A DNA stretch of 64,000 bases from Nautilus pompilius (taxonomy: Eukaryota > Mollusca > Cephalopoda > Nautilida > Nautilidae), in contig JACATO010000132.1 of the NCBI GenBank assembly GCA_018389105.1, positions 124,001-188,000 of the forward strand. The letters are read 5' to 3'. This document shows, one piece after another, positions 1 to 64,000 of this stretch. Under the pieces are notes generated by a model. That model was not told the DNA's origin and ran no database searches. It saw nothing but the letters and a program-made list of their open reading frames with translations. The position numbers and the translations under genes are program-made. Position 1 is the first letter of the stretch; every line of letters starts with the position of its first letter.

Positions 1-2548
1 TATATATGTTAATGCATAGTTGAACTTTAATGGTGAAGTGCTATTGGCAGACAAGTTATAATTATCTTTCATGTCCTACATCCGATGGAGGAATATTTGT
101 TAGGAACTTGGAGTTTCTACTAGGCATCATAACAGCATTAATCAACTTCCAAAAGCTGAAATCTGGAAGCCCATGCACTCTTTGCTTGTTTAATTTATTA
201 AAATGGTGCCAGTAGGTCTTTGGCATTAGATCTGTTACAACAGATAGTTGTCTTGAACCTTAATTAATGTACTATAGGACTTCTGTTTGCAATTTTATTT
301 AGCTGATACTGTGATGTTTAAATGAAACTCAGCTGGATACTATTACACTGATGCTGTTTCAACATGGATTTTTTAAAATCTCCCTAGTATTTTTATAATG
401 CAATTTTAAAAAGTTGATTTTGTTGTTCTCAAAACTTTACTGACTTTTAACTATTCTTTAAACAGGTAAGATACTTTAAAAAAAATCAGATTAAAAGTTT
501 TTGAAGATTTTTTTTATTGATACAAATATCACCCATTTGAGATACCAATTGCTTACTGCTGTCACTGTGCCAATTTGATTCAATGATTGGCAGCTTTTTA
601 AAACAGTAATTCACTCTTGGTTTTTTTTTTTTAATTCCTTGGATACCTTTTCATTAAAAATCCTTATCTAACAGATCAATTCAGTTCCTCATACTTTCAT
701 GTTTTGTACAGAATTACTGAAAATCTACCTACCTACCACCCTGGAAGGAATGTTTCCAGGAACAGATTCTTTAGAATTAGTTTGGGCCTTAGATAATGTG
801 AAGAATTGTTTCAAAATGCATCATGTGAATAGTATAAAAGGAAATTGCCCAGGTATTCAATAGACCATACTGAAAATTATTTCTAGCGTGTTTTTTTGTT
901 GTTGTGCCTCTTTAAAAAAAATTCCTTGTAATCAAACATCTTGAAATTTGCATGTTTGATGAAAGAGAATTGTAAAACCCAGATGAATGTAAGAAAAACC
1001 AAAAAATACATTTGTGCTTTTCTAAGGAACCCATAAAAAATTATGACCAATGTTACCACTATGCGGCAGGCGAACCACTTTATCACGGAAATCTCTTTGA
1101 AAACTACGGTCTGGGGATTCTAAATGGTTTGTATGAGAAATTATTGGGAGAGCATTTAATGAATCACTGTTTTCAGACCTGTGTGCTGGTGTCAGCACAC
1201 AAGGTATTCACCGTAAGAAACCCCCTGGATTTGTTTCGTAAACCAAGTATTGGAGAACTGAGTGCAGAGGTTAGCTGAATGCCTACCGCAGGAAGTCCAT
1301 ACTAGAATACTCTGAGCTGGCAGAAAGAAGGCAGGCCAGCGAGGTACGCCAAATATTAGCAGTCCCTCAACCTTAGCAAACTACCACTGTGCTGCCCATT
1401 TCACTGGAATAATTATGGTAAATTTGTGTTTCATATTGCTGTGGAAAGACATCCACAAATAAAATTGATACGCACAGAAGATTTCAGTTATTTAAATGTC
1501 ATAAGAATAGAAAAAAAAACCAACAATACTTTTGTTTGCCCTTCGGTGGCTGCTTTTGTGTAGTGTAATTTTTATTTTTTCCTCTGATTTAGGGAGAAAG
1601 TTGCCTTGGAGAAGACATGTGAAATATTAATGTTTGAGTAGTAGAAACTTCTGTCACCCAGTGGGGAAAGTAACTCTGATTTTTTTAAAAAGACAACTGC
1701 TAACACCTACGTCCATTTATAGCGTATTGATTATTTTCTCTGTATACTTTGTTTCTTTGCAGTATTTATACCTTTGTTGGGTTATTTTTAGTTCTCTCGT
1801 GTAAGACACGGAGTGCAACTCTATTGGGAATTTGCATTATTTGACATAGAAGATTCTAGAAATGCTGAACTGTTTTACTCTGTGAATTCAAGCAATTACA
1901 GTTAGTTGATTATTCATTAATTAATTTTGAGTTTTGCTCAACCAGAGTCTCAGAAGAAGCTTGTGCTGTCAGGTAGTTGGAAGGGAGCCTATAATGTAAT
2001 GAACATGTGGCAGGGAATGCAGGAAACCATAGGGATGAGAAATAGCTGTCATTACGAGTCTTAAATCATTAATATCATCCCTGTTACCTACGCTATTTCA
2101 CTCTTTAACAGTTTTCTGATATCTAACTGCTGAAATCTTAGCTGATTATGCAGACAGGGAATGAATGCCCTGAAGTTATTCTCTCAGTAGTTATGTCCTA
2201 GTACATTAAGACGATAATATATGCATTTAAAGCCATCTGATTGTTATTTATGTTCATGTAAGAATTGGTGAATTTGGTGAGAAATTATGACATTAAGAAT
2301 TTTTTTCCCATCATATTTCTGCATAGGTTTGCTTAAGTAGATAATAAGATACATCTGATTGTGATAAAGTTGGAAGATTAGCACAAAGGAGTGACATTGT
2401 CATTTACATTAAAGAAAGCTAACGTCCTTTCACTCATTTGCTATGTGCACTCTAAGAATTCTGGGAAAGATATGAATTTGCATAACATTTTCAGTATTGG
2501 TGAATTTGTTGGAAAATAATTGTTTTTTATGGACACATTCTGAATCAG
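1..2548. other. AT-rich non-coding stretch
   Basis: No gene, RNA gene or transposon could be recognised. The longest reading frame is the 88-codon one at 1012-1278 (+), which shows no domain, no convincing splice context and no resemblance I can name. The DNA is either intergenic or part of a 5' intron of the PLC-gamma gene whose exons begin at 39535. Confidence 0.5.
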
Positions 2549-2611
2549 ATGCACGCTATTGGATATCAGAAAGCAGATTATTATGTTATTTTAGATTTTT
2601 TGAAGGACTTT

Positions 2612-2612
<1 letters not shown>

Positions 2613-2644
<32 letters not shown>
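2613..2644 (+). repeat. (CAG)n microsatellite, about 10.7 units
   Basis: A perfect run of CAG triplets about 32 bp long. It lies in a short open frame (2549-2770) where it reads as poly-alanine on the + strand. That frame has no other protein-like features, so I treat the run as a non-coding triplet repeat. Perfect triplet runs of this length are usually polymorphic. Confidence 0.95.
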
Positions 2645-2645
<1 letters not shown>

Positions 2646-3780
2646 AGGTGGAGGGGAAGAATTCTGAAAAAGTAATTGTCAAAGTTTTTGGGACTGTTGA
2701 TTTTCGACAGAGCCTCAACAATGGCACAGTGAACAACAGGTTACCTGACCCTAATGGGATCTGGAGATAGTCGGATACCTGGATCATAAGTGTTGCTGCT
2801 GCTTATCCAACAGATTCTTATTTTCTCGTTTTGCCCAATCCTAAGAACTACGCAACACATTTTATTGCATTGCTTGCCAAAGCATTATCAGCTGACACAT
2901 TGCAAGGATTACAATTGTTATCATTGATAAAAATCACTAACAAAGGAGAATACAACCAATACACTTCTTGCTTGTTGAAAGGATGCTAATCATCTGACAA
3001 GAAATGATCTGAGTCCCCTGGTGACTGACTCATAAACCACAAAGGTTGGATAGCTGAAAATGAACTGATCCTGGCTGATATTAGAAAAGTTGGATAACTG
3101 GAGGGCAGATAACAGGTTGTTTAATGTACTTCTGTTTCATAATAAGTTATCATGATGCAGAAATCATATAGTTATATTTTAGCAAAGTTGTAGATAAATA
3201 AGATTTGTTTACATTAGTGGTGTGACTAATTACTTGTCTTTAAAAATCAAGATTGCAAGATGATTAGCCATAACAACATAGTATCTTTTCTGCTAATCTC
3301 GAGTAAATGCTAATTTCATTGTGGAAATCTTTTACTGACTTATTGATAGAATTTTGTTTAGATTAGCAGGTGAATAATGAAAGTCAATTTAAGGTTTCTG
3401 TGATATTTGCCTGGCAAAAGTATTAATGTCTGCCATTACTAGTTTTACCAATTGTTGAATGTGTTTGTATCTTAAATAGATGAAAGAATTAAGAATGAGA
3501 TTTAAGGTTTCTTAAAGGAATACAGTATTGAAAGATAGCTTTATCTGAAGATCCCTCCACCATGTTAGCTGTATCCTTTACTGTTTTAGGAACCAATGTA
3601 AGAAAGAAAAGATAAAGCAGATTTTTACTGATATAGCCAGGTTTTTTTTGCAACCATTTTCCTATGACTGAAAAATCAGATGCTAACTTTTTTAGCATTA
3701 TTTACTAGCATGGGACATACATTTTGTTGATAAGGACATGAGAGACTACTAGGGCTTGTGCTAATGAGGATATCAGAAAC
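2645..3780. other. Non-coding stretch without recognised features
   Basis: AT-rich DNA with only short open frames. The strings near 2740-2790 and 3040-3115 containing 'ttggataactggagg' faintly recall pogo/Tigger terminal repeats, but no paired inverted end was found, so no element is called. Confidence 0.4.
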
Positions 3781-4245
3781 TGTGCTCTTGTTGTTGATGC
3801 TGTGAGATCTGGAGTCTGCTGCTGAAGATGCTAGCAGAAAATGTTCTGTTGATGATGCGGAAAGAAATCTTGGGGCTGTTGCTGAAGATGTCAGCAGAAA
3901 ATGGGCTTCTCTTGATAATGACATGAGAGTAGTAAGGGAGGGGATGCTGCTTCTAGCTTTTGCTGATGATGATGTGAGAGATGAAGGGGGCTGTTGCTAA
4001 AGCTGCCAGCAGAAAATGGACTCCTGCTGATGGTGACGTGAGAGATCTGGGGGCTGTTGCTAAAGATGCCAGATGAAAACAGGCGGCTCCTGCTGATGAT
4101 GACATGAGAGATCTTGGGAGGGGGGGTTGTTGCTAAAGATGCCAGCAGAAAACAGGCTCCTGCTGTTGCTGATGATGTGAGAGATCTGGGGGTCTGCTAT
4201 TAAAGATGCCCACAGAAAATGGGCTGCTGCTGCTGATGAAATCAG
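3781..4245. repeat. Degenerate minisatellite, 58-73 bp units, 7-8 copies
   Basis: A unit built around 'gagatctgggggctgttgct', then 'aaagatgccagcagaaaa', then 'ctcctgctgatgatgac' recurs along this stretch. The recognisable 'agcagaaaa' block falls near 3833, 3893, 4008, 4071, 4144 and 4212, giving spacings of about 58 to 73 bp. On the minus strand it translates in places to an imperfect Ser/Ala/His/Phe-rich repeat (3676-3924 and 4060-4248), but frames break between units and there is no start or splice context, so it is probably not coding. Units differ by substitutions and small indels, so the array is old. Confidence 0.85.
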
Positions 4246-4249
4246 CAAG

Positions 4250-5357
4250 GCTGCTTATTTGTTTTTGAAATTCAAAGTTCTAAAAATATAATAATCTTCT
4301 GTTAAATATGCTCTTTTTACTATGTTTTTGAAGTCTAATAACTAAAGCCTAGCAAAATTTGTATCTCTAGAAATGCTCTATCCTTTTTTTTTTTTAAATA
4401 AGAGGTAGGATTGATTTGTATTTCCTTGTGCTTTCATATTATTACTATGCTTTTTAAGCCACATGGCATCACCCAGAGAAAAGAAACAGTAATCAGTGTG
4501 ATTTTTAAAATGATTAATACTGCCATTAAATGTAAATTTATTCCACTCATTAACAATTATATCACTAAAAGAATATTTTCTGATCTTTTCCATGATGTTA
4601 ATCTTAGCAGCTCATCAGAAATTAATACCAATAATACTAGTAGATGTAGATAGATAGAGTTTATCCCATGTCCATGAGATAAAGATACTCTTAGTTATTT
4701 TGAAAATCTCTATTAAGTCTCTTTAAACTTCTAAAATTTAAACTTGGTAATCTAATATTTTTTAACTATAGAGATAATTGCACAAAAATTAAAAAAAACA
4801 AACAAAAAATTCCATTATCATTAAAAAAAACATATATATATTGGGTTTGGTTGTGTTTCCAGAAATGCTTTAGGTTTAACAAAAAATAAAAGGATTGTAA
4901 ACAATACTTAGGTTCTATAAAATGTTAAGATTATTTTGATGATTTATTAATTTTTAAATGAAGGAAAGTAAATTAACCAGTTTATTTTTCCCTTTCTCCT
5001 CTTCACCAGTCAGTCCTGTAAGTTTTCTGCCATGTCTAAAAATGAAGTAGGTATTTTGCTCCCAAAGAGCCAGGCCCCTTGTGGTGTAGGACAGGCCTAG
5101 TGGCTACCAGCAGCAATGGCAGCACACAGCAGGGTTCTCTGTTGTGGCGAGAGGGTGGTATACGACACGGCAAAATGGTTGCTGAAAATTTCACTTTAGT
5201 AGATCTGCCAAAGTGGAATCAGGACATACTGCTTTTGAAAGTAAAGAGAATTATTATTCAATAATGAAAGCAAATAGTACACCGGTCTATTCATGTAATT
5301 GAGCCTACAAAGAACAGAAGCTAATAGCAGCATTTTGAACAGGTGAAGACTTAGAAC
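4250..5357. other. AT-rich non-coding stretch
   Basis: Low-complexity A/T runs at 4385-4396, 4790-4840 and elsewhere. A slightly GC-richer patch at about 5065-5190 is adjacent to the pogo element but shares nothing recognisable with it. No gene or RNA was recognised. Confidence 0.4.
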
Positions 5358-5359
5358 TA

Positions 5360-6128
5360 CTGCATTTGTCGGCGTATAAGTCGATACTGTTTTCTGCAAG
5401 GGCCTGACCACTGACTTATATATGGATGAAATCATGATACCCGGGAACACTGGACCATTAAGTACCATGGGGAAATTTATGTATGATTGTGGGTGCATGC
5501 TGACTCAGATTCAGTTACCTCCCTTCTATTTAGTGCTTAGGGAGCACTGATATCATTGTGTTAAGGGAGCTCCAATTCACCAAAGTAGAAAAAAAATACC
5601 AACCCTTACTTGAAAATGCCTGCTATAAAGGAAAGGAAAGCATGTAGTGCAGCTTTGAAACTGGAAGTGGTGAATTTTGCTGAAAACAATGGTGGAAATA
5701 TGGCAGCAGAATGACAGTATGGTGTTAGTGAGAAATGTGTTCGCGATTGGTGAAAAGCAAAGGATTCATTACGAAATACTAAAAGAAGCAAAAAGGCAAA
5801 CCGTGGTTGCAAAGCGGGATGATTCAACTTTTTATTTGATAGGCAAAAATCATATCAAACTGTGTTCCATATGGATTGAAGCTTTATTTCACCACCACTT
5901 TCTTTTGCCTAAAACTCTTTCCTTCCCCAAATCTTTCACTTTGATGTTATCCACCACTGCTGTTTTATAACCCCGACAGAAATTTTATACTGTTATTACT
6001 GTACAAAAGTACGATCGTACTATCGACTTGTACACCACTGTGACTTATATGTGAATGAAGTTTGGAAAACGGGAAAATTGACCTATTTGACTTATACTCC
6101 ACATTGACTTATAACCAAACAAATACGG
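5360..6128 (+). mobile_element. Internally deleted pogo-type DNA transposon, copy 1
   Basis: The element is bounded by TA at 5358-5359 and TA at 6129-6130. Its ends are inverted repeats: the left end reads 'ctgcatttgtcggcgtataa', and the reverse complement of the right end reads 'ccgtatttgtttggttataa'. It shares long stretches with a second copy at 47937-49582, including the strings 'gcaagggcctgaccactgac' and 'atcatgatacccgggaacac'. TA target duplications and a DNA-binding psq-type HTH place it in the pogo branch of Tc1/mariner. It lacks any DDE domain, so it is a non-autonomous relic, 769 bp long. Confidence 0.8.
5616..5830 (+). pseudogene. pogo-type transposase N-terminal HTH fragment, broken
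   Basis: Starting from the ATG at 5616 the frame gives a psq/Brinker-like helix-turn-helix typical of pogo-type transposases. It begins MPAIKERKACSAALKLE and includes a VSEKCVRDW motif. Compared with copy 2 (48192 onward), a Gln codon region carries an in-frame TGA, and a Trp-Lys junction is followed by another TGA. The frame then runs into the deletion junction near 5830. It binds no recognisable partner domain: the DDE catalytic core normally following this HTH is absent. It is not functional. Confidence 0.7.
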
Positions 6129-6884
6129 TACTTTGATTAAAGATAGGATGAAACTGCGGAAAACTTGTGTATATTTGAACTAGATTAGAAGTGCAAGAAA
6201 ATCAACATCATCCTCCAGACACTAGGTGGGCCTACTACCTTGATGAGTTTACTATAATACTACTGCTGCTAACTAGCACTTAACTGAGTTGATCAAGATT
6301 TTAGTATATCACAATGACAATTGGAGTTTGGGGACCAAAACTGATCTCCACAATCCATTGACTGGCTTTTCCAGGGATTATATATCTTGTATCAGATATT
6401 CTTGGTCAGGTATTTGCATCTTCAAAAGATAAATAAGGTGGTCTAACCATTCCATCCCTGGTTGTTGAAGTTTCACAGAAGCTGTCTTTGCAAGATGGTG
6501 TCAGAAGAAACAGCATTAGAAAAGAATGATGGTGCATAGCATCAACCATTGCTTTAATAGTGCCATTCCACTGATTGCAAACTTCGGCGGTGTACAGAAA
6601 TAAACATTGCTGGTTAGATGGAGTAATAAACAAAAAAGAGCACAGATCAAATCAACGGGTAAATAGTCACATTTACGGTGTAAAAATAGAACTGATCCCA
6701 TTGTGATAAGTATTGGCGAGCTTTCTAGTTAATTTCCGCAAGAAATGCATATGGTAAAGCCTTTCTTCAGGATATGAACACTGCCAAAATCTTACAACCT
6801 ACCCCTGTTACTTTCAACTTCTGTCTCCTCTACTGTTGTTAATCATGGGCTAATAAAAGGCATACTGCAAGGCTGTGTTATAGA

Positions 6885-7260
6885 GCATGTAGAGTGGACT
6901 AAGAGACGTTGTACTGATTAATAGTTTAGGTCGAGGTGTTAGAATGTGGAAAAGGCCAAAGAGAAGGTTTCGAGATATTATTACTACACGTGACTATTAT
7001 GGCGATGGCTTATTGATGGTGTCGGGAGGGTTAGCTTGGCTGGAAAGACGGTCTTTCATGTGCTTCAAAACAATACCATCACAGCTTCAAAATGCAGGGA
7101 CTGGTTCTGTTAGAATCATGTCAGTTGAACATGTTTAAGATTGGTGCAAGACATCCTGTGCTAAAAGTTTGGAGAAATTGGAATAATCTGGTTCTGATCA
7201 ACTTCCAAAGGCTCATCGGGAGCATGAGACAGGTGCCAAGTTATCATTTGTGTTGGAGGC
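6885..7260 (+). pseudogene. Tc1-like transposase relic
   Basis: The + strand at about 6935-7060 translates to a stretch resembling Tc1-family transposases: WKRPKRRFRD, then a glycine-rich block 'YYGDGLLMVSGGLAWL' matching the conserved MVWGG-type motif around the second catalytic region. After a frame change, 7200-7256 reads INFQRLIGSMRQVPSY, resembling the conserved transposase C-terminus. The segment between them, which should carry the second and third acidic catalytic residues, is missing, so this is an internally deleted and frameshifted copy. No terminal inverted repeats were located. Confidence 0.6.
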
Positions 7261-7419
7261 TTTCAGAAAAGTTCTCAACTAAACAGAGCTTTGTCACTTT
7301 TAAGCAAAATGTCAAATGCTCTCTTTCCATAGCCAAAAAAATCTCAAATTTTGAAGATGTTGGCCTGTTGCAAAATCAATATTTAATGACATTTGCCAAC
7401 ATTTCCTTAAATTAAAGTT

Positions 7420-10400
7420 TACATTGTCCAACTCTATTTTTATTTTTTGTAAAACATTGTTTAATCCACCACAGCACATTTTTTTAGTAGTATATTTTCA
7501 ATTAAAGAAACAAATGTAAAGAATTGATCATGGGTCAGCTTTTCATAATAAAGAACCAATCCTAGTGTTATCAGCAAAGAGAAGCTTATTTTAGATTCCA
7601 TGGGCCAGCCTTTCTGAACTGGAAAATTAGAATGATGCTAATAAGTCATGGAAGAAGCGAATGCACTCTGTCATGGGCAGCAGGATCCCAAATTAATATT
7701 TGCATTGGCTTTAAAAAATTCCCTAGTCAATTTACATCTGAGGGGCCTTTTTTCTTCTGTTTTTAAAATAAGCAATAAATGAAAGCAAGCAGTATAGTCA
7801 GAAATCCTGCTAAATGAGTTAGTAGGTCAGTTCTGTTTGCTTAGACTAAGCTCTTCTCTTTCTGAAGTGTACATCTGGTGGGTCTGTATTGTGGTGAGTG
7901 ATGAAAGATGGTTATGAAGCAAACTTTCCAGTGAGAATCACAGTTCTGTTAAAGAGAAAAACAACTGAATGCTAAAAGAAACTAATACACCTCATTGAAG
8001 GCTGGTATGGGAAAGGTGAAAACTAAGGTTTTGAAACAAAATAGGTGTTAGTCTTATGTATAGGATTGAATGCGAATCTCAGATGTACTTCTACTTCTAG
8101 ATACAAGACTAAGACCCCCCCACTTCATCTTACACACATTGGATGAAATTTTCTCTTTTTTTGCACTATAGCTTTCTTCACCCAGGTTATGTTTGCAGCT
8201 TCTCTGTGGTCATTATTCTTGTAATAGTTCAGCTTCCCTTTTTTAACCTCAACAGCTGACAAGAAATCTGAAGAGAAAACTTTTATTTTCATTTATGAAT
8301 TTCATTTTATGCATTAAAAATTGACATGATTAATTAAGATGATGTGTAAATTTGATCTCATACAAATAACAGCATTTAGATTTGACACTAATACAATCGA
8401 GAGCATTGAACAGTTAAAATTGACCATGATTTGAAATACTTGCACATCAAACTGATAAGGAGACCTGGTGGTGTTTTTGTTTTTTCCATTCTAATAAAGG
8501 ATTTTATACATGGGTAAGTTATTAAGCCAGGTGATGTATCTGCACACACAAATTGGACAGGTTTGAAATTACGGGGACAACATTGGTAATTGCTATCATA
8601 AAAGTATCAGTTTTACAGATGGAGGTAAAATAAGCTATGATTTGAAACTGGCGTTAATTAACCCAGGAGGTTAGGGAAAATGTAGATAAAAATTATATAT
8701 CGTAGTTGGAATAGATTACAAGTCATGGTTGTCAATAGTGTGAACTAGTTTAAAAATCAAATTGATGGGCTGGCTTTCTCCTCCAACTAAGCTAAACTGT
8801 GTTAAATTAAATATGCATAACATTCATTTAACTCTATAATGAAGTGTTGGCTTTATGCATTAAAACAATTTTTTGCTTTTGTTTTGATGTCATTCTCTCC
8901 AGACTACCAAAAGATGACGGTACTCTGGTGTATGGAGAATGGCACAGTACTCTGTGTTATCTTCAATGCACTGGACTTGCTCTACAGTTCCCAAGTTTGT
9001 TTATATGAAATGGGACATCACCAACGACAGAGCCAACAGGATTGAGAAAGTATAAATGTAATAAAAGTCAACTGAAACAAGAGCAACTTGACTAAAACAT
9101 TAAAAGTTTATTTTTTAACATTTTTAAAAACATATGTTGGTTCAGCTTCATGATATTAATTGCTGTATCTTATTTGTTTTTAATATTGCAAATTAAAAAA
9201 AAATGTTAAGAGGTATTTAAATAATGGTGATGATGAATGCCAGTATAAAAATGGGTTCAAATCCAGCCATTAACATTTTTTTGTTAATTTTAAGGAATTT
9301 GAAAAGTGAAGGTTTAAACAATTTGAAGAATTAACCTACACATTTTTTAAAAATCTGAATGCTGTTTTGCTATAGCTTTTCATCATGGTGTGTTGTCAGT
9401 AAACATTGTCTAGTGCAGTAGCCATATGTCTGCACTGATTATCCTGCATCAACTTGGATGAAAACCAATTTTACATGTGGTTTGCTGCTGAATCTTTTAT
9501 CAATAAAAGAAAAAATTTGAACCAGCTGGAACCTATCCTCATCCCTTCACACCTAATTAGACTTATCTCCATGTTGACATTCATTCAGGATATATAGTCA
9601 TATGATCACCTCGTTTTATTAATTATAGTAATCTTCAGTTAATAACAGTAATAAGAGAAAGGTTGCTCCCAAACCGTAATAACAGAAATGTGCATGGACA
9701 GAGTATCATGGAGAATTCATGCTCAGAGATTGCAGATTCTCCTGCTGGGGTTGCACACTTCCTGACATTATTTTCTCTGCATTTAAGCTTACAAAGATAT
9801 CAGATTGTCTGTAGAGATAATTGTGAACAGAGTGTCTCTCCGAGATTGCATAGCGCTAGTGAAGTTTTTCTATAGCAGTGAATGTAACGCTACAGATTTC
9901 TGGCTATGGGGATATCTGAGAATGTTGGTGTACCATGGCTGTCCATAGTTGTCTGCTGATCTGAAGACTGGCATCTAGTAACATTCTTGCCACCCACAAT
10001 TGTGTGCCATGTGTTGCAACATATGGAAGTTGTTATTGAGAATAGCTGGAGACATTGAGAACACTTACTGTAACGAGTTATACCAGCTCAGCAAAATTCT
10101 GTTTTTGGTAAAGTGATGTTGGTAACTTAATTAAAACCTTTTTCTGTTAAGTTACACTTTGATTTCAGAATAAGATTATTTTAAAAATTGACATGGCCAT
10201 TTGACATGTTGTTGGTCAGCATGAGTGAAGTCTTCCAGTGGCGTAACCTGCAACCTGTGTATTATAATTAGGGGCAAGAAGGAACTTTATGGCTACCTGG
10301 TATATAAAGCTTTTACTCAAAAAAAGCTCAATTTCTTAGAGTTGAACAAAAAAAATAATAAAGTACTAAATTAGTAATTTTTTTTCCCTCTCTATTACAC

Positions 10401-12567
10401 CATGTAAAATATCTAGTTTTTAACCTAATTTTATATCTAATTTTTGATAGCTTTTATTGATCTTGTAGGGCAGCATATATAGTGAGGGTCTTGAATTTAG
10501 TACTACTTTGCTGTTTTTTAAAGTTTAAAACCTTTGCTCCAGGGAAGAGAAATGATCATCATTGTTAAATTATTAAGTATGCTTGCTAGTAATTTGCACT
10601 ACTCATTAACAATTCTGTTACAAAAATGGGGATTTCTAATATCTAATTATGCAGGTATTGTAGCTGATTTATCATTATGTATCTTAGCATTAGAAAGTGT
10701 AGAGAGCTGAAAAGATTCTCTGTCTCTCTACATTTGGAAACTTCTGTTATGATTCTTTATCAGGTGTGTGTGTGTTATTTGAACATCTCTAGTATAAACA
10801 GCAGATACCAAAATACTTGAAATTATTCTATATGCCAGCAGTAATGATGATAATTTAAGAGAGTTACAGGATAAATACTGATGGTTATCTGCTCTAATTA
10901 CTACAGTATAAACTAAATCAAATAAGACTCAGTAACTTAATGATTGTTACTAGGATGAAGCTTTTTTTTTTGCATCATTGGAATACATAGGTTCCCTTTG
11001 CTGCTGAGAGTCACATATTATGTATTAAACAAAATTGCTTAGAATTTACTTGGCTACAACTGAATTTTGTGTGGAATCATGGGAACTGAAAATTTCATCC
11101 TGTGATGTTAAAGTTTTAGTTTCACAGAATGGCTGCAGATGGAAGTTGTGCAGTGCTACCATTGCAGTATTAAGATAATAAAGAGTCAAATGTCAGCTGG
11201 TTATACACAGAGTTGAACAAATATGCTTCAACATAGACAGAAGTTGAAAGAATTCTATCTTAACAACCCAGTCTCAGTCTCTTTGATCTCAATGCGGTTA
11301 GATAGATGAAAACTGTTCTGTGGTTTGCAAAAGTGAACTATCATTTGTCAGATGCTAATATTTGTTACAGGAGATATAGGGGGAATGCAATCCTAATAAT
11401 AATTTGAAAAAATATCAGATATTTTGAGTTGCTTTGAAATCAGTAATTGTGTTTTCTTTAATCGATGCTAGTGTCATTTACATGACACATTGCTCCCAAG
11501 TATAGAAGCACGAAGCATTTTTACTTCTTGACAGGTTATTCTTTCTTGAACAGTTTTGGTCAAATGGTTAATGCTTTGAAAATAATTTTTGCTGAGGTAG
11601 CAAGAGGAGAGAAAAAATACACGCAGCCATTATTGCTGTGCATGTAGTAGCTTTGTATTCCTGCCTCCACCTTTCTCTTATCTGTTGGAAAGACAACCAT
11701 CGATAAAGCAACAGTCGTTGGTGTTTGACAGACTGGCCGTGACTAACTAGCAGACACACACAATGACTTGAATTTTTCCTTTTTCACACCAACTATCCTG
11801 CGATTTGCTCATTAACATCCTTAGTTATTACCCGGCCGACATATTTAAAGAATTATTGCAATGGTGTAAATGAATTTAAGAGAACAGAAACTGTATTCAG
11901 TGGTTCTCCCTGACACACAGAAGGCACTATAAATTGTTAGCATAATCAGGCGGTTTCTTGTTTGTTTTTTCTGAAAATGAATTAAAACGAACCAGACTCC
12001 AAACTACACTATTTTATGCTGGATGAACTCTATTTACTCTGGCATTTAAAGAAACAAAGCAAAAAAAAACAACAACAGATGCTTACCATGGCAATGATTT
12101 GCTCTCTCTGATTAAATCTAATTTTTGTGAAGCAAAGTTTATAGGTTCTTGGGTACACTGCCAGATACACCGGTGGCTTTTTTATATCATCATCTGATGA
12201 TTCGGTGACAGCTGAGTAATGCAAGTGAACTTTATTTCTATTGTGACAAAATAAATAGTGAGGATACTTTTGTTATTTATTATTTAGAAATGATAATTAG
12301 TGCTGTGATTAGGCAAGTCTTAGCATTAATCTTTGGGTTTACGAGGTTATAATAACTAAAGGATTATGCATAACTTTGCATCAGAAACAATAAGGTTAGA
12401 ACAAAGCTTTTAGCAATCAACCTTTTGAGTGTTCAGCAGGGAAGCATCAAAAGAGAATCTGTTAATGTAAGTTTTCTTTGTTCCCACAAAGTTAAATAAT
12501 ACTGAAGCAAATACTTCTGTTGCATAAATAAATAAAAATAACTATGTGCTAACTCTGGAAAAATCAA
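7420..12567. other. Long AT-rich non-coding stretch
   Basis: No gene or transposon was recognised over about 5 kb. A perfect Pol III B-box-like string (ggttcaaatcc) occurs at about 9255 without an upstream A box. The stretch at about 11770-11960 has balanced composition and no repeats and could be a conserved non-coding element, but this cannot be tested here. Confidence 0.4.
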
Positions 12568-12850
12568 ATGGGGGAGGGTCTGAGTGAATCCTGGTCAGGG
12601 CCGGCTCAGTTTGGCATACCTCCATGGCATGGCTTGTTCGCGTTCACCAGCAGCTGCGTGGGTTGCTTCTTGGTGAGTTCTTGCAGGGCTTTCAGTACAT
12701 CATCCATTCTGCCCAGCAAGTGCTGCGGTGGGGGTCTCAGCAACTTACACAATCCACAAGAGTTGCTGTAGGAGAGAGGGTGTGGGTAGTGCTGCCAGCA
12801 TCATTGCTCTCTCAGCGTCTACCAATACCAGAATCAATCTTCACCTGATT
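12568..12850 (+). mobile_element. tRNA-derived SINE, family member A (5'-truncated)
   Basis: The segment starts with 'gggtctgagtgaatcctgg', which resembles the tRNA T-arm/B box, and continues with a GC-richer body containing 'cagtttggcatacctc' and 'gttcaccagcagctgcg'. The same order of blocks occurs on the minus strand at 17270-17572, where a tRNA-like head with an A box is also present. Two dispersed copies in opposite orientation, a Pol III promoter remnant and a body of about 250 bp are what a tRNA-derived SINE looks like. The open frames crossing it at 12568-12848 are not meaningful. Confidence 0.65.
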
Positions 12851-13359
12851 TGTCTCCGCTGTCAGCTTTGAAGCACTTTAGCTTGTAGTGCTTTGAAGTT
12901 TGAAAATTCAGCTGTTGCTGGATGAGATGATCTTTTGGCAGATTAGTGGGAAGTAATTGCGTACTTTGAAAGTATTTTGCTGAATCACTATATCTGTGCA
13001 TTGGATTTTTCAAAGTAAAAACAGTTGAGGTGTTCCACATTGAGAGTTATTAGCCAAACAGAGTTTGGTTTAGACCCAAGCATAACAGGGTAAAGAAATA
13101 TATGCTGGTGTGGTTATTAATAAATTTCTGTTTTAATTCGATCTGTACATAATTTTGTTGCTGATATACATACTGGTCACAAAAATCCAGCAATATTACA
13201 ATTTGAAATTGTATTTAATTTTACTTTTAAAGATACAAAGTAGATAATCAGTAGTCTTTGGAATTAGTTAAGTTAGCTCATGGATTTCTCCATAACAGTG
13301 AGTTAATGGAGGAGTGATATTAGCATAGCCAGTATGGGTGAGGTTACCTTGGGGATTGC
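12851..13359. other. Non-coding stretch
   Basis: AT-rich sequence between the SINE and the long ORF. Only short open frames are present and nothing is recognised. Confidence 0.4.
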
Positions 13360-13905
13360 ATGCCATTGGTGCATCATCTGTGCACCTGTTATTACTTACA
13401 ATCCTTGAGTGAAGATCATGTTGTAGGTTATACGGAGGGGTATTTCCTGAGCCTTGTGCACTTACAAGAGCCAGTCCATTGTGGTAATAATGTTGTCAAT
13501 GTGACATCCCTAACCTTCCCTATCCTGACATGGTCATTCTATAACATGAGCCTTGGCACTTGCACCAATTATAACATTTGTGCTACACAACATTACCAAC
13601 CTGGCAGCATTCTCTTTAACACCGTAACCTTCCACCAGAGTAATCCATATTGGACCAACTTCCATCAGAAACATTACTTGCCATCCCACTGGACCTTTCT
13701 CAGACTAATCGATGAGACATACAGAAGGAAAAAGCATAATGTGAATTTGTTTGGTAAGAATTCTCCTTTGAAAGGATTTATTTCGAATCCTGTTAACAAG
13801 GAAATTGACATTACAAAAGCTGAAGTTCTGCTAGAACACAGTATTTCATTGTCGGTAGTAGATAATGTGAACGAAGTATTTTGGCACAAGAAATCTGCTC
13901 GATAG
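13360..13905 (+). CDS. 181-codon ORF, possible hAT-transposase-derived fragment
   Basis: This is the longest open frame in the window that is not low-complexity. An in-frame TGA lies 21 bp upstream of the ATG, so it is either a single small ORF or the 3' end of a spliced gene with an acceptor inside it. In DNA of this A+T content an open run of this length is rare by chance. Residues about 135-175 (PLKGF, KEIDITKAEVL, LEHSISLSVVDNVNEVF) resemble the conserved segment of hAT-type (ZBED/SCAND-like) transposases that carries an acidic 'R/KAE' and an 'EHN-P' block. The first 120 residues match nothing I know. AATAAA hexamers follow at 14265 and 14473. A domesticated or decaying hAT fragment is the best guess; an unrelated terminal exon is possible. 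Confidence 0.35.
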   Translation: MPLVHHLCTCYYLQSLSEDHVVGYTEGYFLSLVHLQEPVHCGNNVVNVTSLTFPILTWSFYNMSLGTCTNYNICATQHYQPGSILFNTVTFHQSNPYWTNFHQKHYLPSHWTFLRLIDETYRRKKHNVNLFGKNSPLKGFISNPVNKEIDITKAEVLLEHSISLSVVDNVNEVFWHKKSAR

Positions 13906-15539
13906 AACTTGTTTTGTATTTATTTTTTTTTTTTGTGTGTAAATTTGTGTTGTGTTTGCTTATCTCTTTTGTGGTTGTGCTTTTTAAAGTTTATTTCTGT
14001 AAAAAAAATTAAAAATATGGTAATTTGCAAGGAGAACAAAATTTACACTGTTACACATTCAGACATTTTAAAGCTGGCACATCTGTTTTATTCTAGTCCG
14101 TTTATTTTTAGAACTGTTTTAATACAAGGGCAGTGATTTAAATTACAGGGTACTTAAAACAAGCTTTAGCTTGAAAATCTAAGCAGTTTTAATATCTATG
14201 CTAAACTGTATATCATTGTAAACTCATCTATGTTTTGTCTATAAGTATTTTAGGGAGTGCTTAGAATAAACTCAATTTCTTACGTATTTTCATTTTTTTA
14301 TTTTTATTTTTTTTGTACCTGGTTGTTCTCTCAGTATATTTTCTAATAATACTAAGTAATTTATTAAAATGCATTTATTTAATGTAAAACTAGATCAAAT
14401 CTCATTTATTTTAAATCCTTTGTAATAGGTAATTTTCATGTGTATTACTTTCATGTTTTGTACAAGATATTCAATAAAAAAACAAACGCCTGTTCTTAGA
14501 CTTCTTTTCCTAACCCTGTGCATATCACTTTAGTTTTTACCGTATACCACCCTAGCCGAGAAGTACCAGTTGGTATTTGTGTTGAACTGGCTGTATATTT
14601 AGTGAAATGTAGTTGCAATGCAAAACGTGGAGTTGGAGAGATACAGATTTGTCATTACAAAGGGTTATATTAATGAGGAATGTACCATGTGTGTCACAGC
14701 TTGTGTGGCTCATCCTGTGCTGAGTAATACAGATTTGAAGGGTAGTGGGATGTATTTACAGCTTAGGTTTAAGGAATGTTTTCAGAAACATGCAGTTTTT
14801 TTTTTTTTTTTTTGTTTTAAATAGCTTTAGGCAGATGATTACTATCATTAGTAGAATTTTTTTGTTTTGTTTTGTTAAACCTGGAAGCCATGTTCAGTTT
14901 AGTGTTACAGTATTGGATTTTATTACGATTGTCAGCTATTGTATTTATCACCATATTGGCTTACTCTTTTATTAAAGTCACAAAAACTGATAGTTGTTTT
15001 GACATAAGTTTTTATTGTTTTCATTTCAAAAGAGTCTTTAAATGGAGGTTTTACCACATCATTGACCCTCACCACTGTTGTATAGAAGTCTTCCTACCAG
15101 AGGAATGCTTGAATTTTTACCCCTCTAAACAACAGCTCCCTAAAAGGTGAGGAACAATGGCTTTAGGAATCTGATGACACTTAATTTATCAGCAGGTGTG
15201 CCACACCTGAAATTTTTTTGGGAAGGAACTAATGAAGGTCACTAAAACTAGGAATGTTGTTTACAGGCTGAGACATTTTCTTGAAAATAAATAAGTTTTA
15301 TAAGCAAAACCTGTAATCCTGTTAACTTCAGATAAAATAAAAGAAGGGGAAATTAAAAAAAAAATCAAGTCTTTAGATTTAATTCCATCAAAAAAAATTT
15401 TCTTTTTTAAATATATTTTTTGATTTGTTCCCATGTTGTGATATCACACGGTGGAGGAACATGCCATTGTTTAAAATGAGGCTAACATGTAGACTTTGAT
15501 CAAATATTCCTACCTACAGTTATGTATCTCTGCCTACCT
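13906..15539. other. AT-rich non-coding stretch downstream of the ORF
   Basis: T-rich sequence including a 17-T run near 14797-14813. Candidate polyadenylation hexamers AATAAA are at 14265 and 14473. No gene was recognised. Confidence 0.4.
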
Positions 15540-15650
15540 ATCTTTCTTTATTTACCAATGGTTGAGGGTTACCTTTCAAATCCCAGTCAGGATCAACTTG
15601 GTTTGGAATAGAACCCTGACAAACTCTCACACTCAGATGTTTGCATCATA
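15540..15650 (+). mobile_element. Possible SINE remnant
   Basis: A B-box-like string (cctttcaaatccc) at about 15572 is followed by 'agtcaggatcaacttggttt'. This parallels the B box plus 'ggtcagggccggctcagttt' of the SINE at 12568. The similarity is short and the A box is not evident, so this is a weak call. Confidence 0.35.
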
Positions 15651-17269
15651 ATTTGTGAACAGCCATCTTTGATTAGGAGGAAATGATGTTGAAATACTCT
15701 TAGCAAACTTGCAGGAAAAAAAACTACCCACCCCCACCCACCCCAAAGGAGAAAAAGCAAGATGTGTGTACAGGTGGAAAAGAAATTAAGATCATTTAAT
15801 AAAAGATAAAATGATAATTTCATATTTCTAACTACCTAGGAATTAATATGATGATTGCATTCCAAAGCAAAATAATGATTAAATATTCTTGTTTTAATTT
15901 ATTAGATTACATTGCTTTTGAATCTAGAACTAGAAAGCAGAAAATATTTCATGTTTTAACTGAACCACAACTGCATGTCAGTATCTTAACCCTTTACCAT
16001 ACTGTTATCAAAAACCCCAGACATAGACTGCAAAAGTTGAGTTTTGCTCAACTCGTGTTTTGCAGTTAAACTTTGATATTCTGGCAATTAATCTGTTGAA
16101 TTAGAAAGGTTTTTTTTTTTGAAAGTTTCAAAGGATCTATTTTGTAGGAAGGAGTTATTTAAAAAAAAGAGAGAGCAACCCTTTAGTTTTAAATAAATGA
16201 GTTGGTTCATTGTTAATAGCATCATTAGTCTAAGCAGATAAAGCACTTTGAAGTTTGACTTTCTTTGGATGAAATGGATAGTGAGAAGGAAAACCTGGGT
16301 GATTCTTTTAATGTTTGTATCTGAGAAAAGTTTGGATTGTTGTTAATTTCTTTTTTACTTAAAATTTGATTGAATGTATATGATTGTTATTGTAATGAAG
16401 TGTTTTGTTTTGATTAAATACATTCGAAGGAAAGCACTGAACAACTCACAACCTCTTGTCTGAAGAGAGCAGTCTTGTCTATAAGCAGTTGCTACTTGAA
16501 ACTCTTTATTGGTTAAGAGACAGTAAAATTTAAGCTGATAATTCAAAATAGCTATTGGTCATTCTGAGAGGAAAAGCAAAAAAAAATCATGAAATAACGT
16601 TGCAATGCTTGTGTGTGTGTGCAGTTAAAGTCACCACAAATTTTCTCTGTTGTTAACAAATATCATGTTATTGGTGTCTTTAAATTTACTACAGTACCAA
16701 CAGATCTGAACTGGATTTGCTAGAACCATTGTTATAATTGTTTTACTTTTAGCAGAGATATCAGTAAGAAAAAACAGACAGTGTTATTTGAAATCTTATT
16801 AATTATAAACCTGTGTGTGTGTGTGTTGTTAATACTGGAGTAGTGAAGCACCATCTGCTGGTTGGACTGAAGTGTAGTGCGAGTGTTACAAACAAAGTTG
16901 ATTTCTCTAGAAAATTAAGATTTTTGTCATTTTGAGAAAAGTGTATGTGATGTAAACTAGCTACGTTGGTCAGTTGGTTGTTCCACTGTCGGGTGTCTTA
17001 GATGTACATGCCCCAGGGAGTGAATAAAATTATAAAGCTGAGAATAATGGTATTGATTTGAGGTATTCTGTCACCTAACTCCTTCCTTGAAGGCCGGATT
17101 TAACCTTACCCCAGAAACAGTTTTACTCTGTCTGGTTTCTACAAAAGTAACAACTGTTTTGTCTTCAGGGATCTTTGGTATATTATTGACAGAACATGTT
17201 ATGTTATTCTTTAATTGACAGCAATAATAATATTGGTTGTGTCTCATGGTCAATCACAAATTATGTAAA
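15651..17269. other. Non-coding stretch
   Basis: AT-rich sequence with short TG runs at 16610 and 16811. Nothing recognised. Confidence 0.4.
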
Positions 17270-17572
17270 CATTTGGTGGGCCTGCTGCTCATACAGAACT
17301 GCACTTTTAGGTGGCAAGCAGTCCTACCTGGTGTTAAGGAATATCCAAGAAGACCAGACACCTTATTACCCACACTTCACAAGTACCAGGAAAACTTTAT
17401 CAGAAATCTTCATTTTTAAATTTGGGAGAAAACCAGATTGATCAGAAGCAGCTGGTGAAGAAGAGATCGTGCCATGAGGTACACCAAACTGGTCATGACC
17501 AGTGTTCTAACTCAGGCCCTAAACAGTGGTAGACTAGTAATCTAACTACTGAGTTGCAAGCCAGCTGGCATT
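17270..17572 (-). mobile_element. tRNA-derived SINE, family member B
   Basis: Read on the minus strand, the segment begins with a tRNA-like head. An A-box region 'caactcagtagttagattac' parallels the tRNA string with 'gctcagtggttagagcac'. It is followed by a B-box-like 'gggcctgagttagaacac', then a body with 'cagtttggtgtacctcatgg' and 'cttcaccagctgc', matching the copy at 12568-12850 block for block. The tRNA species cannot be assigned after this much decay. Confidence 0.65.
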
Positions 17573-18350
17573 TGCAGTATGTGTACGTTTAATGTCTAAT
17601 ATAATTCCAAAGTAGTACCCCCCTTTTGTTGTTGATGATGTAGACACTGAAATTGCAACATTTAGGAGTTTAAAAACTTCTGATGATTGTCATAGATCTT
17701 ACAAGAATTTACTTTATTTTTCAGAAAATGTGATGCTTTTTTAATATTTTAAATGATGCAGCTTAAAACAAACTGAGCCTTCTGTATCTGTTAATTTTTT
17801 TCTTAGAAAATCCTTTCTTGATGAAGGACATTTGGTAATTCAAATTAAAGTATTATGCTGATTTTTACTGTGGTTCAAACTGTGTTGTAAGCATTGTAAT
17901 GATCAGTGTAACGGGCTAACTATTATAACTAACAATTTATCTTTGTGATTTTGTACGAATGTTCAGTATATAGTGACTATGTTAAATCTAGTTGAGACAC
18001 TTTCAGAGGAATACTGGAAACAGAGTTGACACATCAATAGGTTTTTTAAGGCCATATTATTGGATGCATTCAGTGCGTGCGTGATCTTTTTACTTGATCA
18101 TATAAAAGACTCTTTGTACAGACAAAGCCTGAATAAACTATTCCAAAGTTGAAAATCCATAACTAGAGCCATCTTTACCATATTTGGGTCTGTTGACATT
18201 CTATTATCTTGTCTCATGACCATTTTCTGGTAGTCATGACTGTAGATTCATTAGTGAAAAGGAGGATATTTTGATGACAAATTCTCTTGTTTTGTGAAAA
18301 TTCCATTGTAGAAGCAACATGCTTTGTCAAGTGTATATTTTCTAATAGTC
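17573..18350. other. Non-coding stretch
   Basis: AT-rich, only short frames, nothing recognised. Confidence 0.4.
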
Positions 18351-18351
18351 A

Positions 18352-18890
18352 TTTACAAGGGCTATTCATTTAATTTTAAGAGTGATGATATGAAATACTC
18401 CTGCAGTTTGATGTGCTTTCTTCTCTGTTCAACCCATGTTAAATGACACTTGGAGACCATCTTTGGATACGATGTGAGGTTTTGTCATTTCACTATAAAT
18501 GAGTGTGTTCTTTGAGTTTAGTAACCAACAGGAATGAAAAGAAAGGTATGCTAAGATTTTTGCTCCAATAACATGCACCTGATAAAGTTGCCATGTGTTT
18601 TATAACATTTTCAGCCACTTCTCACAGATTGTCTGGCATAGTCTTTTTCTGACGAATGCTTCCATACCTTGCACCAGCAACAGTAGTTCTACATCAAGGA
18701 TACCACAGCAGTCAAAAAAGGGATAAGCACACTCACCTTTCCGCTTGACCTTGCCAAGCAGAATTTCTTGGGTTTTTGGGAACAAGGGTTCTTGCCATCA
18801 TACACATTAAGAACTTCTGACTTTCTTCTATGAAGCACATGAGCATTTACTCTGAATGCTCTACACATTCTGTTTCTGTTCATCTGTTAG
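18352..18890 (-). pseudogene. mariner-like transposase relic (catalytic-core fragment)
   Basis: On the minus strand, 18883 down to about 18620 translates, with frameshifts, to pieces resembling the central part of mariner transposases: SQKPKKF, then a block that in another frame reads AYPFFDCCGILDVE, matching the 'FFD..G..H.E' strand that carries a catalytic Asp region. The start of the second helix follows (FVRKRLCQ). The left boundary 'ttacaagggctattcattta' at 18351-18370 resembles a mariner terminal repeat, but no partner was found to the right. The copy is truncated and cannot be active. Confidence 0.5.
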
Positions 18891-18964
18891 TTGATGTGGG
18901 CAATCATAAATGTCTTTGTTATGTGCAATTGGTCAAGCACACCAGAAGCTTGCTCTGTTGAGAT

Positions 18965-21900
18965 TGACGGTGACTGACTGACTGATGTTCTTCCATTATG
19001 CACCTAAATATCTGATTTTTTTCAAACAGCAAGGCCTATTGAAAACATTTGAGATATTTTCTGGGAAAAGCTTCAATAAGAAGAAACTAAATTTCACTAA
19101 AAAAAAAAAGAAAGAAACAACAACTTCTTAAATTAAAAAGGAGCCCAGTTCTAGGAAACTACAGTGCATAGAGAGGTGGGTGTCACCTGCATGAAGAATG
19201 GGATGTGAAATACAACAGAGGTGGGGACATATTCATTCAGTGGTGGTTAAATAGAATTATCACACTTTTTCTATTATCCAGAATATAACCATAGCAAACT
19301 TTAAAAAGAATTTTGAAGACTTCGGTGTTTTATTGTGAACTTTAGTGTTTATTTCTACTTTAGAAGTTGGCAGATTTTTTAACTTTGGACAGGTATCTTC
19401 TCTAGAAATATCTTTGGGTATAGATTTGTTGCTTTTTTAGTTTCAAATAAATTAAGAGTAGAATGATTTGGTTAATTTTAAATTTAGGTATAAATAACAA
19501 TAATAATAATAATTTTTTGTTAAAATGGCCTTGTTTATTTAGCCCGCATTATGAGATAAGCATTATTTTGGAATTATTGAAAGGTCAGATCTCTCTTATT
19601 GTTTATAAAGATAAGATCTAATTCTCTTTTTTAAAACGATTATTTGATGAGAAAATTAATTGATAATAAACCCAAGCATGACATCTTGTTCTTTTGTGTT
19701 TAAGTTTATAGGTGGGTTTTGTCAGCCATCTTTATATGAATTTATTAAGTGCATGATGAATTATATTCCAATTAAAAACTCTGTTCTTGATTTTCACTTC
19801 CTCATTTAACAAATGTGATTTATTCCATAATTAAATAACACTAATCATTAATTTCTGTAAATTAAGATTATTTTTACTTACTTTTCAGATATATATAGTT
19901 GACAGTATAGCTCTCCTGTTAAGAAAACCAGAAAGTACTTTGTATGTGTCATAGTTGGGTATAGCACACTATATAGAAAAAAACTGTGTACAGCATTTGA
20001 ATTCGTTTTGATGTTACCACTATTTATTTTAATTTTAGGAGAGCTCAAAAACATAGGATGGCTATCTCCAAAGCATTCATATGATGAAAATATTATTTAA
20101 TTGTTTTTTTTTGTTTACATTTAATATATTGTGATTAGTGTAAGTTAGGCTTTTTTGGGCCTTTAAGTGCAAGGCAGACATTACAGTGGTCAGATGGCTG
20201 GCCTTTTCTGTTGATAACCACCACCACTGTAAAAGTCAGCCAGTGGTACAAAATCAACATTTTTCGATCTTAGTAGCGTATCTCTTCACTCGACTCTGCT
20301 GTTAAGCATTGACCACACTACTATGGTTACTATGCACATTGCAGATCCATTTTTGTTTAATTTTTTACTGATCCATTTTTAATTAGAGATGGCCGTATAA
20401 ATTTTGGCAATACTCCAGATCTGGGGATTTGTTTTGAAAACCTCTGAGGGATTTTATGTGTTGTTTTTATTTTAATTTTAGAAAGAAAAAAAAACTTCAG
20501 TGGCTATGCAAGCATACTCAAGTTGCCTTATATTGGCTTAATGTCTGAAATAAATGCTACCAGAAAACATTGATATCATATTCATTATCATCCCTTATAG
20601 ATAAAATGGGATAAGGGACAAAAAAGCATAGTCATAAGCTTTCACACTGTTTTCCCACTAATTATATCTAATAAAAGTAAACACAATAAATATAAGTAGC
20701 TTGTAGTGTGCTTGCTTGTTCTGGTGGTGGCTGGAGTATGGTTAGTGATGTGTACTGAGGTAGTGGTGTGGTTTCTCTCACTTTACTGTACTTGTCCTGT
20801 TCTCCGTTGGTTTGGTTTGGTTTGGATTTTTTGCTTTCCTTTCCCTACCAGAAGAGTTTCAGTATATTAAAGATACTAGTTATCTAACCCACTTCTGCTT
20901 AAGCATTGGACAGATCTTCATACCTCCAACCATGTGTTCCCACACTCTAGCAAAACCATCCTTTTTGCTGTTCTTGTGAATATAATACAACAATAGCTTA
21001 TCTCTACTTTATTTATCATTAGAGGTTATTCATAATGATTTGCAAAAATTTGTACTGGAATACTATGAAGCAATAGATGGTAAATCTGTACCAGTTAAGT
21101 ATAAATCGTGGATATTTTAAGCCTCTAAAGAGCTGAGACTATTAAAAATTCTTGTTCACTGGTCTTTGATGAAAAAATTTGGGAATTTACAATTCCTTGT
21201 AAACTCAAGAACCTTTGGTACCAACATGATTGTACATTAGTGAGGCTCACTGCAGCAAGCCGATAACTTCCTAGATCCCACCAGGATCAGGAACTTTGCT
21301 TTTCCACAAGGGCATTGGCCTACTAACATTCATGGAAAACTTCAAACTTATTCTCTGCTGACATTTCACAGTCTGAAGTTAATGAGTCTGTCCTTCCTTC
21401 CTGTAATTACCCAGTGCCCTGGCGAAATGTGTGGTTGCAGTAGAAATCACATCTAATCATACCACTGCTACTGACAGCATCAAAAGCTATCAGGAGAAGG
21501 AAGGCATTGCTCACTAATGCCACTTGCCAATGAAAAAAAAAAATAGAATTATGAAATTAAAGGGACCTTGTAATGCACATTATAAATCTTTATGATGCTA
21601 AATATATTGACATGCTGACAATATAGAAATTTTTGAAAGCCATTAAGATAAAAACCAGAGTCTGTAAAGAAACCATTAAAGTAATTTACTTCATAACCAA
21701 AAATATTTCTCGTAATAACTTATCTGCCATTTATTTGAAAAGAATGCCATCATTAATTTAGTTTTCTATACTTTCAAAGATGCGCAGGATGTCAAAGCTA
21801 TCTTATCACGAAGACCACAAACAACGTAGTAGGAAATAGTTTTACGTAGTGAGTGCTGTGTGACAGATCAGTTATATCATAGTTGTGCAAGATACTGCAC

Positions 21901-24050
21901 TTTATTGGTATTTGTATGGCTTTTGGCACCACTACTTTTTCTAGCTTCAGAATAGCTCAATACGCAAGATGGTAGTCTATGAATTACTAATATGGGAATA
22001 TTGAATTATTTTTTGAGTATGATAATTTGTAGTAATATATGTTAAAACTGTAGGGACTTCAATGTCTTTTGGGCATTTTGGTAATGACAAGGGTTAAAAG
22101 AAATCAAAAAGTGGAACTTTTTTGTTTTACTTTTTAAAAAATAGATGAATTTGAGGAAATAGGATGTTCAGAGTCTAGAATTTCTATTTAACTTTAAGGA
22201 TTATCCTCACATTAATGGATTAATTAGGCTACTTCTGTTGGTGATTATGCCTAATGGTTGTATAGTCAGCAATTAAACAAGATGTTTTGGAATTTTTAAT
22301 GTAACAGTGTATTGTTTTGATTTCTCTGTTTTCAGAAATCTGTCAGCACGCCATTAAATTTTTTAAATAAAAAATTCTACTGCAACTGTTAACTGAAGAG
22401 TAATATTACTAAACAACAACATTTGACCACAACTGTTATATTTTCATTAGTATATTTAGTTGATAACTGTATGATGAAGGGGATATAACTCTGATTGTCT
22501 TGTTAAGTGTCATTAAAAATAGCAAGCAGATCACAGCTGGACAGGTTTAAATTATTTAATTAGTACCTTGAAGAAATTCAGAAAATGTTACACTATTTTT
22601 GGTTTTGGTGGTGAACTATATCAGATTGCTATGTATGATTGACAGGTTATTTAAACTAGAAAATAAAGAAAAAAATAGAGCCCTGCTAACTTTAACACCT
22701 ACATGGGGCATTCATTGGCAATAATATTAATGTTGTATACCATAGCTTAAATGCTGTTACATAAATATACTAGTGTAATTTTATTGGTTAGTAACATAGC
22801 TTTGGAATTTATTAATAGATTAAATAATAAAAAAAAAACTTGTAAGGATTACTAGTAAATAATTTACTATTTGTACATTTGTTTACAAATTTAAGTGATA
22901 TTTTATGTGGATTACATACATGGAGATATTTTTAAATTAGCTTTTATATTTTTGGAATGTTTCTTTAAAGAGAAGCTTGTTTCAGATTTTTTAACAATTA
23001 AAGATGAAATGCCCTTAAACATTTTTTAAATATGTAAACACATTTGCCAATGAATAATGATAAACATTAATAATATTGGTAGTGTTTTAAAATTAGGTAT
23101 CTCTAGTTGATTCTACAAAGTCTGTTAACTGGATGTTTTATAAAAATACTGATACTAAACAAATTAGAAATCTTGTTTCGTGCGTTAGCTATTACTTGAT
23201 CTGTTAAGAATTGACAAAGGTTGTTTGGCTCTACTTACTACTTATTTACTTGACCTTTTGATAATGCCTAACACTGAAAAAATTATTTTATTGTGCCCCA
23301 AAATGAAATTGGCCATTTAAAAGAATGACTGAAATCATCACCAGGACTTAGAACTGGATGATTAATGTGATAGAGATTCATTTGACATTTTCATGAAAAT
23401 GAAGCAGTGGAAACATTGTCATTTTGATGTATTTTTAAAACGTATTAAACACTAATAGTAATTTATTCTGATTCCCTTAACTAAAATAAGATTTTAAAGA
23501 TAGTTTTTGTATTTGCTTCCATAGCTCGTGTTTGTCAGTAGGCATATCATTATTGTAGACTGATTTTACGTGTAATGAGAGGCTAGTTCAGAATAATGTT
23601 TTAATGTCATAGAATGATAGTTTTTTTACTCAACTAAACCTAGGGACAAAGTACTTTACTTTGACGGAAGGTAACTCACTAAAAATATGTTTAGTGTACT
23701 GTTGTTGAAGTGACCTTTTAAATTAATGAAAACCGAAACGGAGATAAACATTTTAAGTTTAAGTTTTCTTATAGGAGAATAGAAAGATGTTTAAAGGGTA
23801 AGAAGAATGGACAGAAATAAGTCATTATAAGAAATTTCTTTGTAACATTCTTGTTCTTCTGGTGCTATCTCATAAGGCCAGAACATATTTCTTTCTACCT
23901 TTCTTCCATCTTGTCTGTCATCCTTTACCAACCTTTTTGATCCCGGAATATTTTTTTTTTTACATTTCACTTCTGATATCATATTTTCATGCTGATGATA
24001 TCCTGTTGGTTCTTTCTTCATTTCTTAAAACAGCTCTCTCTTTGCCTCCC
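18965..24050. other. Long AT-rich non-coding stretch
   Basis: No gene was recognised over about 5 kb. Present are a short (TTTGG)n run at 20807-20826 and a weak SINE-like string 'gatcccaccaggatcaggaa' near 21273. Otherwise it is plain AT-rich DNA. Confidence 0.4.

Positions 24051-24051
<1 letters not shown>

Positions 24052-24097
<46 letters not shown>
24052..24097. repeat. Compound (TC)n(AC)n microsatellite
   Basis: About 21 bp of alternating T/C followed directly by about 25 bp of alternating C/A. The Ser/Leu and His/Thr repeats in the open frame crossing it are a by-product. Confidence 0.95.
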
Positions 24098-25014
24098 CTT
24101 AATATTTTTCAAAGAACCACTTAGATAGTAGGAAAATAATTAGCAGTGTTAGACAGAATGTGCATCTATTTAGTTTTGTGAATGAGTGGAAAATTATTAG
24201 GTGTATTGGATTTGTTCGAATGTATCATAATCATCAAGATTTTGAAAAATTCTGAACCATAGTGTGGTGTACTTAGACATAAGAATATATCAGGATGCGT
24301 TTTTTTGGAAACATTTTTAAAAGGAGGAAAACATTACTAGATTTTAGATTTTCAAGACCTAAAAGTTTAAATAGAGGACTTCAGTCTGTTTGTGAGGTAA
24401 TTTTAAGTATCTTTATTGATTTAATAGTCAGCTTTCTCCTTAATAACTGAGCGATTACAAAAGCTCTCTTATGTATGTTGATGGGAAGTACTCAGCTACT
24501 GCTCCCCATAACATTACATAAATAAACCCTTGGACTTGTCTAGCCTTTTCATAATCAGTTTTTATCCAAATAATTGCTTAGTGTCGTTACTGACCCAGTA
24601 TTCTGTTGATTAAGCAGAGGTGTTAACAGCTACACAGCGTCAATCCAGCTTTGGATTTTTTCATTTGGGAAAATTGTTTTGCAAAGTCTATGAATGACAA
24701 ATGTTTACCCAAATATTAATGTAACTGTGATTTTCTGATTGATAATTATTTTCATTTGTAGAAATGAGCATGATAAAACATTTGGAAGGTGTCATTTTAA
24801 ATCATCTTTTTTGGCACAGATTTCTGCTGCAATATTTCATGAGGAAAACTAACATGCCACTGGATATCACTTATACAAGGATTTAGAAGGGAAATGCATT
24901 AATCAAAATATAATACTAACATTATTATTTTTAATTGTATTTTCCATTTCCATTTAGTTTAATTTTTTTAAATTAAAGAAGATATTTCTTTTTCTGAAAA
25001 CAATTCCACCACAC
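24098..25014. other. Non-coding stretch
   Basis: AT-rich sequence between two microsatellites; no gene or element recognised. Confidence 0.4.
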
Positions 25015-25066
25015 ATGGACACGGACACACACAGTCACAGATGTGCACGACATGCACGCACACATG

Positions 25067-25110
<44 letters not shown>

Positions 25111-25205
25111 GACATAGACTCTCTCTCACACATACACGTATACATACAGACGGACGGATAGATGGACTCGGACACGCATATTCACATTCACACACACACA
25201 TAGAC
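25015..25205. repeat. CA-rich microsatellite block with a (CA)18 core
   Basis: The perfect (CA)n core is at about 25070-25106. It is flanked on both sides by imperfect 'gcacgcacacatgcacg' and 'acatacagacggacgg' type sequence, suggesting repeated slippage and point decay. Both strands are open across it only because of the repeat. Confidence 0.95.
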
Positions 25206-25914
25206 ACAAAAAGAGAAAGAACCTGGTTCTAATTTCTGATGAAATAATAAAATTAGTTGATTTTTTGGTACATTAATATATTTCTAATTATAAATATTTT
25301 AAAGTATTTTCTTAAAATTTTTTTGGCTCAAATTATGTCTATAGAGCCCAGGGATGGAAAGAGTTAATAGCATTAGTTGTGCTTCCAGTGAATCTGGAGA
25401 GTTTCTGCTTGAAGACTTTTATGGTTGTATTGGAATTTGGAAGGATGAAATTGCTTGAAAAAATTATTTTTTGTGAAACATGAGGATTGCCAGTGTGCCT
25501 GGTTGAGGATTCCACTTTCCCTCTTCACATAACCCAGTTTCCTTTTAGCTGGTAGGGGAAGCTGATTCTTCAGAGAGTCTTTTGGACTCACTGGTACACT
25601 CCTAGTCATTGTCTGAGCCCCTGAAGCCAAACAGGATTCCCTGCTGTTCTAATTCAGTTAGCATTATGGCTGCTTTGTGAGAAAATGTAGAATTTGGATT
25701 TGGGAGGAGGGGCTGGTGTTATTTGTTTGGTAATAGAAAGCCCTTAGTTTGTGCTGTTCTCAGATTTACTTTAGCTCTGCTGATGACTTATGGTGGTTTT
25801 CTCATTTGTCAGTTTGAAAAGTTCTCCTTCAGTGATAAAGGAGAGTAGAAACCTGAGATCCAAACCCAACTTTTATGTCCTTATGCTACCATAAAGAGGC
25901 AGAAGAGCCTATTC
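25206..25914. other. Non-coding stretch
   Basis: No gene was recognised. The 85-codon minus-strand frame at 25373-25630 shows no domain. Confidence 0.4.
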
Positions 25915-26290
25915 AATAAGGAAAACAAGTTAAAACATGGTAGATTAGAGTCTGTAATGAATGACTGGCTCCCAACAGTACCAGGGAGATGAGGGCTGGT
26001 TTTTAGCTGTATGGAAAGATTTTAGGTCCTTGAAAGAGAAATGAGCTCTCTAACAAAATGCATGTTAAAATGTGTCTCCATAATAGAGAGCTAAGAGAGA
26101 GAAGGGAAAGAATGGAGGAGGGCATTCAAGGAGAGAAAACAAGTTCTTAAAATGAAATAAATTAGAGGTCTTTAACAAGAGTCTGGCTTCCAAAGGAAGA
26201 GGCAAGCTGAGGGTTTTTGTGTTTACCATGATGGAAAGATTATGGGTTCTTCTAAGAAGATTAGCTCCCTAAAATGGGAATTAAATGAAA
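25915..26290 (+). repeat. Degenerate direct duplication, about 214-220 bp period
   Basis: Blocks recur in the same order. 'gaaaacaagtt' occurs at 25921 and 26135, an 'agtctg...ctggctcc'-like block follows both, 'atggaaagatt' occurs at 26011 and 26231, and 'agctctctaa' / 'agctccctaa' occur at 26044 and 26263. The spacing drifts from 214 to 220 bp through small indels. This is an old tandem duplication of non-coding DNA. Confidence 0.7.
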
Positions 26291-26547
26291 TGTTTGTTAT
26301 TTGAAGATACTTGTTTGAATTTTTAGTGAAGTGAGAATCTAAAGTTAATGAGATTGAGGAAGACCAGTCCTGAGTTATTATTTTTTAGGAGGGATCTTAG
26401 CAAGAAATTGGCCTATAAACTTAGATTGAATAGGGGTTAAATTATAGATTACAAAATATTGGGTACCTCATTTTTTAAAACATTTCATTGGTAATAAACT
26501 TTAGCCAAAAGTTCGTAATTAATATTTTAAAGTCAAAGTTTAAAAAA

Positions 26548-26549
<2 letters not shown>

Positions 26550-26574
<25 letters not shown>
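26550..26574. repeat. (AT)n microsatellite
   Basis: About 12 perfect AT units. Confidence 0.95.
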
Positions 26575-26578
<4 letters not shown>

Positions 26579-28140
26579 TTGGTTGGATATTTAGTGTAAT
26601 TCGTACTCATTGCTTCCTCCTGTTCAACTGACTTTCAAATGATAAGCAATTTTACTCACATTTGGTGGGACTCCATTGAAATAAATACATGGTGATTTGA
26701 ATTCTAGAAAATTGTTACTTGGCTAATTAATTTTGTTCTCTGCTGCTGCATTTACAGAAGTACATTTTTCTATTTTGTAGAACTATCCACTCCCCCCCTT
26801 TTTAAATAATAAACTTCAAACCTGTGAAAAATAAAAATTGTATAAAGTGAACAAGTTTCCCCCTTAAATTTATGGTTAATAACCTGGCCTGTTTAGTAGA
26901 AAGGATTAGTGCTTATTGGTAGTAATCCATCTTTGTAGCAAACTTTTTATAGGACATCTGTTCATTAACCAGCCCTGAATGATGATTTCTCTTTCTCTCC
27001 CCATATTTCTTTTTTTAATGGTGAAGAAAAAAACTTTGAGCTTTCTCAAATGTGGATAATTTGGTAACCCTGCAACGCATAAAGCACTTTTCTTTTTTTA
27101 AAAAAACAACAACAACATGTTACTGGCTGTGGTGTAAACCGTAGACCATCTTCATCGTGCACAGCAGATGACACCGCTTTGCAAAATGGCTCACTACTAG
27201 GTTTGAGAGCTAAAGAAAAGCATTTCTTTTCATCTGATGCACAGTTGCCAAACCACCTGAATTTAGTGGGAGATGCTCGGAAATGTTAATTCACCCTGTG
27301 CCTCTTGGCTGCTAGTGTAAATTTGGTCATGCTGTCATGAAAACTTGAAAAATGGCCATGCAGTGTTATTCCTTTTCTTAGAAACGTTATTATGATTAGG
27401 TAAAATTAACAGAGTCGGGTGAGTGCAATAACTTGCTTCCATGTTTGAGTAACACTTTTGACAAGAGTGCTATCCTAGACTTCACCTGGATATAAATAAA
27501 TGCTTGCCACCTGATTCATTTTACCAAAAAAATGGTGATAATTTTTCAAAATCTAAAACCCGGTTGCATAGTATTTTACTGGTTATATTTCTCACTATAC
27601 AGCATCTCATCCAGAAGTGGGTATGAAGCAATTATTTGATTGTTCACGTTGCTGTGTAAAAACAACTTTATTGTTGACAGAAAAATGTTTTATTTATGTT
27701 TGTTTATGGCATCAAATAATCAGCTATTTTTTTTTTTGGAAATATAAATAAAATGATACATAAATAATCAATGGGCAGTGTTACAGCTAGGTTTTCAAAC
27801 GGGCATGGTAAATATTATAAAACAGGGCACATCGCGTGCAGTCACGGTGCGGAAGCATGGTATTGTGGGCACATTTATTTGCATTAATGACAAGACAAAT
27901 TTGATAAATAACAGTTTAATACTAGTATGATGTAGGTGTTAAGTGAAGTATTACTAACTTATGCAACCATACAAACCTACAAGTTCACATTTATTTGCAA
28001 CAAAGTCAATGCATGTATATATACATTTACAAGTTCTCATAATATAATGAAATGCAATGGCTTTAATTGACGACCTTGAATTAGGCTAGATTGTATGTTA
28101 AAACGTTGAAGAAAAATACTCTTAAGACTGCCGCTCTTTT
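26575..28140. other. Non-coding stretch of mixed composition
   Basis: No gene was recognised. The part at about 27120-27340 is less AT-biased and free of repeats, and could be a conserved non-coding element; this is only a compositional impression. Confidence 0.4.
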
Positions 28141-28149
28141 GTTAGGTCT

Positions 28150-28420
28150 TTTGTGTACTCGTGCTATGCTTCGAAGCGTAAACTAAATGGCGTATAATGC
28201 GCACGCGCACAAGTTACAACTCCGCAGAGCGGCTGGAAAATTCCCGCCAGGGGACGCTCAAAAAGTTCTGCATGCGGCGGTTGTATACCTGTACAAAAAG
28301 GAAAATCGGGCTTTGTGTTTTGCACCATTTGGGGCATGGCATTGTAAATTTAGGGCATGTCATTGTACAAAGAGGCATGGCGCTGTAGACCAGAGGCATG
28401 GCGTGGCGCCATGCTAAAAA
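28150..28420. promoter_or_regulatory. CpG- and GC-rich patch, possible regulatory element or promoter
   Basis: In AT-rich, CpG-poor surroundings this patch has many CpGs (for example 'gcgcacgcgcac', 'ccgcagagcggc', 'gcatgcggcgg', 'gcgtggcgcc') and a locally high G+C content. It also holds a short tandem repeat at 28333-28415. It crosses an open frame of 76 codons (28187-28417) that looks unlike any protein. A CpG-rich island in an invertebrate can mark a promoter or an unmethylated transposon end; no TATA box or start-site signal decides between them. Confidence 0.35.
28333..28415 (+). repeat. Four-unit tandem repeat, 20-21 bp unit
   Basis: The block 'ggcatggc' (once 'ggcatgtc') begins at 28333, 28354, 28374 and 28395, each followed by a related 'attgta'/'gctgta' part. 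Unit spacing is 21, 20 and 21 bp. The last unit turns into a palindrome 'ggcgtggcgccatgc'. Confidence 0.8.
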
Positions 28421-29159
28421 GGGCTAGCTGGAACTCTGATGGGAGTGTATTTGGGCCTGCATATATTAAATGGGGTGTAGTTCTCTAGCCCGTCAGAAAA
28501 GCTTGGGTGCTCTGCAGGGAGAAATGATGCAGCATTTACAGAAATAAAATGTTTAAAAACATTGATCCTCTTCAAATTAAGTGAAAAGAACTAGTTTTAG
28601 CCAGTGTGCATTAAAAGTATGAGTAATTTGTTATTGCATGTAGAAATGAAGGCTATTAGGAGTTTCTTTGTCTTTTAGTAAAATTTAATATGATTCCCAA
28701 GTCAAGATAAAATTTTTTTTACTCTGATACTTATGTTGTTTGTAAACTCTGTTTGGCTATTAGCCTGTTGCAAAAAAAAAAAAAAACTTAAAATTGCCAT
28801 GGTTAGCAATGATTTTTCAAATTCTTTGGGAAAGGGCTAAATCTGTATTTGTTACTGGTTTGGGTAGGTCCCTTAAATGCAAATAAGTTCAGGCTATTTT
28901 TAATGATAGCATTTATGGAACTGTAGAAGTAATACTGAAACATCCTTAATTGTGTGTGTGTGTGTGCACTTGAATAATAAACGCACTGTTTTTAGTGTTG
29001 GAATCTGATTTAGAGTCAGATGATTGGATTATAGTTAATCGTCAGTTATAATTGGTTCACTTTCACTGCAAGAAAATCCTTTGTTTTTGAATGTAAAAAA
29101 AACTGCTGCTCCTTAGCAAATTTGAACTAAGTATGTTAGGATGCATAACTGCTTCCATG
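28421..29159. other. Non-coding stretch
   Basis: AT-rich with a short TG run at 28952. Nothing recognised. Confidence 0.4.
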
Positions 29160-30190
29160 ATCATCCCTTAGCCTAAAAAGTTAATCATTCACTGATTGTC
29201 TCTGACCTAAGGGCTTTCTGCTCTTCTAACTGTAGAATTTATTCTTTTGACTTTCAAACATGCTCGTATCTTTCCTATGCCTAATAAAGGTTATTCACCT
29301 AACCCATCTAACTATCATTCTGTCTTTTCTAAAGTAATGAAACTGTTATCTCCAAGCAGCTTCTATTTTTCCTTAGATCATCCTTTTTTTTTAAATCACC
29401 ATCAATATGGCTTTTATTAGGTTAGATCAACTGATGATCTGTTTGCTTATGTTACTAGCTTATGATCTTCTGCTCTTGAGTTCTTTGGAGAGAATTTCAT
29501 TAGACATACTCAAAGCTTTTTTGCAGGATCTGTAATATATATGCCTGGCTAAACTAAACTCCCTTTTAATTGGCATTCATCCTTCTTTCATCACCTGGAT
29601 CCAAATTTTCTTTATAGGGCATTTTCATTTGTATTTGTGTTTATGGTGCTCTCTCTAAGCATCTCATTAACTTTGATGTTCTCCAAGGCTGTATTATCTC
29701 ACCTATCTGATCCTTCTCCATTAATGATCGTTTATCTAGCACTAAAAATTCTATCTGTTCCTTTACTGACAATTTCACTCTTCCTTTCTCACTTTACTAC
29801 AATTCTCAGATGTTTATTTCTTAATCTCTTGTTGGTGGCCACATTTCAACTGCCAATTTCTTAACTCTGATCTAACCTTGATTCATTTTACCACTCTAAA
29901 AAACAATCCTTACCCACCACCAGCAGAAGCCAGTATTAATGTCTTCCTACTCCCATGTCCGACAGTCTCTATATTGTAACTATAGGAAAAGAAGTTTCCA
30001 AGAAATTAGGGTTTTTATATATCAGGCCAGAAAGTACTTCACCACCTCTTAATTTACGCTTTACAAGTTTGTCCTATGTTGGGGCATGCTTCTTTATATA
30101 ATTCACTCTGCTCAGCCAGTGGGAGAGGGTTGGCTTACCGCAGAACTGGTAGCTGTGGTTCCTTGTCCTCAACTAGCCACCTTTAATGCA
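29160..30190 (+). pseudogene. Jockey-like non-LTR retrotransposon reverse transcriptase relic
   Basis: Translated in shifting + frames, the stretch follows the order of conserved RT motifs of Jockey-type LINEs. FPMPNKGYSPNPSNYHSV is near 29270. HHQYGF lies at about 29397-29416, followed by VRSTDDLFAYVT. A 'GIHPSFITWI' helix is near 29575, then LQGCIISPI at about 29680 (motif with the conserved P/L-Q-G). The active-site strand reads SFTDNF near 29755, where the family has F-A-D-D. Thumb-domain traces (KYFTTS, then a short Leu/Tyr block) are near 30040. Multiple stops and frameshifts occur and the second catalytic Asp is lost, so the copy is dead. Boundaries are approximate; no endonuclease domain or poly(A) end was located. 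Confidence 0.75.
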
Positions 30191-30491
30191 TGCACCTTCA
30201 GACCTTTAAGACCAAATAGCATATCTACAACTTTTTTTTAGCAGTTCAAGGCCTGGATTAATAAGCTCTCTCTATTTTAGCTTATCTTTTTTGTTGTTGC
30301 AGAGTCCCATGTAACTTGAAGAAATAAACAAATTTTTATGCAACTTTGTTTGAGAGATTATGATAAAATCCACCTGGTCTTGTAGAATAGATGACTATAG
30401 CTGGTCTGGGCATCAGATTTCTATAGTTTATTTTACGATACCATGTTTCTGATTTGATTTCAAAGTTGTTAGTTCTTTTAAAATATCTTTA

Positions 30492-31330
30492 ATATATATT
30501 GGCTGGCTACTTTACTAGAACCTATACCTCATAACTATAGTTGGGCCACCTTTTGCCTGAATAACAATTTTTACATGATATGGCATAAAATACAAGATCC
30601 TGAGAGATGTCCTGAGGGATTTTTTTCCATTCAGTCATTAATATTGTATGCAATATATGAAGTGAGGTAGGCAAAGGATTATGATGGTGGATACATCTTT
30701 GAAATCTGTTCCACAGATGCTCAGTTGGATTGGGATCTGGGGATTGTGTTGGCCAAGCGAGATGCCTGAAATCTTCAAATTCTCCAAACCATGAACACTG
30801 TGTGGGTACAGTTGATGGGAGAACTGCCATCTTGGGAATATTTATTCCCATCAAGGTATACATGAGCATCATTGGATTTACTTGATTGGAACTGATGCTG
30901 AGGCAAACTTTGGCATTCATTCTGCCTTCTAAAGGGACCAAGGGGCCCAGGGAATGTTAGCAAAACATGCTCCAAATCATGATTTCACTACCGAAGCCTG
31001 ATCACATGGAACTACACAAGAGAGTTCAAGTGATTTGTGTGTCATTCTTTAAATCTGTCTTCTCTCACCTGTGCAAAAAAAAAGGTGGGAGTGACTCTTT
31101 AGACCATATCACTTTTCACCAGTTGTGGTCATTCCACACAAGGCATCTTCTAAGGCAGTAACTGTGATCAGCGGTTAATGCAATAGTCTTCTACTGCCAT
31201 AGTACATTCTATGCAATATTCTTCACAAGGTACAGCTGGAGATTGGCGTGGATTGTCTTGCATTGAATGTCTCTATGAATTGATTCTATTGTTGGTGACA
31301 GTTGGACTTTCCTGTTTAACCACCTTTTTT
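30492..31330 (-). pseudogene. Tc1-like transposase relic with one terminal repeat
   Basis: On the minus strand the frame 30941-30522 carries the Tc1 C-terminal signature WPTQSPDPNPTEHLW, including the conserved third acidic residue, then an 'IPQDIS' helix and a C-terminal KRWPNY block. Upstream (31150-30945) stop-riddled frames read WSKES and GSEIMIWSMF, equivalent to the family's IWSDES and G-S-V-M-V-W-G motifs. The left end at about 30498, 'ttggctggctactttactag', resembles the known terminal repeat of Tc1-like elements. No right partner was found. Frameshifts and stops make it inactive. Confidence 0.75.
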
Positions 31331-31334
31331 TCTT

Positions 31335-33729
31335 TCTGTCTTTACATGCTTGTGGCCACAAGTTGTCCTGGCTCTTCTGTACTAGTCTGCTGATTTGGAT
31401 TTCTGATTTCCAACCTTATTTAAAATGGAAGAATCTTAGTAGCAACTTTTCACTAACCAATGTAGAAATTCTTGGAGCCCACCCCATCTACAAGCTCCCA
31501 AGGAAGAAGAACATGGAGGCTTGATTTGACGCCTTTGTAATTTACCCTTCCTTGGCTAGAGTGCTCCTGTGACTTAATCCTCTTATGTTTCAGCTTTATT
31601 CAACCTTCCTATTTTTTCGGTGACTTTTCCTAGTTTAGAGTCATGAACACATGACAAGAAATAGACAACTCTGATATGTTTAGTTTTTTTTGAGTGCTGA
31701 CCTTGTATGCAGACATTGTAACTGAAATATCAGCTTAATAGGAGGGTTAACATTGTATGGCTACAGTGCTCTCATTTTTTATTAAATTATAACTGTTTGG
31801 CTTGCATTTATGCTTTCTTGTGACTTAATATTGTTTATATGGTCACTATTTACCATATATTTATATGGTGTATCTGCTTTTTCATTCCATTTACCTAGAT
31901 AGGCATCTACAAAGCTTATGCCTGTAAATTAAGTTAGGCTCCAGTGGTGCTAGAAAATGTGATTTTTTTTCCCCCCTTTTCCTTCACAGACAAACATGAC
32001 TGCAAATTTAACTTATTTGGATTATCTGAATATAGCAATAAAATTGCTCAATTAAATATTTAAAGTAACCAATACTAATAGTGTTATTTTCACTACTACT
32101 AAGTACTAAACATTTATAATTTCAAGTGGATCTCAGTAGTTTATACATTTTTTCACTTAGATACAAATGAGATAATTTTACCTTGTATTGAAGGAGCACT
32201 CTTTTAGGTTTATGTGAATGATATAAAACTTTCAGGATTATGTTTTAGCTAGAACACAGTACACCATTTGCTGCAAAACCAGATAAATTAGGATTTTTAG
32301 GTAAAAATCTGTAATTTTAGATAGTGTTTGAAATGCTGTTATCCATAATATGTACAGATTGCTCATGTGGTCAGCCATTCTGAAAATGGAGATGACTCTT
32401 GTTTCTAAAATGCCACTTATTGATTTTTGTTTTTTAATTTTTTCACAATTTTCCAAATTTATGTATAGATATGATTGCCATTTAAAAGAAGAAAAAATGA
32501 AATATTTTATGTGACTAATTTGCTGCTTGTTTTGAAATTTTTACAATTTGGTAAAAGAGCAGTTTCTGGTATCAGTCAAAAGCCAATTGGTTTAAATTGT
32601 TTTTTTTTAAAAATTATTATAGTACACTACTTGCAGAACTAAGCAAATTTCTATCTACCAACCATTAAGAAAACATTGCTGCAAATGTAACATTATGCAG
32701 GCTAACATATTGCTCAACTCTAGTCAAACACTATAAGTTTGATGACAGATTATGACATTAAAACTACAATAATATTTAGCTGAAGTGAGGAGGTTAATCT
32801 TTTGTAGTAGGGCCTTGGGGGGGGGCATTCTGTGTATCTGTGGCAGAGAAGTGCACTGAAATGCCATACATACATATCCTTCACCTTAATACTGGCATTT
32901 TATTGGAGTTAATCCTAAAGTGACAATAAAAAAGACAGTCCATTATAGTGGGAAATTTACTGGAAGCCAGAAATGTGTCGGAATAGAATTTTTAACATTT
33001 TGTATGCAGTAAATGATTCATGGTTATCCTAAGTTAAAATGAAAGTCCTATTTTGACGGTATTGTGTTTATTTTTTGTTTGGATTCTTTTAAAACTAAAA
33101 TGAAAACCTGCCCTTGACTGGGTTTTACCAAATGTACAACTTGACTGCATTAAGAATGTCTCCTGTTCAAAATGACCAAAACTGGCTGTGGAAGAATGGG
33201 TAAAAACAGTTGGGCATTGACAAGTAATTTAATGATCACTTCCATTTATACTGTTGATAGTACATGCGGGAGAATGCTGGTCCTTCATATTAGCTATTTG
33301 TCTTACTTTGTACTTCTGCAAAGATGACTTTACTAGCGAGGCTGCTTGCATGACTCACTTGGATTATTGATGGAATCCAACACTGAATCCTTTCCTTTTG
33401 GTGATGTGGAGGTCCTAACTTCATACTTTGGATCTTTTAGTTGTTTGGGCAGTGACAAAGATATCAGATGTAGAGTTAGTCATCTGCATTCAATCGATGA
33501 CTGGTGGTTTTTTTTTTTTTTTTTGCAGTCCTTTAGCTTGCCGATTGACGTCTCTGATGACATGAGACTCGTGAAATTTTTCTGGGTTGATAGTAGAGGA
33601 TTTCTTGCACCACGTGGCTAAGGAGACTAGCCACTGTGCAGCACAGACCTCAAAGATGAAAAGGTTTTCTGGCAGTAAATATCATGAGTCGCAATCAAGA
33701 GTTTTTGTAGTGAGGACAACAAACTCAAG
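31335..33729. other. AT-rich non-coding stretch
   Basis: No gene was recognised. A 17-T run is at about 33508-33524, and a G-run 'ggggggggg' at about 32817-32825. The 91-codon frame at 33346-33621 has a homopolymer-encoded Phe run and no domain. Confidence 0.4.
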
Positions 33730-33731
33730 TA

Positions 33732-35917
33732 CAGTGGAGCCCACCTATCTTGACCCTTTTGCTAGGTCCCAACTAAATTTCTTGTTTGGTATACCAAATT
33801 TACCTCGGTTCTATCAATCTCTTTCAAGTTGAACACCTTGCTAAATTGACTTTAGTTTTCATTAGTTTTGGTTCCCCACAAGAAGAATTACCTCCTCTAA
33901 GTCAATTTTTCGTTGATGATTTTTACACTTTGAGGAAAAGACTACTGTTTCACCATCCATCTTTTGAGCGCCATGTATAAGCAAAAATAGACAATACTGC
34001 TTCAATTGATCGTTAAAATTTTTATTTAAAAACACACGTTCAATACAAATTATGTAATTAAGCGATAGCATGAGTATATATAAGTATGTTTCAGAAATAT
34101 ACAAAAGAAAAGGCAGTGGAAATGTTTTGTCAACACAGTCATTGCATAAAGCTGAATTTCCGTACAGACAGTTCAGATGTAACATTCTCAAGCCAACATT
34201 GTTTTAGGTCTTTGTAAAATATGAGTCAGTTTTTCTTTGTTTTTGAGAGCTCAAATGGTGGTTAGTTACAAAAGAGTCTATAGGGTGTTGATGGTATCGT
34301 ACATTTGCACAGAGGCTCAACATTTTGTAAACATATCGGAAAGCTCTGTCTAAGACAAAATTTCTTCCGGAAAATCATTGTTACCTTCGTCACTTCTCAG
34401 TTGCTCAGTACGTGTAGTGGACTCAGTGTTTTTTTTTTCACGGATAGAATCAAGAATTTCCTCTTCTGTCACCTTGCCATGGGCACATGCCTCGTCATGC
34501 ATGCGTGCATAGTCAGTGAACTGCTGTCATTCGATCCCCATGGAATCCGCGATATTGTTGGCCAAAGCATTGGGTGAGAGAACTTTTGAGTCGGCACTGC
34601 GTAGTTCATCTCCTGCTTAGCACTGTCGGTCAAGTTCATCGTCAGTATCCTTGGGAATGATGCAATGAAACCAGAAGTTTTTGATTGTTTTGACTCACAA
34701 ACCGTTCCATGTGTAGCACGTATATGTATCATGGCATCAAGAACACTTGGCATATAGGCTCTTTTCTCCTCAAGGGCAAGAAGATGCCTTGGTCCATGGG
34801 CTGCAATTTGCTGGTGGTATTGAGTGGCTGAAAGTAAAGCATAATTGCTTTAAGTCCTGGCACAGTAGGATGAGTGTGGTAGTTATCAATCAGCAGAGCA
34901 GCTTTACATTTCTCAGCAAGGAATTGGCAGTCAAGTTCCTGAATCCATTTCGTGAATAAATCGCCATTCATCCAACTGTTACTCTGTGATTCGTGTCTGC
35001 ATGGCAATGAAGATAGTTGAATGCCTTTGAAGCAGTGAAGGTTTAACAAGTTACCAACTAATGAGGAAACTTCGAGTGAACCATCCATGTTTGCAGCGAG
35101 GTGCGAAGTCAGCCTTTCCTTTGATTTTTTTCCCTCTATGGCACTTTTCGCCTTTGAATTCCATTGTTTTGTTGGGAAGGCACTGCCAGAAAAGTCCAAT
35201 CTCATTGGCATTGTAGATGTTGTTCGGCTTGTATGACTGAAGAATTTTCAGCATCGTATTTTCCTGCCAGGCTTTTACGTCATCGTCCTTCACTGTAGCA
35301 CTTTCTCTGCACATAGTTTTAAACGTTATGTTTTGCTGCTGCTTTAATTGGGTGATCCATTCATTTGAAGGTGACCAGTCATGGTACCCAGGCTCTTTGG
35401 CAAACCTTTTCTGCTTGATGCAAAAGCTGTGTACCGTCAACTGAAATGTTTTCCACACGGATGTTTGTAAATCATTTTAGAGTCCTCGAATTTAGCCAGA
35501 CGTAGCTTCTTGCAAGCTGGAGCGAATTTTCCCATTTCGAATTCAGCCTTGATAATGTCTGCTTTCTTTTTCTAACCGGAGATGGTATTCAATGAGTTTT
35601 GATCAACTTCATCTCTTTGATGCCCTTTCCCAGCTTGAGTATGATTTTGTACTTGAATTCCAAAAACTGATTATTTAATTTCCTTTTTTTTTGACATTTT
35701 GAAAAAATGTTAAGGAAACCAAAATGAGAAAGCAACCAAAAAGGAAAAGGACCTGCTCACTACTAGAAATTTTGCGAAGTGGTTGGAAATATCAATATCC
35801 ACTGGCCATTGTTAACTATTCAGGAATTCATGATCAGGTGGCCTCAGTTATCTGATGCCTTGTTATGTCGACTGATTTAACCTATCCCTAGCAAGTTGAG
35901 ATAAGCGGGTTCAACTG
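33732..35917 (-). mobile_element. Tigger/pogo DNA transposon with both ends
   Basis: The element lies between TA at 33730-33731 and TA at 35918-35919. The left end reads 'cagtggagcccacctatctt'; the reverse complement of the right end reads 'cagttgaacccgcttatctc'. Both begin with CAGT, as in Tigger elements, and the inverted match continues inward. Length is 2186 bp, close to that of autonomous Tiggers. It encodes a broken transposase on the minus strand. Of the DNA transposons in this window, this is the most complete. Confidence 0.9.
34200..35697 (-). pseudogene. Tigger-type transposase, frameshifted
   Basis: It runs from a plausible ATG at 35697 (MSKKKEIK, then stop) down to about 34200. 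The order of motifs is normal for Tigger (DDE_1, CENP-B-related). An N-terminal HTH stretch (IIKAEFEMGK) comes first. A middle block follows at 35458-35051 (QQNITFKTMCRESATVKDDD, then NANEIGLFWQCLPNKT). The catalytic core is at 35211-34729 (LLIDNYHTHPT, NTTSKLQPMDQGIF). A C-terminal helix is at 34753-34640 (SVLDAMIHIRATHG). The first catalytic Asp of the usual 'NADETGLF' block is replaced by Asn; the second (IDN) and third (MDQG) remain. At least three frameshifts are needed to join the blocks, so the copy is dead. Confidence 0.85.
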
Positions 35918-36089
35918 TATTAACAATTCAGGAAATTGACTCAGTATTGACACCTCTATGACAAGTCAGGAGATTTTACTCCACATATTTTATTTCACTA
36001 TAAACTGAATATTTCCTTTTCCTTCCTGGATATATCCTTTTTATTTGAATTATTGAACTGCATTCTAAGTTATTTGTGCTATGTAAGTA

Positions 36090-36917
36090 CATTAATCCCC
36101 TGAAATATGGAAAGATGCATTCCTGTAAAGTTTTCCATAACGCGAACCTAATATTCCTATTGTTGTTTATTATATATTTGGAGATGCGTTTCTACAGAAG
36201 CATCTTTTACTGAAAGAAGTAATAAAAACACACTTAAGAATGGAAATAGACCTTATAAACACATTTAATAGATAATTGATTCTTTTGTGATATAACATAA
36301 TATTACACAAAAGAAATTAGTCCAACTCACCAAAAACGATGTTGATTGGTGAGGGAAGGGATACTAACCGGGATATCTGACTTTTTAATTAACTTATAAC
36401 TGTTGTGGCCTTTGGAAATCCACAACAATTTCTGGTTATTAATCACATAAGCAGTTAATGATAAGTTATTTTAATTTATGAATTAAACACAAAGAAGTGC
36501 GTGTTGTGTATCATCCGATATAAACAGATGCACACACGAGCAAAACAACAAACATTCTTACAACCGTCTTTACGGTCCAGACGAATCACAGTACTGACCA
36601 TGATGTAAAACTGTCAGTAATCCACAACCCTGCATATTCAAAATTCTGGTCACTTATTTTAATGCAACCACAAACATAAGCGTATGGACTCCAGCCAGAA
36701 GAAAAGATAATGGTGGGTGAAGGCCATAATGCTGCACGTGGTATATCCACATTTTCTGGCAAATGTGCAAAATGTTATATTTTTCTGTGGTGATTTTCTA
36801 AATGATGAAAATTTTCTCAATTTCCGAAAGGGTGAATTTCCGGACTGTTTCCCAAATTTGCTGGTTATGATTTACATTTTCTGTAAGGGTGAATTTCCGT
36901 ATTGCATGGGATTACTG
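36090..36917. mobile_element. Non-autonomous pogo-type element (large MITE)
   Basis: It is bounded by TA at 36088-36089 and 36918-36919. The left end 'cattaatcccctgaaatatg' pairs with the reverse complement of the right end, 'cagtaatcccatgcaatacg'; similarity continues into 'gaaa'. The 'cagtaatccc' start is a known pogo/Tigger-type terminus. Near the right end the string 'aagggtgaatttccg' occurs twice (about 36829 and 36886). The 828 bp interior holds no recognisable transposase. Confidence 0.75.
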
Positions 36918-36919
36918 TA

Positions 36920-39534
36920 ATTCCATGAATTGTTAATGTTTGTGATAGTTTTCATTGGGCAGCTGCACTTTGTGCAGCCATCTTGGAAATTGTCAGAATG
37001 TTTGTGCATTCTTTGAATGAAAAAGGGCTAAAGCAGTTGAATAAACAAGGTTTTGCTTACTGTGGTTGATAATGAAAAGCCAGTTTACAAAAACTGATTC
37101 TACTCTTAGAAAGGAAACAAAATAAAAAGAAAAAGAGAACTAGGAGATATTGAAACCAGGTTGCTCTTTTGGTTGGGGATATGTAGCATTTGGCAGTCAG
37201 TCAAGGAAATGCAAGCAACCAAAATATTTATATCTTATCTTATGACCTTCAATTATTACTGCTGTTAACCATGATAAACTACTTATTAGATTTTGTAAGC
37301 AAGAAGTGTCAAGGGAAGATGGTGGATTATGTTTGTATTCCTAAACTTTTTAGGAAAAAATGAATTTTTTTTTTTCATTTTGTACAAGGGTGACTGTTAT
37401 GTACGGCATGTAAAATTGCGAGTGTTTTAGGGATTTTAGTATAAGCAAACCAAATGCAAATCTTTGCTCTTAAAAACACTATCATGTCTTGGCAGTGTAA
37501 AATTAAACATTGGTAAATTAAGAGTACTTTTTCAAAATTTCATATGGTGGCAATGTTACATGGAAATAGAAATTATATGGTTGGTTTAGGCATTTCCCAC
37601 TCCACCTTGTTAGTAGAACTAATTTTAGAAAGCCTTTGCCGGTCACTGCTATAAGGCTGCAGTTTTATGAAGGACTTATCTAGAATACAGTTATGATGTA
37701 TTTTTTAGCCCAGTGCTATAGCAAGCTACACCATTGGGACAACTGGCCAATTATTTAGTACTTTTGGGGATCTGTAATGATGATGGTTTTAGGAAGAAAT
37801 CATTTAAATGTAGGTTCTCTAACTAATAAGGTAATGAGGAGATGGAAAGTACCTGAACTAACATTTAGTTTCCAAACATCAGGTGGCATGTTAAAAATAT
37901 CAGATATATTACTAATTTCTTAAAATATAATGACATCTAGTGGAATTTTGCAAGTGATGTTCTAAAATAATCAAGAAACATTTGGTAGTTCATGAAATAG
38001 TGAACATTGTTTTGCAGTAGTTTTATATAACATTTTGTATGTAATTTTTGTTTTGTACTGTTACTTACATAGAGGTTGCCTTATCCAAAAACTGAAAATC
38101 TGTTTTCAAGTTTTAAGTTTTAACTACATTCTATAGAAATCATACTGTAGTCATGTACACAGACAGAGCGAGTTTCTCTTGTACCAAAATGTAGAAGACA
38201 AATTGGAAATTACTATTTTTTGTCTATACAGACTTTTTGAAGCTGCATTTCTCACATTTTCTTTGAATACCAGTAACCCAAATTAGCATTGATATAACAT
38301 GACATAAGAAAAAATCATTCAAGTGCACGCACACACACACCTTGATTTCTCTTCTAGCTGTGCTCACATGAGTGTGGCATGTAGTGCCATCAAGAATATG
38401 AACAGGAATCTCAATCTACCCTTGTTGGTACGGTGGCAGGTATGTCTTAAAAATGGCAATGAACATACCATAATTGAAATGTTCTTTGACAAACACCAAT
38501 TTGGCCTTTCCATTATGTCAGATTATAGCTCTTAATGACACTGCTTTCATAGCTGCTTTTGAAAGTCCTCATTAGATCTGCATATCCCCAGGTGTGATCT
38601 TGATGTGAATTGCTGAAACCCAGACTCATTAAAGAGCAGATGCTGCCAATACGTAAGGATCTTGCCAGGCATCCTTTGACCAGACTTTTACAAAGTGTTT
38701 TATTTCTGTTGGCAAAGATGGTGGCATGTTCTTTGGCTCATTTATGTTGCATGGGCAATATCAGCAAGAGAATGTTGATGGTGAGTGATGATATGGTGTC
38801 TTTATTGGTGGTCTTGAAAAATGTCAAGATCTTAGGGAATCTGTTGTTGATTCTGGCTACATTCTGAATGGCCTATAACATGGCCAGGTAAACAGAAATA
38901 TTGCAGAATTCACCTGTCTTTGGCATGATGATAGTGCATGCTAGTTATCTTCTCACCTAGATGTTCACTATATACATTATCATACTTGAAATATGTAATT
39001 GTGATCAGAAAACATTGATTTATGTTTGGTTGTCAGATTAATATGATAGGGCATTTTATGTGTAAACTTGTTGAATTGATGTAGTTTAATTTAGTTGATG
39101 ACTGTAAAAATAAGACAGTAGATTAATTTTTGGAGGCATGTAAATTATGCAGTATCTTTTATTTTGGACAAATTCTGTAATATCTCATAATTTTGGCAAC
39201 TTATTTTAAGATTAAACATATAATAGATTTAATTGATCTCTTCCTCTTGGCAAATATTCTCAATTATATTATGTTATACTGCATATCTATTTCTTTATGT
39301 ATTTTTTAAATAACCATAAATCATTTTATTGTTTACTTTTTATAAACACTAGTGGCCATTAATGTGGACTCACCAATGAAATATTTTGATAAAAAATATA
39401 TTGCAGGTTCCAAGTTCCATATTATATTGATTGGTGACTCCATAATTATGGCTACCAGTGCATCTAAGACCTAAAATGGATAATTTTTCTATAGAAGAAG
39501 AAAATTGTTTCATTAATTTTATTATTTGTTCTAG
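36920..39534. other. Non-coding DNA upstream of the first PLC-gamma exon seen
   Basis: Probably intron. AT-rich, with no gene recognised. I looked for the preceding PLC-gamma exon (the segment encoding the first PH-domain strands) and did not find it. Frames at 38323-38867 show no domain. Confidence 0.45.
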
Positions 39535-39684
39535 TGAATCTACGTGAAGTGAGGGAGATTCGACCTGGAAAAAACTCCAGAGACTTTGAGAAGTGGTCTG
39601 ATGAAGCACGAAGAGTTGACAAGAATTTGTGTTTTGTGATTTTTTATGGCAATGACTTCAAGATGAAAACATTGTCTGTGGCAG
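39535..39684 (+). CDS. PLCG1: Phospholipase C gamma exon, PH domain second half
   Basis: A 150 bp exon with acceptor 'ttatttgttctag' and donor 'g|gtaaga'. It starts at codon position 2 (a Val codon completed from the previous exon) and ends after position 1 of the next codon. It encodes about 50 residues beginning NLREVREIRPGKNSRDFEKW and continuing with CFVIFYGNDFKMKTLSVA. This matches the N-terminal PH domain of PLC-gamma, where 'REI-EIRPGK-SRDF' and the 'FVI-YG-F--KTLS' strand are hallmarks. PLC-gamma hydrolyses phosphatidylinositol 4,5-bisphosphate downstream of receptor tyrosine kinases; this PH domain helps membrane targeting. It joins in phase to the exon at 42951. The symbol follows vertebrate naming; invertebrates usually have a single PLC-gamma gene. 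Confidence 0.93.
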
Positions 39685-40350
39685 GTAAGAATTAGTTCTT
39701 GGAATTTTGTTGATTAAAAAAAAGAGGAGACATTTTTTGGAGAATAGGTCGATGTGAAGTATAACTTGAATTGGCTAATTTTCTCATTTTTCTTTCCTTC
39801 CTTTATAGATAAGCTGATTTAGAGTTAAAGATGCAGCTAGATCAACTATAGTAGTTAGGCAAAATTTCAACTAGTCAGAACAATATGTCATATCCTTCAT
39901 AATACTGTTGCATTGCATTGCATTGCATTGCTGTCTGCAATACGTTTAGGCTCATGAATATTAATGATCTGTTTGTACATATCACTGAACTGTTCTGCAG
40001 GATGATTTTCTGGATAAATTGGGTATTGGAGTAGTTTTCCAACATGTTTGTAATCATTGAGAGATTTGAAACTATTATCATTGGTTTTGGTATTGAAAGC
40101 CCAATGTCTGTTTTTAGTTACTGCATGATGTTGGTGATCATCAGGTGATCATTTACTAATTGCACTGTGTTGAATGGCCTACTTTAGAAAGCCAAACATG
40201 TCATTTTTATCTATCTTCAATACTTTTATTTCATTTTGAGATATTACAGCACATTCAAATTTAGAAATTCAATTCTCAATTTCAATTTTTATTGCAAAGA
40301 TTGATATTCAGCTTGTCATACATTTGGGGTCCACAACTAGCCAACATGGA
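39685..40350. other. PLC-gamma intron, 5' part
   Basis: Intronic AT-rich DNA. It contains a short perfect (TTGCA)n run at 39909-39931. No element is firmly recognised, although 39875-40350 may be the decayed 3' continuation of the minus-strand pogo-type fragment at 40361. Confidence 0.5.
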
Positions 40351-40360
40351 GGTAACATGC

Positions 40361-40740
40361 TCAGCTATTCTCTGATTGGATGATATGGTACACATATCTG
40401 CAAAACCACCATGATGAATACTTTAGGGGAGAAATGTGAAAACATTTACTGTCAGTTGCGATTTGTTTTGTCTTTGGTTTCAGTTGTATAGTACTAAGTC
40501 CACAACATGTAGTGCATTGGGTTAACTTATCCTTCATGTTAGCCCACCCAGCTTTGCAGCCTTGATTTCCCTTTTTGATTTTCTCTGTATTCAATGGTGT
40601 ATTCTTTGCTTTATGCCATTTCTTAACACATTTTTTGTTGACTACATATTTTCTGTGCACGACTATATTATCACAGCAAACATAGCAATTTCCAGCTTAA
40701 AAGCTGCTATTTACAACTGTATGACTTTACAGGAGGCATT
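40361..40740 (-). pseudogene. pogo-type transposase DNA-binding region, third lineage member
   Basis: On the minus strand, about 40715-40670 reads AAFKLEIAMFA, and after a frame change 40660-40361 reads RKYVVNKKCVKKWHKAK, then a Lys-rich linker and STIQLKPKTKQIA. The order parallels the HTH of the two pogo copies at 5616 and 48192 (AALKLKAVNF, then RQYGVSEKCICDW), followed by a CENP-B-type second HTH with its Trp-containing helix (SSWWFCR). The conserved helices are visible but the sequence is clearly a different, older family. No terminal repeats or DDE core were found. It lies within the PLC-gamma intron, antisense to the gene. Confidence 0.55.
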
Positions 40741-41059
40741 TTGAGATGAGGTAGAGGATTTGTTGAGGGTATTTATACATATAATTAGGATTGAAAATAA
40801 TTGGTGAGCTCATGGTTATTGCTTGGATAATTTTGCATGCTTCAGTGAGTGCATTGACAGTGAAATGCTCGCTCAATCAGCAAATTTTCTGGGGATTAAT
40901 TTTTGTTGTAGACTTTAAAATGAAGAATTTTAGTTTATTTTAGAAAATAACACATTTTGTTATTTTTAAAATTTTTTTCATTATGGAACACAGACATTTT
41001 AAAACTCTTCATATTAACATGAATTACTACTGTAGCAAGAAACAAAAGTTTGTTGTCTT

Positions 41060-41123
41060 TTCTCTCTCTATCTCTCTCCCTCTATCTCTCTCTCTCTCTC
41101 TCTCTCGCTCTCTCTCTCTCTCG

Positions 41124-41185
<62 letters not shown>

Positions 41186-41292
41186 ATCTCTCTATCTCTC
41201 TCTCTCTCTTCTCTCTCTATCTCTCTTCTCTATCTCTCTCTATCTCTCTCTCTCTATCTCTATCTCTCTATCTCTCTTTCTCTATCTCTCTT

Positions 41293-41325
<33 letters not shown>

Positions 41326-41348
41326 ATCTCTATCTCTCTATCTCTCTT

Positions 41349-41400
<52 letters not shown>

Positions 41401-41411
41401 ATCTCTCTCTC
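41060..41411 (+). repeat. 350 bp (CT)n / (CTCTCTAT)n polypyrimidine tract
   Basis: A near-uninterrupted pyrimidine strand of CT units with TATC interruptions at recurring 8-14 bp spacings. The purine/pyrimidine strand asymmetry could support triplex (H-DNA) structure. The two long Ser/Leu open frames across it (131 and 151 codons) are artefacts. It is intronic, about 1.5 kb upstream of the exon at 42951. Confidence 0.95.
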
Positions 41412-42142
41412 AATATCCAGTGTAAATCTGAAATTTGATTGTTGACTTTTAAAGGAAAAAAAAACTGAAGACACGTGTAATGCTTTTAGCATCTTAAAAA
41501 AAGACAAATATATTGTACACAGATTTTTCAGTTTAAGAATAAAGTATTCAATATTAATCATTAAGAATCATATTGATGCCATTTCTTTTCTGTGGCTGTC
41601 CTTGCAGAAGCCATGTCTTCTTACCTCCTTGTAACGTCTAAATTAGGCTACACAAAACTGGACTATGTAGGTAATCTCTGTGTGTGTGTGTCACAAACTG
41701 GTCATTCACATTAACAAGAACAAAGCCAAGCAAAGAGCAGATAAATAATGTAATTAGTGAACAACTGTCTTCAGTTAAGAAGGGTGACTATTATTATTTT
41801 CCAAACAAACAACAGAGGACTTGAAAATTGTGTAACTAGGCCATGTTTTAGTTTGAAATCAGATGATGATGTCGTGTTTTGGAGTCTTGACCAGTGCCTA
41901 GTGTTGTTTGATGGAATGAGTGATGAAACAATGTGGAAAAAATGGAAAGAATGGTCATAAACACTGACACATAAGGACATCTCTCGAAGATACTGTGATA
42001 TTTAACAAACATAGGAGTCACAAAAGTGTGAAAGATTACTATGGGTGGTTCAGATGATGCAGAAAGATATCATAGAGAAAAAAATCCAATGTTGCAAAAT
42101 TTGATGCAGGAATTGAAAATCCTTGGCAATGAAACTACCTTG
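41412..42142. other. PLC-gamma intron
   Basis: Intronic DNA with no recognised element. The 67-codon frame at 41757-41960 has no domain. Confidence 0.5.
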
Positions 42143-42144
42143 TA

Positions 42145-42877
42145 TTAGGTTGTTACAAAAGTTTTGTTGGTTTTGTTACTGCAACAATGAGACTTCATGT
42201 TGTTGCTGTATGTGATGTTTATTAATCAAAGTAAGTTCCATTACAATCAATACACTTCTGCAAACAAGTTACAAGTGGATTTATACCATTTTGAAAAAAA
42301 TCTGGATTTCTGGAGTCGATAAACCGATTCAACTCATGAGACATCCACTTGTCAAGCCTTTTCACCTTGCTGATTGCGTCAAGATGCCAGGAAACAGTTG
42401 CAGTGCTTACATCCAGCTCTCCAGCAATTTCTCGCACTGTTTTTCTTGGATCAGTTTCAACTGAAGCTTTCAGACGGTCGTCATCACAGCTGGAAGGACA
42501 TCCGCTATGTTCCTTATCTTCGAGGCTCACATCTCCTGATTGAAGCTTTGCATACTATCATTGTACAGTACACTCATTTGCTGTATCCTCGTCCCATGCT
42601 TGCTTAATGTTACGAGTTGCCTCGCTCACTTTGTGGCCTGGTTTGAACTCATGAAGCAAAATGGCCCAAAAAAACTTTTCTATCCATGCTTCACTCAGAA
42701 CCCTGAAACAATTATCCATTTTATGATTTTTAAAAAGGTAGGTTTTGCATAATGTCTGCCAAAGAACATACTACAAAACAATATATAACTTATCTACATA
42801 CACCCTCACAAGCAGGCAAAATATGAACCTCAAATTAACATAATATAAAAACTGACAAAACTTTTGTAACAGACTAA
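42145..42877 (-). mobile_element. Deleted mariner element, copy 1
   Basis: Ends at TA 42143-42144 and TA 42878-42879. The left end reads 'ttaggttgttacaaaagttt' and the reverse complement of the right end reads 'ttagtctgttacaaaagttt'. At 733 bp it is about half the length of an autonomous mariner (about 1.3 kb). It carries a minus-strand transposase with the catalytic middle removed. It lies only 73 bp upstream of the 3' splice site at 42950/42951, so it ends within the region where a branch point and polypyrimidine tract would lie. Confidence 0.9.
42222..42530 (-). pseudogene. mariner transposase, HTH fused to C-terminal tail by internal deletion
   Basis: The open minus-strand frame of about 102 codons starts MSLEDKEHSGCPSS and runs through the mariner second HTH (DPRKTVREIAGELDVS, then HLDAISKVKRLDKWMSHEL). 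It then jumps directly to the mariner C-terminal tail (FIDSRNPDFF, LQKCIDCNGTYFD). The roughly 180 residues in between, with all catalytic Asp residues, are gone, yet the frame remains open across the junction. The product would be a small DNA-binding protein with no transposase activity. Whether it is expressed is unknown; an in-frame deletion by chance is the simplest explanation. Confidence 0.85.
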
Positions 42878-42950
42878 TAGTTTCTGTAGAGGAAATTCTA
42901 CTCTGATGTTTTTTTTTTTCTGTTTAGTTTGTTACTGTTTATTCTTACAG

Positions 42951-43044
42951 CTGCAAATGTTGAGGAGTACAGAAAATGGCAGGAAGGATTGGAGTACTTA
43001 GTAAGAGATACAAAAACAGCCCCATATCAGCTTCAAGTGGAAAG
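42951..43044 (+). CDS. PLCG1: Phospholipase C gamma exon, end of PH domain
   Basis: A 94 bp exon with acceptor 'tttattcttacag' and donor 'aag|gtaaga'. Phase matches the preceding exon (G from 39684 joined to CT gives Ala). It encodes ANVEEYRKWQEGLEYLVRD and then TKTAPYQLQVE, ending two bases into an Arg codon. This is the C-terminal alpha-helix of the PLC-gamma PH domain, with the invariant Trp and the 'GL-WL--D' type helix (here GLEYLVRD), followed by the 'AP---Q-ERWLR' linker. A mariner relic ends 73 bp before the acceptor. Confidence 0.93.
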
Positions 43045-46000
43045 GTAAGAAAAATTAACTATATCCAGGTATTAGGTTAGCTACACAAATTCATAAAGAA
43101 TGGAAGCTTTTAAATATGGGCCACTTTTTCTGAAGACACTGAAGATGTTTCTTAATATTTTGATATATGATGTATCACCAATCCCGACCAAACTCTCAGG
43201 GTGGTCAAGTGTAAAGAGCTTATGTTGAAAATACTGATGATCAGAAGCAAGAATCATAAGGAAAATAACAAAAACAAGACTTTACACAAAAATTTTTCTT
43301 GTATTTTTTTTCCAGGTAGCCACTGGCTCCAAAAATTGGAAAAAAAAGGAGAAAAAAAATAATTTGGTGATAAATCAATAATTTAGGAACCAGGTTTCAA
43401 CTTTTATGATCTCAGGAAATGAAACATTCCTAATAAAAGTTTTTATTAATAATAAAAGCAATAGTGCCATATATTTTTGCAAGTACTGCAGTTCATCAGT
43501 TCACTCAATGGTAAGAATTATTTTTGCCAACATCCACATCTGCAGACAATTCATTTTAGTCCAACTCTGTATATAATATACTCAGATTGTCAGCTCTTAT
43601 TGGTCGGGGCCTGATGTAACCTTCTAGTGATCTTTTCATTTTGCACAATCAAGTGAGCATGCGTGTTTAAATAAGTAGTTGCTCAACTCCTGGAATTTTT
43701 CACGTAGCTTGTAAGGAAATGGACACAGATATAAACTAGAGATGTAGGTAACCAATAAGTGGTTGTAATAATAAGGTGTAATCACCAGAAATAGAGGTAA
43801 TTTTAATTGCTAATATAGAGTTTTGGTCACATTTTTAGTCATTTCCATTGCAATATACAGTTTAAGTATTTGATATAGATAGGGAGGATCAGTTCTTCCA
43901 TATCCCATCCCCAAAAAATATAATTCAAATTTCTAATTTTTTTATAAAACTACCTCATGAAGCTTATAAATTATTTGTAAACTTCTAGAATCTGTTGATT
44001 GTTGTGAATACGTAAAAAGACTGCATGCCAGTTTTTTTTTAAATGTGGAAATAATAATATAAAACTGAAAGGTAACAGATGCAAACTTTCATTTGTATCA
44101 TTAAAAATGTGAATATAATAGATATACATTTATACCATTGTAACTCCCATGACCACTTGAAGCTCTCAGCATGGCACTAGAATAGTTTTTAAATGAGAAG
44201 AAAACACAAGTTACGGGGATAACCAAGTTTTGTTGAATATGTTCAGCATTGTTAGAGCAGAAAACAAAAATGGAATAATGGAAAAAAATAGGTTATGAAT
44301 TGACCCGGGAGAAATTAAGTGTAAACAATGACGTTGTCACTTATAAGGCTTTTGTTTCTGTTCTTGTGTAGGGAAATGAGAATAGATTCTTTGATTTTGT
44401 TAGATGTTTTTTTGTTGGATCTGTGTGTTAAGAATTTTAGGATTGAGTTAACATGTGAAGTGAATGCTGTTGAGATAAACACCCTCACAGACGTTCTGTG
44501 TTCAGGGACACTAATATTTAAAGGCTGCTGTGTATGACTGATGAAGGTAGGCTTGTTCATGCTGCATGGATCATCAATACATTTTGTACCTATGGGTATT
44601 TTTACATGTACAAGTGAAGATGTTAAACTTTGGGTCTTCAAAGAAGTTCTATGTCACAGCATAGAAGGATACAGCGATAAATATTAAAAGTTATGTAGTA
44701 ATTGTTCTGCTACTAAACAAATCATTTGTTGTTCTACTCTATTTCAAAGAGCATTTAAAACCTGATTTTGAAAGATTTTTTTCCCATTTAAATTAAACAT
44801 GTTTGTCCAATATTTAAAAAAAAAATATTCTTGTCCTGACGAAACTATCAGCAAATCTTTAATTAAAACTAAACCAGGTTCGTCTAAGAAAAGCAGCTCT
44901 ATTCAAATCAAATATAGCTCTTCCTTTTATTTCAAGGATGACTGATAAAATCCCCAGAATGCTCAATAAACCCAACATAGGTTTATTCTCATGCGGGCCC
45001 TAAGTTTGAGATCTTTTCTAGACCCACAGATACCAAATGTATCGCACGTATTGATAACAAGTTACAGACAGCTGAGAATATTCTGTTTATAGTTTTTTTT
45101 TTTCCATTATTCTATTTTATCTTTTTTACTTTGGCAAAACTAAATACAAAGTTAGCAAAAGCTTATTTTACTTGTTACTTATAGTGTTTTATTTCTCTTT
45201 AAAGATTATACAGTATTATGCAAAAGTGAGAAGATTTCAAGAACTTATTATTCTTTTCATGGCTCGTTTTCTGGACAAACTTTTCCTGATTTTATTTTTC
45301 AACTTTGTAGCAAGATGCTAACCAAAAGTTTTGAGCCAGTACATTTCACTCATTGCAAGATTCTTATTTGTATGTGAATTAATTACTGTTGTCATATCAT
45401 TGATTGGCTAGTAGTTCCTTTCTTTGAGATTTTAAAGGGGAAAAAGTGATTAGACAATCTAAGCTTTCTCTGTAATTCCCTATTCTGTAGGGTGTTTTTG
45501 CTTCTTCTTTGATAAGAAAGATAATTTAATGTTACTCTTTCACGTCTATATTTATGTTTTACATTTAAAAAAAGAAAAAAATTTGACATGTGAAACCAGT
45601 CAAAACTGATTACTTATCTCAGACAAAATCTCTTACCACCCAGGGTTTGCTTATAAAGTTGGTAATTGGTGCTTCAAAAACTTTACAGAAAATGTCTATG
45701 TATCTTTTACACTTTGAAATATTTCTCTATCCATGGAAGCAAAAACCAGGTTTGTGTAGTTTGTAAGTGGTACTTTAAATTTTGTTTGTTTCCTTCTTTG
45801 ATCAGCTTCATTTGCATCCTTAAGATTTTCCCATGCAGTGGAGTCATCTGGTGTAGAGCTTAATGGATTAAATGTCTGTAAGATGGTTGTTAATGAAGGG
45901 AGAGTTATAACAACAAAATGATGATCCATTAAAGCTGAAACATCACAGATCTTACTTTAAAGCTGAATTACTTAAAAGTGCCATATCAAAATAATTATTC

Positions 46001-46818
46001 TCACCATAAAGGTAAAACATGCCGAAACTTTACTAAAACATCACAACTTTTATTTCAAAGCTAACTTGCTTCAGAACTTCATGTTGAAACATATCTCAAA
46101 AAGGGGAGAATTCACTAAATTAATCCTTTTACTAAAACATTCTCAATCTTACCTTCAAGCTGAATAATTCTAAAAAAATTCATACTGAAATATTGCAAAT
46201 TTATTGAAGCTTTAAATCTTTTAGATTCCATCTATCTACAAACAAGCTTTGCAAATTGTAAATCTAATTGAAGACATTATTTATTTTTTTTTTCGAGTTC
46301 ACACAATCACATCAAGCTATTAGTTTAACCTTAAAATTAGAAGTAGAAAATTTAAGCTTTCACTATTCATATTTAAGAAAAACTTAGTCACTAGCTTAGA
46401 TAATTAATAGTTTGGATTATATTTAAATTGGCATAAAGGAAGTGTGATAATGGCAAAAAGAAGTAAAACAAAAAACGTGGGCTGTACCTCCATGAAAATG
46501 TAAAATAAAAGGAAGTAAAGTTGTGGGCACTTGTTCTTCAGAAGCTTTCAGATGCTCTGGCAACACTGATAATGTTCTGAAGAGATACAAAATCAGGGCT
46601 ATTTTTCATTGGCAAATAATGTTCAAGAAACCAATTTTCATAAAACTTCTGCTAAATAACAGATAATTTTGAATGTAATAAAACGGTGAATCCACTATAC
46701 TTCACTTTGGTTATTTATCACTAATTTCTGGGCATAAGTAATTTAAGTGTGGTGGAAACTTGTCAGGTGTAGTTTTTAAATGGCTTTGAAAATATGCATT
46801 GTTTTTGTTTATTGTCAG
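43045..46818. other. PLC-gamma intron, about 3.8 kb
   Basis: Intronic AT-rich DNA. The 108-codon minus-strand frame at 44315-44641 and others have no domain. A degenerate repeat at 45941-46200 is listed separately. Confidence 0.6.
45941..46200. repeat. Degenerate tandem repeat, about 98 bp unit, three units
   Basis: A block resembling 'catcacagatcttactttaa' followed by 'agctgaattactt' and 'gccatatcaaaa' recurs from 45941, 46039 and 46138 (spacing 98 and 99 bp). The second and third units are preceded by 'tttactaaaa'. Units are strongly diverged, so the array is old. Confidence 0.65.
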
Positions 46819-46866
46819 GTGGTTAAGGAAGGAATTCTACCTCATGGAAAAATTAGGCTCAAATGT
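46819..46866 (+). CDS. PLCG1: Phospholipase C gamma microexon, PH to EF-hand linker
   Basis: A 48 bp exon with acceptor 'tgtttattgtcag' and donor 'aatgt|gtaagt'. It completes the Arg codon of the previous exon (AG + G) and encodes WLRKEFYLMEKLGSN plus two bases of the next codon. The 'RWLR--FY' string is a hallmark of PLC-gamma just before its EF-hand region. A shorter donor two bases upstream (aaat|gtgtaa) would change the phase, but the chosen one fits the consensus better. The next exon, starting in phase 2, was not found in the remaining 17 kb. Confidence 0.88.
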
Positions 46867-47936
46867 GTAAGTATTGAAAGGCTTTACCATTTTATAGTTT
46901 ATTTTTGAAAAGCGATGCTGAGAAACCATAGAGAAATGTCAAAGTGTAGTTCAACATTCGTGGCTTTATTTAATTTACATGCAAGAGATATGCCTATAAC
47001 CCAACATAAATAGTAAAGATGAACGCAATTAGAATGGCAAGAAAAGGAAAGTTATTGATGTGTTATTTACAGAAAGTAGAGTATTAGTTTGGTCATTTTA
47101 GTTGGAGTAGCTGAACTAACTATAGAACCTACTGCCATGGCCAGAAGTTTTGCATCACCATAAAAATAGCAATAACAAAACCTTACGTTCAAATCATGCT
47201 TACAGCTTGACACTGTACCCATGACCACTTCTAAATGTCTGCTTTTGAATACTTCTGTAATTGAGTCACATCTCATCATGACTTGAAAGGTTTTCCTGCA
47301 TATCACGTATTACATGTTAGAAATTTAAATGTTCAAATTGTTACATTTTTTCAATTTTAGTCTTTTTCTCATTAAGTGTGTGGAAAACTACAAAGTGGAA
47401 TGTACCTCAATACATCATTATGCAAATTAAGTAGGTTTAATTCATCTTTATCAATTAAAATTAGAAAATTGTAGGGTGATAAGACTTGCTATGGCTGTAC
47501 ATTTTTGTAATTTTACCTGTTTCCATCATCAGAGTTCAGTCCTGAGGAGGACTTTTCTGGAGTGAGCAGTAGAGTATTTTGAACACAAGTGACTATAAAA
47601 AATTATTGTCTTATTACATCCTGATAAAGAACACTTAATGATTTCTAACATTCGAGCTACTCTACTATCCTACATATAATTACTTGGCCTTACGAATATA
47701 CAAATTAGATGACGTGGTGGTATGCAAATTATGTGAATATTTAAAAAAATTATTTAGCAATTAGATGTTAAGAGCATTTAATGAGAATAATTTACTTCTA
47801 ACACCTGGCAAATGAATCAATTATAAAATAAACTATTTTAACAAAATTGTCTTAAGTCAGGAAAATTATTTTGATGACACTATAAACATTAAACAAAGCG
47901 TCATATTTATTGGGATTTATATTTGATTTTGAACTA
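46867..47936. other. Presumed PLC-gamma intron, start
   Basis: AT-rich DNA with no recognised element. Confidence 0.5.
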
Positions 47937-49582
47937 CCATATTTGTCGGCTTATAAGTTGATACTTTTTTCTGCAAGGGCCTGACCACTGACTTATATAT
48001 GGATTAAATCATGATACCCGGGAACACGGGACCCTTAAGTACCATAGGGAAATTTATGTATGATTGTGGATGCATGCTGACTCAGATTCAGTTACCTCCC
48101 TTTTATTTAGTGCTTAGAGAGCACAGATATCATTGTGTTAAGGGAGCTTCAATCACCAAAGTTGAAAAAAAATACCAACCCTTACTTGAAAATGCCTGCT
48201 ATAAAGGAAAGGAAAGCATGTACAGCAGCTTTGAAACTGAAAGCAGTGAATTTTGTTGAAAACAATGGTGGAAATATGGCAGCAGAACGGCAGTATGGTG
48301 TTAGTGAGAAATGTATTTGCGATTGGCAAAAAAGTGAAGGATTCATTACGAAATACTGAAAGAAGCAAAAAAAAAAGCAAACCGTGGTTGCAAAGTGAGA
48401 TGGACCAATGTCAAAAATCAGCTTGAAGACTGCTTTGACACAACATGCTACGTGCCGTGGACTAAATACAATCTAATTACGAACGAAAACCCAACAAATT
48501 ACTGAAATATAGACAGTATACAATTTGTCCTGGAATGGGTCACCTGCTGCTATTTTGGAATCTCTACACAATTATTTACTGCTGAAAAAACATTGCATGT
48601 CTGACTGTGTTTATTATTTGATTATGGAATTTTTTTTTTTTTTAAATAGTATAGTAAAAGGTGAGAAACCTTATTTTTTTTTGTAGATTTTGTGTTCTTT
48701 TCCTTGCAAATATTAATTTTTTTAAAGTTCCTAAATCTATCCTGTAGAAATTAAAATTTTGTAGAGAGTTGAGTTACAATAACTTACCATTTCATGACAA
48801 ATGTGTTTGGAAAATGGATCGAAGATACCCTATTTGAAAAAACATCACAGTTTAAAAACTACTAAAAATATAAGATTTATTTTTTAGGTTTACTCCAAAT
48901 ACATGTAATGTTATTATGTCCAATTTTTGTGCATGTATGTAAAGAGGGTAAGAAGTATTTAGACCCATTCTAGATGACAGACCCTATACAAAAAATCCGT
49001 CTTTCCTTAAGTCGTCGTCATCATCAACACCTGTTCCGGCTTCATGTCATATGGCATTTTATAATTTCCCTTCACTCATCTCTATCATGTGGTTTGTGTA
49101 TCAATGTCTGTATGGTCATGCTTTTGGATCATAGATCTCTGTTGACCTGGGAGGCCCACATTGTCTTCGTTCTTCTCTGAGGACAATTTTTAAACAAAGA
49201 TGGTTTTTGTATCACTACACAAACGCACAAATAATGCAATCTAAATGTTTATATTGCTATACTCACTAATTTCTAAGAACTATTTCTCAGGGTTTACATA
49301 ATTTGTAACACCATAGACATGATTCTGATAGGCAAAATTCATCAAACTGTGTTCCATACAGATTGAAGCTTCATTTTGCCTTCATTCTGTTTCATTCCCC
49401 AAATGTCTTGCTTTGATGTTATCCACCATTGCTGTTGTATAACCCTGACAGAAATTTTATACTGTTATTACTGTACAAAAGTACATTTGTACTATTGGCT
49501 TATACACCACTTTGACTTATATGTGAATGAAGGTTTAGAAACCAGGGAAAATTGACCTATTCACATAACCTGAAAAATATGG
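47937..49582 (+). mobile_element. pogo-type DNA transposon, copy 2 (same family as 5360-6128)
   Basis: Bounded by TA at 47935-47936 and 49583-49584. The left end reads 'ccatatttgtcggcttataa' and the right end, reverse-complemented, begins 'ccatatttttcaggttatgt'. The first about 430 bp and last about 240 bp match copy 1 closely. The interior between about 48430 and 49330 has no counterpart in copy 1. That interior contains no DDE core either, so it may be residual element sequence or a later insertion. It is inactive. Confidence 0.8.
48192..48475 (+). pseudogene. pogo-type transposase N-terminal region
   Basis: From the ATG at 48192 the frame reads MPAIKERKACTAALKLKAVN, then NGGNMAAERQYGVSEKCICDW, stopping at 48359. 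This is a psq/Brinker-type helix-turn-helix as in pogo transposases. After a frame change the sequence continues RGCKVRWTNVKNQLED, the start of the next conserved block, then degenerates. A run of ten A residues at about 48369 probably caused the frame loss. No catalytic domain follows. The first HTH is better preserved than in copy 1, with no internal stop. Confidence 0.75.
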
Positions 49583-49894
49583 TATTTTGAAAATGAAAAA
49601 GAAAAGTTGGTAAAGTAAATAACATTTTTTCAAATATCTACATTAACCTCAAAGATATAGAGGTGTGAAAAAAGTATATTAAAAAAGTAAATAAATAATT
49701 TAAAGAATTTAAATCACAAATTGAAACTTATTTTTGCCACTTTTTTAAAACACATTGAAAAGTTTTTAAAGAAGATTTTGCATAATAAATGAACAATGAA
49801 ATCGTGAAAAGGTTTGAGTCTGAAAACCTTGGCCTATTTTAAACCCAAAAAACTGATGACAAAAAAACTGAAAAAGTGTCTTATGTTACTTGTT

Positions 49895-51190
49895 GATTTT
49901 GAAAGTATATTATAACCAGCAGATATTACATAAAAATTAACAAAATACTGTTGTAGATGCAAGTCAAAATAATGAATAAAATCCTTTTGTATATAGAGCA
50001 AAAAATATGTGAAGAATCAGACAACATGGCTGAAACATTGATCCTGGCTATGCTATTGAATATGAAATACATAAAATTTCTAAAACTTTGTAAAACTTAG
50101 TGATGATATATATTTTTTAAAAAATCATCAAAACTTTATAAATGTAATATCTTGTCTGATTTGCAAAAAAAAAACATTTGGTTTGTCAGATAAAAAAGGT
50201 TAGAGATCATTGCCAGTTGAAACGTGCTGCACATGCTGACTATAATCTGCTGTTATCTTTCTAATGCAGTCTCTTTTTTCTTTTAAAGTTGTAACTAAAA
50301 AATGAAAAAGTATTATGCTTTCAACATCAGATCTGGAAAAAAAAATATCCTTTTCTCTTTTAAAGAAGTATTAGATGAAGAATTACTACAACTAAAAAGG
50401 GTGGAAAAAAAAATCAATAGGACATCAAACGAATGATTTTGAGATTTAATGGTGCAAGTGTTGAGAGACTATCTGAGCATTTGAAACACCAAGTAAAGAC
50501 ATAAATGAAGGTGTTTTATTTCTTTATTCTTGTATCTCTAGTCCAGATAGATTTAACAAATATTAATCTTAAGTTAAAATATTTTTATATAGATAGAACA
50601 AGCAAAACTGATAAAGAATTTGAGTATTGTAAAATTATAGCAAAAAATGTGTAGCTTAAAGACTTGGTGAATACAGTGATATACATAAGCTCTAATGAGT
50701 TACTTTTTGCTGATGTATGCTTAAAAGCTTATAAACTAGACCCATGTCAGTTTTTTAGTGCATCCTCTTTAGTTTGGGCAGATTGTTTGAAATTACAAAT
50801 TAAACTAGTGCATTTGACTAAATATCATATGATATGATGATTGAACAGGGCATCAGAGGTGGTAATTTTCTTTGTATCAGATCAATATGCTACATCTAAA
50901 TCTGAAAATACTATATAACAATGAAAAGTTTAAAGATGTAAAATCTGGTGATACACTAAAACTAACAATGAAAGAGTGTCAGTCTTTAAATAAAGATTAT
51001 GATACATCTAAAAAATAATTTATTTATCATCTGTCTAGATGCTTGTAATCTTTATGGTCAGACAGTATATCAACATTGCCGCCAGGTAACTTTTGTTGGT
51101 TATGACAAGATCAAACTACAAACTTTGCCTGATTATGTACAAAGTTTATAGCTGACTCAGAGATAGGTGTTGTTTATGAAGTTAATCTGG
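49895..51190 (+). pseudogene. Protein-primed family B DNA polymerase relic (viral/Polinton type)
   Basis: Motifs appear in the order expected of Polinton/adintovirus-type PolB but in shifting frames. A 'VDFES' exonuclease-region motif is at 49892-49906. A Cys-x-x-Cys block with 'FGLSDKK' is near 50150, followed by 'VRDHC' at 50199-50213 and then 'AAHADYN'. 'YKLDPCQFFSASSL' is near 50730, and 'GIRGG' at about 50849. Polymerase motif A 'CLDACNLYG' is at about 51032-51058, and 'DSEIGVVYEVNLE' near 51150-51190. The frame then stops at a hAT-like terminus (ctgtgcttctcaacc, 51193). Motifs B and C (with the second catalytic Asp pair) are missing or beyond the insertion. Many stops are present; it is not functional. 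No restored reading is attempted here. Confidence 0.7.
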
Positions 51191-51192
51191 AA

Positions 51193-52900
51193 CTGTGCTT
51201 CTCAACCTTATTTGATGATAAAACCATTTTTGGAGCTGGACACTGCATTGCAGAAATCCATGATGCACATCACTGAAAAACATCTGATGAATGTATTTCA
51301 ATAGCAAACCACACATGCACACCTTACAAATATGATTCAAGAATTACACAAAGTACATTAATTAATGACTGGCTTGCTGCTACTTTAATTTAATCATAAG
51401 ATCAAACTAAGGAATATATTTGAAGACAGTGCATTGTATCACAAAATCCAGGTTTTTTCTGAGACTGTTCCTCATTTTTGTTTTGATTTGTGTGAGACAA
51501 GAAAGTCCCTTCTCACAAAGATAGGTGTTTGGAAACTGAACAAGGGTTTTGATAGCCACCTCAAAAATTATGGGCATATCAACTTTTATCAACAAGGATG
51601 CCCAAAACCTTTCTCTGTCACCATTGAATCTTTGAAAGAGGTTCTTCAGAGTAATATTGTTGTGGAGTTTGGTGAGGAGCTCCATAAGCTCTGCGTTTTT
51701 CTGCGTGGTATGGTTTTGAGTAGAAAATGGATCCTGCGTGGTATGGTTTTGAGTAGAAAATGGATCCAAAATACATTGCCTTTCCTCCAGCCTAGTGACT
51801 TCTTTGGAATGTATATTGCAAAATTTTTTCTAGACCTTTCAGATGAGAGGGCACAAGTTCTTTTATCTCTTTAAAATCATCTGCATAAGCATCTGAAAGA
51901 ACTTGTAGGGTCAGAAAGCTTGAGAAATCTCTAAGCTCTACCTTGCCTTTACAAAATTTGAGCATCTTGAATACCTCCACTTTGATGTGTTGAGTGAAGA
52001 CATGAAGACAGTCTCATGGCCTTAGCCTTAGATTGAAAGAGTTCACCAGATCAAACACACATGCCAGGTAAGCCAATTTAAATATCCAAACAGGATCAGC
52101 AAAAAGTGAAGCCTTCCTTCTCCTTAATCAAAAAACACTAGAATTTCCTCTTGTAATTTGAACACCTTGTTGAGAACTCTTCCACTCAACAGTCAACTGA
52201 GTGAAGCAAGATCATTTTGTACTTGCTCCCATTTCCTTGCACAGTTTTTCCATTACCACAAGCCTTGATAGAATTTACAGGTTTTATCACATCTTCCAAC
52301 ACAGCCTCAAGTTCCTCACTGATATCCTGCAGTAAATTGTTTAACAGCAGGTGCCTCGCGATGAATGATGCAGTGCTTCAAAACATTGGGAAGCAACTGC
52401 TTGTATTCTGGTAATCACTCTCGAAACTATCCCTGTCATTGTTGTTGCTCCATCTGTGGTACTAGCTGAGCATTTCTTCCAGGGAATGTGGTGTTTTTTC
52501 ATGAAGTCCGACTGCTCACGTCAGTAGATTCGTTGATCTGCAGGCCAAACCGGCAGGTTGCTCAAAGTTTTTGAAGCAACCGATCTGTCAGGTTGAGACT
52601 GATGTCTAAAGCATCGTGTCGTTGGACAAAGACTGCCCTTAACTCTCCTTACAGCCTTTTCATCATGAATTTCTTCAGCTGCAATGATAAGGCTTGGCTT
52701 GATGACATCTCAGTGAATGTCTGCTTTTGCTTACACAAAACACCAGCAGTGTGTCATGATGCTCTCAACAGGTTTGCATGTTGATGATTAGACAACATGG
52801 TAGACTTGAAGGAGTCCTTGTTGCTGGTTTGTCTTAAGCTGATCTCCACAAATCAGACATTCTCCTCCTGGTTCAGAGCACAACATTTGATCATTAGGAA
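51193..52900 (-). pseudogene. hAT transposon (ZBED/SCAND3/FAM200-type) inserted in the polymerase relic
   Basis: The left end 'ctgtgcttctcaacctta' at 51193 resembles hAT termini. On the minus strand the order is normal for this group. A BED-finger-like CLICGDQ is near 52855. 'SSQALSLQLKKFMMKRL' is near 52690. 'LRDFSSFLTLQVLSDAYADD' is at about 51930-51870. The C-terminal dimerisation block is at 51620-51410 (RFNGDRERFWASLL, LVQFPNTYLCEKGLSCLTQI, KTKMRN), the most conserved part of hAT transposases. Several frameshifts and stops are present. An exact in-frame 33 bp tandem duplication lies at 51701-51766. The right terminus was not identified. Confidence 0.75.
51701..51766. repeat. Perfect 33 bp tandem duplication inside the hAT relic
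   Basis: Two identical 33 bp units (51701-51733 and 51734-51766), each beginning ctgcgtggtatgg and ending atggatc. On the minus strand they duplicate an 11-residue DPFSTQNHTTQ segment in frame. Perfect identity in an otherwise decayed sequence suggests a recent event. Confidence 0.95.
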
Positions 52901-53544
52901 GAGATAAAATCTAATAACAATGGAGTCCTCATTCCATTCCATTGACTTATTTCCTGTACTAAGATTTGTAATCTTTATGGTATTGGCAATATATTTTCTC
53001 TTTTGTGGCTACCCCATAACTGAGTTGCATAAGAAATTTGCCAGAGTTAACTGCTTCATTGTAAAAAAAAAAAAAAAAAAGTGTTCAGTTAAACAAATTA
53101 TAGTAATGAATAATCATTCAGTCTTTTTAGTTGGTTACATTTTAATGAATTATTCTAGCAACACTTGAAATCCGCTGCAGTACAGTGAAAGTAGATTAAG
53201 GTAAATATGATACGGTAGGCCATGTACTTTTTCATTGAATTACTCAATCTTTAGTGTTCTATGCACCACGCTAGTTAAAACAGATAAAGTTAGTACATTT
53301 TTAATATCCTGTTCTCGTTACTAAATTAATTGTTGGATTTACCTTTCTGACCATTGACTTTGGAATCTTAAATCTTCGCAATATTTGATGCTCAACATGT
53401 GACTGCTGTCCAGCTTCAGACTTCTTGAAAACAGTAACCAAACCATTTGCTCAGTTTAAAATTCACATAGCAACAATAACAATCTCCCATTCCTCTTTAG
53501 TCTGGCCTTTTTATATAGCCTGACCTTGCCTGAAGTGAAAAACG
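52901..53544. other. Spacer between hAT and mariner relics, possibly holding more polymerase sequence
   Basis: The string 'gtaatctttatggt' at about 52968 repeats the polymerase motif-A DNA at about 51045. The frame just after it contains YPITELHKKFA, resembling the 'YP--LH' block that normally follows motif A in this polymerase type. This may be the other side of the hAT insertion, but the similarity is short. A run of about 19 A residues lies at 53061-53079. The rest is unassigned. Confidence 0.3.
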
Positions 53545-54196
53545 TTCAATATGGTTAGGCACCTTGTCTCTGTTGAACCACTGTGCTGATCGTTTGTGAT
53601 TGTCGTAAAGGATCCATTTTTCATCACTTGTAATGATTTGGTCAAGAAATGGGTAATTTTTCTTATGACAAGCAAAAAGCAGATCTCCAATTGATGATTT
53701 TGTTGTTTATTGAATTAGTGAGGCACGCACTTGTCAAACTTTTTCTCCTTGCCAGTTGTGTCAAGATGCCAAAAACAGTTGTAGTGTGTATGTCAAACTC
53801 TCCAGCAATTTCTTGCACTGTTTGCGATCTTCATCATAGCTGGAAGGATGTCCGCTACGTTACTTATTTTCAAGGCTCACTTCTGATCGAAACTTTGCAA
53901 ACCATCATTGTACTGTGTGTTCATTTGTTGTGTCCTCACCCCAGCTTGCTTAATGTTACGAGTTGCCTCATGAAGCAAAATGGCACAAAAAACTTTTCTA
54001 TCCATGCTTCACCCAGAACCCTGAAACAAATGTCCTTTCTATGATTTTTGAAAAGGTAGATTTTGCATAATGTATGCCAAAGCACACACACTACAAAACA
54101 ATATATAAATTATCTACATACACCTCACGAGCATGCAAAAAATTAACCTCAAATTGACATAATATAAAAACCGACAAAACTTTTGTAATGGCCTAA
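53545..54196 (-). pseudogene. mariner element, copy 2 (truncated)
   Basis: Same family as 42145-42877. The right end (TA at 54197-54198) and the following about 200 bp match copy 1 closely. On the minus strand the HTH region is recognisable at 54000-53760. After an internal deletion the catalytic block IITSDEKWILYDNHKRSAQW appears at about 53645-53570, containing the first conserved Asp of mariner transposases. The left end is missing. Stops and deletions make it inactive. It lies inside the viral relic. Confidence 0.8.
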
Positions 54197-54198
54197 TA

Positions 54199-54588
54199 GA
54201 ACCTTCAGTGGCTATTTTACCCTTCACTGCAGTTTTAACAAAATCTCTTTCAATTTTTCTCTTAAATTAGAATTTTGAATATTATTAAGATAGTTCATTA
54301 AATAGATATCTTTTTGTATAGTGTTTTTGTCTTAAATTATGCTAATAAAATATTTGATCTTTTGCCTGGTTTTGGAGAATTTTCTGGATTTAATTTTAAA
54401 TCTAATAATGTTCTTTACCATAGTAATTATACCCTGATATATTTTTTTTAACAGAATATTTATCTCAGGCTTAATCACGAAGCTTTTCTAAAGATGATTG
54501 TATAACACCTCCAATGATTTTATTCCTGTGAGGCAAAGCATGTTATTCCCACAAATTCCACATATTTGTGTTAACATCAGTCTATATA
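54199..54588. other. Unassigned spacer
   Basis: AT-rich sequence between the mariner and Ginger-like elements, perhaps viral in origin. No domain is recognisable in any frame. Confidence 0.35.
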
Positions 54589-56497
54589 TTATGGTCAGAA
54601 CCTGAAATTGGCCAGTATTCATAAGGGCCAGTTATTGTCAATATTGGCCAAATTGACTGGCCAATCAACATCTCAAATATCTATGAAGAAAAATAAAATG
54701 TTTCAGACAATGGCTTGCCAATATCGGTAATGTCCAGGCTGTTGGCCAAAGTTGATTATCCACCATGTTATTCGGTTATGTTTTTTTCTGTGAATTACAC
54801 ACAATGGGCATCAGTCTGTGTAATTCCTTTGTGGTTTTAGGATTCTTTTGATGTTTCCTATCTGGCTTAACTTTTATTTTGTTTAACAACAACTGTCTGA
54901 AAATTTGGGTGATAACAATATTAATAGTTTTGAGGGAAATGAAATGGGAGTGCAGTCAAAAAGCATGTGAGAAAAGGCAACAATAGCATGGTCTTTTCTA
55001 AAATAAATACTGTCAACTCATAAGGAAGTGAAAGAGGGCAAAGGTGAAAAATGAAGTACATGTTTGTTGTTCGAATTGATTTGTGATTGGTGTAGGCACT
55101 AATGAGAAGCTTATTGTGCTAGTTATTGGCAAAGGAATGAAGATTTAATATTATATACACAAAGAGGAGTTATTGGACTATTTATTTTGTTATTGGTGCA
55201 CCCACTATATTAGAGCCTGACATTGGCAGAGAATTTTGAAGTCACTGGGATCTCTGAAATGTAGCCAAAACCATTCAAGAGAAACCTTGTCAAAGTTAAG
55301 TGTCTGTGGAGCAAGTTAACCAGGAAGTCTGAAAAAATGATGATAACCTGAATGTAAACAAACAACTCATTGCATGGGCTAAAGGTCTTCAAGGAAGAAT
55401 CAAAAGTGAGATACAAATAACCTCAGTACACAAGAAACAATCAACATGTACTACTGGAATTAGTAACCAGGAAGATCAACTCAGTGAAGAAAAACTTGCT
55501 CTTAAAATAGCTATGGAATTACAAAAATATTTCTTTCTTCCTGGTTTGTGAAAAAAGAATGCACAGGTCTCATAGTTGTAAATTGGGCAACAGATGTGTC
55601 CATGCATTGAGCAGAGTTTCTTCTGGCAAGGAAATGGAAGGATATGGCTCCAAAGTGGCTACTCTGTTTGGATATGGAAAAAAACAACAAAAGGAAACAC
55701 ATTGAACGTCACACTAGTTTGCACACCCAGCCTTCTGAAATGCTAAAACAATCGGACACTAAGTTTCCACCAGCCAAAGTAGGGGATTGCGGTAGTACAA
55801 ATACCTTACCCATATTAAGATAGGAGATCCAAGAAACACATTGTTTGCGATCATAACAGATGATGAAAATCATAACTTTATGCTCAAAGCTAATTCATGA
55901 TTTATACAGAAAAGTTATTGACTGTAGAATATGTATGCAAAGAGGAAAAACCATTGTGAGGAGTGGCTTCTAGTCAAATATTAACTGGAGTGCAGGGATA
56001 CACAAAGTGCTCAAGCACACTTAGATGTAATACAGAGAGCTGCAAGTGTAAAGAGAGCCAAGAGAATTTTCGGTAACTCAAAGTGCCACAGTAGTATAGT
56101 CTGCTGCAAATTCTCATGCCACCTTGCTGTGAATTAAATAATTCTTCAATTGTATTTTAAAATATGATAATGCTATTTTTGTAATACATTTTCTACATAA
56201 TACATCTAATTTTTAAAAGATTTTGTTAGTTTTATCAAGTTTAGTTTTATGAGTAAATCAAGTTTTATGAATGAATGTGTTTTGTCAATTTCATATTAAA
56301 TGTTTTATAGTCTCATGAACTAAACAGCATGGTCCCTTGAATAAATTTAGATTTCTAACTTTGGCCAGCAGAATCTTAGTCAATATTTATTTTGTTCAGC
56401 AAAGGCCTGAAATTCTTGATTTTTCTAATTATTTCAGACATTGACCATGGCCGATACTAATAAGGACCACTGGCCAGATTAAAAATTTTGGTCATAA
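54589..56497 (+). mobile_element. TIR-bounded DNA transposon of Ginger/KRBA2-like type
   Basis: The left end 'ttatggtcagaacctgaaat' followed by 'tggccagt' pairs with the reverse complement of the right end, 'ttatgaccaaaatttttaat' followed by 'ctggccagt'. The inverted match extends at lower identity through 'gtcaat'. The interior, about 1.9 kb, contains + strand remains of an integrase-type protein C-terminal region (separate entry). TIRs around an integrase-like gene with a C-terminal Cys-rich domain fit Ginger-type elements or the related KRBA2-like family. The target duplication is unclear. Confidence 0.55.
55375..56135 (+). pseudogene. Ginger/KRBA2-like integrase C-terminal region, decayed
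   Basis: In shifting + frames three conserved parts can be read. A zinc-finger-like segment is at about 55590-55690 (CVHAL, GKEMEGYGSKVATLFGYGKK). An SH3-like 'KFPPAKVGD' followed later by 'NTLFAIITDDENHNFMLKA' is at about 55755-55890, typical of the domain after the integrase core. A C-terminal cysteine cluster is at about 55985-56110 (GVQGYTKCSSTLRCN, ESCKCKE, then NSKCHSS). This order is what I know from KRBA2-like proteins of invertebrate Ginger elements. The catalytic DDE core upstream is not recognisable. The frame at 55375-55550 (QGRIKSEIQITSV and following) is unassigned. Confidence 0.55.
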
Positions 56498-56814
56498 CAA
56501 ATGTTCTCTTACTGATATCCTGTTACTTTTTTAAAATTAGTTTCAGTTTTACATTTTATGCAATTAATTTTAGTAATGTTTCATATATAATTGAGTCTTA
56601 ATCCAGAGTTTCAAGAGAGCATGTATTCCACGATGCTTATTCTTCAGTTCTTCAGATTCATCTCTAGTTCCAGCATAAGATTTTTGGTTGTGATTTCGTA
56701 GAAAGGGACTGGGATCCAGTATAGCAGTTGTCAGAATTATTTTCCTTAAAGTGAGCACGAAACTAAATGAATAAGTTTAGAACATTGGAAAAATGAATAG
56801 TAAGAATTATTTTT
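56498..56814 (-). other. Unassigned segment with a 62-codon minus-strand frame
   Basis: Between the Ginger-like element and the ATPase relic lies an open minus-strand frame, 56758-56570, Lys/Leu-rich, with TRDESEELKNKHRG in its middle. No family is recognised. It could be a small viral gene on the opposite strand or a chance frame. Confidence 0.3.
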
Positions 56815-57290
56815 TTACTTCCTAAAAGTCTATCTGGGTTGGTTATAGGAGAAAGAGGATGTGGCAAAACTGCTATTCTTATGTGCACATGTTGTTCTAG
56901 ATTATGGATTTTAGATTATTCCAGAATATGGGTTTGCAGAATCTTTATACCAGCCTGGTTATCAAAACTGAAAACGATCTGTTAATAAGCAACAGATAAA
57001 TAAATATCTCTTCAAATGAAAATGCATTAACACACAAATTTAGATGCCTATTATTTCATAAACATTTTGAAAAGGAACAAAAATGAACTAGAAATAGGTG
57101 TGGAATACTTTAAAGATCCAGATGGATTGTGATTCGAATGAGATTGATTCAGAATATTTGGGATGCATTAGTTAGGTTAATAAGAATGAGTTTTGATGAA
57201 TTTAATATTTTAGGAAAGTGTTGGAAGTTAGATGGGTTTGTGGTTACAGATAAATCATCTAATAAGAGATAACAATCATAGTTTGTTGAA
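56815..57290 (+). pseudogene. Viral packaging-type P-loop ATPase relic
   Basis: A Walker A motif GERGCGKT is encoded at 56848-56871, preceded by hydrophobic 'GLVI' and followed by a helix, as in FtsK/HerA-type packaging ATPases. After a frame change the next block reads SLYQPGYQ at about 56940-56965, a conserved string after the first strand-helix in the animal Polinton-like ATPase group. Near 57194-57260 'FDEFNILGKCWKLDGFVVTD' resembles the C-terminal Cys-Trp / strand block. The middle part with Walker B is missing; the whole is about 158 codons where the family has well over 200. Stops and frameshifts show it is dead. Confidence 0.5.
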
Positions 57291-59394
57291 TTTTATTATG
57301 ACCTAAAGATTCTTCAGCAACTTTGCTGATTCTGTAGGCATCTCCACTTTGTTTAATGATATAATCAAAGCTTCCTACAAAATCAATTTTTTAAATATAT
57401 GAAATGTTTTTTATATAAAATAAAAACAGGAAAGATTAAAGAATTTAAGTATTTCATCTGATCTAAAGAGAGATTAAAGAAAGTTTATCATTAAAAAATT
57501 GGTGAACAGGATTTTAATACTAAAACTAAATTATTTCAGCTAATTACAAATGGAAAGAAGCTCAATTACTTACTTAAAATCTAGAAATGGTACTTTTAAC
57601 ACCTAAAAATTAATACCAATAGAAGAAAATTAATTGTTGAATGTACCTGTTCCTTTTATCAATTCTGCAAGCTTTTTTAATGGCTGACAACAAAGTGGAT
57701 GCAGCTGCTGAAGAAAATTGAGCTTCCAAGGATATCAGTTTCTGCATTTGCTTTACAGCATTGAAATCTAACAAATATTCAGTTGAATTACCAAATCAGC
57801 TTAGTATTGATGATGATTATAGAATTAACTCAGTATGGGAACTTTTAGCTTAAACAAAACCAGATGAAAATATTCCTTCAGAAGTAGAAATTAAAAGTCG
57901 TTACAATTTTAATGTGCAGCTTATCTATTTATCACAACACTGATGCTTCACAAATTAAATTACATTCAAGTAAGTTATAAATAGAACAGATATGTTGCTT
58001 CTGAACTAAGGTGAAGATAAATTATTTAAAGTCCAGCAAAAGATTAATCTGGACCACGAAAATTTAAACTACAGAGCCAGACATATCTGGGTGAAAGTGA
58101 TGCTGCAGGCACCTTGGTAGAACAGGTACTATATTTTTACTTTCATAAATTGAAAGATTTAAGTTTACTTTTAGCATCTAATCAAGCTGTAATGATGAAG
58201 CTTTTAAGGAAATAAATGTAATTGCTGATCATTTGTTGTTATTAAATTTTTAATAGAAAAACTAATGTTTTAAACAATATAAATATTTGAAGAACTCGTG
58301 TATAAAATAGTAAAATGAAGAAACTCAGCAAGTAGCAGTAGACCTGAAACTCAAAGATTCTTAGTTTTGTTTTATGATCAAAAACTACAAATGTACAGAT
58401 TTTTCTCAAATACTAAATTTAGATTCTACAAAACAACATGAAATTATTCTAATTAATCTGAAGAGAGAGAGCTCTCTTTCAAATGCAAGTACCACAAATA
58501 ATATTTTTAAATAAAGAACTGATAATTGAATTTGATAAGCAATAAGGAATATTACATTACTTTTAAAGCTAATAATGCTATTATTATTATTATTATTATT
58601 TTATTATTAGTTTTAAATATAAAGTTTATTTTACTGTGGTGAATAGTTCAAAAACTTAAATAACCCTAAAATTTTAGCTTTTGTTATAATGAAAATGATA
58701 ATTCAGTAGATTTTACCACTTTATTGTTCATTGTGATTTAATAAAAGGTTAAATATAATGGACATAGCTCTCAAATGTTATATGAGTTTTTTCCCAAATG
58801 TTTCATTTTTTTAAGCATTAATTTGAATTACAGTTTAAGAGGAAAATAGTATAGATCTCTGAAATGATGTAATATCTATCTCTTAGATTGCATTTTAGAC
58901 AAGTTTAAAAGGTGGTACTTTTTTTCGAAAATTAAACATTTAATAGAAAGAAGAGGGATGAAAGAAAAGCTATTATTGAGAGAAATGATACTTTAAGGAA
59001 TCCTTTAGTAGAATGGCTGGATATGTTCTTAATAATCCAAAAACAACAAGCTATGGGAGATAGTGCTGAAAGTATTACCGAAGCTAAAAGATTTTTTTTT
59101 TTAACAAATAAATCCAAACTCTATTGAATAATTCTAGTAATTCTAATAGTTAATACAAATTAAGTCTATTCAAGGCATACATTTTTTAATTGCTGGATCA
59201 GGAACTCAAAGACTTATGGAAAATTAATTAAAAAAAAAATTTTTCTTTAAAGCAAATAAAAATGGAAAAAGGATTTCAGAAAATTGGCTAAAACTGCTAT
59301 AAGATCAACTTGGATGTTTATAGATTTTTTGTATGTTAAATGAAATATAGTGACATAGCAAGAGATTTAGCTATTGATGAAACTATAAATAAAT
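57291..59394 (+). other. Decayed region between ATPase and capsid-like gene
   Basis: Probably minor viral genes. Open + pieces include one starting MADNKVDAAAEEN at about 57681 and one containing RNDTLRNPLVEWLDMFLIIQ at about 58983-59050, which is hydrophilic then helical. I cannot assign either. A (TTA)n run is at 58578-58609. Stop density is high. Confidence 0.35.
58578..58609 (+). repeat. (TTA)n microsatellite
   Basis: About ten TTA units with one interruption. Confidence 0.9.
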
Positions 59395-59990
59395 ATGAGT
59401 TTCAAGAGCGAGTCCATAACTTGCACAAATCTAAGTAATCCTGGTGCAGAATTTGATATTACAATTCAAAATCAAGATGCACATTTGTTGCCCCACACAG
59501 CTGGGCTGGTGTTTAAAGATGAACTTCTGAAAGTTGATAATATATGTTTGGTGAATAATGGTATTTAGCATTTATTTAGTCTAAATATATTTTAGGTGGT
59601 AAAGAAATTGAGACTATACTTTATCCAGGTCAAGCAGCAACCATGAAAAGACTGATAACTTATCTAGATTTTAGTAAATCCAAAGGATTGAATTAATGTT
59701 GGTAAAAAGACAATCAAATTCCAAGGGTAGCTTTAATTTCTATATACCACTAAGTCTCTTTTTTGTTGTTGATTTTGTGAAGGCTATTAAAAACTAGTGT
59801 ATGGAATGAAGAATCAAATTGTTTTGATAAGAGAGAGAATGATGCAATATTTTTAGAGCAAATGGAGTTGCAGTGAGAAAAATTAATTTCTTGAGAATAG
59901 CACTATATAAATATATAAAGTTGTCCGGTGAACAGAGAATAAAATTTATTATAATGCTTGAAAGTAACTTATAATATTAGTTATGCTAAT
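59395..59990 (+). pseudogene. Major-capsid-like protein relic (double jelly-roll type suspected)
   Basis: An ATG at 59395 opens a 57-codon frame, MSFKSESITCTNLSNPGAEF and onward to NNGI, stopping at TAG 59566. In the next frame the sequence continues GGKEIETILYPGQAATMKRL and FSKSKGLN (about 59594-59695). Later IPLSLFFVVDFVKAI appears near 59743, and a weak GVAVRKI block near 59862. The order NPG, then NNG, then 'G-EIE---PGQA-TM', then 'F-KS-GLN', then 'IPL' follows the N-terminal half of capsid-like proteins found beside PolB and packaging ATPases in animal Polinton-like sequences. The C-terminal half is missing. Assignment rests on memory of the family and should be tested by profile search. 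Confidence 0.5.
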
Positions 59991-61825
59991 AATAGGCAGT
60001 GTGCTTTGATTGCAGTTCTACAAAGTTTTATTTTTGATTGGAGGTTGACTTTTTTTCTAAAACAAAGGCAGTAATTTACAGTTTCAACTAAGCGCAAGTG
60101 CTGATAGTATGCATCACAAGCAGCTTGCATCCATATGTCCCTAATTTAGTATTGTTGCCATCACCCGTTAGTTTATTTGTACCATTGTAAGGAGGGGAGC
60201 TGGGAATTGAATTTTAATTTCTTATGCTGGCTTGCAACACTTGTTTTTTTGTTTGTTTGTTCTTAAACTTGTCACACATCCCTGCAATAGACTGAATAAT
60301 AAACCTACACCTTGGACGTCTTTTACCTGCTCTCTGGAGGGCAGTTATGTTAACTTGCAGTAGTTTCTCTTTTTGGATGCAAGTGGTTAGCACTGCTTGT
60401 TTCTGACTTATGTTTTAGCTCACTGTGCCAAGATGCTCCTGGCTCAGGAGGCTACTCACACTGTACAGAAATAGAAGCACCTATTGAAAAAAAAGGAAAA
60501 GAAGAAAAAAGCTTGCACATCTGTTATTGTACAACAAAATGGCCGTCCTCCAGAATAAACCTTGATGTGGCGACAGAGTGGTTATAGCTTCATCAGTTAA
60601 TTTATTCAGACATTGATGATTAGCAGTAAATAAATTACCTGCTTCCTCTAATTAAAACACCCCTCCCTTTCTTTAAATAGCCTTTGTTAAGATAATTTTC
60701 GGGGAAAATCATTGTGTACTCGTTTTATTAATCATCTAGTATCTGAATATCCAGGAGATAAGAATTTTCAGCTATGATTGTGTCACTAAAAATAACGTCT
60801 CTTTTTGATTAAATAATACTTATTGTTGTTAATAAATATATCAAAGGAAAAATTTGGCAATGTTTAAAACAAAAGTACATTCCAACATGAATTCTATCCA
60901 TAATGCAGGCAGAAGTTTAATAAATAGATGGTTTCTCACCTTCAGGGATGTGACTGATTTATTCCACAGTAGATCAACTAATATGTTGCAGCCCCATCAT
61001 TGCCATGTGATGATTGGCTTCTTTGCTCAGAGAAACTTAAGCTAGGAATATTTAATGTTTGCAATGCTAAACTGAAAAGGTTATGTAATATTTTTACTTC
61101 AGGTGCACAGCTGATAATTAAGAACCTTGCAACATAGCCTTGAAAACAAATGATTTGGAAAATACTGGGAAAGAACCAGGTCTGATTCATTTAGTTGAAA
61201 TACATTTGTGGCATATTAAAGATTAAAAAATCATTTGCTGTTCAGGTCTTTATTTAAATGAACATAATTGCTAACGATAATTAAAATAAGATTTTGATGC
61301 TGGTCATGTGAGGTAAAATTAAAAGGAGGGTTGCAAAAGAATATACATAGAGAATATGACAATAAGAAGTTCAGATGAGAATTATCCAAAAAATGAACTG
61401 GGGCCAATACAGGAAAGGGTATCACCTCAAAATCTACAGGAGTAAAAGAAATTAAAGTGAATCAGCAAGACATTTTAAAAACAAGAAATTTAGATTAAAA
61501 GTTAAGATTCCCAGCTCTATGTAACATCTTGATCAGTAATAAAATGAATTTGTAGAGAGAGAGAAATGAACAGTGCAGAGGAATTGATAGACACATGTAG
61601 AAACCTAAATGGTTAATTGTAAGCCTTGAAGAAAAATGAAAGAATCGCAAAAACAATATGTATAACTTTCCTATCCTCAGACTTTAAGAAAAAAAAAAAA
61701 AACTGGGTGAGACAAGTTTTGCTGAAGAATTTAAATTATAATCACTTCAGTTCTCTAACGGATTTCTGTTTTTTGCCTTAAATGTTTTCATGGTATCTCC
61801 ACATCTTCAGAGAAGGTGAATCGAT
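59991..61825. other. AT-rich non-coding, presumed PLC-gamma intron
   Basis: No gene was recognised. The stretch at about 60530-60720 is complex, repeat-free and rich in TAAT cores, as seen in developmental enhancers; this is an impression only. Confidence 0.4.
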
Positions 61826-61837
61826 AGAGAGAGAGAG

Positions 61838-61871
<34 letters not shown>
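61826..61871. repeat. Compound (GA)n(GT)n microsatellite
   Basis: About 16 bp of alternating A/G directly followed by about 31 bp of alternating G/T. Confidence 0.95.
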
Positions 61872-61872
<1 letters not shown>

Positions 61873-62827
61873 AGTGTTGATTTATTCTCGGAAGCACATG
61901 GTTGATCTTGAAAGTGTGCAACTCAAGTGAATGCAAAGGTGGAATAATTTCTTAAACACTTCTTGATTAAATAGAGAACCCAGTACATTCATCAGAAGCA
62001 CTAAGTTGAGCCTAGTTAAGTCAATCTTTGAATGTGTCCTGGATTAAATCCTGGCAGGTACTTTGAATATGTGCATTCTGGTCAACCGATACAGTGAGGT
62101 CAACATAGATTATACAGCAGCTTATGATTGACATCTCTTTATACCTTTCACTCTCTGATAATATTCATGACAAAAAGTTGTTAAATTAAGGGATCTTCTG
62201 CGAGCTGATATTTTTTAGATGTTTACTTTAAATGAATATTCATTGGGTATACATTGAGTGTGAATGTAAGTGAAAGAACTATTGATTTAGAGGTAACACA
62301 TCTAATCTCTATTTCCTACAGCATTTTCTTGAATATGAAATTCAAATTTGGAATGCATTCTGACCAGTCTATCAAATGAAATATCATAGGGAAATTAAAC
62401 ATCTGTATGTTTCTAAGTTTAGGGTGATAAGTAAAATTTAATGATTTTTCATAAAATTTCAAATATTAAGAAAATGCTTTAAAAAACATGAATAATGTGC
62501 TAACTCCTTAGAATGTTACATTCAAACAAGTATTATGTTCAAATTTTTTGAAAATAATTACTCGTTTCTGCTGAATTGCCAGAGTATTTAGCATATTTAT
62601 GAGCTTGCAAGATTGCCATAACAATCATAAAAATAATAAGTTGCAAATCAAGATATCTTGGATTGAATATATCAGAATTTCTCCTTTCAAGTTGGTTTGA
62701 AATGCCACACTTAAACATTCCCCCCAGAAGACACCTTAACAAAAACAAACAAACATTTACAGGATTGGAATAGTCAGATGAAACTTGGCCATCTCTATGG
62801 AAGATTTCTTTGAAATTCAATATCTCT

Positions 62828-62828
<1 letters not shown>
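61872..62828. other. Non-coding stretch
   Basis: AT-rich; nothing recognised. The 93-codon minus frame at 62539-62820 has no domain. Confidence 0.4.

Positions 62829-62858
<30 letters not shown>
62829..62858. repeat. (TC)n microsatellite
   Basis: Fifteen TC units. Confidence 0.95.
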
Positions 62859-62863
<5 letters not shown>

Positions 62864-64000
62864 TCATTGGATTTAAATGGATCTGCTGAGGCTTTCTGAT
62901 ATGCACAGGGAACGGTTAAATCCCTCTCACTGTTTATCAGCCGTAAATCTCAGGTTGTGCAAACGGCACTGATTTCCCCATGGCAGATTGTAATGGAGAT
63001 CTGTTGGATGGATTTATTTTAAAAATGTTTTTAATGTGCAGAAATTTGCATTTTAATCAGAAGAATCTGGCTGTTAGAGTTGAAGTTCATGGTTTTAATG
63101 TTTTTGTTTTTTTTTAAATGTGATTAAGTGTGGAAACTCCAGATTTTAGGAACACCTTTAAAATTTGAGAGAAGTCTACATCACAGGTGTGCTAAAGTGG
63201 ATAGCATCGTACCAGGGAATCAAGGTGAGACAGAATGAAGTTTCATATTGGATGTTTAAAAAAAAAAAAAAACACCTTTTGGCGATAGAACTAAATGTAG
63301 AATATAATTCCATGCTTTTAGTAGATGTAACTCAAAAGCTACTGAATCGTGAATTTGTTTATTGTATGACACGTGGTATTTGGTGTTCTCTTTCTTTTCA
63401 TGGTTTTGGCAAAAAAAGACCAATTAAAAAAAAAGTTTTAATTAATTTTTTTTTAAAGGTACACTTATTATCTCGTCCTAAAGTGTGCAAGAATTCATTA
63501 TATCTTGACCCCCCCCCCAGTGATGAGCCTTTGGTACGGTTTTATTGTCACTTGCATCACTGTAGGATCTTTGAAATATTATTACAGTGCTTTAATGATG
63601 CTAGAGATTATTGCCAGATCTAATTACATCCATACTCCTTACCATCATCCTCACCAGTTCTTTAATGAAAATGTCCTTAAATCAACTTCTGCCAGTTAAG
63701 TCTACTTGCTTAGGAGTTAAGTTGTGTTGGTAAATTTGGTATCTTCAACAATGACGACGATTCATTGTTATCTATAATTGGTCTGTAAGAACATGCACAC
63801 ACTATTTTAAATACATCATGTGAAGTCTGTTACTAATGATTAGTTGTACAGTTACTTTATAAACTTCTTTATGGCAATTAATTTTCATAGGTTATATAAT
63901 ATGCACTAATAAAATTTTTTTATGGATTAAATTTTGTTAAATAATACTAATCACTAAGTTAAGCATCCAAGTTTATCATCTAATTGTTAAAATGAGCATG
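62859..64000. other. Non-coding stretch to the window end
   Basis: No further PLC-gamma exon was recognised. The 152-codon frame at 63165-63623 contains a poly-A-encoded Lys run and shows no domain or good splice sites. A nine-C run lies at 63511-63519. Confidence 0.4.

What the first reader, a model, noticed from the sequence alone, without database searches (positions are those of the whole stretch)
49860..59990. A fossil Polinton/adintovirus-like DNA virus inside a PLC-gamma intron
Family B polymerase, P-loop ATPase and capsid-like gene relics occur in the same orientation within 10 kb, in a plausible gene order. Individually the motifs are short, but their order within each gene and their co-location make chance unlikely. 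Such elements blur the line between transposon and virus, and this copy could represent an undescribed lineage in this host group.
Basis: partly seen in the sequence, partly recalled or inferred. Interest (0 to 1): 0.88.

Follow-up and report, generated by a model that had tools for sequence, protein, structure and literature searches.

The report
Fossil Polinton-type virus in gene intron
A broken, very old remnant of a capsid-carrying DNA virus/transposon of the Polinton kind sits inside an animal's PLC-gamma gene, and it is one of many decayed copies that seem to have spread through that genome in one ancient burst.

Summary
The finding is right. Window 49907-60055 holds a decayed, truncated Polinton/adintovirus-type element. 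Its double-jelly-roll capsid relic is matched by public proteins (best E 3e-19; P0001 1.4e-17 against 0.033 as best of 41 controls). Two of those proteins, and an intact capsid gene near a PolB gene on contig L094, are Pfam DJR-like_dom. The polymerase relic matches an intact PolB at 1.3e-5 (best control 0.10). The ATPase rests on family homology, not on the window alone.

(1) The element belongs to a repeat family: 40 scored capsid loci, window included, of 375 candidates. (2) The family has a phospholipase-A2-like/rve-integrase gene on the opposite strand; its PLA2-like end survives near 54211-54557. (3) Insertions fill about half of the interval, and the relic is cut off inside the capsid gene.

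Twenty sampled copies plus the window form a star tree and the copies differ equally at all codon positions: one burst, then neutral decay, is the likeliest reading. Host: probably Nautilus (inference). New member of a known kind.

The parts
49907..51355 (+). Relic of a family B DNA polymerase gene (protein-primed type by its relatives), many stops and frame shifts
   Evidence: tblastn with intact PolBs: L090 1.3e-5 at 50706-50795, L091 3.8e-4 at 50607-50834, L043 6.7e-4 at 50607-50863; motif DACNLYG at 51023-51073 (E 8 by itself). Aligns collinearly with copies L071 z 11.8, L075 7.1, L074 6.7, L085 6.3 of 8 copies tried; left limit by L075 z 8.8
51356..53547 (.). Later insertion(s), not matched by the 20 other copies; minus-strand frames look hAT/ZBED-like (recall only)
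   Evidence: No match in copies at E <= 1e-4; Pfam on 51410-51829, 51795-52013 and 52521-52709: no family
53548..54200 (-). Mariner-like repeat (name by recall) inserted into the element
   Evidence: The same repeat lies in either orientation near copies L071, L077, L079, L081, L083 at 74-78%; no Pfam hit for 53500-53706 and 53939-54109
54211..54557 (-). N-terminal (PLA2-like) end of the PLA2-rve integrase gene, opposite strand; the integrase core itself was not found here
   Evidence: DNA homology to copies (to about 54513 in most, 54557 in L071) in which the L091 PLA2-rve protein matches the minus strand. In the window alone two collinear minus hits, residues 40-54 (E 37) and 101-127 (E 0.086), not significant
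54558..56506 (.). Further insertion of about 1.9 kb, absent from the copies (limits approximate)
   Evidence: L082, L085, L086, L089 jump from about 54446-54513 to 56507-56537
56507..57300 (+). Packaging-ATPase relic; P-loop GERGCGKT at 56848-56871
   Evidence: Shared with 8 of 20 copies (L074, L076, L077, L079, L082, L083, L085, L089), z 5.2-19.2. A piece of copy L089 at the downstream end matches the L049 ATPase E 8e-4. Window alone not significant
57380..58805 (+). Element sequence shared by copies between ATPase and capsid; gene not identified (minor capsid protein expected by position)
   Evidence: blastn of copies; two long copy pieces from here have no Pfam family
58806..60055 (+). Double-jelly-roll major capsid protein relic, cut off before the end of the gene
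   Evidence: P0003 3e-19, P0001 1.4e-17; L094 intact capsid 5e-13, itself Pfam DJR-like_dom 186 bits. 39 other loci in the genome; in 15 of 20 copies shared sequence goes on beyond this point
39534..39692 (+). Host PLC-gamma PH-domain exon (context)
   Evidence: 50% identity to human PLCG1, E 7e-15

Best explanation
The stretch is one dead member of a multi-copy, probably extinct Polinton/adintovirus-type family. The live element encoded its own family B polymerase (replication), an rve integrase fused to a PLA2-like domain on the opposite strand (insertion; a membrane role of PLA2 is inference), very probably a packaging ATPase, and a DJR capsid protein (particle). Gene order by comparison is PolB(+), PLA2-integrase(-), ATPase(+), unassigned, capsid(+). 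It multiplied in the germ line in one burst from nearly identical parents, and copies then decayed neutrally. The copy in PLC-gamma lost both ends and took at least two insertions. Shown: capsid, PolB and integrase identity, order, repeat family, star tree and equal divergence at codon positions in the sample. Partly shown: ATPase. Inferred: particle formation, route into the germ line, age, extinction.
For: Capsid E 3e-19 to 1e-17 and DJR Pfam membership of relatives. PolB E 1.3e-5 against 0.10 in controls. Co-occurrence: 10 of 40 capsid loci (window included) have an integrase match within 10 kb; 13 of 13 pairs opposite-strand and upstream of the capsid; 0.10 pairs expected. PolB lies near 2 of the 40, same strand and upstream, in 3 of 3 pairs; PolB-integrase pairs are opposite-strand in 6 of 6. 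5 of 20 copies show PolB, integrase and capsid in the same order and strands. L094 has capsid and PolB on one contig; L048 has an rve integrase opposite to PolB right behind it. Burst: internal branches 5% of tree length, mean p 0.303 over 210 pairs; differences 0.310/0.314/0.304 at codon positions 1/2/3.
Against: ATPase not significant in the window; the L092 ATPase finds nothing in the copies. Integrase core not found in the window. Most PolB (33 of 36) and integrase (82 of 95) matches do not lie near a scored capsid locus, so some may belong to other elements, though only 40 of 375 capsid candidates were scored. The codon test uses the window's frames on 492 sites and could miss a small older signal under the later decay. 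L071/L072 are 98% alike: a younger duplication or assembly duplicate outside the burst picture. A candidate terminal repeat in one copy only, no target duplication seen. The 20 copies are mostly the best matches.
Confidence: 0.85

Rival explanations
1. Several related viruses integrated independently over time, each leaving its own fossil, instead of one burst.
For: The 20 copies are only 64-76% alike apart from one pair; some pairs cluster weakly in the tree.
Against: Replicating virus lineages diverge mainly at third codon positions; here positions 1, 2 and 3 are equal, and internal branches are 5% of tree length.
Confidence: 0.12
2. The element moved as a transposon inside cells, without making particles; the capsid gene was a passenger. 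(Compatible with the burst; a rival only on the question of particles.)
For: Burst-like amplification within one genome.
Against: A capsid gene recognisable along most of its length in the family, with an intact relative elsewhere, implies maintenance before the burst. Equal divergence after insertion does not tell the two apart.
Confidence: 0.3
3. Chance motifs in AT-rich intron sequence.
For: Pfam finds no PolB or capsid family in ten single window pieces; the P-loop alone is not significant.
Against: E 1.4e-17 against 0.033 as best of 41 controls; 39 other homologous loci. Intact L048 PolB shows no match to the Pfam PolB model either, so the Pfam silence says little.
Confidence: 0.01

Closest known systems
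Polintons / Mavericks (class Polintoviricetes)
   Same: PolB, rve integrase, DJR capsid and probable ATPase in one repeated element of an animal genome
   Different: Integrase gene starts with a PLA2-like domain and runs opposite to PolB and capsid (how usual this is was not surveyed); the window copy is truncated and without ends
Adintoviruses (animal-associated adenovirus-like viruses with rve integrase)
   Same: PolB, rve integrase and DJR capsid; relatives' capsids recognisable by plain BLAST
   Different: OTU domain of PolB not tested, integrase chromodomain not seen in L091; no reference adintovirus was at hand
L094, JAKSCW010000326.1 (4.1 kb contig filed in a Balneolales MAG; probably eukaryotic or viral contamination)
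   Same: Intact capsid (PF21738, 186 bits) and the first part of a PolB on one strand of one contig; capsid related to this family directly, PolB through L048
   Different: Different source, no integrase seen, short contig; capsid before PolB
L091, CALZFZ010000048.1 (7.2 kb contig filed in a Muriicola MAG)
   Same: PLA2-like plus rve integrase protein and PolB, both related to this family
   Different: Integrase on the same strand as PolB; adenovirus-pX-like gene and a possible cysteine protease (recall) beside it; no capsid seen on the contig
Polinton-type elements L048 and L049 (IMG/VR)
   Same: PolB clearly related; L048 has an rve integrase opposite to PolB and an A32-type ATPase
   Different: Their presumed capsid proteins show no significant similarity to this capsid

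Membership tests
[quoted passage not shown]
   L090 1.3e-5, L091 3.8e-4 in the window; copies L071 2e-25, L077 6e-25. Protein priming itself not tested
Polinton | Retroviral-type (rve) integrase | tested here: met
   Met in the family: 95 matches, best 6e-19, 10 of 20 copies; copy piece L089 rve E 2e-5 but 25.2 bits against cut-off 32.6. Not in the window copy, which keeps only the PLA2-like end
Polinton | DJR major capsid protein | tested here: met
   DJR-like_dom over cut-off in P0013, P0014 (2 of 10 scanned) and L094; copy piece L086 E 4e-4 but 20.0 bits against cut-off 27
Polinton | Genome-packaging ATPase | tested here: inconclusive
   P-loop in the window, traces in copies L077, L079, L085; L089 piece matches L049 ATPase E 8e-4 but L048 ATPase only 0.92; no match with L092 ATPase
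Polinton | Minor capsid protein | tested here: inconclusive
   Shared segment 57380-58805 in the right place, no Pfam family for two copy pieces
Polinton | Ulp1/adenain-type cysteine protease | tested here: inconclusive
   L091:2121-2579 (resembles one, by recall) finds no match in the 20 copies at E <= 0.02; the copies' right parts were not fully fetched
Polinton | Terminal inverted repeats and short target duplications (recalled) | tested here: inconclusive
   Two copies looked at. C1390 has a 77-bp inverted pair at 77% on either side of the gene set, no target duplication seen; C649 gave only a 48-bp pair at outer places. Not possible in the window copy
Adintovirus (features as in PMC11071296, passages read) | PolB with N-terminal OTU-like domain | not tested
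   The window copy begins inside PolB; no OTU search was made
Adintovirus | Hexon recognisable by BLASTp to adintovirus hexons | not testable with these tools
   No named reference adintovirus at hand; Starrett 2021 not held
Adintovirus | rve integrase with C-terminal chromodomain | tested here: inconclusive
   Pfam on intact L091 integrase at E <= 0.01: rve and PLA2-like only

The most novel reading that the evidence does not exclude
A capsid-bearing Polinton lineage with a PLA2-integrase fusion underwent one transposon-like burst of perhaps some hundreds of copies in an ancestor of this animal (probably Nautilus) and died out. Its star-shaped neutral fossil record could fix the age of the burst and show whether a virus-like element amplified inside the genome, and not by repeated infection.
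Probability: 0.45. Interest if true: 0.5.

Novelty: new member of a known kind. Interest (0 to 1): 0.4.

Why it matters
Polintons are held to be both transposons and viruses. A family whose sampled copies differ only by neutral decay lets one ask whether such an element spread as a transposon or as a virus, and when. It adds a well-marked fossil family in a probable cephalopod. It also shows a PLA2-like domain, a kind known from parvovirus capsid proteins, sitting on the integrase gene. I did not see that fusion discussed, but the check was limited: of seven full-text searches two asked about phospholipase (six different papers listed), and passages of two of the six were read (PMC11071296; PMC3671162).

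Tried and rejected
Led nowhere: Pfam on 10 separate window pieces (no PolB or capsid family; weak P-loop ATPase matches). Viral-contig scans with single window pieces (none). Capsid motif scan (33 stretches; none looked like a capsid or matched the window's capsid pieces). PolB motif scan with wrong spacing of mine (0); corrected (14 stretches, 2 PolBs). PF03175 in the own genome (0; uninformative, since no control genome rang either). Protein search with one PolB piece (none) and with capsid C-part pieces A2 (326 candidates, none at E <= 0.01). Viral contigs with A2 and A5: none. phages: two chance-level matches. hhalign of capsid pieces against the presumed capsids of L048/L049: not significant, E 0.85 and 0.93. 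Inverted-repeat search for ends of the insertions: no clear pair. Two non-collinear L074 matches at 49367-49825 (z 5.4, 5.6) and one broader L075 match reaching left to 49116 (z 5.2) were not counted as element. Rfam on the window: no match.

Dropped before counts: I kept the best row for each of 40 capsid loci (65 rows). Copies were sampled as 20 of the 39 loci other than the window, mostly the best-scoring ones; C1882, on a short contig, was passed over.

Because most PolB and integrase matches lie away from scored capsid loci, the confidence of the best explanation was lowered from 0.90 to 0.85.
Full report
What the window is. The window is contig C131:124001-188000 of a 727,640,739-base, 2558-contig assembly. 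A PLC-gamma PH-domain exon lies at 39534-39692 (E 7e-15); a possible next exon at 46805-46852 is weak (E 0.23). SH2 exons lie on the same contig and strand at 220437-225918. The element (C131:173907-184055) therefore lies inside the gene, most simply in an intron; no PLC-gamma match better than E 0.2 was seen within it. That points to a cephalopod, probably Nautilus, but it is inference.

The capsid. Twelve stop-free pieces (one from each of ten copies in the same genome, two from the window), aligned but not joined, found 19 proteins at E <= 1 among 237 candidates, best 6e-27. Of 10 of the 19 scanned, two (P0013, P0014) reach the Pfam cut-off for DJR-like_dom, double jelly roll (27.0 and 42.3 bits, cut-off 27), one lies below it and seven show no such match. 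Searched back against the window, P0003 gives 3e-19 and P0001 1.4e-17. Single stop-free window pieces give up to 4e-10. In 41 controls the best value for P0001 was 0.033. Contig L094 holds an intact capsid gene (DJR-like_dom, 186 bits) and, 0.6 kb further on, a frame with the first part of a PolB.

The polymerase. Intact PolBs were found by a short polymerase DNA motif in IMG/VR (L038/L043; longer as L049/L048) and then in MAG contigs (L090-L094). They match window 50607-50863 at 1.3e-5 (L090), 3.8e-4 (L091) and 6.7e-4 (L043), with a further motif at 51023-51073 that is not significant alone; best controls 0.10 for L090 and 0.057 for L091. Copies L071, L074, L075 and L085 align to 50431-51355 with z 6.3-11.8 (4 of 8 copies tried), and L075 carries the match left to 49907. 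Pfam found nothing in the window pieces, but intact L048 PolB shows no DNA_pol_B_2 match either, so that silence means little.

L091 encodes one protein with a phospholipase-A2-like and an rve integrase domain (42.4 and 45.1 bits, both over cut-off). In the host genome it has 95 matches (102 scored of 268 candidates), best 6e-19, 83 of 95 with stops inside. Single matches span both domains (for example residues 25-283 on C1390), so the fusion belongs to the family. 10 of 40 capsid loci have such a match within 10 kb; all 13 pairs are on the opposite strand and upstream of the capsid; 0.10 pairs are expected by chance. The other 82 matches do not lie near a scored capsid locus and may in part belong to other elements. 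In the window only the PLA2-like end is left, near 54211-54557 on the minus strand. It is identified by DNA homology to such copies and by two collinear but individually non-significant protein matches.

The ATPase. The P-loop GERGCGKT at 56848-56871 is the weakest part. Eight of 20 copies share the segment (z 5.2-19.2), and three of them keep traces of the P-loop (L077, L079, L085). A piece of copy L089 at its downstream end matches the L049 ATPase at 8e-4, the L048 ATPase only at 0.92. The L092 ATPase finds nothing in the copies, and the window alone gives nothing significant.

Anatomy. Comparison with 20 copies leaves these element parts in the window: 49907-51355, 54211-54557 and 56507-60055. 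The rest is insertions: a stretch with hAT-like and mariner-like frames (names by recall; Pfam silent) and a stretch of about 1.9 kb absent from the copies. In 15 of 20 copies sequence shared with other copies goes on well beyond the equivalent of 60055, so the window copy is cut off inside the capsid gene. In the 20 copies, at E <= 1e-3, capsid is found in 18 (they were chosen by capsid DNA), integrase in 10, PolB in 8 and all three in 5, always PolB(+), integrase(-), capsid(+). One of two copies looked at has a candidate 77-bp terminal inverted repeat at 77%; no target duplication was seen.

History. 32 of 36 PolB matches have stops inside (36 scored of 290 candidates). Differences among 20 copies in the capsid pieces are 0.310, 0.314 and 0.304 at codon positions 1, 2 and 3, with no third-position excess (3279 of 5000 permutations at or above the observed value). 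In the tree of 20 copies and the window, internal branches make up 5% of the length; mean pairwise difference is 0.303 over 210 pairs. By the Jukes-Cantor formula (my arithmetic) that is about 0.19 substitutions per site per copy. No neutral rate for this host is known to me, so no date is given. The likeliest picture is one burst from nearly identical parents followed by neutral decay. One pair, L071/L072, is 98% alike and does not fit; it may be a later duplication or an assembly effect.

What is known. Polintons are described with PolB, rve integrase, protease, packaging ATPase and capsid genes, in protists and animals (PMC11071308, Introduction read). Fossil Mavericks of about 100 My are reported in placental mammals (PMC9683012, abstract read). 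Adintoviruses are defined by an OTU-bearing PolB, BLAST-recognisable hexons and an integrase with chromodomain (PMC11071296, passages read). One paper in the library, on the aplacophoran Chaetoderma, holds both 'Nautilus pompilius' and 'Maverick' (only the listing seen), and the held main text of the Nautilus genome paper has neither 'Maverick' nor 'Polinton'. That is not proof of novelty. The kind is known; this family is a new member with a PLA2-integrase gene and a clean burst signature.

Noticed in passing
window 34732-35247 (-): DDE_1 (pogo/Tigger-type by recall) transposase relic, Pfam 64.7 bits
   Followed up: partly
window 30525-30956 (-): Tc1/mariner-like transposase end (recall), weak DDE_3 match (E 0.007, below cut-off)
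   Followed up: no
window 42225-42554 (-): Mariner-like frame (name by recall) with a helix-turn-helix match just below cut-off
   Followed up: no
window 41061-41411: 351-base TC repeat array, about 177 units at 82% match; similar arrays sit beside other copies (L078, L081)
   Followed up: no
window 51701-51767: Perfect 33-base tandem duplication inside the hAT-like insertion, so probably a recent event
   Followed up: no
L090-L094: Five contigs filed in bacterial MAGs (Spirochaetes, Muriicola, an unnamed bacterium twice, Balneolales) carry Polinton-type PolB, some also capsid, integrase or ATPase genes: probable eukaryotic or viral contamination of bacterial bins
   Followed up: partly
L048, L049: Polinton-type elements with very different presumed capsid proteins, one with a GIY-YIG gene and both with tail-fibre-like (Peptidase_S74 or T4 gp36) genes
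   Followed up: no
G000 C649 and C177 (L071, L072): Two copies 98% alike over 3.4 kb while the other sampled pairs are 64-76% alike: late duplication or assembly duplicate
   Followed up: partly
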